Shown: piece after piece, positions 1 through 64,000 of the stretch
How positions within the stretch are numbered: position 1 is the first letter of the stretch
Layout: the number at the start of each line of letters is the position of its first letter
NCBI GenBank assembly: GCA_011503125.2
Contig: WWBZ02000001.1
Span: 682,001-746,000, forward strand
Direction: 5' to 3'
DNA from: Botryosphaeria dothidea
Lineage: Eukaryota; Ascomycota; Dothideomycetes; Botryosphaeriales; Botryosphaeriaceae
DNA length: 64,000 nt
Position numbers and translations under genes: made by a program
The notes under the pieces: model-generated
The model's input: the letters and a program-made list of their open reading frames with translations, nothing else
What the model was told of the DNA's origin: nothing
The model's database searches: none

Positions 1-917
1 GGCTTCAACTACCACTACGGCCTGTGGCACGACGTGCAGCAGCCCGGCGGTCCTGCTCTCCCAGCTCCTATGGATGTCCGCGGCCCCGCAGCATGCCCGC
101 GACGAAAAAGACCACTCCCACGCCGACGGCCTCCTCGTGCGCCACGCGCGCGCCGTCGTTCAGCTGGGCGGCGCGCGCGAGCGTCGTCGTCGACCACCCC
201 ATCACCTTCCACGACCACCACCTCAACGCCAACTCCTCCCGCGCCAGCGCCCTGCGCTCGACCTTTCTCCTCATGCGCGACCGCCCCGGCGCGCGGCCCC
301 CGCGGCTGATGCAGTGCATGCTCCGCAATTATACGTTGCGGGTCACGGGCGCGCCGGGCGCGGATCCTTATGGGAGGGATGTCGAGTTTCGCTGCCGGCT
401 GGACGGCTTCTGGGAGGCTGATTTCAACAAAGGAGCGTCGACGAGGAAGAACAACACGTTCCCGGTGATGGCGTTGGAAGGCCCGGTCCGGACCGTCAGG
501 ATGGCCAAGATTCCGTGTGATCATGAGGGCGAGAAGGGCTGTCGACAAGGGCTGTGGGAGTATCCTTGGCCCGGCGGAGTCCCGGAGGAGCAGATCGATG
601 GGGATGGTCGTCGCGGCAAGGCCCAGAGCGGTGCGTCGCCACCTCTAGAGTGGTTCTTCCCGGATGCGTTGGAACATGCGCTCGTCGACGATGTCGAGGT
701 CAAGTGTCTCACCATAGCGCGCTGGGAGCGGGCATGGGATCACCGGTGGTACGCTGCTGGGCTCGTGTTGCAGGATCACACCTGCGTGAGTTTCTCGAGC
801 AACAGGAGCGAGAAGCGGAATGCTTTGAGTAGGATCGGATACTTTGAGCACTCGTGGAGCACGGCAAATGGTCATTGGAATGAGGATGGAGAGCGGCAGA
901 TAGTCTTCCTCGTTTGA
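1..917 (+). CDS. Partial unknown gene, 3' end only, reading frame unsettled at its 5' side
   Basis: The 3' part of a gene that starts left of the window. The last about 230 residues, from about base 190 to the TGA at 915-917, read cleanly in one frame. They show protein-like features such as a Trp/Cys-rich middle (FRCRLDGFWEADFNKG, about 385-435) and a C-terminal EHSWSTANGHWNEDGE segment. At the very start a different frame reads GFNYHYGLWHD (bases 1-33). A GTGCAG...CCGCAG intron at 34-91 could join that to HARDEKDHSHADGLL in a second frame. Moving from there to the downstream frame needs a one-base shift near 178-190. I cannot tell a sequencing error, a real frameshift or a missed splice apart. 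No family is recognised. The region is GC-rich compared with the pseudogene that follows. Confidence 0.5.
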   Translation, partial: LQLPLRPVARRAAARRSCSPSSYGCPRPRSMPATKKTTPTPTASSCATRAPSFSWAARASVVVDHPITFHDHHLNANSSRASALRSTFLLMRDRPGARPPRLMQCMLRNYTLRVTGAPGADPYGRDVEFRCRLDGFWEADFNKGASTRKNNTFPVMALEGPVRTVRMAKIPCDHEGEKGCRQGLWEYPWPGGVPEEQIDGDGRRGKAQSGASPPLEWFFPDALEHALVDDVEVKCLTIARWERAWDHRWYAAGLVLQDHTCVSFSSNRSEKRNALSRIGYFEHSWSTANGHWNEDGERQIVFLV

Positions 918-984
918 GTTCTTTTCGTCTTGGTTTATCTTCGCAAAACGAACACGGCACCGTGTTCTTTCTTGAATCAAGGTC

Positions 985-3726
985 TCAAGCATTTTGGTGC
1001 CAGCAAGCGGAAATCCGGACCCAAGACGTGTACGATGTTTTCTTGCAGGACTTTGGCGACTTTTCTTGCAATTCCTTTTGCAATTCTAGCACCGGCTGCC
1101 ATTTGGACCCCTTCTCTCGCAAATAAGTCAGATCGGCCTCGGGATCTGCCCCGCAGCGCAGAAACTTCATGTAGGTCTCCGGATCCAGGGGCATTTTGTA
1201 CGAGACTACCATTTCCCACCCTGAAGGAGAGAACCTATCGGCGGAGAAGTTTGGGTCCGTTCCGTGCTTGAGAAGAACTTTAATGATACCTTTGTCTCCT
1301 CGGTTGTAGCAGGTTGCCTTTTCCCAGTCCCCTATTATGACTAAATCAGAATCTAGCGCCATTTGGAGCAGTGATTGACCACGTTATCGCAGTGTCTGGC
1401 TCGGCGGCATTTGACTTAATTTATCATCCACGTACGGTATGATGTTGAGATAAACCGCGATAGACATAAATGGGCCTCCGCTGTGATCAGTAGGGCCTTT
1501 ACACCAACAGGTTCCAACATATGAAGGGCATCCACCCTGGCGATCAATGAGAGTCTTCATGGTTCTCCCCACCTCATCTTACAGTTGGAATTGCCTGTTG
1601 CCATTCTCCTCCTCGAGTTTGCAGGCGTGGCTTATAAACAGCGGTAGGATGTCGGAAAAAGAACGAGGAAGAGGGGTGCTTTGGTGCTCTATATTCAAAT
1701 AACGACCCATGCTTTTCAGCTGCAGAAGATAGGAACGGCACAGCGCAATCCTCGGGTGGAATGAATCCGGTGTGAAGCTCAATATCTCAGCCCAGACAGT
1801 CTCAAAGTATAAGAAGTCTTTGACAGTCCGATGAAGAAACTCGACAGTGCCTTGTGACGTGGAGGATTCATCTGCTTCCAAGAACCCTCTGCAGCAGTCT
1901 TTCAACCGCCGCCGCAGTCGCTGTGACTTGGCATCCATCTCGCGAGGTCGCAGTGGTTTGACCGCACAGTTGAAAGGAAGATTTGGATCGTCTTCATCTG
2001 CCTACGCTAATCCGATTACGGTGAGAGGTTCTCCGGAGGCCCGTACGATCTGGAACAGTCTTGACGCCTCCACCCGATCATCCTCACTTATTTGACCGAG
2101 CATCTGGCGGAACAGGCCTTTTAGCTCCGGGTGCAAGGAATCCAGACGTTGGTGAAGTCTTGAGAGTTTTTCGCCATCCCTCAAACCGGCAAGAAGCGAC
2201 TCGACTACAAGGCTGACCCAGAGGAAAACTCCGGATGCTTTTGAAGCGATTGCATGCATGAGAGCTTCCGCTTCCACTTTGCTCTCTGCCCGGAGTTCTG
2301 CATATCCTTGACTGTTGGTAAAGTTCAATTCGACGAAGCGGATGAGATCCGGATAGGTCAGATCCTCAACCTTCAGGCTTGGCGTACTTGCAAATGCGTT
2401 TCCGGAGACACTCCATGGTCGGCTCGAAATGCATAGCTTGGTGTTTGAATACTCCGAGAGGCGCTTGATGAATTCAACAAGACCCACATGATCGCCCTCA
2501 AACTCATCGAGGCCGTCAATGAAGAAGACGAATTGTGTGGAAGGACTAGATTCGATTGTGTGTTCAAACCGCCGCTTTAGTTCAGGATACTCGATTGGCC
2601 GCGTATCGAAAACTCCGAAGAGCTGGTAGAGCTCCCACCTGTTGGGGAACGCCTTGGTTGTGAGATTCGGAAACTGTTGCAGCACTTCATGGACGAGCGT
2701 TCGCAGAAGACCTTCATGCGTCTTTTGCAATTCCTCCCCAGAATTCCAAGAGTAGAATCGAGCTACAGCAAGGCGGTCGCGGGAAGTGGGCTTTTGAAGA
2801 AGGTCCGTAGTCAATTGCTGTGTTCCGATGAATTTCGTCAATGTTGACTTTCCAGCCCCTGGTTTCCCCGTGATCCAATAAAGGCTCAATTCGCTTTTCA
2901 GCCATTCTCCGAAATCCGTCCAGGGCCTCTGATCTGACCTTGGGGGCTGGAAGACCCATTGGAAGGTAGTCTGATACGCGACCGGTATCCTCTCTTCCCG
3001 AGCAGACAGTTTCGGAAAATAAAGTTGCTGAAGGATGAACCGCGCAAATCGAAATTGAACATCAGGTGGAGCAGCATCCTGCTCAGCGGAGGGTCTTGGT
3101 TCTGCCTGAATAGCTGCAATAACATTTTCTTGCCAATCCTGACGCTTACTGATCAGATTCAAGATCTGCTCTCGGATCCGCTTTTGTTCGCCCGCCAGAT
3201 CATATAGGCCACTTTCAAGCTGGATACTGGAAGTTTTCCTTGTTAAATACCCATCTTTTGTGCGACAAAGTAGTTATACATACCGCATAGACCAGAGCAT
3301 GTGCATTGATATTTGCTGGCGAAAAGTCTCCAGGCGCCGCTCGAGCCTTTTGAGATCATCATCGCTCCAAACACTCTCCAGCATGTTTCTGAAGTTTGTC
3401 CATTTGCGCTTCTTCGTATCGTCGAATTTTAATTTGCTCAGAGCACCCAGGAATTCTTGAGTCACCTTGTTGAAGCCCTCGCAGAGATCCAGCATATCAG
3501 TCTCAGACTGATTCCTGGCTGTAGTTTGCATCATTGATGTCTGGGATTCCTGAACTTGCGCATTTAGACCAAGTAAGGTCTCAGCTATCTTTTGCTGTTC
3601 CCTCTTGTCTTGGAAGTCGCCCGTGCTTGAGGTGTAGGCATTGACACTTCTCGATATGAGCTTGGCCGAGAAATCCACAAATTGAACTGTGGCAGCCACA
3701 ATGCCGAGAGTACTCAAGGGATCCAT
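985..3726 (-). pseudogene. NACHT/STAND NLR-like gene broken by three in-frame stops
   Basis: A fungal NLR relic. Exon 1 starts at ATG 3726 (MDPLSTLGIVAATVQFVDFS), the helical N-terminal type common in fungal STAND proteins. A GTATGT...TTCCAG intron (3226-3281, approximate) joins it in frame to a P-loop NTPase: Walker A GKPGAGKST and Walker B FVFFIDGLDEFEG. A C-terminal ankyrin-like stretch includes VLLKHGTDPN. From about 3225 down to 985 one frame runs through everything, but it is interrupted by TAG at 2002-2004, TAA at 1579-1581 and TAA at 1384-1386. Conserved-looking coding sequence resumes right after each stop in the same frame. All three stops could come from a glutamine codon by one C-to-T change, the pattern expected of RIP. 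Intact proteins of this class sense non-self and trigger cell death. I infer this copy is dead, or makes only the N-terminal plus NACHT part. Confidence 0.8.
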
Positions 3727-4626
3727 CGTGCTGCTAACGAGGCAATCGCTCAGGAAACAGAAATCAGGGGGGATAAGGCTGTATATACCTGCTGACAATC
3801 TCCCAAGGATCAGGACACATCACAAGAATCCTGTTTTTGGTTCGCGCTGCAGGTATGTTCTGCAACCGTCATTGGCTGAGGACTGGGTGTACCTGAGGCC
3901 AGCCCTCCAGGCACAGCCTTGCTAAACCACAATGCTCAAGACGTGCAGCACCACTCCTCGTCTGCGCGTTTCCTGTGGCAGCTGGCTCCTGACTTCTGAC
4001 TGGCTGGCTAAACGACATCAGCAACACTTGTCAGCCATGCAGGTTTGACTGGCCTGATTGACATGGATTCCAACCCCGCCTCAAAATTCAGCCTTGCGGT
4101 GAGTTTCTTGTGCACTTTGGGCGGCGTTGCCTTGGAGCCTACACGGCGGAACGGCTGTAGTAATCGCGGCTGAATCTACACACTCTGTTTCAACTTTGCT
4201 TCTTCAGTGAGAAGTCTGCACAGGGACAAAACCGTAAGCGGGGTCGAAAACCGGTAGACTTGAGGATCCATTCCCAGCTGGACTATTCGGCGCGTAGAAG
4301 TGATTCGACCTCGATCTATCAGCAAGTCGCCCAGCGCCATCGACCTGAGGACAGTGTACAATCAGCCGTGATGCCCCATGCCGGAGGAAGCCAGAAACAT
4401 CTGAAAATTGAAGCTAAGCTCATTAGCGCGCCCATGGCCCTCGAGTATGGCCATACGCACGATAATAACCTCTCCACTACTCCGTCCTTAGCTTTGCAAC
4501 ACCCAGATCCCCCGACCATCCATCGCTCGACTTTTTTTTGTTCTACATAAACTATCTTGCCGATTTGAACCACCATTGAAACCACCCAAGCGTAGGCGGC
4601 CGACCGCCTGCAAGCTTACGTAATCC
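3727..4626. other. Intergenic, no gene seen
   Basis: Upstream region of the NACHT relic. It contains one copy of the 12-mer TCAGCCTTGCGG (4088-4099) that recurs at 36675 and 42820. Short ORFs on both strands here have no family features. Confidence 0.5.
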
Positions 4627-4712
4627 CTCCGCTTGGTGTAGTTGGTTTATCACGTTTGACTGTAATATATGTTGCCATCAAAAGGTCCCTAGTTCGATTC
4701 TGGGAGCGGAGA
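4627..4712 (+). tRNA. tRNA-Tyr (anticodon GTA) with 11-nt intron
   Basis: The acceptor strand CTCCGCT (4627-4633) pairs perfectly with AGCGGAG (4705-4711). The discriminator is A4712. The C1-G72 pair is the eukaryotic tRNA-Tyr identity hallmark. The D arm is GTG...CAC. The anticodon stem TTTGA pairs with TCAAA and holds 18 nt between the strands, which is a 7-nt loop CT-GTA-A...A plus an 11-nt intron at the canonical position one base 3' of the anticodon. The T arm is CCTAG-TTCGATT-CTGGG, with the usual TTCGA B box. It is transcribed by RNA polymerase III and spliced by the tRNA endonuclease. Confidence 0.93.
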
Positions 4713-4731
4713 GTAACGATGAAACCATCTC

Positions 4732-4742
4732 TTTTGCCTTTT
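4732..4742 (+). terminator. Pol III oligo-T terminator of tRNA-Tyr
   Basis: Two TTTT runs (4732-4735 and 4739-4742) lie 20-30 nt after the tRNA end, where a polymerase III terminator is expected. Confidence 0.6.
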
Positions 4743-4986
4743 GCCGCCTCGTCTAATTGTTGCACGGGCGTTGCAGGAAATAATTTTTTTCGTGTTTGAT
4801 GAGGGGAGTTGCCTGCTCGGGAAAAGCGCCGACGGTAGACTTTTTCGGTCCGAAGGGGTGTTTCGGTCCGGTCCGTTGCTGCAAGGTATAAATAAATATC
4901 CAGCACATGCAAAACGTCAAAGAGTCGGAAGGGAGATTGGTCAATAGCTTTGTTATTTTTCTTTTTTTCGAACATGTCGTCCCGCT

Positions 4987-7696
4987 TCAAGAGGGCAGGT
5001 TCCACAGAAAACTCAACATCCCATCATCCAACCCCGGAAACTTCTGGATCCCCGACCCACCCGCCCCGAACGGCGCCATGGATGGATCGAACGGCAGCGC
5101 CAGCCAGTCGTCCGACGACGCCGCGCCGCCAGAAAGCGCGTTGATATCCAGCTCCCCTTCGCTGAACTGCTGGTGCTGCTGATGCTGCTGCGGCTGCTGC
5201 TCGGGCGCGGGCGTGGCGGACCCCCCGGCGTACGCGGCGCCCTGCTCCATCGACGGCGGCCGCGTCGTCAGTCGGGGCGGCCGCGACGCAACGACGAAGC
5301 TGCGGCGCAGGCGCGCGACGTGGACCTCGAGCAGGGTGGCGTAGCGGGAGGCGAGGTGCATGTCGTCGAGGGTGCCGGAGCGCAGGGCCTGGATGCCGCG
5401 GTCGAGCACGTCGAGCGAGGCGCGCAGCTTGGTGTTCCAGACGCCGAGGCTGAGCCCTTTGATGAGGTAGATGGCCGAGGTGGTGATGTGCAGGTAGATG
5501 CGGACGGGCGCGAAGCGCAGCAGGTTGGCCTCGGCGAGCTTGATGACTTTGCGCAGGATCTCGCAGCTGCCGTCGACGACTTCTTGGATGAAGTCGTAGT
5601 CGGTCGAGTCGACGGAGAGGGGCTGGATGGGCGGGCTGGGCTCGTTGGGGTCGGGGTTGGGGGGGTTGAAGTCGTCGGCTTCGTTGAGGGTGCGTTCGAC
5701 CACGGCTTGCATGCCGAGGGAGTTGACGAAGATACGGACGAATTGGTATTCGATGGCGAGCATGTCTTGGAGAACATCGCCGAGTCCTGTCAAGCTTGAT
5801 TAGTAGACAGAAACCAGGGGTTGAGAGGAATTTTTACGCTGTGAGTCCAGGTACCTGCCACGCCATTGAGACAGGAGGGGTTGGAAATGCTCCAGCAATC
5901 CGATGTATCGTCCACTTCGGAGTAGCTGTCTCGTGAAGGATGCAGAGGGGAACAGCATGTCCGAAGCGGACTTGATGAGTTTCGTGAGCTCGATCCACGC
6001 AGACACAAACGCCTCCGAGTGATTTGCCCCTGGAAACACTTCTCCAGCAAAAGACCTCCCAAGCACGGTGTGGCTCAAGCTCTGCGGAATCATTGACGTG
6101 CAGCCAATGCGGGAAGCCAGCTGCTCAACGAATACGTAAAGCAGCTTTCTCGCACGAGAATTTCTGGCAGCCTTCCTTTTCGCTTCTAGTCGGTCTTCAT
6201 ATGGCACATCCTTCTTGCTGCCTTCTTCCTGATCGAACACGCCAATCTCATGAGCAAGAGACAAGCCACAGCCAAGCAGCATCCAGCTCATGCGGTCTGA
6301 CCTTCGAGCCGGCTCGATCACATCTTCAAGCCATCGATTGGACACAGAGGGATTACCTTCGGGGCTTGTTGGTTCTTCGCGGTCATCTGGATCCATGGCT
6401 ACAAGCCCCGCATCCCAGCCATCCGAAGCCGGTGGAAAATGTAAGGCACGCGGGTGCCACTCTGATAATAGGAGCAAACCTTCGATCGATCCAACGGTCC
6501 GTGTCTTTGCGGTCGAGCTCTTCTCTTGACCAAGCATAATTCGTAAGATCAGGTGCTGACAGTGTTCCCAGAGACGGTGATGGATGAAGTATCCCCGAGA
6601 TGCACCCCCGACTCCAGGAAGGACGTGATACCGCGAAGATAGTGCAAGGATAGTGCAGCAGAGAAACGGCTCCTTCGTAACGAGTTCGTAATGTTTCGCA
6701 TGATCCGCATAGTAGTCAGTCAAGATCGGCGACAGCGGCGACAAGTTCTGAAAGAACCTGCACGAACCCAGTCAGCATCCACACAAATACATCACCATCT
6801 CGGCACACTCACAAATCCACATAAGTCACCGCCTCCCTCGCCGTGAACCAGCCCATCCGCACAAACCGACAACACTTCCACAAATCCAACACATCCTCCG
6901 CCGCCGCCGACAACTGCACCGGGCTCGGCGCCAACAGCCCCGACGCCCCCGACACATTCGACCCAGGCGTCGCATACGTCCCCAGCTCCGCCTCCGCCGC
7001 GCCCACCCCTCCCGCAAACCCACCACCGCCAGCCACACCCCCCTCCAACGCGCCGAACCCCTCCCGCCCCTGCGGCGCCACCGCCGCCGCACCCTCCCGC
7101 GTCGCGGCCTCGAACAGCAAGTTCAGCGCGTCGTTCCCGCTCGCGACGACCGTGCGCATCATGCTCTCCGCGAGCGGCCCGTCGGCGCCATCGCCCGCGC
7201 TCGCCCGGCGCATGACCCGCGGCGGGCTGGGCCGGGGCGGCGCGTCGCCGCGCGTGCGGCGCGCGCGCCGCTCCGACTCCTCCATCAGCCGCTGCTTCTT
7301 CCACGCGCGCTCCTCGGTGAAGACGCACTCGCGCAGGGCGCGCTTGCAGCGGGTGCAGGGCGGGCCCGGCACGCCGCCGTCGGCGGGGACCTCGACTTCG
7401 CAGCGGGCTTTGCGCTTGCGGCACGGGACGCAGGCTTTGTAGGCGCGTTGGAATTCGCGGGGGGCGGAGGGGGCGGCGGCATTGTTGCTGTTGTTTGTTG
7501 TTGCTGCTGCTGCTGCTGCTGTTGAAGGGCGGGGTCTTTTGTTGTTGTTTTTTGAGGTGGTGGTGCCTGCTGCGGATCCAGAAGGGCGTGGTGATGGTGG
7601 TGGAGAGGCATTGGCATAGGTAGTACCGGCGGCATTGGCGGTTGCACGTGTATCGTCGAGGCCGGCGTCCTGGTGGTGTGATGGTTCGTCGGCCAT
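4987..7696 (-). CDS. Zn2Cys6 transcription factor, Aro80-like
   Basis: Three exons (7696-6813, 6757-5838, 5786-4987) encode 867 aa. The introns are GTGAGT...GTGCAG, and GTAAAA...GACAG with a CTACTAAT branch point. A low-complexity N-terminus precedes a binuclear zinc cluster at residues 89-124 (C-x2-C-x6-C-x14-C-x2-C-x6-C), inside the context AYKACVPCRKRKARC...CTRCKRALRECVF. The long loop between the third and fourth cysteines and the flanking residues match the Aro80 class of aromatic amino acid catabolism activators. The middle region has the conserved fungal factor segments CCTILALSSRYHVLPGVGG, EWHPRALHFPP and RRSDRMSWMLLG. The C-terminus is Gln/His-rich and ends FLWNLPS. Aro80 proteins switch on aromatic amino acid degradation. 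The dioxygenase of tyrosine breakdown lies 25 kb away in this window, so a link is possible but not shown. Zinc cluster call: high confidence. Aro80 orthology: moderate. Confidence 0.88.
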
Positions 7697-8190
7697 GATT
7701 TTACTTTATCTGTCTGCTGACGAACTCTGGGTTGGAGATTGGACGGTCGGAGAGCGGAGGGTGTTGAAGGAAATTCCAGGCGCGCGGGCAGGAGGTGGGG
7801 GGCAAAGTGACGCCCGCCCGGCTACTCGCGGATATTCCAGCGCGGAAACGATGCGCACTCCCGAACGCCCAGCAAACCTTTATTGTCTCAGTCAGACTTT
7901 TCCCTTCGCCGTGGCATCGGAAGGTACATTCGATCATACATTTGTCTTGTTTCCTATGCAGTGGAACCGTCGGTCTATACTTTCGTTTTCCCACGTCCAC
8001 AGCTCACTGTTCTTCCCGTCTCAATTATCCTCGGAAGCGATACACAGCAGCCGCAGGCTTGTCTAACATGGAGCTCGACCAGATATTGACTCAGAAAATT
8101 CCAGCAACAAACTATGGCTCAAGACTAAACAGTACATGCCACCAACATTCCCAAACCTCTCAACCAACATGCCTCCACCAATCTGCGCCC
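7697..8190. other. Intergenic between regulator and permease
   Basis: It holds the promoter of the Zn2Cys6 gene and the 3' flank of the permease. Both genes are on the minus strand. No further ORF is supported. Confidence 0.5.
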
Positions 8191-9890
8191 TCAAGTAAGA
8201 TACCTAAAATCCCGACTCTTATCCCCACCCGTCGTCACATCCACCCTCACATCCTCGCCCACCTTCCCAAACAACCGATCCCTCTTCTTGTTCTCCCACT
8301 CTAACTTGAAGTGCAGCCCCAGCGACAAAACCACAATCAATCCCGTAAAAGCGCACCCAATCGCGCACCCCTTCGTATAAAACGGGCCATCCTCTTCCGG
8401 GAAAACAACACTGCTCAAAAAGCTTGAGCACTGGCCAAAGATCGCGAGAATGGCGAGGCCAGCCCCGCGCTTCGAGTCGCCGCCCTGATTGTTCAGGAGC
8501 CACGTGATGTTGATGCACAGCGCGGGGAAGACGCCGCAGGCGGCGAGCCAGATGCCAGCGTACCGCGCGCCGGTGGCGCCCTCATCGCGGACGAGCACGA
8601 GCACGAGGTAGCCGACGGCCCCCATGGCCGCGAACCCGGCGACGATGAAGCCGCGCTTGCCGAAGCGGTCGGACACACAGGCGGCGAGGACGCAGCAGAG
8701 GAAAGCGACGAAGTACGCGGGCGCAGTCAGCCCCTGCGCGTTGACCGACGAGTAGCCCATGTCGCGGACGATGGTGGGGAGGAAGTTGGAGAGGCCGGCG
8801 AAGGAGTAGTTGCAGCAGAAGTGGATGAGCGTATGCACGTAGGGCTGGTAGTCGGTCAGGCCGGCCGTGATTTGCGACCATTTGAGCTTGGATTTGTCGG
8901 TGTGGTCGACCGTTTGGAGGCGCTCGATTGCTTGGGTTTGCTCGGCTTCGGTGAGGAACCGAGCGGTGCCGGGGGCGTCGGGGAGAAAGAAGAATACGAC
9001 GAGTGAGAAGACAACGGTGGGTGCACCCTCTGGGGAAGATGTTAGCATGCATTGACGGGTTGCAAAGTTGAAGGATTGTTGCCCACCTATGATGAGGAGT
9101 AGTCTCCACGGATCGATCGAGTCTCTGATGTGAGTGATGCCGTACGCCAGGGATGAGGCAAATGTGTTGGCCAATGGAGACATCCCAAGCAGTAGCGACA
9201 CGCGTAGCCCAAGCTCACGACGCTGGTAGAAGAGCGACAAGAAGTATGGAGCACCAGTACCGAAGGTGGCTTCGAAGATACCCAGAAGACAGCGGCAAGT
9301 GATCAGACCGGCCATGTTGTGAACAGCCCCAGAGCACATAGCTGCCACCCCCCATCTAGTACTGAGTCAATTCGAAGCCAGACCACACGCACACGATCTT
9401 GACGACTTACAGAGCACAGAGACAGGCGACAAAGATGTGCGCGGGCCAAATCTTCCACAGTACTGTCGTCCATTCCATCAGAACGTAGCAGATGTAGAAC
9501 GCGTTGAGGACCCAACTCCTAACAATTCGTTAGCTCTTGTCGTCCAGCAAGATGAGCTGCCCTAAAAGAGCAGTCTTCAGTGGTACCTCGGCTTACCATT
9601 GTCCACTGTCGAGTCCAAGGTCGACAACTGCACCGGCCGTCTTCGCATTGCCGATGTTTCCACGATCGAGATATGAAAGGACATAAAGAACGCAGACGAT
9701 GGGAAGGACGCGCCTATCGAACTGGTGAACGTCAGTCGGCCCGTTGTTCGTCACAAGAAGTATCAACTCATACTTTTCTTCGGATATATGTCTGCTGCGA
9801 GGCTGTCACCTCGACATGCGTAGTTGCCTTCTCGATGTCCTCGAACTGCATGGTCTCCGGCTTTTTCTCTTCCTTCTCAACGTCACCCAT
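8191..9890 (-). CDS. MFS transporter, Dal5/allantoate-permease (anion:cation symporter) type
   Basis: Five exons (9890-9774, 9721-9597, 9518-9411, 9355-9087, 9029-8191) give 485 aa. Start MGDVEKEEKK is the first ATG. TM1 begins RRVLPIVCVLYVLSYLDRGN, the classic N-terminal signature of fungal ACS-family permeases (YLDRxNIGNA). GLITCRCLLGIFEATFGTGAPYF is the TM4/5 region and FFFLPDAP follows the central loop start. The fourth intron (9030-9086) is 57 nt and lacks stops, so a naive ORF reads through it. Removing it restores LLLIIEGAPTVVFSLVVFFFLP (8+14 residues around the junction), the family consensus. Such permeases import organic anions such as allantoate, vitamins or carboxylates at the plasma membrane. 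The substrate here is unknown. It is head-to-head with an isocitrate-lyase-family enzyme, which suggests uptake and breakdown of a related organic acid. Confidence 0.92.
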
Positions 9891-10537
9891 GTGTCCTGGA
9901 TGTGTCTTTCAGGGTCGCTGTGGACGGAGGTAGGTATTAAGGGAAATTAGAATAACGATGGAGCAGCAAAGGACCAGCCAGATGCTCTTTGCTGCAACTG
10001 CCTGACCAAACGGGATATCTATATATCAGTATCATTCCTGGTGTGCGGTGTTGACCCTCGGGTAGGGAAGTGAGATGCTGAACTATCCGTGATGAGAAGT
10101 AAATATCCGGCAGGAGAGACAGTCCAAGACGCACAAGGCCACGAAAGAGGGTAAATCAGCCACATGTCTGTATGAGAAAGCTGGATCCGGGGTAAAGTGA
10201 TCCTCAAGGGCGAATGATAGGTCGCCGGCTATGAAGGATTTGCGGGGGATCCGCGGCCTTGCATCGACCTTGTAACGGTTTGGGTCAAGAGTTCGCACGG
10301 ACCCCACACTCCCTCCGTCCACTGATATCCGTCGAAGTCCGCAACTACCTTGCATATCCGATAAAGTATACGCATGCCCCACCATACGTTGCGAATCAGC
10401 AGGAAATATGTGAGTGAGATGTAGAGAATATAAAGCATATAAATCAAGGGCGCTGCCCAGAGTTGAACTAGAGCAGAACAAGCATTCACAATCCATCTAT
10501 GTCCTTACCTTGTACCCAAGAACCAAGAACCTCCACC
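9891..10537. promoter_or_regulatory. Divergent promoter region, permease / lyase-family enzyme
   Basis: A 647 bp interval between two outward-facing starts (9890 minus, 10538 plus), so it must hold both promoters. I see no clear known binding site. The plus-side leader ends in ctccaccATG, a good fungal start context. Confidence 0.55.
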
Positions 10538-11740
10538 ATGTCCAAGTCCATTGTAAACACTGTTCCTTACCCTTTCAAATTCAACGAGCCTATCGTGACG
10601 AAGGGGGGCAAGACCGGTCAGATGCAGGATGTCTCCATCACATTGAAGAATGTGCGTGGAAGAATCCCATCGCTGCAGGCCTCCCGTCTCCGGACCATGA
10701 TGCTTGAGGCACACCGAGACCCTTCCAAGATCTTGGCTCACGCCTGCTCCTACGATGGCCTTTCTTCGAGGTTATGTGAGGAAGCTGGCTTTCCTCTCAT
10801 CTTCCTTGCCGGATACGCAGTGGCCAGCGCCTACGGCCTTCCCGATACGGGCTACATCGCATTGCAGGAGGTATGTGACAAGATCCAGGAGACGGTGCGT
10901 CAGGTGGAGGCTCCGGTCATGGCAGATGGGGACACTGGATACGGCAGTCCGATGAACGTCAAGAGAACAGTCGAGTGCTTTGCCGAGGCAGGAGCCGCAG
11001 GTATCATGATCGAGGATCAGACATGGCCAAAGCGTGAGTACAGGTCTGGAAAGCATATATTGCCTTTGCTGACAGCGACGAGGCTGCGGCCACACCAAGG
11101 GAAAGGCAGTCGTCTCCAGAGGAGAAGCATATGCCCGACTTCAGGCTGCCGTAGATGCGAGAAATGAGGGCAAAGACATTTTCATCCTGGCTCGGACTGA
11201 CGCGTTGATCCATGGATGGGACGAGGCCATGACGAGGGCGAAGGAGTTCAAGCGCATTGGGGTGGACGCTGTTTTCGTGGAAGCGCTTCCCGATCGTGAA
11301 TCGATGACGAAGTGCGTGCAGGAGCTGGACATTCCTACCTTTGCAAACAGTACGTCGATATTCCGATCCCTGGAAACACTATGGCTAACAGGGAAATAGT
11401 CATTGAAGGCGGCAAGACAGAGAACCTGTCTGCGAAGGAATTGGCCGAGCTAGGATTCTGTGCTGTCGCATACCCGTGGACTCTTGTTGCGGCGAAGCTC
11501 AAGAGCATTCGTGAGACGCTCGAGGCGCTGAAGAAGTCTATGACCGAGGGCGCGCCGCCTATGATTCTTTCATATTCAGAGGTCTGCGAAGGAGTTGGAT
11601 TCAACAAGTACTGGGTAAGTCACGAGTCTACTGGTCGACCGGCGTAGCTAATCGATTGTCAGGACCGCGAGGAGAAGTACAAGTTCAATGATGGCGGTCT
11701 TGTGAACGGGCAAGCGGGAACAAATGGCAGCAGCCATTGA
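10538..11740 (+). CDS. Isocitrate lyase / PEP mutase superfamily enzyme
   Basis: Four exons (10538-11033, 11083-11349, 11400-11614, 11663-11740) encode 351 aa. The start at 10538 (ctccaccATG) is preferred over an in-frame ATG at 10499 on context. The fold markers are the metal-binding segment ADGDTGYGSP (residues 129-138) and IEDQ (158-161). The signature KRCGH (165-169) carries the catalytic cysteine of C-C bond lyases of this family. That cysteine argues for a lyase or hydrolase (methylisocitrate, dimethylmalate or oxaloacetate type) rather than a phosphonate mutase, although databases often label such proteins carboxyvinyl-carboxyphosphonate phosphorylmutase. FANIIEGGKT and LGFCAVAYPW later in the chain match the family. 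There is no peroxisomal or mitochondrial signal, so it is probably cytosolic. The substrate is likely a 2-oxo or 2-hydroxy dicarboxylate, perhaps one taken up by the neighbouring permease. Confidence 0.9.
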
Positions 11741-12017
11741 GATGGGCTCTGAGTGAATGTGGCAGCGATTGAAGGCTAAGTGAACAAATCAGCATGTATT
11801 CAGCGTTGTAGCAACTTGAATAAATCTTTTTGATGAGGATGGGTGATGAATGTTGCGAAGTGTGGCAGAGGGGGGCGGCTGTTGACGGAAAGAAACGCCA
11901 GAAATGCAGGGTCTGACGTGACGCAATGCCTGACTCATGCAATTCGAGCCGACAGTCCTCACAAGCCTCAGGAACGCATTCCCAAGAGCAACCCGTCGCG
12001 TCGCAGACTAAATAATC

Positions 12018-13435
12018 ATGCCACCACCACGCGAGCCTGCGGCAGCCGAGACCGCGCCCTCGCTCGATCTGCTCTCTCACCTCCAGACTGTCCTCCAAGA
12101 TCTCTCCGTCAACCCGTATCCCTACGTCGAAAACCCGCCGAACTGCAAGAAACGCGCCTCCGTCGCCCTTATCATTCGCATACAACCGAGGTACTCGCAT
12201 TGGCCTGACAGGAACAACGCTGCACAATGGGCCGGCAAGAGAGAGGATGAGTCGGTCGAGAGCAGGCTCTCCAGGTTCTTCGCAGAGGACTGGGTGCAGC
12301 ACGGCGACCCCGAGGTGCTGTTTATCAAGCGCGCCCACCGCCCGGGTGACAGGTGGACTAGTCACGTCGCCCTGCCGGGTGGCCGCAGAGACCCTGAGGA
12401 TGCCGACGACCGCGCTGCCGCCGTGAGGGAGACCGAGGAGGAAGTCGGCATTGAACTGACCGACGACAACTCCATTCCCGTTGGCAACTTGCCCGAACGC
12501 GTTGTTACTACCTCGTGGGGCAAAGTACCGTAAGCCGTGTCCTTTTGCTCAGCCATTGAGTAACCCTACTAACTCGTCGCAGGCTCATGGTGCTCTGCCC
12601 CTACATCTACCTCCTCACCGACCCCGATCCTCCAGCTCTCCATCTGCAACCCGCCGAGGTCGGCTCCACCCATTGGGTCTCCATCCGCGCTCTGCTGTCC
12701 CCCTCGCAGCGCACATACTGGCACGAGGATGTCTCCAACCGCCTCGCCAAGCAAGAGGTCGGCATCAAGCGCTGGTTCCTGCGCGCCATGCTGGGCAAGA
12801 TGACCTTCGCTGCCATCCGCCTGATCCCCTCGCAAAGCAAATACTGCAGCACCATCCCCGGCTTCGTGCCCGACGACGAAAGCGATAAGGCAGGCAGCAA
12901 CGCCCTTACACCAGGGAGATCAAATTGGTGGAACAATGCCGTCGCCAGCAGCAGCACCGACACCCCGCTGCTCCTCTGGGGCCTGACGCTCGGCATCATG
13001 GCCGACTTCCTCGACCTGATCCCGCCGTACAACGCTGTCAGGCTGTGGACGTACCCGACCTTCACTCCGTATGACGTGCGCTTCTTGCTCTGGGCTATGT
13101 CGTACCGCTTCCGTAAGAACAAGGAGCAAGTATTGGCGGAATACCACAATGGTCAGGTGCCGATTGTCGTGGAAGAGGGTTTGGATAGTATTGCACCGCA
13201 GACGAATGGCTCGGCTGATCCGCCCGAGTCTGGTATCAGCGGTCTCGGCGTGGAGAGGTACTACAGCCGGCTGGGTCAGAAGAACCCCGCGACACGGTCG
13301 TCTGCCGTGGGTATCCTGCTCGAGGGCTATTATGATATCGTCCGGAAAACGGTGGCTTTGGCGCTGGGTGCGAGGGTTTCGGCGTTTGCTATTTTGATTG
13401 GGACTTTGGTGGTGCGGTATAGACGCCAGAGATGA
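12018..13435 (+). CDS. Nudix hydrolase with C-terminal membrane anchor
   Basis: Two exons (12018-12529, 12583-13435) encode 454 aa. The intron is GTAAGC...CGCAG with a CTAAC branch point. The Nudix region sits at about residues 115-146: HVALPGGRRDPEDADD then RETEEEVGIEL. It has the REx2EExG catalytic helix, but two extra residues between the glycine and the helix, as in CoA-pyrophosphatase (PCD1/NUDT7-like) members. A Trp-rich hydrophobic stretch (LLLWGLTLGIMADFLDLIP) and a C-terminal segment (ARVSAFAILIGTLVV then RYRRQR) look like membrane segments, the last with a positive end typical of a tail anchor. The predicted role is cleavage of a nucleoside-diphosphate-linked compound at a membrane. 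The exact substrate is not determinable. The gene lies 277 bp downstream of the lyase-family gene on the same strand. Confidence 0.88.
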
Positions 13436-13570
13436 GTAGAGCCATTTCTTGGAGACTTTCGGTTATGCTTGTATTTTTTTTTTGTTCGGGATAGACGGCC
13501 TTAATGAGCACACTTCGTTGGATACCTTTACTTATCATACCTTAAATACAGATTTTCTCCCTCCCCCGTT

Positions 13571-14882
13571 GCTCTCACCTCCAACCGGAGACTATCAAAA
13601 GATCTCCGGGAGTTTGCAGAGGATACATTGAAAACCATTAATGCCTAGGACTCTCAGCTCCGGGATTTCACTCGTTTCCTATGAGATAAAACCACAACCT
13701 TCAGCCAAAGCCGATTCGTTGATGGCCGCAAGAGGGCCAAGATGGTCTGCATGGCCCCCGAAAACTCATCGTCTGAATCAGGTCAACTTCTTCAGGTTTT
13801 CTCCGTGTCACGCACAGCTCCAAATGGGGAAGACACTGCCGTTCTCAGCGTCTGGAGACCCACACGCAACTTCGTTGCAAAAGGGATCGAAGATGGCGGA
13901 CATCCAATTTCCGCTGGACTTCACGGATCCCTCACGGATATGGGCTAAACTATCCCGCTTTCGATCGGCAATACGCTTCGAACGATCCTCATTCGCCACA
14001 AGGTATTCTTGTACAGACTCGACCATCAATGACAAATGCCTTCTATCGTGTCTGTCGATATCCCGGTTGATGATGATGGGATTCATGGGGCAAGATACAA
14101 ATTCCTTTTCCAATTTAGTCCTGATGACAGGCGTATGGTAATTAGTCATTCCGATGGTTCGCTTTGCGTCGTCATAGCCATGTTCGAGCCTGTGCACAAC
14201 GGCCGTCTCACTGTGGAATCTATTGAGCAAAGAAACCTAGTGTGCCTTGGATGATCGCCTGTTGTGCAGGTGATATTCCACCCTTCACTCAACGTTGCCA
14301 CTCTCCATGGCAGCAACTGGATTGCAGCTTGGCAATTCGGTCGAGTTGACAATCAAGCATTTCTGCCCGGAACCCCGTTGGAAATCCTTTTTCCATGGAG
14401 GATCAGAGGTCACAGATCCTGCATTTTCGTCATGCGGTCAATATCTGATGTTCAAAACGAAAGCGTGCACTGCGCACACAACCGTGTCAATCCCAAAGCG
14501 CGTCCTGGTAGCAAGAAGGGCACCCGAGCCGGACCAGAGCCTTACTGGTACTCAGCCTGTGAGTCCGCAAACAGAAACCCCAACTGGAACTGCCCTATCT
14601 AGTATCCTGAAAACATCGTCGGAAGTCCTGGATCTCCGTTCTGACCAATCACTGGGATCAGGAATGGTTTTACTGGGCTCCAACGGACGGCCTTCCGAGG
14701 TGATTTTATTTTCAGGGGCCAAGAATGTTACCATTACGAAAACTTCAGTGCATGAAGGGGGTGAGGAAGATAAGTTGAGTATTGTCGCTCTGCCTCAGTA
14801 TACTGGCGCTAAAAACACGATGCCAACCATACTTATACCTGCTCCGGGAGACTCTTCTGTGAGGATCATCGTAAACAAGTAA
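13571..14882 (+). pseudogene. Relic of a repeat-rich (WD40-like) fungal protein, five in-frame stops
   Basis: From 13571 a single frame reads protein-like sequence (RRLSKDLREFAEDTLKTINA, RFVDGRKRAKMVCMAPE) but meets TAG 13646, TGA 13682, TAA 13946, TGA 14030 and TGA 14252. Sensible sequence resumes at once after each stop. Near 14330-14350 the coding signal moves to another frame, which then runs open to the TAA at 14880-14882. Short blocks such as FQFSPDDRRMVISHSDGS and DPAFSSCGQYLMFK resemble WD40 blades, as found at the C-terminus of HET-E/NACHT proteins. Every stop fits one C-to-T change from Gln (CAG, CAA) or Arg (CGA). The 5' end is not found. I infer inactivation by RIP-like mutation plus a one-base indel. 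The protein family is tentative. Confidence 0.7.
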
Positions 14883-16260
14883 AATGACGAGTTTGGGCCA
14901 CAGTATCCATCTTTGTAGAGCGAAATTTGTCTGCCATCGTGCATACAAGTTACCGTTCCGTAGCAAGACTGATCGCCGCGGAAGATGACACAAAGACACA
15001 ACCAAAATACGTTAATGGAAAGCACAGCCATCCAGGGAACCAAGGAGACGATGCTGAAAAGGAAGAAGCAGATGATGGGGAATTTCAAGAACGGATTTAC
15101 CTGATTTCTCCTTGGCTTTTTCTTTCGTTCTTTATGATGTTATTTGCTCAATTTCAGATCCATTGTTTTAGAGTTCATCAGCGCTCTGTAACGCATGTCG
15201 CATACGGTACCTCACCGTAGGAGAGGTTATTGGAAAGACTGGAATACGCTATGTCATATTTACTTAGACAAAACCAAGGATTTTTGGTTCATTCCCGTAT
15301 CAAATACTCCCAAAATCACGCCTCCACAGCATATTCAACAGGGTAGATTCCGAATCAATCCGAAGCAAAGTGCACGAATCGTTACGCCCTCACCAATGGA
15401 ATGAGTTGAGTATGTTCCTCAAGTACCTTGTTATCAGAGTAGCTTGCATTATCTCGAAGATTTTTCAGTATTCTTGCCAATTTGGCTGAGCGTTCATCGC
15501 GCCAACACCGCCAAGCCAACTACCTATCTTTATGCTATTACCACAACAAAGTTTCTGAGTCCCTGCAAGTTTTGTAAGCAATCGGTGCTTTGAAGTTCAG
15601 CTAGAAGCTCCTTGATATCTTGGTGGTGTCTGAAACAGAGTCCCCATGATGTTGCCACGCACGTACCAAAAATCTTCAGCCAGCGAAGGAGATGCAAATT
15701 GCTGCTGGCCGAATCATGCTCCTGAGGTGCGGGATGTACTCCTGAGAAACAAGAAAGCAACCAAGCTCCATTTCAAGTCCGAACGGGATCGAGCGGAAGG
15801 CTGCGCCACAGAAGGGTCGACTTTATCCATTGCGCGGATGATGTATGCTTAATTGTGAGTCCGTGACGGCTGTTTGGTATAGCCGGTTGCTCCTGCAGCA
15901 TTGTCTGGCTGCGGGGATTCGACATATTCGTGGCTGATACCATCGGCATTCCCATCTATACCTCTTCGTCAACGGAGGGAAGCTATTCATTTTGACATGT
16001 GTTCCTGTTGGATTTGAGAGTGGAGAGTGTGAGGTCAGAAAAGAGAGTAGATTCTGCCTCTCTCCTGAGAGGGAGGTCGTTAGGCTTACTTATATACATA
16101 AAAGAGTGTTTGAATAACCGAGGAGAACAGAAGCCGATGTTGATATCCGAAGCTTGTGAATATGAGGAGTAGTGAGGAGGTGGCAAAGAGTAGCTACTGA
16201 TCTTGATGCCCGAAAGAATGTGATGCCTGATATAGTAGGGCAAAATAGTCTGACAGTTCC
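14883..16260. other. Gene-free stretch, possible fragments only
   Basis: No convincing gene. On the minus strand near 15530-15630 a short run (HHQDIKELLAELQSTDCL) recalls the N-terminal helices of fungal STAND proteins, but it has no supported start or continuation. Confidence 0.4.
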
Positions 16261-16446
16261 TCACCTCGACTGTGGTGATTCCAAGCACACATGGTCGTGG
16301 ACAAACTCCGTCCCGACAGGTGGGAAATCCAAACCCTCCCAGACGCAATTATAGCACGGTACTGCACCGCAACCAATACATTGCGCGTAAAGATCAGAGT
16401 TCATTGGTCCGTATCCACACTGACAACACCAGAAGTATTTCTCCAT
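16261..16446 (-). CDS. Small Cys-rich zinc-ribbon-like protein, 61 aa
   Basis: The ORF starts at ATG 16446. It has closely spaced cysteine pairs, WCCQCGYGPMN near residue 6 and CIGCGAVPCYNC near residue 23, a layout common in short fungal proteins of unknown function that probably bind one or two zinc ions. A GTGAGG just before the stop could be a donor to another exon, so the C-terminus is uncertain. No role can be assigned. It could be an isolated ORF, but the Cys pattern is unlikely by chance. Confidence 0.45.
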   Translation of the reverse strand: MEKYFWCCQCGYGPMNSDLYAQCIGCGAVPCYNCVWEGLDFPPVGTEFVHDHVCLESPQSR

Positions 16447-16986
16447 TATGTTGGGTTTTAAGAAAGCCTGTGAGGCTGTATTAGAGACTTATTGACATCG
16501 TAGGAGGCTGAACATCGAATACTTTTAAATGGAGGCGTTGATTGGTCGTGGAACAGTTCGGGCAGACAGCCTTGCGTTGTCGCGCAACTGCGCTTAAATA
16601 GCGACCACCCGTCGTAAAGCCTGCTTTGATACGAGATTTGGCTGATCTCTCGTTCGGGACGAGTGCAGCTGTGAAGCCTTTTAAATGGCCTCCGTGCTTT
16701 CTTCGGACAAATCGGTCTCAGCGACGTGTCCGCTAAATTTTCGTCGCCGATCATGGTTGGTTGGACATTCAGCTCGCAAGAAGTTTGTTCGCACTTGCGC
16801 ATAAACGCACTGCGAATGGTGTTGCAATGCCCTACTGGTTCGCTTCTCCGACCACCCTGTCGTGCTGATTGATTAAGAACAACCGAGCCCCTCTCCACTA
16901 AGCTCCGCACCAGGCTGTTTGGCGACATCGAGTGACATCGTCTGGCCGACCGATCCCCGGTCTGGAAAATCGGGACCCACAGAGTC

Positions 16987-19137
16987 ATGAGTGTGTCCGC
17001 CGCGCGGGAAAGCCAGAAGATCCCGAACCCCAATATATTCCCTCCCACGCCGCCGCTCGACCCAGAACTCCCGCCACGGCTGAACAGCCCTTCACGCCAT
17101 GATGACTCTTTATTGCTTGGAGACAGCCATGTACGAGATCATGGCTTCGTAGGAGATGATGCGTTCCGTGAACGGGCAATTTTATGTCTTTACTTTCTCA
17201 AAAATCCCCATCTCGTTCCGGAACACTCACCATGTAGACTGAAGAGCTTTCATAACGTCCAAAACTTGCGGTAAGTGAAACTGACAGATGTTCACTCTAC
17301 AACTTCTCGACTTTGTGTTAAGTATGAATCCATCAGGGAACATATCGTGCAAGACCACAAGCTCCAACTCAGACCTCTGTTAGCAAACAGCACGGAGCTT
17401 GAGCAGTTTCAAGATGTCTGGATACAGATCTTTGCTGGCCACCAGGGAGACATTCCACATCCATGTATGTATGACCCGACGCCGAAAGGGGGTATCCATC
17501 CTGAGAGTTCATTTTCTGCATAGATCTGTGTGACAGGGATTTTCTTCGAAAGCAACAAAATCTCCGCGTCATGGAAATCCACGAAATGTGGATCAGAGCC
17601 GAGCTTTGTAACCAAAGCGTAGTCACGATGGATGGCTTGGAAAAGATATTTGAACGGTTCCGCAAGGAATTCGGTCCCGGAAACAAATTCGGGCACCCTT
17701 TCCTCCCCGGAACGGTACCATCAGTGCCCAATAGCAGTGTCAAGAGCCCAGTGAATGAAACGGCCAGCCAAAAAATATCTGAAGGTGCATCTAATCACCA
17801 ACGTGGAGCATCAGAAGTCACCAGGACCCCGGGATATGTAGCGAATGATTCGTTTCCCGAGGCATCAAATTGCGACCTACCTGTTCGAAGTCCATCAACA
17901 GACCCTCTCAAGTCACTGCTCACTTATTTGGGGGAGAACGTCGTGGAGCGAGTCATGAATGATATTGAGACGATGGAAGAGAGGGAATACTGGGATTCGG
18001 ACGAAGAAATCAGCGACGTTTCCACAGACAGCTTTGATTCAATATCTACCTTGGCCGATGAGGACCAGGACGAGCTGTCAGACGCAGGCGAACACCGGAG
18101 CCAACGCTCTGGAGGTTCAAATTCTTCTATACAAGCTCAGCCCAGCAGCTCTTCGAGTACTGGTGTAGGGAATGGAAAACGACGGGCTGATGACTCCGCT
18201 GCAAACAATGACAATGGTAATGGAGATGGCGATGGTCGAAAACGCCAAAGGCCACTCTCTCCAGTCAGTAGTGACCCCGGCTCTCCCTCCAAAAGATTCA
18301 GCTGCCCCTATTTCAAGAAGTATCCAGACAGACCGAAAAATAGGTCTTGTTGCAATCCCCCGGGTTTCGAGGACGTCAATCGTGTCAAGTAAGTAAATTA
18401 TTGCCGAGACATGGAGCAGCAACGCCTTGTACGCATTCAAACGCTGATCAAAGATCGAATAGAGAACATCTGTATAGAGTTCATAAACCAGTATCTCAAT
18501 GCCCGAGGTGCTATATGGAATTCATCAGTGTCGATAATGTGATGGACCATCTCGCCGGCGAAAAGCGGTGCAATCAACGAGACCCCCGGGAAAGACGAGA
18601 TACGCAGTCTATTCCAACCAGCCAAGAGAAACAGCTCAAATCCAAAAGAGGCATGAGGGGATCGTCTCAAGAGGAAAGGTGGAGAAAGGTGTATCGCATT
18701 GTATTCGTCCTGGAAGAAAGTGCTGATACACCAAGCCCATGTAAGTTCCGCGGTGAAAGATTTGTTTCGAACACACAGGACAAGCTGACCATGACTTTAA
18801 TTACTTCACAGACTTCGAGCAGTCATCCTGGTATTTCGAGAAGTATAAGCGCTTCAGCCGTCAACGGCTCCCACAGCTCATCAGGACGGAGCTTGAGCGT
18901 GAGATGGAAGAACACTTAAGAAATCAAGTTATAAGCATCATTCAAAGATGCCAGGAACCACTCTTTTCACTCTTTCAGGAAGCGGAGGAGTCGGGCTCTC
19001 TTGACCAAGAGGAGTGGAACGACAAGAACGAAGAAGCGCAGGAACCTAATGTTGGAGATCTTCAGCTCGGGGATGTAGATTGGTCTGCGCTTCTTGAGGA
19101 AATGACGACATCCTTTGATCCCAATACCGGCACTTGA
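16987..19137 (+). CDS. Fungal C2H2-like zinc-finger protein with two tandem family modules in one frame
   Basis: Five exons (16987-17270, 17337-17464, 17524-18388, 18463-18740, 18812-19137) encode 626 aa. Each junction is a good GT-AG intron and restores conserved sequence. The second module (about residues 397-455) is a full copy of a widespread fungal family: CPYFKKYPDRPKNRSCC, VKEHLYRVH across the intron, then QCPRCYMEF and an acidic EERWRKVYRIVF...PSPY tail. The first module (about 66-140) is a diverged, shorter copy: CLYFLKNPHLVPEHSPC, LREHIVQDHK across an intron in the same place, then FQDVWIQIF...IPHPY. The CPRC finger is missing from it. The two are joined by an acidic, Ser/Asp/Asn-rich linker. 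Function unknown; likely nuclear. It may be a fusion of tandem paralogues, or two genes that I have wrongly joined. Confidence 0.7.
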
Positions 19138-20555
19138 TACCCCTGCAAACCTTCTCTCTCTATTTCCAAATTCTTGTCAACATGGGGTGAACTGAACTCT
19201 AGTTGTAGATACAGGACTCGACAATTCCGGGTAAGCCTGTTGTGAGTATTGCCTTGGTTCTGCAGGTGCCAGTTGCTCACAAAGCATCAGGTGACTACAA
19301 AATTGAGGATATTATACGAACAGGGGCTTTTCTCAGTCCATTACTTCAGAAATTCGCCACTAGCTTCTCGCTAATGACTGTTTTCTTCCTTTTGGTTGGC
19401 ATGGATCTCTACGCCTTTCTCATATCTAACGGTAGATCTAGCTCGTCGTAGCAAAAGTATCAGACATGAATTCATTCACAGTAATACAGTGATAGATTTA
19501 CTGCCGTATTTGTCCGAAACTTCAACGAGCACCCTGTATATCATATAGAAGAAGTTGGCCAAGGCGCCTATATTGACTCATGGTCACTGCTTAGGCCTAT
19601 TTTCGGACGTGGAGCGTAATGATGGACAAAAATATTGTTGATCATCCCCGTTCGTGGAACAACGGTGACGTATGACTGCCGACGAAGGAGCGTGAGACCG
19701 TAAGGAAGCAAATAAGGACAATCTTTCTTAACAGATCACTTAGGAAAATCCCGTGTCGGCCAGGGCCGACACGCTACCCCTGCTACTATTTTGAGAAGTA
19801 GCATGGGACGCAGAGTGGCGCTGATCGGGCGGTTATGGATAGGTAAAATCAGGTGAGGTGCAGTGTTCTCAACATTTGTCTGAATATACAATTTGTATGA
19901 TAGTCCTTCTCTCCCTATTATCTTTCCAGACCATTCCAGAATAGGAACGTTCGGCCTCGAACTGTGTATCCTTCTGTTTTGCCTTTCTTTTTGTGCCGTT
20001 TGATCCGCCACTGTTTGTGTCGATTACCCAAGCCTACAATTCCCGGAAACTCCCAAGACACAGTACGAGTGAATAGAAAAGAGAAGGAAGTTGAAGGAAA
20101 TAGTCGTACTACACAAGACACTATCCCAATCTCTAGTTCCAACACAATATCAGACAATATAAAAACAACTTAACAACCCACTTTCGCCGTTTGTCTGTGT
20201 ACCTCATTCAAATCGTAAAACCGCTGTCGTGAAGATGAACAAAAAAACAAAATGCAAAGGAATGCACCGAATTGATGAACCCGCAGCCATCCCACCCTTT
20301 TCCTGGTTCTTTACCAACTCTTTTTCCCTGACCAATTGTAAAACCGCAAATTTTTCCCGCTTCAGACTGCAAAAGGACCAACCAATAGGGGTAGTAGAAA
20401 AGCAAGAAGCAGATAAAAAAGAAAAGAAGAGCAAACCAAAAGGAGATCCGCTCAGCCGCTAACAAATGAAAAAGATTACCACCTCAGAACACCACCACGC
20501 AAATGCCGCAAAAGCGATGAGACGCACCAATAAAAAAAAACAAAGCAGACAAACC
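19138..20555. other. Intergenic, no gene seen
   Basis: A region of mixed composition between the 3' ends of two convergent genes. Short ORFs on both strands show no domain, Cys pattern or splice support. Confidence 0.5.
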
Positions 20556-23320
20556 TCACACCACTGTCAACGGCACCGCCACCGCAACCACCACGATAAT
20601 AATCGCGACGCCCACAACACTCATCCTCCTATTCAACGTCCGCCACCAAACAGCCCTCACCCTCTCCTTCTCCGCAACCGCCAAATCCTGCGCCTCCATC
20701 ATCTGCGCCTCGACGTCCACAACACCACCGCTCCCCGTCTCCGCAATCCGGCCCCTCGCGCGGTCGTCGCGCTCCGCCTTCTCCTCATTCTCCTTCTCAG
20801 CATCGCCATGCCTGCTGTACGAACTGGCGGGCACCTCCTGCTTCGCCGGCACCGGCAACAGCGCCGCCAACATCCACGCAAACGGCAGCAAGAACCCCAG
20901 GCAAAACAACCACATCTGCCTGTCGGCGGCGGGCCGGTTTGGGTTGCGGGCATCCGCGCCACTGCCGCCGACGACCCAGCTGCTGGGGCGCAGGCAGCGG
21001 AAGGTGCTGCTCTGCTCCCTGCGTAGGCGCGGCGTCTCGTTGCTGTCGGGACCGCTGGGGCCAAAGTAGCGGAGCGGGCCTGGTTGTTGTTGCTGCTGCG
21101 TGGGGTAGCGGCGGCCGCTCGAGTCGTGCGAGTGGTCGGTCGTGGTCGGGATCTCGGATATGGAGAGGCGGTGGCCGTTGTTGCCGTGCTGCTGCAGGTG
21201 GGCGTGGTTGCTGTGGCCGGTGCTGGGGTTGTGCGGCTCGATGCCGGCGGAGTAGGCGTCGTATTCATCGTCATCGTCATCGTCGCTACCGTGCTCCTCG
21301 GCGGGGAGGGCTGGGGACGGTGTCCAGTTTTCACTGTAGATGGTGCTGTGGGGCCGGTTGCGCGGGCGGCGGATGCTGGCGATGCTGAACTCGGAGGACG
21401 CGGGGCTGTCGGTGGGGGCAGTGTTGGTCGGACGTGAGCTACTGACTGTGCGGCTACCGCAGCGGTCATTCCGTCTGCTGCCACTGTTGTTGCTGCCGCT
21501 GGCTTGGGTTGCCTCGTGGCGGAGGGAGCTTGTGGAGGGCTTGGAGCGAGTGGACGGACGCGAAGAGCCGATCACGCTGGCGTCACCCGTCGAGTAGAAG
21601 GATCTGAGATCGTATGAGCAAGAATAGTCGGTTATGCAATATCATATAAAACCTACCTTGCCCAAGCAGGTAAGCCACGCGCCACATATAACACTGTGGC
21701 GTTGCTCGACCTGCTGGCTCCTGTTGTTGGCCTTGAAGTTGATCCTGAATTCCTCACATCATCGGAATCGCGTCCCATCATGAGATTAAAAAAACTCGTC
21801 GAGTCCACGGATTGCCAAGGATTCCTGATTGGTGGGATTCCAGTGCTTGCGGCAGCAGCAGCTGAAGACTCCTCGCCCCTGTCCTGGGTAACAGGCCTGG
21901 ACTCGAAATGCATAGTCGGGAGAGAGACAAGGGACTCATTAGCGGTATTTCGAACGCTAGATTCAGTCAAAGGCTCGCTGTGTGTACCCGAGGGAATGGT
22001 AGGTAGGCGATGTACGGGCTCCGGCTGGGTGGATGTCGAAGGGAGCGAGGCGCTCCAATTGCCACGGTCATTTGACCTGGCAGCTCTTTTCGGAATGCAG
22101 AGCGGTGCAGGTTCACTATCCTCGCCGGTCGTGCAAGACATTCCAGATATGCTGCGAACTTCAGGGTACAAAAAGTCGGGATTCGATGTTGCCTCGTATA
22201 CTTTTCGTGCTACCGATGATGTCGAGGAGAGGTCACCCAAGAGTTTGTCGCTCGAATCAAAATCCGATATTTTCCCTGAATATGCGTCGCTTGCCGACAC
22301 AGGACGACATATATCGTCATTTTCCAAATATGGTGACAGAGGGTTACCGAAAGTTGAAACAGGCCGTTTGTCTTTAGAAACACCGGGACTGCGGGGGCCA
22401 AATAGTGGCGTGCGCGGAGTGGAAATGCCGAAAGGAGAAGGGGTCCGTGGGTTAATTGAGGTGGGCCGTGTGGACGCCGACATTGGGGGGTGGAGTGTCC
22501 AATTACTGCCGGTCGACTTGCGGTCTTCATGACAGCGGGTAGAGAAGGTTTCCGAGGATGCCGATGAACGCGCGGATGTGGCTGATGGAAATTCCTCGGA
22601 AGGCTGGATGGATCGTATGGTGGAGCGCATCGCGGAATTGCGTGAGTTGACGGATCCGTAAAGATCACTCGACGGCCTTGCTTTTCCGAACGAAAATAGA
22701 TCCTCATCCTCGGTCACGGATCTGATGGTGCTGTTCGTCGATTTCCTCTTGTCTGTCGACAGGGGCTGCGGAACGAGGCTGCTGAAAAATTCGGGGGCAT
22801 CTGCGGTACCAACGGAGAGCTCTCCAGTCTGCCAGGACTCGGCGGGAACCTCGTCCTCTGGAGGTGGAATGATGAAACTGGAAGTGGTGGGACTGGGGAG
22901 CAGTATCTGCGAGGGATGTGATGGAAAGGGCGATTTATTATAGGTCGCCGACGGTGTTCCACGCTCACATCTCTCCACCATGGACTCATTCTGTTGCTGC
23001 TGAGCTGCACGCTGCGCTTCTCTCTCCAGCTCCATCCTGAGCAAAGGGGGCATGGGCAGTTCGTAGCGCTCAGGAGACGGTGAACCGCCATTTCGCTCGG
23101 AAGGCGACAGCTCTCTTAACGGTTGTCGGTTGGGAGTCAAGACGGAATTGGAGCGGCCACGCGCGTCCCTGGATTTCCTCTTCCAGCGGTTCTCCTGAGA
23201 GTGCGGGGTTTGCGGGACGTCAGACTGGGTGCGGTGATGCCGAGTAGGCGAGTCATTCTCGCTCGAGCCCTTGGGAGGGTGGGTCCGGGCCTTTTGCAGC
23301 TTGTTGCGGGCGGGCGACAT
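20556..23320 (-). CDS. Serine-rich protein with C-terminal transmembrane segments
   Basis: Two exons (23320-21657, 21603-20556) encode 903 aa. The intron is GTAGGT...TCTCAG, and the join gives AWARSFYSTGDASVIGSS. Most of the chain is disordered and rich in Ser, Pro, Thr and Arg, with many SP/TP and RxxS sites that look like phosphorylation targets. Near residue 690-780 come an acidic DDDDDDEYD run and short polyQ. After it follow a hydrophobic segment (MWLFCLGFLLPFAWMLAALLP), a charged linker and a C-terminal segment (SVVGVAIIIVVVAVAVPLTVV) that ends the protein. This layout, a long cytosolic disordered region with two membrane spans, is conserved in filamentous fungi, but I know of no assigned function. 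It may sit at the plasma membrane or ER. Confidence 0.85.
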
Positions 23321-26300
23321 TCGGGAAACAGATTAGACGTTAGGCGGTACGGCGATGTCGTAGTGTTTATCATCGAAGGGGCGGCGCCGGGCAGTCGACG
23401 AAGGGGTATCAAGACGAAACAGAAAACATTAACCGGAGGTGGAGAGGAGACGGCGCAGGGGAAGCGGGACAGGCGTCAGCAGCAGCAGCAGCGCCTACTA
23501 CTATATGCAAGTAAGTAGCGATGCGCAGGCAGGGAAGATGGCGCAAAGGCATGATTAACGGCACGAGCGCGTCGACTCTCCACCAGTACACGCTGTTCGG
23601 GGCCGGACGACTCATGGGCCTTGGCGGGATGCCGTCAGCGATGGGGCGCGACGGCGGGAACGGCGTTGCTGCAGGTACGGGAATGCTAGTCAACGATGCC
23701 GGGCGGGTTGGGCTGAGGACAGGGCACGGCGGTCCTGCTTCATTTGCCCGCCAGCTCGCGCGACGCGTGCAGCTGCTGGCTGGGCGAGGCGCGCGCAAGG
23801 CTGCTGGCTGCCGGCTGTCTGTGGGCGCTGAATTGGCGCCGAGGACGCAGCGTCTGGCGCGCAGAGTTGACGCGCGAATGGGGGCATCCCGGCAACGGCG
23901 GGCGCGCACGGCCGTGCAGCGATGCTTTTCGCGCTGAGGACGAGGAAGAAGTGGGCGTGGCCCGGGCGCGGCGGATGGTGTCGTGGATGCGGCCTGGAAT
24001 TTGTGGCAGGCACTCCAGCTCCGGCGCCGGTCAGGCTGTCTCGCTTAGGCCGAGGGCCTTGGCGCAGATCGCAGCGATCAAAACGGGCCCCCTCTTCCCT
24101 TAACCTGACCTCTTGTCGTCCCCTTCGTCCTCCAGGAGCCCCAAGCCTGCTCCATGCGCGCCTCTGTCACCCCCCCCCGTTCCCCCTCGGGCTGGATCTA
24201 CCTCCTGCATCCTCACCGACACCTGGCTCGCTCTCCACCGGCGCGCCTGTTTTGGATCCGCCGGGAAGGTCCCGTCTCCATCATGCACGAGCCATGTCTT
24301 GCTGGCAACTGTGGCCCATGCTCCTAGCCTTGCCCTGCAGAATGCGCCCGTCTCATTTCGTGAGCAATTCCGCTGGAGAGCCCGCAAAACTCGCTCGAGC
24401 CTCAGCTTTTGCTCGATCCGGTTCGCTCGCACGCGCCGCAGCCCGCTGGAGAACCTGGCGATCTTGCCATGCCCGCCACGAAGGCCCGATACTGCCTCTC
24501 CTCCGGGCCACCCTGCGCCAGAGCCTCCCTCCACTTTCCTATGCCCGATGTCGTAGGCCTCAGCTGCTGCCAGAGCCGAAGCCTGACGTTGCCATTGCAC
24601 CTGGTCCCAGCTCCACCGCAAAGCGTCTCTACGGCCCAAATGAAGGACTTGCCGATGCTCCTGTCAGCCGACGCATGTCCTCCACAGCCCGCCCGTCTCC
24701 CCGGCTTGTCTGCTGCGTCCAGACTCGCTGATCTCTTGCCTGCGGAAATAGCGCACGTACGCGCGCGCATCTGACTCCGCGCGTTCGATTTTGTCGTATC
24801 ATCTCAAGGGCGATGCCTGCCAATCGCCGAAACAGGCCACGCTCACTCGTCCCCGGCCGGCTAAGCTTTTCCTTCCTCATCTCTTCTCGAACTCTCTTCC
24901 ATGCCTGTCCACCTCGCTAGCACCACCAAATCTCGCTCCGACCTCCAAATGTCACCGAGTTGACGCCTCGTGCTAAATTACGCCTCCGGGAGAACGACAT
25001 ATGATGGCCGTCCTATGATCCAACCCTCCGGCTAGACCGCTCAGCCCTGTGGTAGTACGTGGGAACACCGGCACATCGAGTCCGCCCTGAGCCGCTGATG
25101 TCACACCGGAGATGAATCGCCAGGCCCAGATTGCACAAAGGTCACGAGCCTATTCTTTGTGATGTTCCTGCGGAAACTTTTGTTCGTTTCTTTGGCCGTT
25201 TCCCCCAGCAACCGTGTACCCGACAACCAGGTCGGGTGCGACGATTAGTTTCCTCCGAGTCAGTCCCGCGACCGCTTTCGGATATCTGACAGGTGTCTGT
25301 AACGCTGGCTACGAGTCTGCCAATTATTTCAAGATGCTTATCGCTACCCCGCTTGATCTTGAACTAGGAGTTGGCAGTCGGAATGCAGTTTCTTGGAGTT
25401 AAGGTAGGCAATGACCATGTCTTACTCACTTTGCGATCAGGCTCGGTACACGAAAATTAAATTGGCCGCCTCAAACTGAAAGCTACACAAGGCAAACCTT
25501 GTCTTAACTGTCATCAATACGGTCGTGACATTCCATTCCAACCTCGATAAGACAGTAAAGTCAAACATATATTGCCGTCCTCGTTATGCTCAAACCGGTA
25601 CGGTCATCCTCATTTGTTCGAGACAGCATTCGTTGAGGGATGAGCATAAAAATCCTTCCGAGCCTTCAGCAACTCCTATGCCAAGACAACAACCGCCAGA
25701 TGCGTTGAAAAGGCCCACCACAATATACCAAAGACATGTTAGCTTGAGGCCCTTTGTCAACACAAATAAGGGCGGCTTCACTTTGCTGACAGAAAACTCG
25801 TCACATCACTGAGCTATCACTTGCGCGCCCCGATCCTCCAGAATGTGATTGGATATCACGGATGAACACCACAATCTTAAAACGATGGTTGTTTCTGCCG
25901 AATGTTTGCAGCCAGTATCGTCCAATCAGGGCTCGTTACAACTTTTGTATGCGAGGATACCTTGCGCCTCACCTCAGCGCTGCGAACTACTCAGTGACAT
26001 GGCTGTCATGCTTAAAGTTACAAATCTTGCTACGAGCCGAACCTTATACTCGTTACCACAGCATCCGGATTAGGCTATCAAAACTCCTTTTCTCATAGAT
26101 CAGCCTTGGAATGAAACCGCCAAGAAACACGAACAAGATCAGTAAGTATATGAACAGTCTTCAGCGTCTTTCCGCAATCCAAGCCAGCTTTCTACCATGA
26201 GTCATCGGAAGTTGTTGTAGTGCAATGTTTCTTGGTGAGTCTTTGTCTTCAAAAACGAAGAATATCGGGAACATTCCAATTACGCAAATTTAGAGACAAA

Positions 26301-27765
26301 AAAAATACAACCTTACTTCCATTTTTGCACTTTAGACTCCCTTACATTTTCTTGAAGCTGTTATCGAGCACACTTCAACAATTTTCGAGCACCACTGTCG
26401 CTCGCCGTGCCTTTGTATACTCGAAACCGTGAGGTGGAAGTTGCCCGCTGTCTTAAGAATTGATAGTGGAAGTAGAATTGTCCCAATGAGGTCGTTATAC
26501 ACGTACTTCTTACTGAGCCTGAGCCATACCCGAGAATCCGTTCCTATTCTTCTTTTTCCGTGTCCTCGTCTAGATACGCGAACGGACGACTTATTGCGTG
26601 TGCGCCAATTTCCGCACTCGACTTCCTCTGGCTCGCGCGTCGCCATCTGGCTATGAGAATATTGTCGATCAAAATCTTTATTTAGCAACACATGCTAAAA
26701 AAAAAGGGACGCTTCAGTCTGTGGTCATCGTCATAAATAGGGCACGGTCCGATGACAGCATCGGCTTGGAGACGGAGATGCCAAAAGATTAAATGAGACA
26801 AATTCGGGGGCCGGCTTCAGCCGTATGACTTACAGTCTGCTTTTTTCTGCATTTCATTTCACGACGCGTGCAAAGTGTCAACCTCGGTGTTCAACAACGA
26901 CAATTCCGGTTTATCCTTACTGCTTACTTCGCAGATGGTAACCCCAGAAGACTATTTTCCCGGCATCGTTCCAATATTCTTTGCAAATCAAGCAGAAGCA
27001 AGTGCTTCTCCCTGGTCCCCGTCGCCTGCAAGCTGCATATCAACAGCACAGGATTCCATAGAAGGTGGATCGGCACGTGCGTGCTCTCCGTTGTGGGACA
27101 GCGCAGGTTCGTCGTCGCTCCCTTCCCTTTCCGTCACTCCGTTCCCGCCGTTGGCCCGCCCCGCCATCCGAACCAGAGTATAAGATCGCCTAGTTAAGTG
27201 AGCATGTTTATTTCCGGTCAGCCTCACTATATCCCGATTAGCCGAAAATTAAGCAGTCCGCCTTTTGCTAAAAATGTGACGTGCTACGTCATTGCGTGAG
27301 ACCCTGAACGGCAGCAGGCATTCCAAGATTTGACCACAAGTTGACCACGTCTTCTCATTATATACATCAAACCCTTTTTCTCATCTTTTATCGACACTGA
27401 AATAAATATCATACGCACAGAGCTGGACCGTTTCGGTATAGTCAGGTGCGCTGGGCCCGCATCCAAAAATGAAGAACCCCTTCCCACCAAGATGGTCGCG
27501 CACTTTTAACGGCTGATGGGAGATGGAAATATTTCCAAGGAAACAACTCTGTCAAGGGCAAGTCACTACTATTTTTTGAGGTAGTGCTAGTGTACCAACG
27601 TAGAATTCCGTCTGTCACGGTCACTTTTCGCCAACAAGATCCAACGATGGTGCCAGACTCCTTAAATAGCATAAAATTAAGAGCCAGGAATCGTTCCTCT
27701 ATGGGTATGCATGACATTGAATCTCCCGCATGCGTCTGTCTCCTTCTCATCTAGATGTTTTATTT
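23321..27765. other. 4.4 kb gene-poor stretch
   Basis: The first about 1.6 kb is GC-rich. Long overlapping ORFs on both strands there are a composition effect, not genes; none has a domain or consistent codon bias. From about 25 kb onward the sequence is of mixed composition and again without a supportable gene. It contains the promoter of the serine-rich gene and the 3' flank of the lactate dehydrogenase. Confidence 0.5.
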
Positions 27766-29493
27766 TTACAACCTCGCCTTGACCTTCTCCCACAAGGCTG
27801 GCCTCTGCAGGTTGGACGGGCCGTCGTAAAGATCGCGCTCTACCTGTCTGACATTGATCTGCATACCAAGTCAGCCAATGAAACGATGTATTCCAAGTGG
27901 TTCCACTTACATGCTGCATCCCCAGGTCCTCGACCTTCTCCACGCCCAGTAACCTCATGGCCGTCTCGGTCTCCGCCTTCAGGACTGTTCGCGGTGTTAG
28001 CGATCCATGTCGTTCATGACCATACAATTGTAAGTGAAGGAGCAACTTACTCTCAAACACCCTTGCCACGCCCTCCTTACCGCCCGCACCGAGGCCGTAC
28101 AACGCCGCACGCCCAACACCGACCGCCTTCGCGCCCAGACATAGCGCCTTGACGACGTCGGTGCCTCTCTTGATGCCGCCATCAACCCACACCTCAATCT
28201 TATCAAACACCTCCGGGCAGTACTTCCTGATCTCGAGCAGGGTGTGCACAGCCGGCGGCGCGGTATCCATCGCACGACCGCCATGGTTCGACAGAATAAT
28301 ACCCTTAATCTGCGGCGCGTACTGGGCCGCCAAATACGCGTCCTCATGCGTCTGAACACCCTTCAGCACGATGGGCAGCTGCGTGTGCTTCGCCAGCCAC
28401 GGCAGGGTCGTCTTCCACGTGAGGTCGGGCGCGGTGCCCTGGAAGAGGCTCTTGCCAATGCCGCCGCTCTCCTCCTTCTTGGGCGCCGGCGTGCTCGCCG
28501 AGCCCTCCTGCACCGACGAGCGCACGGGCAGGTTCGACCCGACATTCTTGCTGCGCTCGTCGTGCTCGCGCTTGCCCGGCACGGGCGCGTCGAGGGTCAG
28601 GCAGACGAACTTGTACTGCGGCAGCTTCGCGATGCGCTGCAGCATGGCCTCGCTCTTGCGCCGCTCCGTCTGCACGTACAGCTGCCAGCCGAACATCTGG
28701 TCGGGCGCCGCGCCCGCCACGACCTGCTCGGGCGTCATCGACGCGTTGTTGCTGACGACCTGCAGCGCGCCGAAGCGCGCGCACCCCTGCGCGATGCCGT
28801 GCTCGCCGTCCGGGTGCGCCAGGCGCGCCATCGCGGCAGGCGAGACGTACAGCGGGATGTCGACCTTGTGGCCGAGCAGCGTCGTCGACGTGTCGCAGGC
28901 GGTGCAGTCGACGAAGACGCGGGGCCGCATGAGGATCTGGCGGTAGACGTGGCCGTTGTACGACTTGGAGAACAGGTCGTCGCTGGCGGAGTAGTAGTAG
29001 GCCCATCCCTTCGCGCTGATTTGTTTGGTCGCTGCCGCCTCGATGTCGTCGAGGTTCAGCAGCGATTCCAGGTCCGGCGGCCCTTCGGGCTCCGTCGATG
29101 CTGCATCGCCGCCCACCGCTGCGGCCTGGGATGCTTGTTGTTGGGCGGCTGGGGCTTTTTCTTCTTTGGGGATTGTGGACTCGTCGAATTTGCCCAGCTT
29201 GGCTTCTGCGGGTAGGGACTCCTCGAGGATGCCCGGCGGGTGGATGGGGTCGTACTCTTCGGTTGCGTCGGTGCCGGCGAGTTGGAGGATGATTTTGGAG
29301 CCGCCGGGGTGCTCGTTGAGGAAGGATGTTACGTCGTAGACATGGCCGTATAGAATGACCCAGCAGCTTTCTGGTGTGTTGTGCTTGGACACTGGCGGTG
29401 GCGTTAACGTTGGGAAATTCCGGAGAGCTCTCATGCGGGGTGGGAGGGTTGAGTGGCAGACTTACCCTCGTCGTAACTGAACACCTTTGCCAT
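27766..29493 (-). CDS. Cytochrome b2-type L-lactate dehydrogenase (FMN, heme b5 domain)
   Basis: Four exons (29493-29466, 29391-28051, 27984-27911, 27858-27766) encode 511 aa. The tiny first exon MAKVFSYDE is spliced to [11 protein letters not shown]. The b5 heme domain has both ligands, H37 in HPGG and H60, at the usual 23-residue spacing. The flavin domain follows: YYYSAS (about 141), WQLYV (Y248), LTLDAP (D278), VLKGV (K353), SNHGGR (H379, R382) and [15 protein letters not shown]. These are the substrate, FMN and proton-abstraction residues of the family. The motif reads GRAMD instead of the common GRQLD. It oxidises L-lactate (or another 2-hydroxy acid) and passes electrons through heme to cytochrome c. 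No mitochondrial presequence is visible, unlike yeast Cyb2, so it may be a cytosolic paralogue with another acceptor or substrate. Confidence 0.92.
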
Positions 29494-29937
29494 GTTCACA
29501 CTTTGCTCTCTATCCTCTCTACAATTGGGGAGGAGGGAATTGGAGGTGGAGGAGGGACAGGAGAAATATCAGGCCAGCAGTAGGATTAAGTTAAGGTGGA
29601 ATGACGGTATGGGAGAAAAGCTGGGGAGAGCGGAGGCGGCTCGGGGAAGGTGACTCTTGGGACGACAACAGGGTCGCCATGATTGGAGAATGGGCGCGGA
29701 TCGGCTAACGGGTACAGGAGTGGGATATAGCTTCCGGGTTGCGCAGGTCTTCGCCGAAGGCTGATGTCGGCGTTTGAAATCCGAGGCCTCGCGACGCTCG
29801 AGAGGCGCGAGACGCGGGGAAGCTCGGCTCGACATGCCCCACCGCCGACCAGTTCATCACATTTTGTCCGTCCACACAGCACCACACTCTCCCATCTCGT
29901 CTTGTCCTGCCCTGAACACCGGCCTGAGCCCCGAACT
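29494..29937. promoter_or_regulatory. Divergent promoter, lactate dehydrogenase / YwbE-domain gene
   Basis: A 444 bp interval between two outward-facing starts. It holds both promoters. No specific site recognised. Confidence 0.5.
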
Positions 29938-30606
29938 ATGATGCAGAGGCCTCGCAACCGCCAGGGCCGTCCCTCCCAGCACCCGTCCGCCGACAGAGGG
30001 AGAGGCCGTGGCGGCGGCAGGGGACGAGGCGGCCGATTCAACAGCAACGGGCCTTTCAGCGTGCCGAGTATCCAGCAGATCGTCTCCGGCGCCCATGTCT
30101 CCATCGTCTTGAAGGTCGACCAACCGACCGGTCGGCAAGTGCAGGGAACCGTGGCCGATGTATTGACCAGCGGCAATCACCCGCGCGGCATCAAAGTGCG
30201 TCTCGTCGATGGACGCGTGGGTCGCGTGCAGCGCATGGCTACTGAAGAAGAAGCAAGAGCCGGATCTGAGGGGTTGAGCAACCTGGGAAGGAACGGAGAG
30301 GCCAGCGGCGGCCTGCACCAGGGAGTAAGAACCACCACGGCACCTTCGACGTCCAGGTTCAACATCAGGTATCGCGACGTTAGGCAAGAGGAAGAGCTGG
30401 ATGGGCCTCCTGCTGGCTACAGCTTGGGCGACTTGCTGCCTCCCGGCCATCCTCTACTGGAACAGCATGACAGCCCTGCCCACGAGCGGGGCGTGCCCAA
30501 TGAAACGACAGACCTCAGCTCTGCCACTCAGGTTTGCCCGGTGTGCAACGAATTTGAAGGCGATGAGATCGCTATTTCATACCATGTCAATTCACATTTT
30601 GATTGA
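29938..30606 (+). CDS. YwbE-domain (DUF2196) protein with C-terminal UBZ-like zinc finger
   Basis: An intronless 222 aa ORF. The start is chosen at ATG 29938 (a second ATG follows at once). The longer open frame upstream would add a poorly coding leader. An Arg/Gly-rich N-terminus (GRGRGGGRGRGGRF) suggests nucleic acid binding. Residues about 40-100 match the small bacterial YwbE fold: VSIVLKVDQPTGRQVQGTV, SGNHPRGIKVRLVDGRVGRVQ. The C-terminus, CPVCNEFEGDEIAISYHVNSH, has a Cys2-His2 arrangement like ubiquitin-binding UBZ fingers of Rad18 and polymerase eta. It therefore may bind both RNA or DNA and ubiquitin, but the function is unknown. Its 3' end faces the TTC36 homologue with 47 bp between the stops. 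Confidence 0.85.
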   Translation: MMQRPRNRQGRPSQHPSADRGRGRGGGRGRGGRFNSNGPFSVPSIQQIVSGAHVSIVLKVDQPTGRQVQGTVADVLTSGNHPRGIKVRLVDGRVGRVQRMATEEEARAGSEGLSNLGRNGEASGGLHQGVRTTTAPSTSRFNIRYRDVRQEEELDGPPAGYSLGDLLPPGHPLLEQHDSPAHERGVPNETTDLSSATQVCPVCNEFEGDEIAISYHVNSHFD

Positions 30607-30653
30607 AGAAATAGCTCTAGAAGCATGTCGATTTTTCATTCACACAGTCGCCC

Positions 30654-31397
30654 TCACACGCCGCATCCGCCTCCCACGTCTTTCCTCGGCGTATCGTCCA
30701 TTTCTTCCCTCATTGCCTGCTTCACAATCGCTCCGCACATCTTCGCGTACGGGTTTGTCCTGACGGCCATCTCTTTGGCCATCTTATCCCCGTATCGCCC
30801 TCCGAGGAAGAATTCTCGGCTCGCCATCTCCTCCAGGCTGTCCTTATCTCTGCCATTTACTTCCTTCGGGCCCTTCTCCAATTTTCCTTCACCGGCTGTT
30901 TTAGCTGCTTTGAGCAGCAAATACCCGCGATGGGTATGCGCCGTCGCCAGTAACCGCGCCTGGAGCGGCGATAGTGGGTCTTGTGGTGAAGCGGGCGTAG
31001 CGAGCACAATAGCTCTGGACAAGTCTCCAAACAGTGCCGCTACTGTTTCAATATGCTGCGACTCGAACATCTTCTCTTCATCCTCGATCCTTAACCGCAG
31101 AGCCTGCGCTCTGTTTGTGTAGGCTGAGGCGTACGAGGGGTGCTGCTCGATAAGCGCACTGAGCGCCTTTATCGCCGCATTGGCGTCGTCCGGAGAGGGC
31201 GTTTCTGTGTTGAGAGGGAGAATTGCCTTTCGCTCTTCGGCTTGCAGCGTGGGGAGAAGCGACTCGGATATGTGCGGCAAACTTTGTGGTGATTGCGGTA
31301 TTATTTTGATTGAGGCCGATGGAGAAGATTCAGGATCGAAGAGTGCGGAGAGGACCTTTGCATCGTTTGAGGAGAGAGCCGCCGTTGCTGCGACCAT
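30654..31397 (-). CDS. TTC36 family tetratricopeptide-repeat protein
   Basis: An intronless ORF of 247 aa, ATG at 31397. The TPR region (about residues 60-190) has the family landmarks SYASAYTNRAQALRLR, DLSRAIVLA and AHTHRGYLLLKAAK. The C-terminal NPYAKMCGAIVKQAM motif is diagnostic for TTC36, whose members end in an NPYA-x-C block. Length is somewhat above the animal protein because of a longer N-terminus. TTC36 is a small TPR scaffold. In mammals it has been reported (from memory) to bind and stabilise 4-hydroxyphenylpyruvate dioxygenase. The very next gene, divergently transcribed, is that dioxygenase. Confidence 0.9.
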   Translation of the reverse strand: MVAATAALSSNDAKVLSALFDPESSPSASIKIIPQSPQSLPHISESLLPTLQAEERKAILPLNTETPSPDDANAAIKALSALIEQHPSYASAYTNRAQALRLRIEDEEKMFESQHIETVAALFGDLSRAIVLATPASPQDPLSPLQARLLATAHTHRGYLLLKAAKTAGEGKLEKGPKEVNGRDKDSLEEMASREFFLGGRYGDKMAKEMAVRTNPYAKMCGAIVKQAMREEMDDTPRKDVGGGCGV

Positions 31398-32067
31398 TTC
31401 GGGCGAGTATTTGGTGTAAATTGAGGGTTGGAAGGGTGAAGGTAGGCGCGGCTTAAGGTGGGGAGCAGCTCAACCGCATACGCAGATTTAATATCTACCC
31501 AAGAGATCCCACCGACGCGCCGATCTCCTGCGTCCGCGCTTCCCCGCGCATGCCGCTTTCTCGAGCGTTCCTCACACAAGTTCCCTGGCCAGCTATCCGT
31601 GGCAAGCCTATTCGAGGGGGTCTTTGTTCAGGTGGTTCATGTTGGCCCGCCGCAAGCCGAGCGCCACAGCGGCCTTGGCACTTTTCTCCTGAGATATCCG
31701 CGCACCATCGTCTGCCCTCCTCTAGTATCCGCGCCTTCCCGTGTTATCAGAGCTTCTGGACCTCCCTCATGTGCAAGGGCCTTGCAGCGGCAGCCGTCGG
31801 TCCACGACGGTTCTTGCAATGCTGACCGGTACGTCAGCGAACGGCAGTGAGGGGATTAGCAAACGGCACAGGCGTTGAGACCTAGGTATTTGAATGTCCA
31901 AGTGGAGCACGGGCTGCCCGTTTTTCCCTTTTGTTCTCTCAAGCTTTGCTGCTGGCTCAGGTATATAGTGAATCCCACAGAGCCTCTTTTTCGCACCATC
32001 TCCACCACTTACTCTTTCAGCGAGCTCCAAATTTTTGTTATCTCTTCCCTCTTGCACGCAGCCAGCC
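31398..32067. promoter_or_regulatory. Shared divergent promoter, TTC36 homologue / HPPD
   Basis: A 670 bp interval between the two start codons. A TATA-like TATATAG lies at 31962-31968, about 100 nt before the HPPD ATG. The arrangement would allow joint control of the two genes. No specific regulator site can be named. Confidence 0.6.
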
Positions 32068-33454
<1,387 letters not shown>

Positions 33455-36400
33455 GCGTGGTCTGTGTGTGATGCAGGTATGATGGGGAAAATTGTGGAGG
33501 ATACGGATGAGTTGCGGACATAGGTCATGACACGATACATCATGTGAAGCGGGAGTTGGGGTGTTTCTTGCTTGGCAAAGTACAGGGGGATATCGCAGCC
33601 GGTGGTTAGCGGTAACGGACTCTAAAAAGGCAACTTTGTGAGGAGTAGAAGTATCTATCCGGATATAAGTGTGTCGCATTCGCACCGACAAAGCCATCCG
33701 GACGAATACTTCCTAGTAGTGTAAAGTCGATCTTTTTCTAATCCGTTGTGGGAATCTCGCATTTAACTCTAACCGTCCGCTATAATAACCCCCAGTATGC
33801 TGAAGCGCAAATATCAGATCTGAAGTACAGAATGGAGCCTTGTCCTTGTGGCGTTGCGAACACTATCTTTCCCACATGCGGTGTTTGGTGTGCCCGGAAT
33901 CTGGGAGTTTGAGATCCCTGCTTTTGCCTTCTCGAGGCAGCTTCGCGGAAAGGGTGTGCTGACGATGGTCAGCAATGCCGGTCGGCGCCACTCGTTGGCG
34001 CCACAATTTATGCGTGAGCGCCGCCTCTCGCCTGTTTAAAATAATGCTATCAATACATCCTTTGATTCCCATTATCTTTGAGAATTCAAAAATACTGCCT
34101 TGTGTAGAGGTGCTGCTCAGGGATGACGCTGATGTGCGTTCTCTTTGGTCAGCCCTCTCTGCTTCAAAGATTCTACACAGAGGAAGTATATGGGACTAGA
34201 TGTTAAAGTGAACGCAGGTGTACTACCCTCAACCTCTGTTCAAGGATCGTCCTGGTAAACTAGATCCTTGTAATGAGGCGCAAGGCAACGAGCTGAATCC
34301 ACGGACTGGTTTGCCTAATACTGATGTCGAGCTTTCTTACTTCCTTCTCTCCTTCCGTCACGGACCCGAGGTCGAAGTGCCTGAGGAATAGTCGAAGATG
34401 TAGTAGTGGTCTCTCATGCTTCTTGTGTGTAGTGAGCAAATTACACGCTCTTTAGGGGGCCGCTGTGAAATTTCGTACGATTTTGAGCTGATTCAGAGTT
34501 CGCACACCTCTTCTCACTTCAGGGGCGCGTTATCTCTTAAACTTCCGGAAGGCTCGATATCTGTCAAGCCCACTCAAAATCACACACTTGACCACATCTT
34601 CCTCAAATTTTTGCCTTTTCCTCATCGAATACGAATGCGACACTGCTTAGCTTTACGCCAAGGATTGAATGACCCGAGCCGGTGAACTATTAAGGCATAT
34701 CCTGGATGACATGTTTGTTGAGAACTGATAGATAGATACCAGAAATCGACGGTTGCCTATGTGTTCCAAGCTGACCCTAACGTGGTTTCCTGCCTTCAGT
34801 TCTGCTAGTCTCGAGGCATGTTGGATGTCTCGCATCTATGAAAGATAAGAACAGGCACTCGTAGTCTGCCTTGTCGACAGTTTAGACTTGGTATTTTGAT
34901 GACCGCCCGCTGCATCAGATGCTCTATCATGTGGGCGGTAAGATAGTGGCTGTGTTCCAAGAATCGAAAGAGTGGTAGGTTGGGCTTGAATATTGCAAAA
35001 ATCTTGCGAGGCCATCGAACTGCCACGAAGGAGAGGATACCGGTCAGTCTGTTTGGGGTACGGCTGTTGGGAAAAGAATAATGTCAGCCTCCAGCACAGA
35101 CGTATATGAAGAATTCGCAAGTCTCTCGTTAGCACTTTTTGACCATCTTACGATCGAACTGGAGTTTTCCTTTTGTATCTCTAACACACGACATCGATGC
35201 CTCCAGCTTCAGAAGACCGTGAACTCAACGATGCGAATAAGAGGCCACAAAGGTTCACGCGCACTTATACCAGAAACGTGGCTCAAGGCCAGGCATTCCA
35301 GTGGAACGGAAACAGATGAGCATCATATCCCATTCAAGAAGAGAGGCATACGATCCTTTGCTCACATCTTGCATAGGAATATCAACTTGCATATTCACTT
35401 TTTGATTGACTGCCGATCCCTTTTTCGATGGTTCTCCACGCTCTAGAATCCTTTTCGAGAATAACGCCAGCAGATATAAGGCGCCAGAGCAAATACTACA
35501 GTGATCGACTGAGACGGCAAAACTTCAATATGGGCATGGTGCTGCAACCTACCCGAACAATAAATGCGACGCATCTTCAGTTTGTGTAGCGGGGGAGATG
35601 TACACTTTACCTTGCTGGGATGGCTTACGTTGCACAGACGGGCGTCTGGCGGGATTGTAATGTCCGGAAGATGGATCTTGCGCGCCTGGCCTTGCGTGCA
35701 ACTCAGGGACGGAGCACGGCATTTTCTTTTCTCGTTGCAGGACCCCGAACTCGGCGGCAGCCTCAACGACGGTGTCTTCGACAACAGCAAGTGCAACAAC
35801 TTCCATGCTTACAGCAGAATAGAGAGCCGCGAGATAGTTAATGAAGATGCTGAGATTCTGTATACGCAATTCGGGAGTTTATGAATTTTAAATCCTAGAA
35901 TCCAGTCATATAATTCGTAGTCTGGCATGTACTATTCGTGATTAATGAACGAGTATCTACGTTGCTGGGAGATGTCTGCTACAGAAACTCATCCATGAAG
36001 CCGCCTATAACAATATCGAACACTTTATCCGTATTCCTGCCGGTACCAAGATTAGAAAAAAAGTTGGATAAGGATAAGCCCACGATATTCAGTACGGAGT
36101 AGGATATCGCGGCATTCTGGAATGAAGCTAAAATGGAACAAGCAAGACTCCTATGGCTTCTTCTGCTCTAAGAAGAGCTCGTTTATACTCAATTTGTTCT
36201 TGAAGTGGTTAAATGCATCTAATTACTTGATTCAGCTCATTTTCCAATATTGGGCTAAATAATATTGGACCCAAAAACCAGTCTGCATGGCGAATTATGT
36301 AAAAAAAAAAGTTGTAACTGCCAATTCAGAGCCTGAGGATAGGTATCAATGATTCGAGGTTGACGAGCTATATACGTTTGCAAAAAGCTGTATTCTTCCT

Positions 36401-37296
36401 TCTTTCTTGTTTCATAAAGATTTCGAAATATACTTTAGAGGCAATTCTACCATTCTTTGGCACTACGATGCTGAAAATCTGTTCTTCAGCCTCGTTGAGC
36501 AAACATGTTCGAGAAGCTTCCACAATCTTGGACGAAGTTCAAAATTTCTGTCAGGTTGGAACACGAATTCCTGGGCTCGAGAGTCGGCGTCTTTTTAACA
36601 AAAGGCTGGAGAAGGCTGGAAAGCAAACCAGCGCTGCGAAGACAGGACGTGCCGTTACGCTCGGACGTGAGAACTCAGCCTTGCGGCTCCGATCGACCCA
36701 AGGACCCAATTGGCCGCGCACCCACATCGTCGATTCATACCATATGCCCAATCCACAAGGCTTCCCTCCTCATCTTGATTGCGGTCCGCCTTGCGTCAAC
36801 CTGCCTACGCGTGGCAGCATGCCGGCGGTCCGCGCCGCATGCGTTCATGCCTGAAAGTATCAGCCTTGCATATGCAGCCATGGCGAGCTGCATCCCTCAG
36901 ACCGGATGTCGCAGCAGCTGCAAGCCGCGTGGTAACAGTTGAAGCAACGGAGGAAGGCAACTGTCTGCCTTGCGGATCAGCCTGGACGCATCCGTTTCTG
37001 CGCCTTGCTGTCAGCCTGGCGCTGGCCTCATGACGCGGCGTGCCAGGCGGGGAAGGAGGGGGTGGTCAGACACTGCGATCAGGCTGAGACAAGGCTCAAC
37101 AACAGCGAAGAGCTCAAGCTGCTTTCTTGTCACTCTGAAGGATCAGATAGGAATGTGTATTGAGAGACATGTATTGAACGGTAACCCGAAATCCGAGAGG
37201 AAAAGGTCATCATGAACGAGATGTGCCCAGAGATTGGACGTCTTAGACAATGCTTTGAGAAAATAAACCTGTGTGCTATGCGAAAATCGTTTCATG
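33455..37296. other. 3.8 kb gene-poor stretch
   Basis: Lower-GC sequence, particularly 35.9-36.4 kb, with no supportable gene. The only item of note is a minus-strand ORF region at 35543-35869 with six cysteines but no ATG (see findings). Repeats of the motif TCAGCCTTGC occur at 36675 and 36860. Confidence 0.5.
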
Positions 37297-38411
37297 TCAA
37301 TGCGCCTTTGTGTATGCCGGCCTCCGAGCGAAGAAGATGGCCGCGAACTCCGCATCCAATATATCGCCATTGACTTGTTTGGATTGGTTTCTGGCTTCGT
37401 TACTATTCCAATGGCACCTTTTGAAAGTCTCGTCGGCAGCTGGCTTCTTCCCAACGTTTCCGTTGATTTGCAAAGCCTCGTCGCAGACCATGTTGTCTGA
37501 CCACGACCGAATTGGTGGCGGTGGCTCGTGCACCAAGGTATCTTCCGAGATGGTGTCCTCCGCCAGGGTGCTGTATCTGCTGTCGCTCTCGGCATCGCGG
37601 GAATGGGGGCGCTCGATGAGGACGGCTAAGTCTAAAAGGCTATCGGAGCATCTGTCAGTGTTCGGGGCGGGAGAGCAGTTGTCCCCTGGCTGTTCGTTTG
37701 GTTTCTTCTGCATCGCTCGCGCTCCGAGAATAACGAGCTGCAATACTTTTAGTTTGGCTTTACAGTTTCGCGAGCGTCATATACCTGATTGCTGTCTCTG
37801 TTTTCCTTGTGCATCTTTTTGCAGGTCCGAATTGAACAGAGATGTTTGTGGAAGAAGCAAGGGTCACTCCTGATTCGAAATCCCTCTTTTGCTATTTCGG
37901 AGCAATCGCTCAATGATCTTTCGAGTTTTCCAACCTGGCCTTGTAGCTGAGGGATTCCTTCTCCGACATTCCTGTCGATGCGACTTATAAAGGCTCCGTA
38001 AGTGCCGAGAATGCACAGGGTAAGGCAGCTTTTATCTCTCTCGAGGTCAGCAAAGCCTTTCAGGATTGCCTCTTCTGCCTTGTGCCACTGGAAGGCTTTT
38101 AGGCACCTTCTCCACTTCTTTGAAATATCTCCGACACACCCTTCCTCCAGTGCTCCCGAAATAAACTCGGTTGTCTTCAAGAGAGCTCGAATATGGGCTG
38201 TAACAATTTCGGTTCGTAGTACCTCTTCTAAAGATTGAACGAGCTTCGCTATCTGTATGATTTGATCGATCTGGACCTTGTATTGACTGTACCGTTCTTC
38301 TGAATGCTCAACATTGCGGTAGAGCTGATAAAGAGTGATAACGAGTGTGGACGTGTACTGGAAAAGTTGTGACGCGCTAGCGAGTCCACCGAGAACTTCC
38401 AAACCGGACAT
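37297..38411 (-). CDS. Helical N-terminal domain protein with two HRAM-like amyloid motifs (cassette 1, effector-like)
   Basis: Two exons (38411-37785, 37737-37297) encode 355 aa. Start MSGLEVLGG is chosen by match to its paralogue at 41900-42889. Residues 1 to about 200 are helical, of the kind found at the N-terminus of fungal STAND and SesA/HeLo-like cell-death proteins (SQLFQYTSTLVITLYQLY, then KAEEAILKGFADLERDKS). The intron falls at the same place as in the paralogue, before LxxLGARA. A disordered acidic linker leads to two C-terminal motifs, EALQINGNV (297-304) and NEARNQSKQVNGDI (322-335), whose QxNG cores are 31 residues apart, followed by AAIFF. By analogy with HET-S, the motifs would form stacked beta-arches and the N-terminal domain would be the executor. 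That is inference: the domain is not an obvious HeLo by eye. Confidence 0.8.
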
Positions 38412-39441
38412 GGTCTCCTCAGTATTCGGAGAGGGCCGCAATGGAGACAATGTACATTGTGTAGTAGATCAGCTGGGTGGCGGCTCAGCGGTTTTGTTCT
38501 TGTGAACTCGACGAATGAGGATTGCAGACCCCAAGCCTCAAAGCCGTGAGTCTCTCCAGCGCGTGAACCCCTGAGCAGTTCAGTTCTTGAATGGGGCGTC
38601 TTTGCGTCAAAGAGGCAAGAAGGCAGCAAAGACATGGTGCTTCACGGCTTCACGGCATCGTGAGTAAGGATGTGGATGTGTGCTGGCAAGCGGGGTTGTA
38701 CAGTCTTGATTGGTTCGTGCGGATCCCAACTGCAAATGGATTCGTCGCCCTGCAAGATACCGAAAAGACGAGAGCTGAGCATACAATGCATGTAATGTGG
38801 ACCCAGAACAATCGAATTTTCCCACTCATGGGTAGTGGTGCGTCGGAGTCGTTTCGCCAATGTTGCACGGTGGTACGGTAGTACCGCCTCCTCGTTTAAG
38901 GCATTCTTCCGACGGCGAGGCTGAATTTCAGCCTAATGGAGCACCATAGAATGATTCATATATCGGCTTCGGCAATTAATTTCATTGCTTCAGACGGGCA
39001 GCTGCATCTCACCTTGAAGATCTCCTTGGAGAGCGCGATCCCTCTTCGATATTTGGTGATCTTGACCAATCTTCCAGCGTATGACCAGCGTGTAATGCGT
39101 TCACTCGGACATAGAACCTGCCATGGAGCTGACTGGTAGTGGCATAAGGAAGCATGCGTCCTCCGATGACCGCATACTGCCGTGCGTATCTGTAGCCAAT
39201 TAGCGCAGTATCCAATTCTTCTGTCTCGTGAACAAGCCATGGATGAGAGGAATTATTGTGCAAGTGTAGCGAGCCCTCACTGCCGTTAATGTAGGCCTTT
39301 TGCCGAGAACGGCAGGGTTTGAATTGAGGCTCAAAAAGAGAATGGGGGATAAAAGCCGGCAGCAATGAGCATGTTGTCTGCTGTTGTCTATACTGTGTTT
39401 CCACCAGACTCATTCTTAACGTGCCGAAGAAAACGGAAACC
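38412..39441. promoter_or_regulatory. Divergent promoter region of cassette 1
   Basis: A 1.03 kb interval between outward-facing starts of the helical-domain gene and the two-motif gene. Small ORFs here lack support. Confidence 0.45.
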
Positions 39442-40062
39442 ATGTACGAGAAAGGGACTTCCACCATTAGTCCGTTCGTTCCACCGCTTCAAGATGACGC
39501 CTCTCAGGCCCTCCAGGTTAAATTTTGCAAAGGGACGCAGGAAAAAGACCCAACTCACCTCTTGAGCTCAACTGAGCGGGACTCCAGAATTTCTGAGACA
39601 GATTCCAGCCCCACCGCGGAGTACCGTTACACCAGCGACAACCGCAAGGAGAAGTTCAGCGTGGATAAAAATGAAGCAACCGAGACGGCAAATCAAGCCA
39701 ATGGACCAATTCTTAAAGAGCCGCCATCAATCGCTAGTGAATGGAAGGTGGTTGGGAACACAGCCCGCGGCCAGTCTTCCCAGGCGAATTCGTATATTGT
39801 GATGCCCGGAGCCGATTTCTTCAACAAGAGAGGTGCTCCTGAGCAGACTTCAAGTACACCAAAGGACCAAAAACTATCAACAGAAGAAAGCCGTGGAGCA
39901 GGAAATCTCTCTGGTCATGATGAAACCCAACGAAAAAACCAACGGCGCCAGGATTCCGGCGGAAGAACCCAGGATGCAGAGCCTGGAAGACAGGGGAAAC
40001 GGCGAGGAAGAAGGAAACCTCGCAAACAAAATGGCGACAGTCTACAAGAAGAAAAGAAGTGA
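39442..40062 (+). CDS. Two-motif HRAM-like protein with basic C-terminus (cassette 1)
   Basis: An intronless ORF of 206 aa from ATG 39442 (an ATG at 39366 in another frame could be part of an unrecognised first exon). The N-terminal 70 residues are disordered. Two motif copies follow: KNEATETANQANGPI (76-90) and GNTARGQSSQANSYI (105-119), then GADFF. The cores deviate from the paralogues (NGP, NSY instead of NG[DN]) and are 29 residues apart, so this copy may be drifting or tuned to a different partner. The rest is rich in Arg, Lys, Gln and Glu, with a GKRRGRRKPRK patch near the end that could act as a nuclear or membrane-binding signal. There is no other domain. Its counterpart in cassette 2 is at 44258-44692. 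The role could be a modulator or a shuttle of the amyloid fold. Confidence 0.7.
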   Translation: MYEKGTSTISPFVPPLQDDASQALQVKFCKGTQEKDPTHLLSSTERDSRISETDSSPTAEYRYTSDNRKEKFSVDKNEATETANQANGPILKEPPSIASEWKVVGNTARGQSSQANSYIVMPGADFFNKRGAPEQTSSTPKDQKLSTEESRGAGNLSGHDETQRKNQRRQDSGGRTQDAEPGRQGKRRGRRKPRKQNGDSLQEEKK

Positions 40063-40315
40063 TGCTTGAATTGAATTCTTACGGACAATCGAGGGCTAGG
40101 CAAGGATGCTGCAATGAGAATGGGTGTGAGGAAAAAGAGAAAGGAAAAAAATCCGTTTCGGCTTGCTGTAGCCTTGCCTGTCTAAAGGATCGTACGTTCA
40201 TTTCTGGCAGGGCATCAACATAACGGCCTCAGTACACGGCGGGGTATCTCTCAAAACCTGTATCTCCAAATGATTATGCTACTTCGAATATTCATCACCA
40301 TGCTCTTTCCAATGA

Positions 40316-40951
40316 TCATCTACGTGCAGCCCACCCAAAGACCATAGCAACGATTATTGGGGCACCCATGATTGCGAGCGCGGTGTTCTTGTAAGGGCAC
40401 TGGTCGAAACGGTCCCAGAGCACGCCGAAGGAGCCGTCATCGAAGTCTGGTTGACTGTCCATGTCTTCATCCATTGCGTCCTTCACGTTGACTGGCCGCT
40501 CGTCAAGAGATGCGTATCCGTCCGCATCCTCGATAGGAGGAGTATGGTTCTCGTGAGGCGGTTGAAGCTGACGACAGAAGAATGTAGCTCCTGGTTGGTA
40601 CGGAGGGAGTGACGTGGCGGGATAGATGTTGATTTCCACATTCCAGCAGTGGTAATCCCTCAGCCCGCGAGTGGTGAGTAGTGCAGCCCTGGGACAAACG
40701 CTTTATCGTTAGTGATCAGGCTACAGCCGGTCTGACCTCTAGTTGGCTCAAGTCTCAAAGCGAGGCAGATGTAGGAGAAGAGGGGAAGCGGCGGCCCACC
40801 TGTCGTAGATGTTCCCGTTCAACTGGTTCGCCTGTCCTCGTGCTTCATTTTGTATTGCGTCCTGCTGAGCGCCATAACAGGAAGACATGCGGCTTGAGGT
40901 AGATGCGGGGTTGTGTGATACAGAATTCGGACTACTCAAAGACGTGTCCAT
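40316..40951 (-). CDS. One-motif HRAM-like protein with C-terminal membrane anchor (cassette 1)
   Basis: Two exons (40951-40800, 40688-40316) encode 174 aa. The intron is GTGGGC...TCCCAG, 111 nt. A single motif lies near the N-terminus: IQNEARGQANQLNGNIYD (residues 33-50). It is followed by YHCWNVEINIY (63-73), which resembles HHDNKHLDITFF in the cassette 2 counterpart. After an acidic middle (DAMDEDMDSQPDFDD) comes a hydrophobic segment, TALAIMGAPIIVAMVFGW (153-170), four residues before the end, so this is probably a tail-anchored protein with the motif in the cytosol. In HET-s type systems a single N-terminal motif belongs to the NLR that seeds the effector. Here the same position is occupied in a membrane protein. 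Its 3' end faces the two-motif gene, 253 bp away. Confidence 0.75.
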
Positions 40952-41899
40952 GTACAAGGAGGTGGCGAGGGAGTGCAGCGCATCTGAAGAGTCATATTTG
41001 GCCGCCTAGCGTGTATGAAAAAACCACACGTGTACTAGTCTCATATGACCCAGGTGGGAAAGGACTTTTGTTGTAAAGGGTGCGTGGCGCAGCTATTATC
41101 AGATGGGCGGTTGGACTATGTTTCTTCCCGATGTGTCATAGTGATCGGCAACTCTTTCTCCATAACCCCAATACGTCCCAGTGGCCGGCATTCAACCTAG
41201 CTTCCCATGACTCAAAAACTGCAGGATCACATGAACATACAATTATTAAGCCCCGGGCTATCCTTTTGGTGATTCTAGTATTAAATAGTAGTGAGGAGGT
41301 CCTTAAAATGACCGAAAATTACACGGTCTGCGAAAGCAATAACCGCGTGGCACTCCCACCTGCCCAAGGCTAATATACGATTGTGAGAGGATTAAAATAC
41401 ATGTTAAAGATCGTGGTCAATGCGAAATAAGGTCTACGAAGGTCAGCTGCGCCCCATTCGAGAGAACGGATGTTTTGAAGGAAAGTCCGGTTCATTGGTG
41501 CAGGAGTGAGGCACACCGCAAGACTGGAAGGCGGACCCAATGGAAGACACCAACCGGATCATCTCGGATTCACAGCCTCATATGAATAGTGATGCTGCGA
41601 TGCGTTGTTCAGTCGGCTCGAAAATCCTTGCGTTGCGGATCAGCGATTCTGCGGAGCTGAGATATACGCTTAGCACTCACAATTGTTTGCTTGATGGCCA
41701 AGGCTCTGGTACGAACCTCAAAGGTAATTAAATTTTCAGCAGGCTTCTTTTGACATGAAGCAGTGACTGATATGATATACAATCGTGATATATATATACA
41801 TGCAAGACCGAGACCAACTTTTGCCGCTTAAGTAAGACTTTTGAGATAACAGCCAACCGCCCACATGAACGGCGGGACCGTACAAACATCCGACGCCAA
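40952..41899. other. Spacer between the two cassettes
   Basis: No gene supported. A stretch at 41478-41494 (GAAGGAAAGTCCGGTTC) resembles the conserved region I of RNase P RNA, with a CCGG-containing block about 70 nt on (see findings). Not enough to call an RNA gene. Confidence 0.4.
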
Positions 41900-42889
41900 T
41901 CAGCTCCGTAAGAAGAAGGCGGACGCAGCCTTTGGGTCCAAGACGTCTCCGTTCACTTGTCGACTTTGTCCACTGGCCTTGTTGTTAACCCAGTGCGAAG
42001 AGCCGAGACGATTTGCTCTGGATACCCGGGCCCCGATATCGCCGTTCACTTGTCCCGAGTCACCGGATGATGAGTTTCCCATGTATACGCGCTTCTCGGT
42101 TGCTCCGTTCAGTGGTAAGCTGACTGAGGTCTGCTCTGTGGGCGAACAGTCGTATAATGTTGGAGACACGGGCGAGTAGTCGTCTTCAAGAGCGCGCGCT
42201 CCTATAAGTGCGAGCTGACATGTAAGTCAGTACAATATGCGGAGAGTTGGGATAGGATAGGACGCGTTGGAAGGTTTTTCTCATACCTTTGGATCCACTG
42301 TGCCAGGCTCATCCGTCGTGGTCAGCCCAGAGAGGTTGCGGCTGAGTTTTCGGCTCTCCTGCGTGATGCTAGAGCAGCTCCGAAGGTTGCTTTCGATTCT
42401 TTCGAATTGTTCCAGGAGTTCGGGAATGCCACTCTCCAGCCTTGCGTCAATCCGTTGGATCAAGCCACCAAAATTACCAAGGATGGCAAGGATGAGAGTG
42501 CTTTTTTGGCGTTCGAGATCGTCGAATCCTTTCAGAACAGTGGCTTCTGCTTTGGATAATTGAATTGCCTTCGCGCGGTTCTTCCACTTCTTGAACGGAT
42601 TGGATGGGTCGCTCACGAAGTGTTTCCTCAGTGTCGTACCGATGGAATCGGCAGTCTTCAGAAGCGACTCTACCAGATAAAACAAGGCCTCGGACTGGAT
42701 TCCCTCGGTGTTGTTGAGGGACTCGACGATTTTTCGGAGTTCCTCGACTTGGTTTCGGTGCTCTCTGAAACGCTCAGCTGACCGATCGAGGTTCTTCGAC
42801 AGATCGCGGAGACAAACTATCAGCCTTGCGGAGTATTGACCAAGCTGCGTAATGCTGGCGATAGCCCCCACGACCTCAAGACCGGACAT
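41900..42889 (-). CDS. Helical N-terminal domain protein with two HRAM-like amyloid motifs (cassette 2, effector-like)
   Basis: Two exons (42889-42287, 42214-41900) encode 305 aa. It starts MSGLEVVGAIASITQLGQYS and its first 200 residues align along their whole length with the cassette 1 protein, for example KAEATVLKGFDDLERQKS. The intron position is conserved. The C-terminal region has two motifs, GNSSSGDSGQVNGDI (247-261) and NNKASGQSRQVNGDV (278-292), with cores 31 residues apart exactly as in the paralogue, then ASAFF. The second motif is the best match in the window to the HRAM consensus. The TCAGCCTTGCGG 12-mer shared with 4088 and 36675 lies inside this coding region. Predicted: an effector switched on when its C-terminus is templated into an amyloid fold. 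The cell-death activity is inference. Confidence 0.82.
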
Positions 42890-44257
42890 AGCCTCCCCTG
42901 TAGATATGAGAGGAAGGTCATGGTAAAACCAAGGAGTTTTGCGAAGGAGTGGCGTGCCAGGAGTGGTTATGGCGTCCAGTGGCGAGCTGATCCAGTAAGC
43001 GCCCGTGGCAAGCTTTCACCGCATTGCGAGGGTGCATTTGTACAACCGTATACAGTGGAAGGGCCAGCACGGACTTCCATCCACGGCAGTTCAACCTGCA
43101 AGGGATATTTGGAAAGTATCGCGGCAGAATGAAGATCTGCGGGCGAGCCCGCTTCTTACTTGACGGGGGTGGCCTCTTAACAGTTAAACCACCGGTTAAC
43201 GCTTAACCATGCGGGGCGACGATGCGAACGCCCGATCCTGTGTGACCGAATTCAAACAGTTCATCATGCCTTGCAGATACAGCCTTGTATCGATTGGCTC
43301 CAATAGCGGGCGACCAAAAGGATTGGTAATCTGGATGCATGCTAAGCGACGAGGGCGGGATGGCGAAGATTGGAAGGATGATAATTGAGGCAGCGATGCG
43401 CATGTTTGCCTTGCGCTGTCAGGCAGATAACAACGAGTGGGTCTGACGGCAGGGATCCGACGCACGGACGGATGTGATGGCCATGATTCGTGCAGCAGAG
43501 CCTCTTTTGCTACACTCCGCCTGCTCCCGCGACCTCCATCTGGCGCTGTCCTCGGACATGCCCCGCACGATACTCGACCAGCTTGCCAGAATGGCCACGG
43601 CCCCCTCTTTCGACATGCTATCACCGCCGAGTCTTGAGCAAGCCGAAGACGCTGTGCAACGTTCACGCGCTCGCCTCTCCAGTTGCCGTTCTGGATAAGC
43701 CTGGAAACTGGCCATCGAGGCGGTCAAGAGCAAGGAATATATGTGCCCATGGACGCGTCTCTTGCATGCAGGCGCTGGATTTCCCAGGGCCAGCTTTGCC
43801 GACACTGCCTTTCACTGGAACGAGCTCGAGATCCCTCCGGATTCTCGTCCCTGCCGCTCGACCCACGTAGCCATCTGGATGCATCCCTGCTGTTGGACTG
43901 TCACGTTGCATCAGATGGCGTAGAGCTGTATGGTTACCCCCGGGCTGAGCTGGGTGGAATCAGTTCTTGCAACCCAATTAAAACATGAGAGGACCACCAT
44001 ATGGTGGTCAGCACATGTATGTGTTGGAGGCGACTCGTGCACTATCACCTGTCTCGCGATGAGGCTCTTCCGCTTGACGAAAGATAAATAGGTGCCTTTG
44101 TTCATCGTACGTTGCATGAGCCTTCAAGGCCCAGAGCCAGATTCGCCTTGCTTCATACTCGGGACTGAACAAGACCTCGCCGCGGAGCTCGTGAAGTATT
44201 TATCTTTCTGGCCCCTTTTTGAGCAAGGCTAACTTTTTGACAAGTTTTCACCTTGTC
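42890..44257. promoter_or_regulatory. Divergent promoter region of cassette 2
   Basis: A 1.37 kb interval between outward-facing starts. Overlapping ORFs on both strands at 43.2-43.9 kb reflect composition, with no family feature. Confidence 0.45.
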
Positions 44258-44692
44258 ATGACGACTCATTCGGGAACTGAAACTCTGCCAAAGCCACCTG
44301 CGGAAGATAAAACAGAGGTCAAACCGAGTGACGACATTTGGAAAGCCGCCCGAGAGAGACACATGTCGAAAGTCAAAACGATACATGATCTTGAGCATGA
44401 CCAGAAGCCACCAATGGATGGAAACTCTCCTCAAAACGGAACCCAAGCTCCAAACCGGATCTACAATCGCAACGTAGTAGAGCAAAACGGGGGCCAAATC
44501 AACGGTGATGTGGACGAACCCGAGAAATCACAGCAAATCCCCCAGGAGCAGAGGGAATACAACGAAAACAAGGCTACAGGCAATGGCAGGCAGGTGAATG
44601 GCAATGCGTATGGAGCTACTGCGAGGGGCTTCTTCCCTACACCCAATACTGGTGCAGCGGACAAGAAAGCCCCGCCAGAGCGGAAGGTTTGA
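44258..44692 (+). CDS. Two-motif HRAM-like protein, motif-only type (cassette 2)
   Basis: An intronless ORF of 144 aa from ATG 44258. The N-terminal 65 residues are polar and lysine/proline-rich with no domain. Two motifs follow: NVVEQNGGQINGDVDEP (72-88) and NENKATGNGRQVNGNAYG (102-119), cores 32 residues apart, the second ending ATARGFF like the copies in the effector-like proteins. The short C-terminus is polar. A protein made of little more than two amyloid motifs could act as a free prion-forming element, a carrier of the signal or a brake that caps fibres. It occupies the same place in cassette 2 as the gene at 39442-40062 does in cassette 1, and converges on the membrane-protein gene 245 bp away. 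Confidence 0.75.
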   Translation: MTTHSGTETLPKPPAEDKTEVKPSDDIWKAARERHMSKVKTIHDLEHDQKPPMDGNSPQNGTQAPNRIYNRNVVEQNGGQINGDVDEPEKSQQIPQEQREYNENKATGNGRQVNGNAYGATARGFFPTPNTGAADKKAPPERKV

Positions 44693-44937
44693 GGCCGTTT
44701 GGGATCGACATCGAGACGATCCATCATGATTTTGTCAGCTTGGTTTTTGGTACTGCGAATCAAATTGAGTCTATCCCTCTTAAGAAATTTGTTGTTCCGC
44801 CGCAAATTGCGGCCAAGCGCAACGTGATCCCACCGTGAAGTCCGATCTTCAAACAAAATTACAAGAAGCCCTCGCCATACAACCGTCGAATTACAAGTAT
44901 TACAAGGCAATCCATCCAGCCAGCCAGCCGTCTTCAC

Positions 44938-45673
44938 TCATGTGTTGCTGCCCGACTCCAGGCGGGCGGGCCCACCGGGGTGTCGCGCATGCGAATCCGC
45001 ACATGAAAGCGGGGCATTGCGGCTCTCGAGAGTGGGACTGGGAGTCGAGAGCGACGTGGTGGCGATCGCCGACGACGGGCGGGCGGCCCACGCCGAGCTC
45101 GCCTGCTCGATGCCGCGCTTCAGCCTGGTCTCGGCGGTGAGGTAGAGCGGCAGGACGACGGCCAGGATGACGGCGATGACGAGCAGGCCGACGATGACGC
45201 TCCAGCTGCGCGGGTTGCGGCAGTAGCAGCCCTTGACGCTGGCCCAGGTGGTGGCGCGCCGCGGCGGGCCCGGGTGGGGGTCTGCGACCGAGAATCGCGA
45301 TATGGGAGGTCCTGCCGGGGGAGGATGGCGTGGAGGAGGGTTCTCCTCGTCGGTGGGGACGGAGGTGCGATGCTCGCTGTAGGCGCTGCGGCTGCGGGAC
45401 CGCGAGCGCGAGGAGTCGAAGGAGATGAGGGAGCGCCTGTGAGTGCTGTGGTCGAAGAACGTGATGTCCAGGTGCTTATTGTCATGGTGGCTAGAGCAAC
45501 CTTCAGTCAAATTCCCTGCACTAGCTTAGGAGATCCCGCAGATTGTCCTACCTGCTGTCGTTGCATGTACCGTTGATCTGCCGCGAAGTATCGTGCGCCT
45601 GATTTCCTGTGTAATTCTCCTGACCGTGGACCGGGTTCGCCGAATCTCGCTGCGAGGCTTGCATTTTGTACAT
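44938..45673 (-). CDS. One-motif HRAM-like single-pass membrane protein (cassette 2)
   Basis: Two exons (45673-45571, 45515-44938) encode 226 aa. The 55-nt intron GTACAT...GTGCAG was chosen because it alone keeps frame. The downstream ORF by itself has no ATG, so the small first exon is needed and it carries most of the motif. The single motif is NQAHDTSRQINGNLTE (24-39), completed across the splice. HHDNKHLDITFF (44-55) recalls the post-motif segment of the cassette 1 counterpart. Next come an SR-repeat patch (RSRSRSRS, 71-78) and a Pro-rich stretch. The transmembrane segment SVIVGLLVIAVILAVVLPLYL is at 140-160, with a basic flank (TRLKRG) and a Ser/Pro-rich tail. I infer a membrane protein that presents an amyloid template to the cytosol, possibly responding to a signal at its other side. 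Confidence 0.75.
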
Positions 45674-48295
45674 CAAGAACTGTCAATAGGGTGCGATAGC
45701 GTTAGAAAAGGCTGAAAAAAGGGCGAATGGGGATCACTCCATCAGATGCCGCACGAGTGGCAGGGAGGCAAATATGTAGTGAATAGGAGACTTCACCGCT
45801 ATGTGTTTTGTGGCGGCGGCAGTGTTAAAAGAGTGCGTGAGTAGCCTTGAGTTCAACACAGCCTCGACATATTTGAAGTCCATGATGCCGTTGCATTGCC
45901 CCCAAATCACGGCCCATCACCGCATCTGAAGAGCTGTCAGACATACCAGTCCTGGCTCTTCCCTATAGACCCCCACTTCCTTCTAAGAAATATGGGTTAC
46001 AGCGGCAGTTAGAAAGTGTGCATCAGGATTCCCTGGGTTCATGATGTACCAGTGTAGGCAAATGGAAAGTATCTCGATCGGGCCTCCCAGAATTGCGCCA
46101 CTAATGCGCCAGCTTACCCGTCACTTCTCAAATTTAGCGCCGGCTGGAGCAGAATTTACCACAATTCTTGCTATTTTGGAAAGAATTACGTCCTCGTCCT
46201 TTGCTCTGCATACCAAAAGCGGTGCCTCAAGAGGGGGGGGGTTAATTGCACCCTGCGTGTCCCGTGGCTTGATTGATGGTGGGGTCAATGGCGAGCTCAA
46301 CGCAAGGCTGAAAGGCTAATCAATAAGCTGGGGGCTAGGGCGGTGTGGTTCGCGGATGCAACCATGTGCAAGCATGTCTACTGCTGGTTAACACCAAAAC
46401 GTGGAGGCAGATAAGGCTGAACATCGTTCTCTGAGACAGGGTAGAGCCACACCTAACCAGGCCCACGGAATTATCAGATGAGAACACCTCAATCTTTCAG
46501 TGGCTGCTTAGAAGATCCAAATGGTGGGTGTTTTGCTGCAGGCAAGTTACTGAAGGCTAGGCGCCTGGAGGAAAGTGTTGTATCTCTGGAGCGCAATGAT
46601 AAGATAGCCAAATTAAGCCGCTGTACACAATTCGCACCAGAATTTAATGAACTCTCGGCAAACTTCATTAATATGTGGCGTCACCTGCCAGCCGAAGTCA
46701 AAATGCTGCACCGCGCCGTATAAGTACACCAAAGTCTCTTCATTAGCGCATAATGAGTCTGTAATACCAGTCCTGAGACACAGTTAACGGGAATAGAACC
46801 AGCACAGCAGGCCCGATAAATTTCCTGGAAGCTCCGCAAGGCGCGTTGAGAGTAATTCCAATGAGCATGACTCCTCGAGCGAAGAACGAAGATTCCCAGA
46901 TATTTCATTTCACAATGGGCGGTTCGACGCAAATTTTCAGTCGTTGAGTGACAGACTCCCTGGGAAGCCTACATCGCGAGGATTTTTCCAAGAAGAAATT
47001 CCGAGTTCTCAGAGATCCAACGGCAAATGTCGCTGATTTCCTAATCCAAGAACTTTGGGATTGGTTGGGTGCAACGGAAGGAGAAGTGACGACGGTACGA
47101 AGGCAGTGCGAGGTGTGTTCCAGAGGTGGTCGCACATGCCCAATGTAGTATGCCACGAAGCGATAAGAGAAGGGTGGTTCATCGACACGCGTTGCGAGCT
47201 CTGAAGTCGATGTGGTGAATAATTTCCATTTTCGTCGCTTGTATGTTTCATCGGTCTCGAAGCGGGCATGAACCAACCTGAACAGAAGGCCATGTAGACC
47301 CGGACTATCAGACGGAAGCTGAGATGGAGGTCAGTTCATATATCCGAAGAACACGCTCATCGATAAAGATGCTGACGAGGCATGTGGAGATGATGCAGGT
47401 CCGATAGATCCGAGGACAGTATAAAGAGGCGCGAGAACCCAGTCGAGAGGCGTTCCCGTAGGCAGCGCATCGCTGGGCTTCTAGACACAGGCAGGTGAAT
47501 CAGCAGCAAGGAAAATAAGCAGTTGTCCAGACTTGTTAGGGGCGGGTCGGAAAAGGCGCACGCATGCTCGCCGATTTCTACCGCAAGTCGGCTGGTTCGG
47601 CAGGATCTGGAAAGTGAAATGCGGGAGGATGTCTTGGGCGGGGAGCTTGGGCCAGCGGCAGCGCAGAGTCGGCATCGTCAGCATCTTCGGCGGAGCTGGC
47701 TGACCATCGCGAGATTCCGGAAAGCTGCAGAAAGCACAATATCGGATGGCACAACGCCACCAGCAACTGACAATTGAGGCCTGAGGGAAAGGAGAGGACG
47801 AGAGGAGGCGACTTGCGACGCTCGCGGTGATGCAGGGCGTGAAGAAAGTGGAGAAATGGGGTACCAAGGTCGCCGAAGATAGCGTGCGCGGGATCTGAGA
47901 CGGGCGGGAGACCCTGGGTGGACGGCGAGCAGCCGCAGGAGAGGATCCCGCGCCTGACATGGTGTGATATAATCGATGAGGGCCAGTGCGGCGCAAGCTC
48001 GGAGGCGCCCGAGATTTGTGCGTCACCAACTGCCGTCTGCTTAAAAATGCTGTTGCATTCGAGGCCACTCCAGCCGACGTCATCCACACTGATTGATTCT
48101 ATCATCCCGCCGCCGCTCCCAACTCTTATTAACCCATCCGTCCGCGCACTTCACGCTAACCACTCTCATCCACCTCGCATTCACACCGCGCCAGTCGCCT
48201 TCCCGCACCGCTTCGACGGCTATTTCGCTACCGATACAATTCCATTGATACCCCATTTTTCACGCCCCTAGAGCACCGTCGCTCCCGCCGTCAAC
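45674..48295. other. 2.6 kb gene-poor stretch
   Basis: No gene supported. A nonamer GCAAGGCTG (reverse of CAGCCTTGC) lies near 46305. The last part, about 47.5-48.3 kb, is the promoter and leader of RCF2. Confidence 0.45.
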
Positions 48296-49271
48296 ATGAA
48301 GATTCTTACCAAGGAGGAGGAGCAGGCACACTACAAGTCAGTAGGGCCCACGACCAGCATTGGCGATGCGCTCGTTCAAACCGCCCGCTCTACCATCGCC
48401 TCACGCGGAGCTCGTATGCTGACTTCGATCGCAGCGCCACCGTCAAAGGCGGTACATTAGGTCTGGCAGCTGGTCTGGCAGCCAGCGGTGCCGGTGTTTT
48501 CTTCGGCTCCAAGAGATCCCACGTCTTCCGCTCACTCTCGGTGCCATTCCGCGCCTTCCTGGTCACCTCCGGTGGTACTTTCGCTAGTACGTATACAACT
48601 CCTCTATGCACACATCATTTTCATCGCGGCGAGCGCAGCATTCAGTTACGAATGAATTCCCGCAGGTATCATCGCTGCCGACCGCGCTTCCCGCCGATTC
48701 GACATCGAAAACAACCCAGAGAAGAAACGTCTCGAGGAGGAAGAGAAGCAGAATGCAGAGCTGCTCGAGTCGGGCAAGACACAATTCCAGAAGTTGAAGG
48801 ACTGGGCCGAAGAGAACCGTTACCCCATCATTTTTGCCGCATGGCTGGCTTCCATGGGCGGCTCCTTCGCCATCGTCTCTCGCAACAAATACCTTAGCGG
48901 CCAGCAGAAGCTGGTGCAGGCTCGTGTCTACGCCCAGGGTTTGACGCTCGCGGTGCTGCTGGCCAGTTTCGCGTTCGAGGCCAACGACGCGAACAAGGGT
49001 ACCGGCCGCTGGGAGACGGTCAAGGTTCTCGACCCGAACGACCCCACCCACTCGCACTACATCGAGAAGAAGATCCACCACGAGCGCTACGCCGGTGAGG
49101 ATCAGTGGAGAGGTGCGTTCTTTACATTCATATGTGGAAAGATAATCGCATGATGTGCTGACTTCTGATACAGAAATGGTCGAGGCTGAGGAGCGCAAGA
49201 TGAAGGCCCGTGAGGCCGCTGTCAAGGCCCAGGAAGAGAAAGACCGCAGGGATGGCAAGCTGAAGCAGTAG
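48296..49271 (+). CDS. RCF2: Respiratory supercomplex factor 2 (Rcf2), HIG1-type
   Basis: Four exons (48296-48336, 48411-48586, 48666-49112, 49174-49271) encode 253 aa. The 41-nt first exon gives MKILTKEEEQAHY, the same opening as yeast Rcf2 (MKILT...AH). Two N-terminal hydrophobic segments (GTLGLAAGLAASGAGVFFG and PFRAFLVTSGGTFASII) precede a charged linker. Then comes the HIG1 domain with its paired membrane helices: PIIFAAWLASMGGSFAIVSR, then QKLVQARVYAQGLTLAVLLA. The QARVYAQ segment corresponds to the conserved HIG1 core. It is an inner mitochondrial membrane protein that associates with cytochrome c oxidase and tunes supercomplexes and proton pumping. The C-terminus is a charged helix (KMKAREAAVKAQEEKDRR). 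Confidence 0.93.
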
Positions 49272-49900
49272 ATTTTCCCTTCCAGTACAAAGTCAACCAC
49301 GGGTCAATTTTCAACTACGGCGCATATCAAGTTTCTACGAAGACTATCCTACATCCCCTTCAGGACAACAAAAACTGCGGATTGATTCATGCTTCATAGA
49401 AGGAAGGGTGTTTTGTCCAGTGTTTGGGTAGTGTAAGCATAATGCGTTCTGCGGGCGTCGGTGAGCATAGTGTTTTGTTGTAAATAGATGTCAACAAAAA
49501 CCTCTAATGTCCATTTTGAGCAATCTCTTGTTGTTATTGCGTGCTAAGGTTTTCCAGTAAGGTTATTGCCTATTATGCACCTGATGTCGAATGTTTACTG
49601 CAGATCGGCCGCAGTACGGTCCAACCAACGTTGATGCAGATATGCGTCGCAGATATGTCCTGACCATGTTACGACCACAACTCTCCTCGACTACCAGGAC
49701 CACGGTAAGTGTCTGATCTCAGGATGATGCCACCATGCCCTGACTTCCTGATCTGACACAGGCACAGTTGTACAATTAAGGTTTCACTCGCCCGCCTCGC
49801 TATCTCAGTGGTTTCACATGCCCATCGCCCTATCTCAGACGAGTCCCTTTACAACATCACGCCGCCTCGCTCCACCACCGCACAGAACCGCGCAACTCCA
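49272..49900. other. Intergenic between convergent genes
   Basis: 3' flanks of RCF2 and of the dehydrogenase. Nothing else is supported. Confidence 0.5.
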
Positions 49901-51109
49901 CTAATAATCCCGAAACGGGCAGCCCTGCTCCACACTCGAGCTACGCGTCTTATCCATCACGACCTCTCGCGTCAACCGCATCAACCGCTCGCCGAGCTCC
50001 TTATCCCTGCTCATCTCGCTGCCGGGCTCCACTATGGCGGGCGGGCAGACGTACTCGCCGCTGCGCTCAGTGGCCGTGGCCGCGTACATGGTGGACACGC
50101 AGCCCTGCATGGCGTCCTTCTTGAACGGCGCCGCCAGCACACTCATCCCGTAGCCGCCCAGCGGGTACGCCTCGTGGATCAGCTCGCTGCTCTGCTTGGT
50201 ATCCACAAACCCCGGATGCGTCGCGTTGACAAGTATATTCGGGTGCTCGCGCCGCAGGTGCTCGGCCAGATACCGCGCGTACAGGATCGTCGCCAGCTTG
50301 GACCAGCCGTACTGCACGAGCGGCCCGTAGTCGCGGTTCAGCTCGTCGGCGCTGGCGAAGGCGGTGTCCTTCGGCGCCATCTCGTGTGCGTTGGAGCCCA
50401 GGTGCACGACGCGCACGGTGCGGCCGCGCGCGGCGGTGGCCTTGAGGAGCGGGAGCAGGTGCGAGGTCAGCACCGTGTGGCCCACGTGGTTGACGGCCAT
50501 GTGCAGGTCGACGCCGCTGGTCGCCGCGCGCTGCGCCGTCATGATGCCGCGCGCCGCGTTGCAGATGAGGATGTCGAGCGTGGAGGTCTGCGCGGTTATG
50601 CGCGCGGAGACGTCAGCCACGGCGGCCCAGTCGGCGAGGTCGCAGGGCAGCCATTCGACGCGTTCGGCGGCGGGTTGGCCTAGCTCGTCTTTTATTGCGG
50701 CGAGTGCGTGAGCCACGATGTCGGCGGACTGCGAGATGATGAAGAGCTTGGAGACGTTGTGCGAGAGGAGCGTGTGCGTGCAGCCGTAGCCGATGCCTTC
50801 GCTGCCGCCGGTCACGACGGCCACTTTGCCGGTTAGATCGGGGACCGAGGAGAGGGCGAATTGCGAGTCGGTGGGTGCGAGGGAGTGCGCGAGGGAGCCG
50901 CCGAGGTTTTCGGCGATGGTGTTTTTGACGGATTGCATGCTGACGAGGAGAGGGTTGGGCGTCTTTTGCGTGGGAGGTTTGAACTGGCGGGAGCTGAGAT
51001 GGAAGAGCCTTGAGGTTCTACGCAAGTTGAGGGCTGATTTTGCTGAAGTGGGTGGAGCTGTATGTGGTTTTATGACAGGTGAATGCCTGAGCCTTGCCGC
51101 GAATGACAT
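49901..51109 (-). CDS. Short-chain dehydrogenase/reductase, probably mitochondrial
   Basis: An intronless ORF of 402 aa, ATG 51109. The first about 45 residues (MSFAARLRHSPVIKPHT, then NLRRTSRLFHLSSRQF) have Arg, Ser and Leu with no acidic residues, which is typical of a mitochondrial presequence. A later in-frame ATG (MQSVKNT) could give a cytosolic form. The SDR core: cofactor loop VAVVTGGSEGIGYG (about 94-107), DLADW, CNAARG in place of the NNAG motif, and catalytic YGWSK with an upstream Ser (VVHLGSNAHE). This resembles the retinol-dehydrogenase/WW-oxidoreductase-like SDR group. It is an NAD(P)-dependent oxidoreductase; the substrate is unknown. GC content is high compared with its surroundings. 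Confidence 0.9.
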   Translation of the reverse strand: MSFAARLRHSPVIKPHTAPPTSAKSALNLRRTSRLFHLSSRQFKPPTQKTPNPLLVSMQSVKNTIAENLGGSLAHSLAPTDSQFALSSVPDLTGKVAVVTGGSEGIGYGCTHTLLSHNVSKLFIISQSADIVAHALAAIKDELGQPAAERVEWLPCDLADWAAVADVSARITAQTSTLDILICNAARGIMTAQRAATSGVDLHMAVNHVGHTVLTSHLLPLLKATAARGRTVRVVHLGSNAHEMAPKDTAFASADELNRDYGPLVQYGWSKLATILYARYLAEHLRREHPNILVNATHPGFVDTKQSSELIHEAYPLGGYGMSVLAAPFKKDAMQGCVSTMYAATATERSGEYVCPPAIVEPGSEMSRDKELGERLMRLTREVVMDKTRSSSVEQGCPFRDY

Positions 51110-51557
51110 TTATCCTGATTTTTGGTTTTTCCCATTATGCAGTTCTCCGCATTCAGCCTGCTTTAAGAGACAATTCGGCATGGGAAAGCCGCATGACGCG
51201 CTTGTGGGATTGGGTCAAAGTCGTGATGTCAATGGTGAGGAAAAGGGTCCAAGGGTCGAATGGGCGACAGCGGGGTGACGAGTGGGTAGACTGCTTTAGG
51301 CCATGATGTCAAGGGGCGCTCGACCAATGACGCGGTGAACCATGGCGGCTGATGGCCAGCCAGGATGCCATCTGGTTGCGCTAAAGCGATCGACGCCCAG
51401 GGGCTGAAAGAGACCCTGACTAGTTGCTGTAACGCTCACAACTCCTCACCGTTTCCCAATCCGGCCCGGAGATAAGGTAAAGCTATGTTTTCTACACCAA
51501 TCATCCAAAAGTACAAATTTACATTTGTATACACTTCTCGAAATACATATGTCCACT
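51110..51557. other. Intergenic
   Basis: Promoter of the dehydrogenase and 3' flank of the FAS1 gene, both on the minus strand. Nothing else seen. Confidence 0.5.
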
Positions 51558-53429
51558 TTAGAAGATCCCAAAGACAGGATCCAACCAGCGCCCAATAATC
51601 CAGACACAACCATTCTCAGCGCAAATCACTTCCTCGACACGCGCGTTGTTTGCCATTCCCCCATTGAGCGTGATGTTGAATCCACTCACAGACCTCAGAA
51701 CACCCGACGTCGGTATTTTGACTTGCCTCTTCCCTGGCAGCTTCCCTTCCCTCTCCATGACGCTGCGAGGGCAGACCCTCTGCCAACCACCGACATCAAA
51801 CTGCAAGTCGCACCTCTTCTCGAGGGACCGCTGGTCGAGGTCGATGCCACGAGGGCAGTATTTCTTGAATCCGTTGACGCCGAATGTCCAACTGCAGCCT
51901 CGGTTCTCGTCCGTTGCGATTACCGGATCAGCCTCGCGCTTCTCCGCCTCTTTCACGCCTCTCTTCGCCTTTTCACAGTGCCATCCACCAACCCTGAACT
52001 CGCAATCACTCCTGGCCTCCGCCTCCGCCTCCGCACTCCTCTCCCGCAACTCCCGCAACCCCTCCCTCCTCCCTTCCTCCCCGCTCCCCTTCTCCCCCCT
52101 ACACTTCCACCCACCCACCCCGAACACCAGATCCGCACACCGCTCCCCGCCCCCATCCCCACCCGCCGGACTCCCCACCACGCTCGTACTAAACGCGCTC
52201 CCCTGCTCCACGCGCAGCGGCTCCCGCGGCTCCTCGCCCTTCGGCCTCCACCCGCCCGCCCCAAACACCACGCCGTCCCCGCTCGCATCACGCACCCGCA
52301 TCCGCGAGGCACCACGCGTGCTGGCGACCTCCTCCTCCGCGAGCCCGAAGCCGAGGAGGTAGGCCGAGAGGACGGCGTTGGAGGGCTGCGTGGTGCTGGC
52401 GAAGGCGTGCGCGGGGAGAAAGCCGAAAGCGCCGTCGGAGGGGGCGAGGTAGATGGGTGGGTTGCGGCCCGCATCGGCGGGCGTGTAGAGCGAGAGGCGG
52501 GTCAGGAAGTCCGGGTTGGCGTCCGAGAGCGCGGAGGCGAGGGTGGTGAGGCTGGGGTGGGAGAGGAGGATGTCGGCCATGGTGCCGTCGTTGGTGGTGG
52601 TGGTGGTGGTTTCGGGGGAGGGAGAGGGGGCGCCGTCGGAGCCGAAGTAGGTCGCGTAGGGGTCGAGGACGCGGGAGAGCTTGTAGATACGTCCGTTGGA
52701 GGCGGAGATGGAGGCGGGGCCTTCTTCGTCGCGGAGGAGGAGGGCTTGGGTCTCTGTGGCTGTTTTTGAGGAGGTTTCCATGTCGGTGTTTGTTTTTACG
52801 GTCGTTTTGGAGTTGTGGGTGTTGTCAAAGGTCATATTGAAGCCTTCAATGGCCTCGACGGGACTGGCAAGGAGGTCAGAGGGGGAGAAGTTGCCGGAGG
52901 CGATGTGCGTGCGTAGGATGGAGAGGAGGAGTTCGTAGGATGGCGGGGCGGTCAGTACGGATAATACGTCTGGAGAAATATCCGCGAAGGCCTAAAAGCG
53001 GAGTTGTCAGCTGAAGAAATCAATTTGGATTTGGAGAAAGCAGTCGGGAGAAACGCAATCAGAATAAGACCAGTGGGGTCAAGGAAGCTGGGCAGGAGCA
53101 TGGTGGAAAATCGCAATGCCGCAAGGGCTGAGAGCGAACTGAGACTCGTTGTGCATATCAAATTATTCACTGACCTCGTTAGTTGGCGCGAACGCCGTGT
53201 AGTCTCTTCCATCCCGGTCATCATTGAAGCGTTCTTCGAGTGCTGGTCCGGGCTTTCCCTCTGCACCGCCTGTGCCTTTGAACAACGAGTAGAAGATGGA
53301 TAAGTCTGGATCCCGGCTGATGGTTGTAAGAAGTGGCTTCAAAGGCTGAGCTTCTTGTTGTTGTGGATGGGGTAATGCCCAGCAACTTTGAGTCAATAAA
53401 AAAGGAAGAAGCGCGAGCACACGAGACAT
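51558..53429 (-). CDS. Secreted fasciclin (FAS1) domain protein with internal Cys/GGW repeats
   Basis: Two exons (53429-53175, 52991-51558) encode 562 aa. Start MSRVLALLPFLLTQSCWA gives a clear signal peptide; an in-frame ATG lies 27 bases upstream. FAS1 landmarks: ISRDPDLSIFYSLFKG and YTAFAPTNEAFADI at the exon join, a second FAS1-like part with HPSLTTLASALSDAN and PIYLAPSDGAF, and a C-terminal GFNITLNGG...WIIGRWLDPVFG. Between them, residues about 326-495 hold five copies of F-x-x-G-G-W (one NGF) at about 331, 378, 421, 458 and 486. The last four are bracketed by cysteines. This stretch is not part of a normal FAS1 fold. FAS1 proteins act in cell adhesion at the cell surface or wall. No GPI signal is evident. 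Confidence 0.88.
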
Positions 53430-55242
53430 ATTTGCTCGATGATGTCGTCCTCTCATCTTGAAGGCGGGATGGAAAAACATAGTGTGTAGGACTCTTGAAC
53501 AAACTTCATCGTGACGGAAAGTCTGTTGCTATTTAACAACAACCAGAGCTTACCGCCATGCACTTCAAACGTCATCTCTTCATGGCGCTGCTCGAGGCAC
53601 GTCGGCAACGCTCTCTGATCAGCAGCCCAGTCATCTGCACTGCCTCCACATCGAGGCATATTTGCTCCAACTTTGCGCTGCAGGAAGGTTGAGTATTGGC
53701 ACTGACATATGCCGAGTCAAACAACAAGCGATTGTGTTGACTCGCGACTTGAGCGCAGTTCTACACCTCCAAACTCTTTTCAACATCCACCAAGTCGTCA
53801 ACACCATTCACTCTCAACCACCGCCACACTTGGCCTAGTGGGTCACGGAGATGAGCGGCCAGTTGGGGAGAGCACCGTCACGAGGCTGGCCAATGAGAAC
53901 ACCGCAGCAACTAAGCAACGCCCGATGACCATCGCAGCCGACGTGCGCCGATAAACAGGCCGGGTGCCTCTAAATCATCGAACCCCAGAGCACTGCCATA
54001 CTTTGCCATGCATGTCAACCGCAAAGGACTAAGCTTCCATTTGGCATTTTCGCAGCCGAGACGAGAATCCCCCTTGGCGGTGTACGTACTCCATCAACAT
54101 CGCCATGCTTGGTATCCGCTCCCAAGCAGTGACCGCGTCCAGATCGCCACGAGATTGATGCCTTGGCGCGAAGAAGGCGGAGTCGAAGCCGAGAAACATG
54201 ACATGAATTCAAGTCATTTTCAGTATCTTTGCTCGGATCCACCTGCCTGGTTTCCTTTCCCTGCTTCAATCAAAACACTTCCCGATTACTCGATTAGGCA
54301 ACTTGACCTGCTCAGGCTCTCGTCGCCGTACAGGGAACCGCACATCGCCAATGCTTCCCGCCAACCACCGCGAAACAGGTCCCCGAACTGTATTATACAA
54401 GCAATCACACGCCCTCTGACATACTTGCATTAGTGCAACTCATATTTCAAAAAGATTACCGGCCAATCTTGCACGCATCTCCACAACCTCTACTAGTAGG
54501 TGTCCGCCATCTCGTCCAGATCGAGTCTTGACCAAGCCTCCCCCCTCCGTCATCCGGACAATTCCGCCAAAGCCGCCCACCAGACCAGCACGAGTCGTGC
54601 AGGAAGTAGTTGTTGACTAGTAGCTTAAAATAAGCGTAAAAGCACAGCCCGGCAGTTGACCGGGGTCCCTGCCGGCAGTCGCGTGCCCTATAGCAGCCGC
54701 GATCGAGTGCTGCTCGATGCTTTGCAGCAAGATAAAAAACCGTGCACCTGACTTTCTCCCAACTCTGGATGGATGGAAGCGGGCGGATGTGGTTAAGAAA
54801 TCAAGGCAACCACTCAGGCCAAGCACAAGGCTGTAGATTCTTTGAACTCAGACGCTCGCATGGAGACCCTCTCCGCATGTCGGTGAGTCGCGCAGCAACG
54901 CACGTGCAATCAATCTAATCAAGAAGCGATAATCCACATATACACATGACTACTCACTGAAAGAGAATAGTAACAAAGACAATTTCTATTCCTACAGCCG
55001 GCAATCGACATACTGATTGAAAGAATCCTCATCTTGCCTATCTACACAACTTCATCAGTGTTCAGCGGCAAGGGAAGAATGCCAGACCTTGAGAAAATTC
55101 CATCAACACAATGCGACGCAAGAAAAATGCCATGACCCAAGCCGTCCCCTATTATAACACCAAATATGATCCGTCCTTTTAGCCATAAAGCTCCCCCGAG
55201 TCAAGCTCCCCGGTACTACAACTAACTTTTCCCCTCATTCAT
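53430..55242. other. Intergenic 1.8 kb, no gene seen
   Basis: Promoter of the FAS1 gene and 3' flank of VTC4. Short ORFs have no support. Confidence 0.5.
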
Positions 55243-57860
55243 TTACAGCTCTCCATCCCCCACCATCCCCACAACAGCCTCAATAGCCGCAGCAACTGCC
55301 GTACCATTTCCGCCATCCACCGCCCCCTCCTCTCCCTTCTCCCTCTCTTTCATGATGGCGTGATACTGCGAATTGCCCGTTAGCAAAGAACAATCAGATC
55401 CCCAGGCATCTCGAGATCTCATCAGGGGGAAAAAGGAATGCAAAAAACTCACCCTGAACCCAAAATTACAACACAGCGCCACCACGAGCCCCAAACACAC
55501 CACCATCGGCCCCAGAATATTATCAAAATCCTTGCCGCTCCTTGCCTGGATCAGGCTGCTCCGGTACATGTATATCGCGTACCCCCACACGCCCGCAAAC
55601 ACCGCGACGATCGTGTACACGACGGCCAGCGTGCGGGCGACGTTGTTGTCCTCGCCAGCAGCATTGAACAAGCCCAAACTCAGCGACGCCAGCAAGACGG
55701 CGACGTGCTGCCACTTGATAAACGTGCGCTGGTTCGCCAGCCAGACCTTGGCCTCGACGCGCACGGGGCCTTGGTCCTTGATCCAGCGGGGGCCCGGGTC
55801 GCGGACGCCGGGCGGCAGGTTCTGCGCCTGCTGCTGGCGCGCGCGGTGCCGCTGCGCGTACTTGGAGTAGGAGAACGACGGGAAGAGGCCGCGCACGCCC
55901 GACATGGTCGTCATGTTGCGCTCGCCCGAGGGGTCGCCGTCGGCCTGGAGGCCGTCGTCGTCCTCTTCCTCTTCCTCGGCCGTCTCGGCGATGCCGCTCT
56001 GCTTGGCCGACGCGGTCTGCGCGGCTAGCGAGGCCCGGCGGGCGTCCTCGACGGTGGCCCTGCCGGGCGACTGGGCCGACTTTGCCAGGGCGGCGCCCGA
56101 GGGCGAGCCGACGGGCGAGGCGATCATCGAGTGGCGGAAGGCCGAGGGGCTCTGGCGCGTGCCGAACAGGCTGCCCACGGCGACCTCGTCCTCGGCCGCT
56201 TTGGCCTTGCGCTCCTGCTCCTCCTCGAAGGCCTTGTGCGGGTCGCGGCGGATGTCCGTCTCGAGTTCGCTGAGCCAGAATGGGAAGGTGTTGACGTGGT
56301 CCTCGAAGAGCTGAGCCACGCCGTGCACGAATTTCGAGAAGCGAGGGGCCTCCTTGACCAGGTGCGAGTTCATCAGGTCCTCGACCCATTCGTACTGCTT
56401 CTTGCCCTTGATCTTGATCTCGAGCAGCGCAAAGGGGAAACGAGAGATTTCACCCTTGCGAATCTCGTTGAAGGGGTACTCCATGCCGGCACTATCAATG
56501 TCGCTCCTGTGCCAGTCATCGGGATCACGGCAGGGCCGGTCAACATCGATGGCATCCTCGCGGATGAGGGCGAGGTCCGTATCAAGGGAAATGCGAACCC
56601 TATCATCGCCAGGGATCTGGAAAGCGGTGCGGGTATAATTCGCCCGAAGAACGGGTTGCAGGTCCTGCTCACGAACGAACGATTGGATAGCCTCGACGCT
56701 CTTCTGAAGCTCCTGCACCTTCGGAGAGTCCTTGCCCACGGTCCTCTTCAGCTTGTCGATGCTCTTCTCCATCTTGTATTCTCCGCGGATGAAGGGCTCA
56801 ATGTACTTCTCCTTGATGGGGAAGCGCAGTTCCTCACTAGAGTCTCCCTCCTTGATTGTCTTCTTTTCCAACACAATCTCCGGCTTCTCCGACAGCTGGC
56901 CGTACCAGCGTAACCGTAACGATGAGGCGTTTGGCTCGTGCCCGACCTTGCTTGTATAGAGAGGGAACTTATAGTTATCGAAGTATATCGAGGTGATGGT
57001 CGGGTCACGCTGAGTGCCCTCGGCGACCTTGGAGGTTTGGGGGTTGTAGACGAGTACGGGCAGGCGGCGTAGGATAACAGTCTTGACCTCGAGCAAGTTC
57101 TCCGGGTGAACCCAGACTGCAGGAAGTTAGCAGGCATCAACTGTACATAATTGAGAACGAACATACACTTAAACGAGGTGAAATGCTCGCCACCGGTGGT
57201 GCCCTCGGAGAAGGACATTTCCTTCTTGTCCTTGCCCTCAAGGTTCTGGCGCACGAACGAGTACATGGCCGACAGGCGGATGAGCAAGGGCGAGTAATCC
57301 TCCTTGTTGAAGGGCAGGGCAGCCAGGCGCACCTGGAGCAGCGGGCGTACACGGTAGCTGTGGCCGCGCTTGCGGTCGTGCTTCTTGGCGGCCTTGAGGA
57401 AGCCGGTGTAGTTGATGCGGCTGTAGCGCTCCAGCTCACTGACCTCCTTGGTGATGATGTCCAGCTCCTTCAGCACCTCTCTCAGCACCTTCTTGCGTTC
57501 CTCCTCATTGGGCTTCTTCTGCGAGGCTTGCTGGCTGCTGCCGGCGCCCTCACCCTCCTCGTTCGTGGCGCCGGGGACCAAGGCCAAGGGTTCCAGCTTT
57601 TTCTCGCATTCGGAGGTGCGGTCGCGCAGGTCCTGGTTCTTGTCGCTCTGGAAGGCGTTCACCTTCTCGAGCTGGACGTTGACCAGCTCCTCGACGAAGG
57701 CACCCTCGTCCTCGTCGGTCCAGCGGTCGTCGGCGTCCTCCTCACTGCCGCCCTGGTCACTGCCACCCTCGCGAAGCAGCTGCTTGAGCTTGTCGTAGTC
57801 GATGTACTTGTCGCGCCATGGCTGGTACACGGACCGTTGCAGCGTGCGACCAAAGCGCAT
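55243..57860 (-). CDS. VTC4: VTC complex polyphosphate polymerase, Vtc4-like
   Basis: Three exons (57860-57167, 57116-55453, 55365-55243) encode 826 aa. Start MRFGRTLQRSVYQPWRDKY is the canonical SPX opening; six residues of upstream open frame are not needed. SPX domain 1 to about 190, with NYTGFLKAAKKHDRK, the inositol-pyrophosphate-binding lysine cluster. The VTC tunnel domain follows: KFWVHPENLLEVKT across the first intron, SIYFDNY (274-280), RLRWYG (R299, R301), VLEKKT (K316, K317) and FPIKEK (K333). These basic residues are those that bind ATP and polyphosphate in Vtc4 and are lost in Vtc2/3, which favours the catalytic subunit. After an acidic disordered insert come three membrane helices (WQHVAVLLASLSLGLF, TLAVVYTIVAVFAGVWGY, MVVCLGLVVALCCNFGF). 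It makes polyphosphate from ATP and moves it into the vacuole. Confidence 0.93.
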
Positions 57861-59034
57861 TCTGGGCGGAGGAAGCAAGCGGACGAGGAACCGGGGACAG
57901 GTTCCTACGTCAATTGATCAACGGGCGTACAAAGGGCTGCTCTCGGCGGGATTTGGGATTGCAGAGAAAGAATGGAGCAGAGCCGCAGCCAAGTAGTCGG
58001 GACGCAGAGGAAGTTTGTTGTTGGCGTATCGAAGGTTGCGCCGGCGTGGTGAGTTGAGCGAGTGAGCTGTCGGAGAAGCTCCCACGTGCGATCAGAGCTC
58101 CGTTTTTTGCCCAGCAGCCCCGCCCAGCAACCGCAACCGCTAGCCTGACTAGTTCCAACACGCTCTGTTATTCCTCTCAGTAACTATGCCGGCACGCATT
58201 GACTGCTGCATTCTCCGATCTTTGGCTGGTTTTTCCCGTCCTCGCATCGGTTGATGCTGCGCCGCAATTGACAAGAGAGCGCAAACGCTTGCCTCGAACG
58301 CATATGCGCCATCCGCCGGGATCCACACTCGGGGAGCCATGGCATGTGGGGAACAACGGCAGAGCACGTTGCAAGTCGATCCGAATGCGCCTTCTTCACC
58401 GTTGGCGACAAGAAATCCTGAGGGCTCCGGCCGTCGTATATATTCTTGACGCCGACAATTGGCGTCATCTGATGCCGGCTGTGCTACCACCCTTGACATG
58501 AAGCCTGACACGTCACGACCTCAATCTATCCAATGCCGTGACTGTTCGCTTTGCATATGCTTGGCTGCTACATGACCCCAAGCACTACCGAATGCCAATG
58601 GAAAATTCGTCATTAAACAGCGAATACACCAGTATCTTGAATGCTAAACGTTGGAACGCTGGGAATGGGCTTTCCCAAAACCCTTTGGTAACCAATCTGA
58701 TCAACCAGTTCCACAACCTCTTGTTTACATAATCTGACAGAATAATACATCTCCAATCGCTTTCCCTCTTTGCTTTGTACCCCATTATGCTCAATGAAGC
58801 CTGTGCCAATAACGTGAATGCTGAACCCAGCCTGATGTCCCAGCGATGTCGAAAACACTCGTACGCCTTACCTTTCTCTACACCGTCAATCCATGAATGT
58901 TCGCAAGTCGCACCAAAAACTTCCGCACGTTTACCACCTCATGAAATGGGAAACTCCCCTTCTCGCCGGTCGAAGAACCCTTAACACACCGCATCCAGGT
59001 CAGACAAAGGAGATTCGTGGCCATGTGTCCTCGC
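57861..59034. other. Intergenic
   Basis: Promoter of VTC4 and 3' flank of the histidine kinase. No further gene seen. Confidence 0.5.
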
Positions 59035-59543
59035 TCAATCATCCCCCTCAACCTCCACCGCCTCAACCATCGGCCCCTTCGAGTCCACCAGCCGCTCAAT
59101 ACTCGAAATCAACTCCGCAACCCTAAACGGCTTCGACACGACATCATCCATCCCCGCCTCCATCGCTGTATTAACCTGCTCCACCCGCGCATTCGCCGTG
59201 ATCGCAATGACATTCACCCTCTCCGCGAACCTGCCTTCGCGCTCCAACTTCCTGATCTCGCGCACGCACGTTAGGCCGTCCATGACGGGCATCTCGATGT
59301 CCATTAGCACGACCGTTAGATTCTGCGCGTTGGCGGAGTTGCCACTCCAGTGCCGCGTTGTGCGCAGGAAGTCCAGCGCCTCGGCGCCGTGGTTAGCCAC
59401 GTAGACGGCGTGGCCGAGTTTGACGAGCCCTTTGCTCATGACCGACTGGTTGACCTTGTTATCCTCGACTATCAGGCAGTCGAAGACGCGGGGCGAGCAG
59501 GGGACCGAAGTGAGAGGGGACTGCGTCGATAAGGTGGTGTTCG

Positions 59544-59574
<31 letters not shown>

Positions 59575-62500
59575 CGTCGTCGTCGTTGGTGGTGATGGGC
59601 GCGTCTGTAGGCGGGTGTACATGCTTGGCGCATGTAGATCTGTGCGGGACAAGGGCGGTTGTTCAAACGTTTGCCCGATATTTTGAAGTTGTTGCAGCGC
59701 CGTTAACTCAGGAGTGTGCTTTGAGGGACGGCTTGGGAGCTCGAGCGTTTGTGGCACTCGGCGGCGCGTCTTGACATAAAAGGCAAATGTCGAGCCTTTC
59801 CCGGACTCAGAGTCGACACCTATCGAACCTCCTTGGAGTTCCGTCAGCTCGCGGCAGATGAAGAGGCCTAATCCGGATCCTCCGTAGTGAACCATCGTCC
59901 GCGGAGCCTGCGAGAAACGCATGAAAAGGAGCTTCTTTTCGTCGACGGTAAGTCCACAGCCCGTGTCTGAAACTGAAAAATGCAAGTACAGTTCTTCACC
60001 GTCACCCCATTCTTTGCGATGAGTCAAGTCCTCGCGGTTCATCCGAAAATCGAGGTACTGAATGCCTTCTGCACTCACAGTTGGTTTCTCAGTCGTTGCT
60101 CCGAGACTTATCTTAATTTCACGTCTGTCTTGGTATTGCGTGAACTTAATCGAGTTCGTGACCAAATTTATAAGGATCTGTGTTAGCCTGGAGGAGTCTA
60201 AGAGCACCCAATCAATTTCCAATCTCTTGAACGAATCCCGAATGATGGTCGTTTGTGTGATACCGGCGGCGTTGTACTCGCCAGCGAACATTTTGCATAG
60301 GTCATTGATGAGTGCCACCGGTTGCACCTCAACTGGATTGATAGAGAAAAGGCCGGAGTCGAGTTTACTAATGGTTAAGATGTCATCCACTGAAAGTTGT
60401 TAGACAGGAAGCCAATAGAGCGAATGAAGCAGATCTAATACCTATTCTCTTCTGGTGCTGAGCACAATGCAGCACCGTGTGTGCAGCATCGATGCTGCTC
60501 TCAATAGTCGACTCGAACTCTTTTGAGTCACGGTCCAGATCCTTTAAAGAGGAGATGATATCGTCCGCTGGTACAAATTAGCATGGGCGCTGAGAAAGGC
60601 TGGCCGTGAACAGCCACCGGTAAACTCACCTGAGATCATGATCGCGCTCAGCGGATTGCGCATCTCATGTGATGTGACATCAATGAAATTCTCTTGTTGC
60701 CTCTTCGCCTCGATGGCGTCTTCCATTTTGCGTTTCTGGACGCCCTCCGCCCATTTGATCGTCGTGATGTCGGTAACGGACCCAACAATTGATCGGAGCC
60801 ACCCATCGTCTGTGACGACAGAGAAGGCATGCTGGAGAATCAAAGTCAGCTCTTAAAGATCTCCTTCCCTCTTCATTCGTACTACCCGAATCGTTAAAAT
60901 TGGGTCACTTACGCAAAGAATCCACTTATATTGCAAATTCTCTTCCACAGGCAAATCCCCCTCGCTCCCTCTTGGGATCCTGAATTCGAAGCTCTGTTCC
61001 GTCTTCTCCTCCATGAGCTTCTTCCAACACTGGTGCACCGTTGCAATGTCTTCTGCATGCATTTTCTGCCAGAGAGGACTCTTCCAGCTCGGGATATTTT
61101 CCCGCGAATCTCCCATGAGCTCGAACCATCTTTCGTTGCGGTACCGATAGCTGCCGTCCATGTTGTCGGGTGTGAATTCAAGGATGAAGATTCCGATCGG
61201 CACAGCATCCGCAAAATGCTGGAGCTGGAGTTCGCTTTGTTCGAGCTCGCGCGTCCGGATCTGCAATTGTTCTTCGATCTTCTGCTGGTCAAATGCTGCT
61301 TGCTCGGCGATTGTGCGTCCACGTTTGGTCTCTTCCTCGAGTAGCAGGACTGATGCGAGGGACGTAGTGATTTGACGATTGAGCAGCCGAATAAACCTTC
61401 TGTATTCTTCGTCATAAGGCCGATGAGAGTTGAGTCCAAGGATCATGAACCCCAGAGCGGTATCGCGTGTTGAGTCGTGGCCGTTCGTTGGACGAAGAGC
61501 GCAGACGACAACGGAATCACAAGGCTCATTCCATGCTCCTGATTCTATCCCATGCACCAAGTTTTCCGCTAATGAAGAATCCTTGGAGCTTAGAAAGAGA
61601 GGCTCATCGGATTCTGCGGCGGCACGGAAGTATCGCATGTAGCAATCCCTACCCAGAGCTACATCAAGCCGCGTTGAAATGGCTGGATGTCCTTCTGGCA
61701 CGCCAATGCTACCTTCCAGTTCATAGCGTCGCGATGATGATACATCTGGGCTCCCAGGATGGCTCTCGCTCGCCAGGTCACTTACAGAATACACGACTGC
61801 AAAGGCAATGTCTTGCGGGTTCGCTTTGAGGCCGTCCAGTATTTGCTCCCAGAACAACTTGAGGTTCATCGCAGAAGAAAGCCTCTCGCTAAGCGCGAGA
61901 ATGGTGGATACTCTCCGTTCGGTGATCATCTGTTTTGTCGTCTCGAACACAACCTCGTGCCATCCCATAATCTTGTCATTCTCCAGGATGGGCGTGAAGC
62001 TGAAAGAGCAATACATCTCCTCCCTCTCACCAGCTCCTCGATCCACAAACAGAAGCATATTTTCGACCATGGCGCCACAGCCCGACTCCTCGCAGCTTCG
62101 CAAAAACGGTTCGAAGTCATTCCAAGCCTCTTTAAAACAGATCCACGGTGGAGCTCCTAGCATGCTCGGATGCTTAGCTCCAGCGATAGGGACATAGGCC
62201 TCGTTGTAAATCATGTTCAAGTCTTGGCCCCAGAAAACGATAGCGGGATTAGGGCAGGCATTTACGAGGTTACACATGAACTTGAGGGTCGAACTCCATG
62301 ATTCAAGAGGACCGAGCGCAGTTTTTGACCAATCCTTATCGCGGATGAGTTGCACATGGGGCGCGAGGTTAGGCGGAGGGGGGTTGCAGGTCCAGTCATA
62401 TCGAACGTTGACCGGTAAAGAGCTCTGCCGGTAGTATGTACTGGTTCCTGGGGTCAGAGGGACAGCGCTCACTTGTGGTGGTAAGCTGCGTCTCCTTTCA

Positions 62501-63384
62501 AACTTTAAAGAATCCTTCCTTGCTTTCCCTGCCTCGATTTTTGTCTGCCCATCTTCGTGCTCTTCCCTAACTCTCCTCGGTTCCTTTGTCATAGCTTTTG
62601 CCTTCACTTCAGGAGGCCTAGCCTCGACCTTCGTAACTCCCATCTCTTCATTTTCGCCGTCCAGACCTTCCAAGCGTTCCTCAAGTGGCTCTCCTTCCGG
62701 TGGACCCACAGCCTTGGTGGAAAAATAAATGTTTGAATAGGACGCGGTCAAATGATCAGGGTGCCGATAAGCCTCTCCGTAGAGCACTTTCCAGCGTCTT
62801 CGGACCGTAGTAGCTGCCCACGTCATTCCTCCATACACAAGGGTGTATTTCTTTTTCACATATGTCCTCCGCGACAGGTCCAGGATCCATGCCCTGAATA
62901 CAGGATAGGTGACCCAGGCAGGTTGGCCGTACGGGCTGCTAGGCGCATTCCCTTCGATTATCTCGAGCAAATTCCCTGCATCTTGCAGCGCCTGGTTGTA
63001 GTATATGATTGGCAGCGATTGTGGGAGGCGATCCGAGGACGCGGGGACGGATGATGACGTCTTGGGCGGGGTGGATTTGGCGAGGAGATCGACGACGAAG
63101 GTAGGCCTGGCGTCGAGGTCGAGGAAGTCGATGAGAGGCACGCCGTTGAACAAGTCGTCCTCGCGCGACATTTCGGGCTCCGACTCAGGGCCTTGGTGCA
63201 GGGCGCCGTGGTGGAGGGTAGGCTGCGAGGTAGGCCGGCCGCCGAAGATGGACCACGCAGGCTCGCTCGGGAGCCGGTCGCTCGCGGTTGTAGGGCGGGA
63301 GGATTCGCTGCCATTGCTGCTGCCGTTGCTGTGCATGCGGCCGGCGCTGAGACCGCCACCTTTGCTGGCGATTGACGCTAGCAT
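59035..63384 (-). CDS. Hybrid histidine kinase with PAS-type sensor region
   Basis: Five exon segments would be normal for this class; four are supported here (63384-60913, 60831-60630, 60567-60442, 60389-59035), encoding 1384 aa. The N-terminus is disordered, then PLIDFLDLDARPTFVVDL begins a sensor region. It continues with PAS/GAF-like parts (NPAIVFWGQDLNMIYNEAY; MGWHEVVFETT; FADAVPIGIFILEF) and a coiled coil (QIRTRELEQSELQ). Kinase boxes: H-box FIDVTSHEMRNPLSAI (H879), N-box LINLVTNSIKF, G1 SDTGCGL and G2 GGSGLGL. The receiver has VEDNKVNQ, phospho-acceptor D1297 in VLMDIEMPVMDG, and the SKPF lysine. No membrane segment, so a cytosolic or nuclear sensor feeding a phosphorelay to Ypd1 and then Ssk1/Skn7. 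A polythreonine run separates kinase and receiver. Confidence 0.94.
59538..59590. repeat. GTT/GTC trinucleotide microsatellite in coding sequence
   Basis: About 16 GTT/GTC units on the plus strand, read as a run of 15 threonines in the linker between kinase and receiver of the hybrid histidine kinase. Length is likely to vary between strains without shifting the frame. Confidence 0.9.
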
Positions 63385-64000
63385 GGCGTCTCGAGGCGCG
63401 CGTCTGTGCTGGCGACAATGGCTCGCTGCTTGCTACCCCAGGACGGGTCTGTGCCCTGGATGCTAAGGCGGTGGGTAATCCGGCGGTGTGAAGAGTGATC
63501 GTCGGAGAGTAGGTTCAGATAGAGTTCGGCGGTTGCACAAAGAGCCAGGCGAAGGCAGGGCGCGATGTTGGACGGAGTGCCTGATATGGCAACAGGCGTG
63601 ACAGGCGGTTTCGCCGCATGCGCGGCGGCGGCGTCAGAGCGTGGGCAGAAATTTTTGGAATGCCAGGAGCCGGCGACGCTCAGCTGCTGGGACGGTCGGG
63701 GCCAGCGTGATTGAGGGAAAGGTACGATTCCGCGCATGGCAATTCTAGACAATGCGATTACTGAGTAAGTGCCCGCTAATCGGTCCAGATCGCCGATGCT
63801 CGTGGAGCTCCATCGAAGGCGACCAGGAATTGGCAACGAGTCGCGGCCGTGCGGTGTGGAGCGCGGCCGGAGGCGCGTGGCACATGGCGATAGCAGGCAC
63901 AGGCCGCAACGGGGGGAAGTGAATCCAAGTCGCATTCCGTCTCACAGCACACCAGCCCGTGTTGTGGCAACCGCGCCAGCAACAGATCGTCGCATTTGTT
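63385..64000. other. Promoter side of the histidine kinase gene, window edge
   Basis: GC-rich upstream region. A minus-strand ORF runs through it but has no domain or codon support. Confidence 0.45.

Follow-up and report, generated by a model that had tools for sequence, protein, structure and literature searches.

In the fungal amyloid-signalling literature, as far as the source texts available to us go, the partner that triggers an effector is an NLR (further background in PMC5485727, PMC12261475, PMC7889193, PMC12881547, PMC7885112, PMC8280340 and PMC9531809). In the accessible text of PMC4518210, 98 of 155 effectors with HET-s-related motifs (HRAMs) adjoin an NLR carrying one repeat, and non-adjacent NLR–effector pairs are suspected (accessible text of PMC9815663). 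Our literature search, in which the sources were available in part, found no NLR-free case of fungal amyloid death signalling. Here we describe a locus of Botryosphaeria dothidea in which a related motif is shared by effector-like, small soluble and membrane proteins. The window analysed is the whole stretch of 64,000 nucleotides at positions 682,001 to 746,000 of contig WWBZ02000001.1 (assembly GCA_011503125.2).

Six gene models (g1–g6) were rebuilt from the window, and four of them have one GT..AG intron (47 bp in g1, 72 bp in g4, 111 bp in g3 and 55 bp in g6). The initial annotation had described two three-gene sets with matching strands and spacing, and this layout was recovered: the strand order is −,+,− both in cassette A (g1–g3) and in cassette B (g4–g6), and the convergent gaps calculated from the coordinates are 253 bp (g2/g3) and 245 bp (g5/g6). 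All ten motif cores Q-[VILA]-N-[GS] that it had placed were reproduced exactly after splicing, at residues 299 and 330 (g1), 85 and 114 (g2), 43 (g3), 256 and 287 (g4), 80 and 112 (g5) and 32 (g6). In 10 of 11 exons, codon usage ranks the gene frame first among the sense frames. Transcript-like spliced relatives back the models of g1, g4 and g5, and motif positions 5, 8, 10 and 16–20 are unchanged between these three proteins and their relatives.

Table 1. Features of the locus in window coordinates, with profile scores in bits.
Feature	Coordinates	Strand	Details	Score (bits)
g1, cassette A effector	37297..38411	-	HeLo-like helical domain (predicted), ~residues 1-175, and two C-terminal repeats; intron 37738-37784	
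g1 repeat r1	37453..37515	-	21 residues, core QING	26.5
g1 repeat r2	37360..37422	-	core QVNG, then aromatic FF tail	31.8
g2, cassette A two-motif protein	39442..40062	+	degenerate repeats 39649-39711 (QANG) and 39736-39798 (QANS)	
g3, cassette A one-motif membrane protein	40316..40951	-	repeat 40808-40870; intron 40689-40799	22.0
g4, cassette B effector	41900..42889	-	repeats 42035-42097 and 41942-42004; FF tail; intron 42215-42286	21.7, 32.7
g5, cassette B two-motif protein	44116..44692	+	probable intron 44196-44244; repeats 44450-44512 and 44546-44608; FF after second	
g6, cassette B one-motif membrane protein	44938..45673	-	repeat from 45625; intron 45516-45570	17.5
Seventh motif, 40-codon ORF	35197..35319	+	repeat 35254-35316, core QWNG	17.6

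Across all six reading frames of the window, the pattern N-x7-Q-[VILA]-N-[GS], which was chosen post hoc, has no occurrence besides these ten. An independent profile was built from nine repeats, all from Diplodia, Lasiodiplodia and Phialocephala, and run against 1,510 ORFs of the window. It recovered both repeats of the effectors g1 and g4 and the single-motif partners g3 (E 7.5e-6) and g6 (E 2e-4) at the scores listed in Table 1. It also brought to light a seventh repeat, at 35254-35316 on the plus strand, which adds to the initial annotation. The second repeat of g5 reached 15.7 bits and the first 4.2 bits, and g2 was weak (9.2 and 6.2 bits); the best of 5 × 1,510 shuffled ORFs scored 7.4 bits and the best reversed ORF 6.6 bits. 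With a profile of six Botryosphaeriaceae repeats alone, g5 scored 11.7 bits and g2 8.6 and 7.6 bits. Since an unrelated ORF of the window reaches 8.5 bits and the best shuffle 7.8 bits, g2 is not distinct in this second profile. Strict double cores spaced 93–96 bp are found in the whole genome only in g1, g4 and g5. All 59 other core sites of the genome were scored, and none exceeds 9.7 bits, a screen that a degenerate repeat like those of g2 would escape. The gene set with a shared motif is real: the independent profile picks the same genes, g2 weakly.

The helical domain that the initial annotation had noticed on the two-repeat proteins g1 and g4 turned out to be HeLo-like by profile–profile comparison. 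In hhalign, a profile of 11 relatives matched 16 domains of the same genome with a probability of 95.7 (E 1e-8), colinear over residues 5–133, as against 1.2 for the reversed control; single sequences gave 0.2–53. The comparison domains were 15 PF17111 hits, most of them below the family cut-off, and the N-terminus of the window's NLR. The genome has 20 PF17111 places, of which 4 exceed the family cut-off, and 5 of the 20 were excluded from the comparison (one 43-residue frame and four duplicates or start-less hits). A direct Pfam match to PF17111, below the cut-off, was obtained for 2 of 12 helical proteins, g4 (E 0.025) and P0012 (E 0.016), and the relatives P0003, P0009 and P0014 are named 'Fungal N-terminal domain' proteins in UniRef. 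Thus, the assignment of a predicted HeLo-like (PF17111) effector domain to g1 and g4 is supported at the sequence level.

The effectors have close relatives. The splice of g1 is identical to that of the transcript-like P0007, from which it differs in 13 of 355 residues, and g4 differs from the transcript-like P0001 in 10 of 305; the g4 intron directly precedes an L-x-x-x-GARA segment, as in g1. A-type (g1) relatives occur in D. corticola and L. theobromae, and a B-type (g4) relative is BKCO1_4700050. In relatives, conservation was assessed for the effector pair: in Diplodia corticola both effector types stand under consecutive locus tags, so no small gene is annotated between them. The tree splits the A and B effectors (97/99), and it is supported that the effector duplication predates the genera sharing both types.

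The cassette had been proposed to be duplicated once. This can be upheld for the effector gene g1/g4; for g2/g5 and g3/g6, no convincing alignment was found beyond the motif. Both pairs were tried as paralogues and rejected, with a MAFFT identity of 22 percent in scattered columns in each case and position, strand and motif alone in common. A recent duplication of the cassette was also rejected: because the DNA repeats are short matches alone, the longest of them around the motif codons, the copies are not recent. In a BLOSUM comparison, cassette-specific matching was found only for g5–g4 and was absent for g2, g3 and g6.

The two-repeat proteins differ in how well they are backed. No domain is predicted in g2, whose gene frame outranks the other five in codon usage. 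The initial annotation had started g5 at 44258; since the spliced relative P0005 shows a start at 44116 and the intron 44196-44244, the longer model is probably correct. P0005 (9 of 175 residues differ) is the sole relative of g5 in the protein database, P0006 being the window's own protein. As described earlier, each cassette has a one-motif membrane protein; in our models it carries one N-terminal repeat and one predicted membrane helix. In g3, the hydrophobic segment lies at the extreme C-terminus as a putative tail anchor (residues ~154-172, KD19 2.09), and the frame of its first exon gains no support from codon usage. In g6, one strong membrane helix is predicted at residues ~140-158 (KD19 3.08), and the intron splits the conserved Gly codon of the repeat.

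We lean, by a small measure, towards reading the locus as two copies, diverged long ago, of an amyloid-signalling unit that serves regulated cell death and is triggered by a membrane-anchored single-repeat protein. The effector (g1/g4) would carry a HeLo-like, presumably membrane-attacking and possibly pore-forming domain that stays off as long as the two C-terminal repeats are unfolded. The trigger (g3/g6) would be a one-helix membrane protein with its single N-terminal repeat exposed on the cytosolic side. Clustering of g3/g6 would let the repeats stack as amyloid and template the double repeats. The small soluble two-repeat protein g2/g5, which has no recognised domain, may act in this relay as an amplifier, adaptor or decoy. 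The logic would be that of NWD2/HET-S, but with the single-repeat seed on a membrane protein rather than on an NLR. Tentatively, this could be the first NLR-free fungal amyloid death module, with a membrane seed, a soluble two-repeat relay, a HeLo-like executioner and a polar-core (Asn8/Gln16/Asn18) relative of the HET-s motif, in duplicate in Botryosphaeriaceae.

An unlikely but still substantial alternative is an ordinary NLR–effector system, in which an NLR encoded elsewhere, its single repeat diverged, triggers g1 and g4 as classic HeLo-like/HRAM-type effectors and the other genes are accessory. The published proportion of effectors beside one-repeat NLRs and the suspected non-adjacent pairs speak for it, as does the presence of 142 PF24883 NACHT places in the genome. 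Against it, no NLR was recognised adjoining the cluster, and the one recognised NACHT gene of the window is motif-free and has its own helical N-terminal domain. The upstream regions of 40 of the 142 places were scored with the repeat profile, and here, as at the 59 core sites, nothing rose above 9.7 bits. Single-repeat proteins are, moreover, already inside the cluster. Because the scored set covers 40 of the 142 regions and repeats like those of g2 or the first of g5 fall at noise level, a diverged NLR partner may exist.

We consider it improbable that the repeats are a short non-amyloid binding motif for a shared partner, used by co-regulated interacting proteins without templating. Their Asn/Gln-rich polar core would suit such a motif: positions 8, 16 and 18 are hydrophobic in 0 of 20 repeats (N/Q/G, Q and N, respectively), with Q16 and N18 in all 20. 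Moreover, neither HET-s nor any other amyloid chain of the PDB set matches the repeats in sequence. A HET-s family match by profile did not materialise, PF11558 (Pfam) finding nothing in the proteins scanned; in the accessible text of PMC4518210 it matches just 38 of 155 HRAM proteins. Against a mere binding motif stands the HRAM plan of length, effector pairing, loop, glycine arch, aromatic tail and HeLo-like domain. The double 21-residue repeats are separated by a loop of 8–11 residues (9–10 in g1, g4, P0003, P0008 and P0009; HRAM range 6–18), with the exception of P0014, whose three repeats have loops of 5 and 3, outside that range. Gly19 is present in 19 of 20 repeats and N/D/E at position 20 in 18; position 5 is hydrophobic in 19, position 10 is A/V in 17 and position 17 is V/I in 15. 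The Arg/Lys that HRAMs have at position 15 occurs in 7 of the 20. The FF tail is present in all five Botryosphaeriaceae effectors aligned. Hydrophobic residues stand at position 17 and at position 21 alike, as PMC4518210 reports for HRAMs; its accessible text also gives Q16 for HRAM5 and Q18 for HRAM4. Thus, the HET-s likeness stands for the double repeats, loop, tail and single repeat on the partner, and fails for PF11558 and three polar core positions. Because polar Asn8, Gln16 and Asn18 replace mostly hydrophobic HRAM positions, we keep the motif outside HRAM1–5, as an HRAM-like candidate with a polar core.

It is quite improbable that this is a polymorphic incompatibility (het-like) locus, whose copies are variants in turnover and where g2/g5 are suppressors or decoys keeping the effector soluble. 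The old diverged copies and the degenerate g2 repeats would fit such turnover, and so would the decayed remains of a g1-like gene on a different contig, motif-free in the 9.9 kb examined. The lone seventh motif also fits; it scores 17.6 and 14.6 bits. When it was tried as a complete gene, neither a donor nor a downstream exon was recognised; its ORF is either a short peptide or a remnant of a one-motif gene. No second copy of it was found in the genome search (protein queries g3, g4, g5, g6 and the seventh motif, with g1 recovered via g4). The retention of both effector copies in B. dothidea and D. corticola speaks against turnover. Chance motifs in spurious small ORFs next to two real HeLo-like genes are hardly credible: the weak g2, the 4.2 bits of the first g5 repeat and g3 exon 1 would suit them, but scores of 17.5–22 bits were reached by g3, by g6 and by the seventh motif against a shuffle maximum of 7.4, the gene frame leads the sense frames in codon usage in 10 of 11 exons and g5 has a spliced conserved relative.

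If the trigger is indeed membrane-anchored, the amyloid relay would be a detachable signalling element, open to coupling with sensors at the surface or on organelles. The polar-core motif may show how much buried Asn/Gln a beta-solenoid can accommodate, and barriers to cross-seeding could be studied between the two diverged copies of a single genome.

Among known systems, HRAM1–5 (NWD2/HET-S, FNT1/HELLF) share with g1 and g4 a HeLo or HeLo-like effector, two C-terminal 21-residue pseudo-repeats, a loop of 6–18 residues, Gly19 and the aromatic tail. They also have a single repeat on the partner, and Gln16 recalls HRAM5. In contrast to them, the locus has Asn8 and Asn18 where HRAMs are generally hydrophobic, a membrane-protein partner in place of the NLR, and an extra two-repeat soluble protein. 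The sigma and PP clusters (HET-eN/SESA/SESB; PNT1/HELLP/SBP) likewise spread one motif across three genes with a HeLo-like/SesA effector. However, they combine an NLR with two effectors, one a predicted lipase, and carry a single-copy motif on the HeLo-type protein, whereas our cluster is without NLR and lipase. The core shared by PP and RHIM motifs, G-(I,V)-Q-(I,V)-G (PP: NxGxQxGxN), is not found in the 20 repeats, which have Asn between (V,I) and Gly and S/A/G at position 14. PUASM and the HRAM3-like motif of PNP_UDP systems are likewise amyloid-like motifs of fungi that do not belong to the canonical HeLo pair, but their effector is enzymatic and their partner an NLR. In Drosophila, PGRP-LC and PGRP-LE seed amyloid of the adaptor Imd through cryptic RHIMs, and PGRP-LC is a membrane receptor. 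The proteins are unrelated to those described here, the outcome is NF-kB signalling and there is no HeLo-like effector. If the module is truly NLR-free, it would represent a counterpart in fungi to such receptor–adaptor amyloids as PGRP-LC/Imd.

Models of the six genes were reconstructed from the window sequence (source assembly 51.7 Mb, 78 contigs; gene content fungal); one GT..AG intron was required in four of the six. After splicing, all ten Q-[VILA]-N-[GS] cores lay at the residues given in the initial annotation. The order and strands that it described, an effector (-), a two-motif gene (+) and a one-motif gene (-) two times over, were confirmed, with convergent gaps of 253 bp between g2 and g3 (cassette A, g1 to g3) and 245 bp between g5 and g6 (cassette B, g4 to g6). 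Spliced forms of g1, g4 and g5 were seen in the database proteins P0007, P0001 and P0005, which differ at 13 of 355, 10 of 305 and 9 of 175 residues, respectively, and nowhere at motif positions 5, 8, 10 and 16-20. The longest source contigs of these three proteins are 4,580, 1,393 and 1,153 bases, whereas P0002, P0004 and P0010-P0013, with the same source label and contigs of at least 17 kb, end near the first-intron site. From this we infer that P0007, P0001 and P0005 were derived from transcripts. Because P0005 reveals an upstream exon of g5, the start of this gene should move to 44116, with an intron at 44196-44244. With a codon-usage model trained on the Pfam-supported ORFs of the window, we compared reading frames over 11 exons, counting a seventh motif outside both cassettes. 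The gene frame outscored the other sense frames in 10 of them (g3 exon 1 excepted) and all five other frames in 9 (g3 exon 1 and g1 exon 1 excepted).

Coordinates of the cassette genes and of other features (window positions unless a contig is named)
Feature	Position	Strand	Description
g1	37297-38411	-	cassette A, effector
g2	39442-40062	+	cassette A, two-motif
g3	40316-40951	-	cassette A, one-motif membrane
g4	41900-42889	-	cassette B, effector
g5	44116-44692	+	cassette B, two-motif
g6	44938-45673	-	cassette B, one-motif membrane
Seventh motif	35197-35319	+	ORF of 40 codons, C-terminal repeat RTYTRNVAQGQAFQWNGNR, core QWNG; both profile searches
Interrupted frame	~35540-35830	+	Cys-rich, then Ser/Thr-rich, interrupted by a stop; 47 percent GC stretch
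NACHT gene	2002-3270 and upstream	-	NPHP3_N
VTC-type gene and nearby ORFs	55243-57917; 59035-63432	-	SPX, VTC, DUF202; histidine-kinase ATPase, response-regulator domains; weak PAS match
Decayed effector copy	C78:1358305-1358472 (L005, L007)		g1-type helical domain, in-frame stops; another place in the same genome

To assess the repeats, a profile was built from nine repeats of other species: two each from BKCO1_4700049 and BKCO1_4700050 of Diplodia corticola and LTHEOB_6084 of Lasiodiplodia theobromae, and three from PAC_18636 of Phialocephala subalpina. Run against 1,510 ORFs from all six frames of the window, the profile matched g4 (32.7 and 21.7 bits), g1 (31.8 and 26.5), g3 (22.0), g6 (17.5) and the second repeat of g5 (15.7; the first only 4.2). 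The match to g2 was weak (9.2 and 6.2 bits). The best control scores were 7.4 bits in five shuffled ORF sets, 6.6 for the reversed control and 5.4 for an unrelated window ORF. The shared motif was noted accurately and exceeds chance, with g2 as the weak case. The six Botryosphaeriaceae repeats alone gave 35.7/29.7 bits for g1, 34.8/19.2 for g4, 26.0 for g3, 18.1 for g6 and 11.7 for g5; with this profile g2 (8.6/7.6) was not set apart from an unrelated window ORF (8.5) and shuffles (7.8). The seventh motif, absent from the original list, scored 17.6 bits with the other-species profile and 14.6 with the Botryosphaeriaceae-only one. It lies 2 kb from g1, a genome search with it found no second copy, and it may be a peptide gene or a remnant. 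The interrupted frame at ~35540-35830 looks like a decayed gene for a surface protein.

In the effectors, the HeLo-like family PF17111 was matched by Pfam in two of the 12 helical proteins scanned, both below the cut-off (g4, E 0.025; P0012, E 0.016). When the same genome was searched with PF17111, 20 places were returned, of which 4 passed the cut-off. We compared a profile of 11 effector relatives with 16 same-genome domains (15 of the 20 PF17111 places and the N-terminus of the window NLR). It turned out that residues 5 to 133 aligned with a probability of 95.7 (E 1e-8); the reversed profile gave 1.2, and single sequences by themselves 0.2 to 53. Because of this profile evidence, we accept the g1/g4-type domain as HeLo-like. 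Its predicted structures are entirely helical, and structure searches with them returned generic bundles only.

The named effector relatives come from D. corticola (Botryosphaeriaceae by its lineage record), L. theobromae, also of the Botryosphaeriaceae, and, at greater distance, P. subalpina. In the tree, g4, D. corticola 4700050, P0002, P0012, P0013 and P0004 (B type) form one side of a split supported at 97/99; on the other side are g1, D. corticola 4700049, L. theobromae 6084, P0010, P0011 and the distant P0014. Since both types occur in D. corticola, the effector duplication predates the divergence of Diplodia and the window's species. For L. theobromae, the hits included no B-type protein. 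The D. corticola effectors carry consecutive locus tags (4700049, 4700050), and P0011 (A) and P0013 (B) share a longest-contig figure of 87,110 bases; the pair has therefore probably been maintained side by side. No genes are annotated between the two in D. corticola, where the small genes are either absent or overlooked. P0014 (PAC_18636, Leotiomycetes) is a HeLo-like relative with three QxNG repeats and short loops. For the decayed g1-type copy on C78, no motif was found within the 9.9 kb examined.

Among the partners, the predicted g3 protein bears one repeat towards its N-terminus and ends in a hydrophobic segment (mean hydropathy 2.09), resembling a tail-anchored protein. The single repeat of the predicted g6 protein lies near the N-terminus, and a strong helix is central (hydropathy 3.08). 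The Pfam scan recognised no domain in g2 or g5. When the cassettes were compared, the g5 repeats were nearest to those of g4 (47 and 47, versus 33 and 38 for the matching g1 repeats); no clear preference was found for g2, g3 and g6.

In the published systems it is an NLR that bears the single repeat, and this NLR is adjacent for 98 of 155 effectors (PMC4518210). Scanning 30 long ORFs of the window, we recognised one NLR, a NACHT gene at a distance of 34 kb from g1. Its N-terminal domain is helical and its own, and no repeat motif was found in it. The NACHT repertoire of the genome is large, with at least 142 PF24883 and at least 49 PF05729 places (not genes) versus at least 4 for NB-ARC. For the top-scoring 40 of the at least 142 PF24883 places, ~2.1 kb of upstream sequence was tested, and no score exceeded 8.0 bits (6.1 for the reversed control). 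Each of the 59 other strict-core sites in the genome scored at most 9.7 bits with little match outside the core, and the twenty PF17111 loci at most 5.3 (reversed 6.0). The strict core occurs 65 times genome-wide versus 43 for a control pattern; cores paired 93-96 bp apart occur only in g1, g4 and g5. Thus, within the places tested, a clear motif is limited to this cluster, the genome tests being blind to repeats as degenerate as those of g2 or the first of g5. Elsewhere in the window, a VTC-type gene lies near ORFs with the histidine-kinase ATPase, response-regulator and weak PAS matches tabulated.

We calculated motif statistics from 20 repeats (11 from the window, 9 from other species), with the glycine set at position 19. 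Position 16 is Q, 17 is V/I/L/A/W, 18 is N and 10 is A/V/S in 20/20; 19 is G and 21 hydrophobic in 19/20, 20 is N/D/E in 18/20, 8 is N in 17/20, and 5 is W/Y in 16/20. The loop between repeats has 8 to 11 residues in 7/7 two-repeat proteins and is tighter, 5 and 3 residues, in the three-repeat P. subalpina protein. FF follows the second repeat in g1, g4, P0003, P0008 and P0009, and also in g2 and g5.

The analysis extends the initial annotation by the seventh motif, a revised g5 model and an effector pair that is both old and conserved. The reading of the cassettes as an HRAM-like module is supported in part: the system shares with the HRAMs described in PMC4518210 the length, loop, glycine and tail of the motif, a HeLo-like domain and the hydrophobic pairing of positions 17 and 21. 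In contrast, positions 8, 16 and 18, generally hydrophobic there, are all polar here, and Arg/Lys15 is present in just 7/20 repeats. In that description HRAM5 has Q16 and HRAM4 has Q18. The present motif takes the HRAM5/HRAM4 direction further; we class it as HRAM-like with a polar core and do not assign it to HRAM1-5. The most likely model follows NWD2/HET-S logic with another seed. The membrane-anchored single-repeat protein would cluster and nucleate the fold, the soluble two-repeat protein would spread or buffer it, and the HeLo-like effector would be converted and then attack membranes. The novel element would be the NLR-free, membrane-seeded layout, to which we give a somewhat less than even probability.
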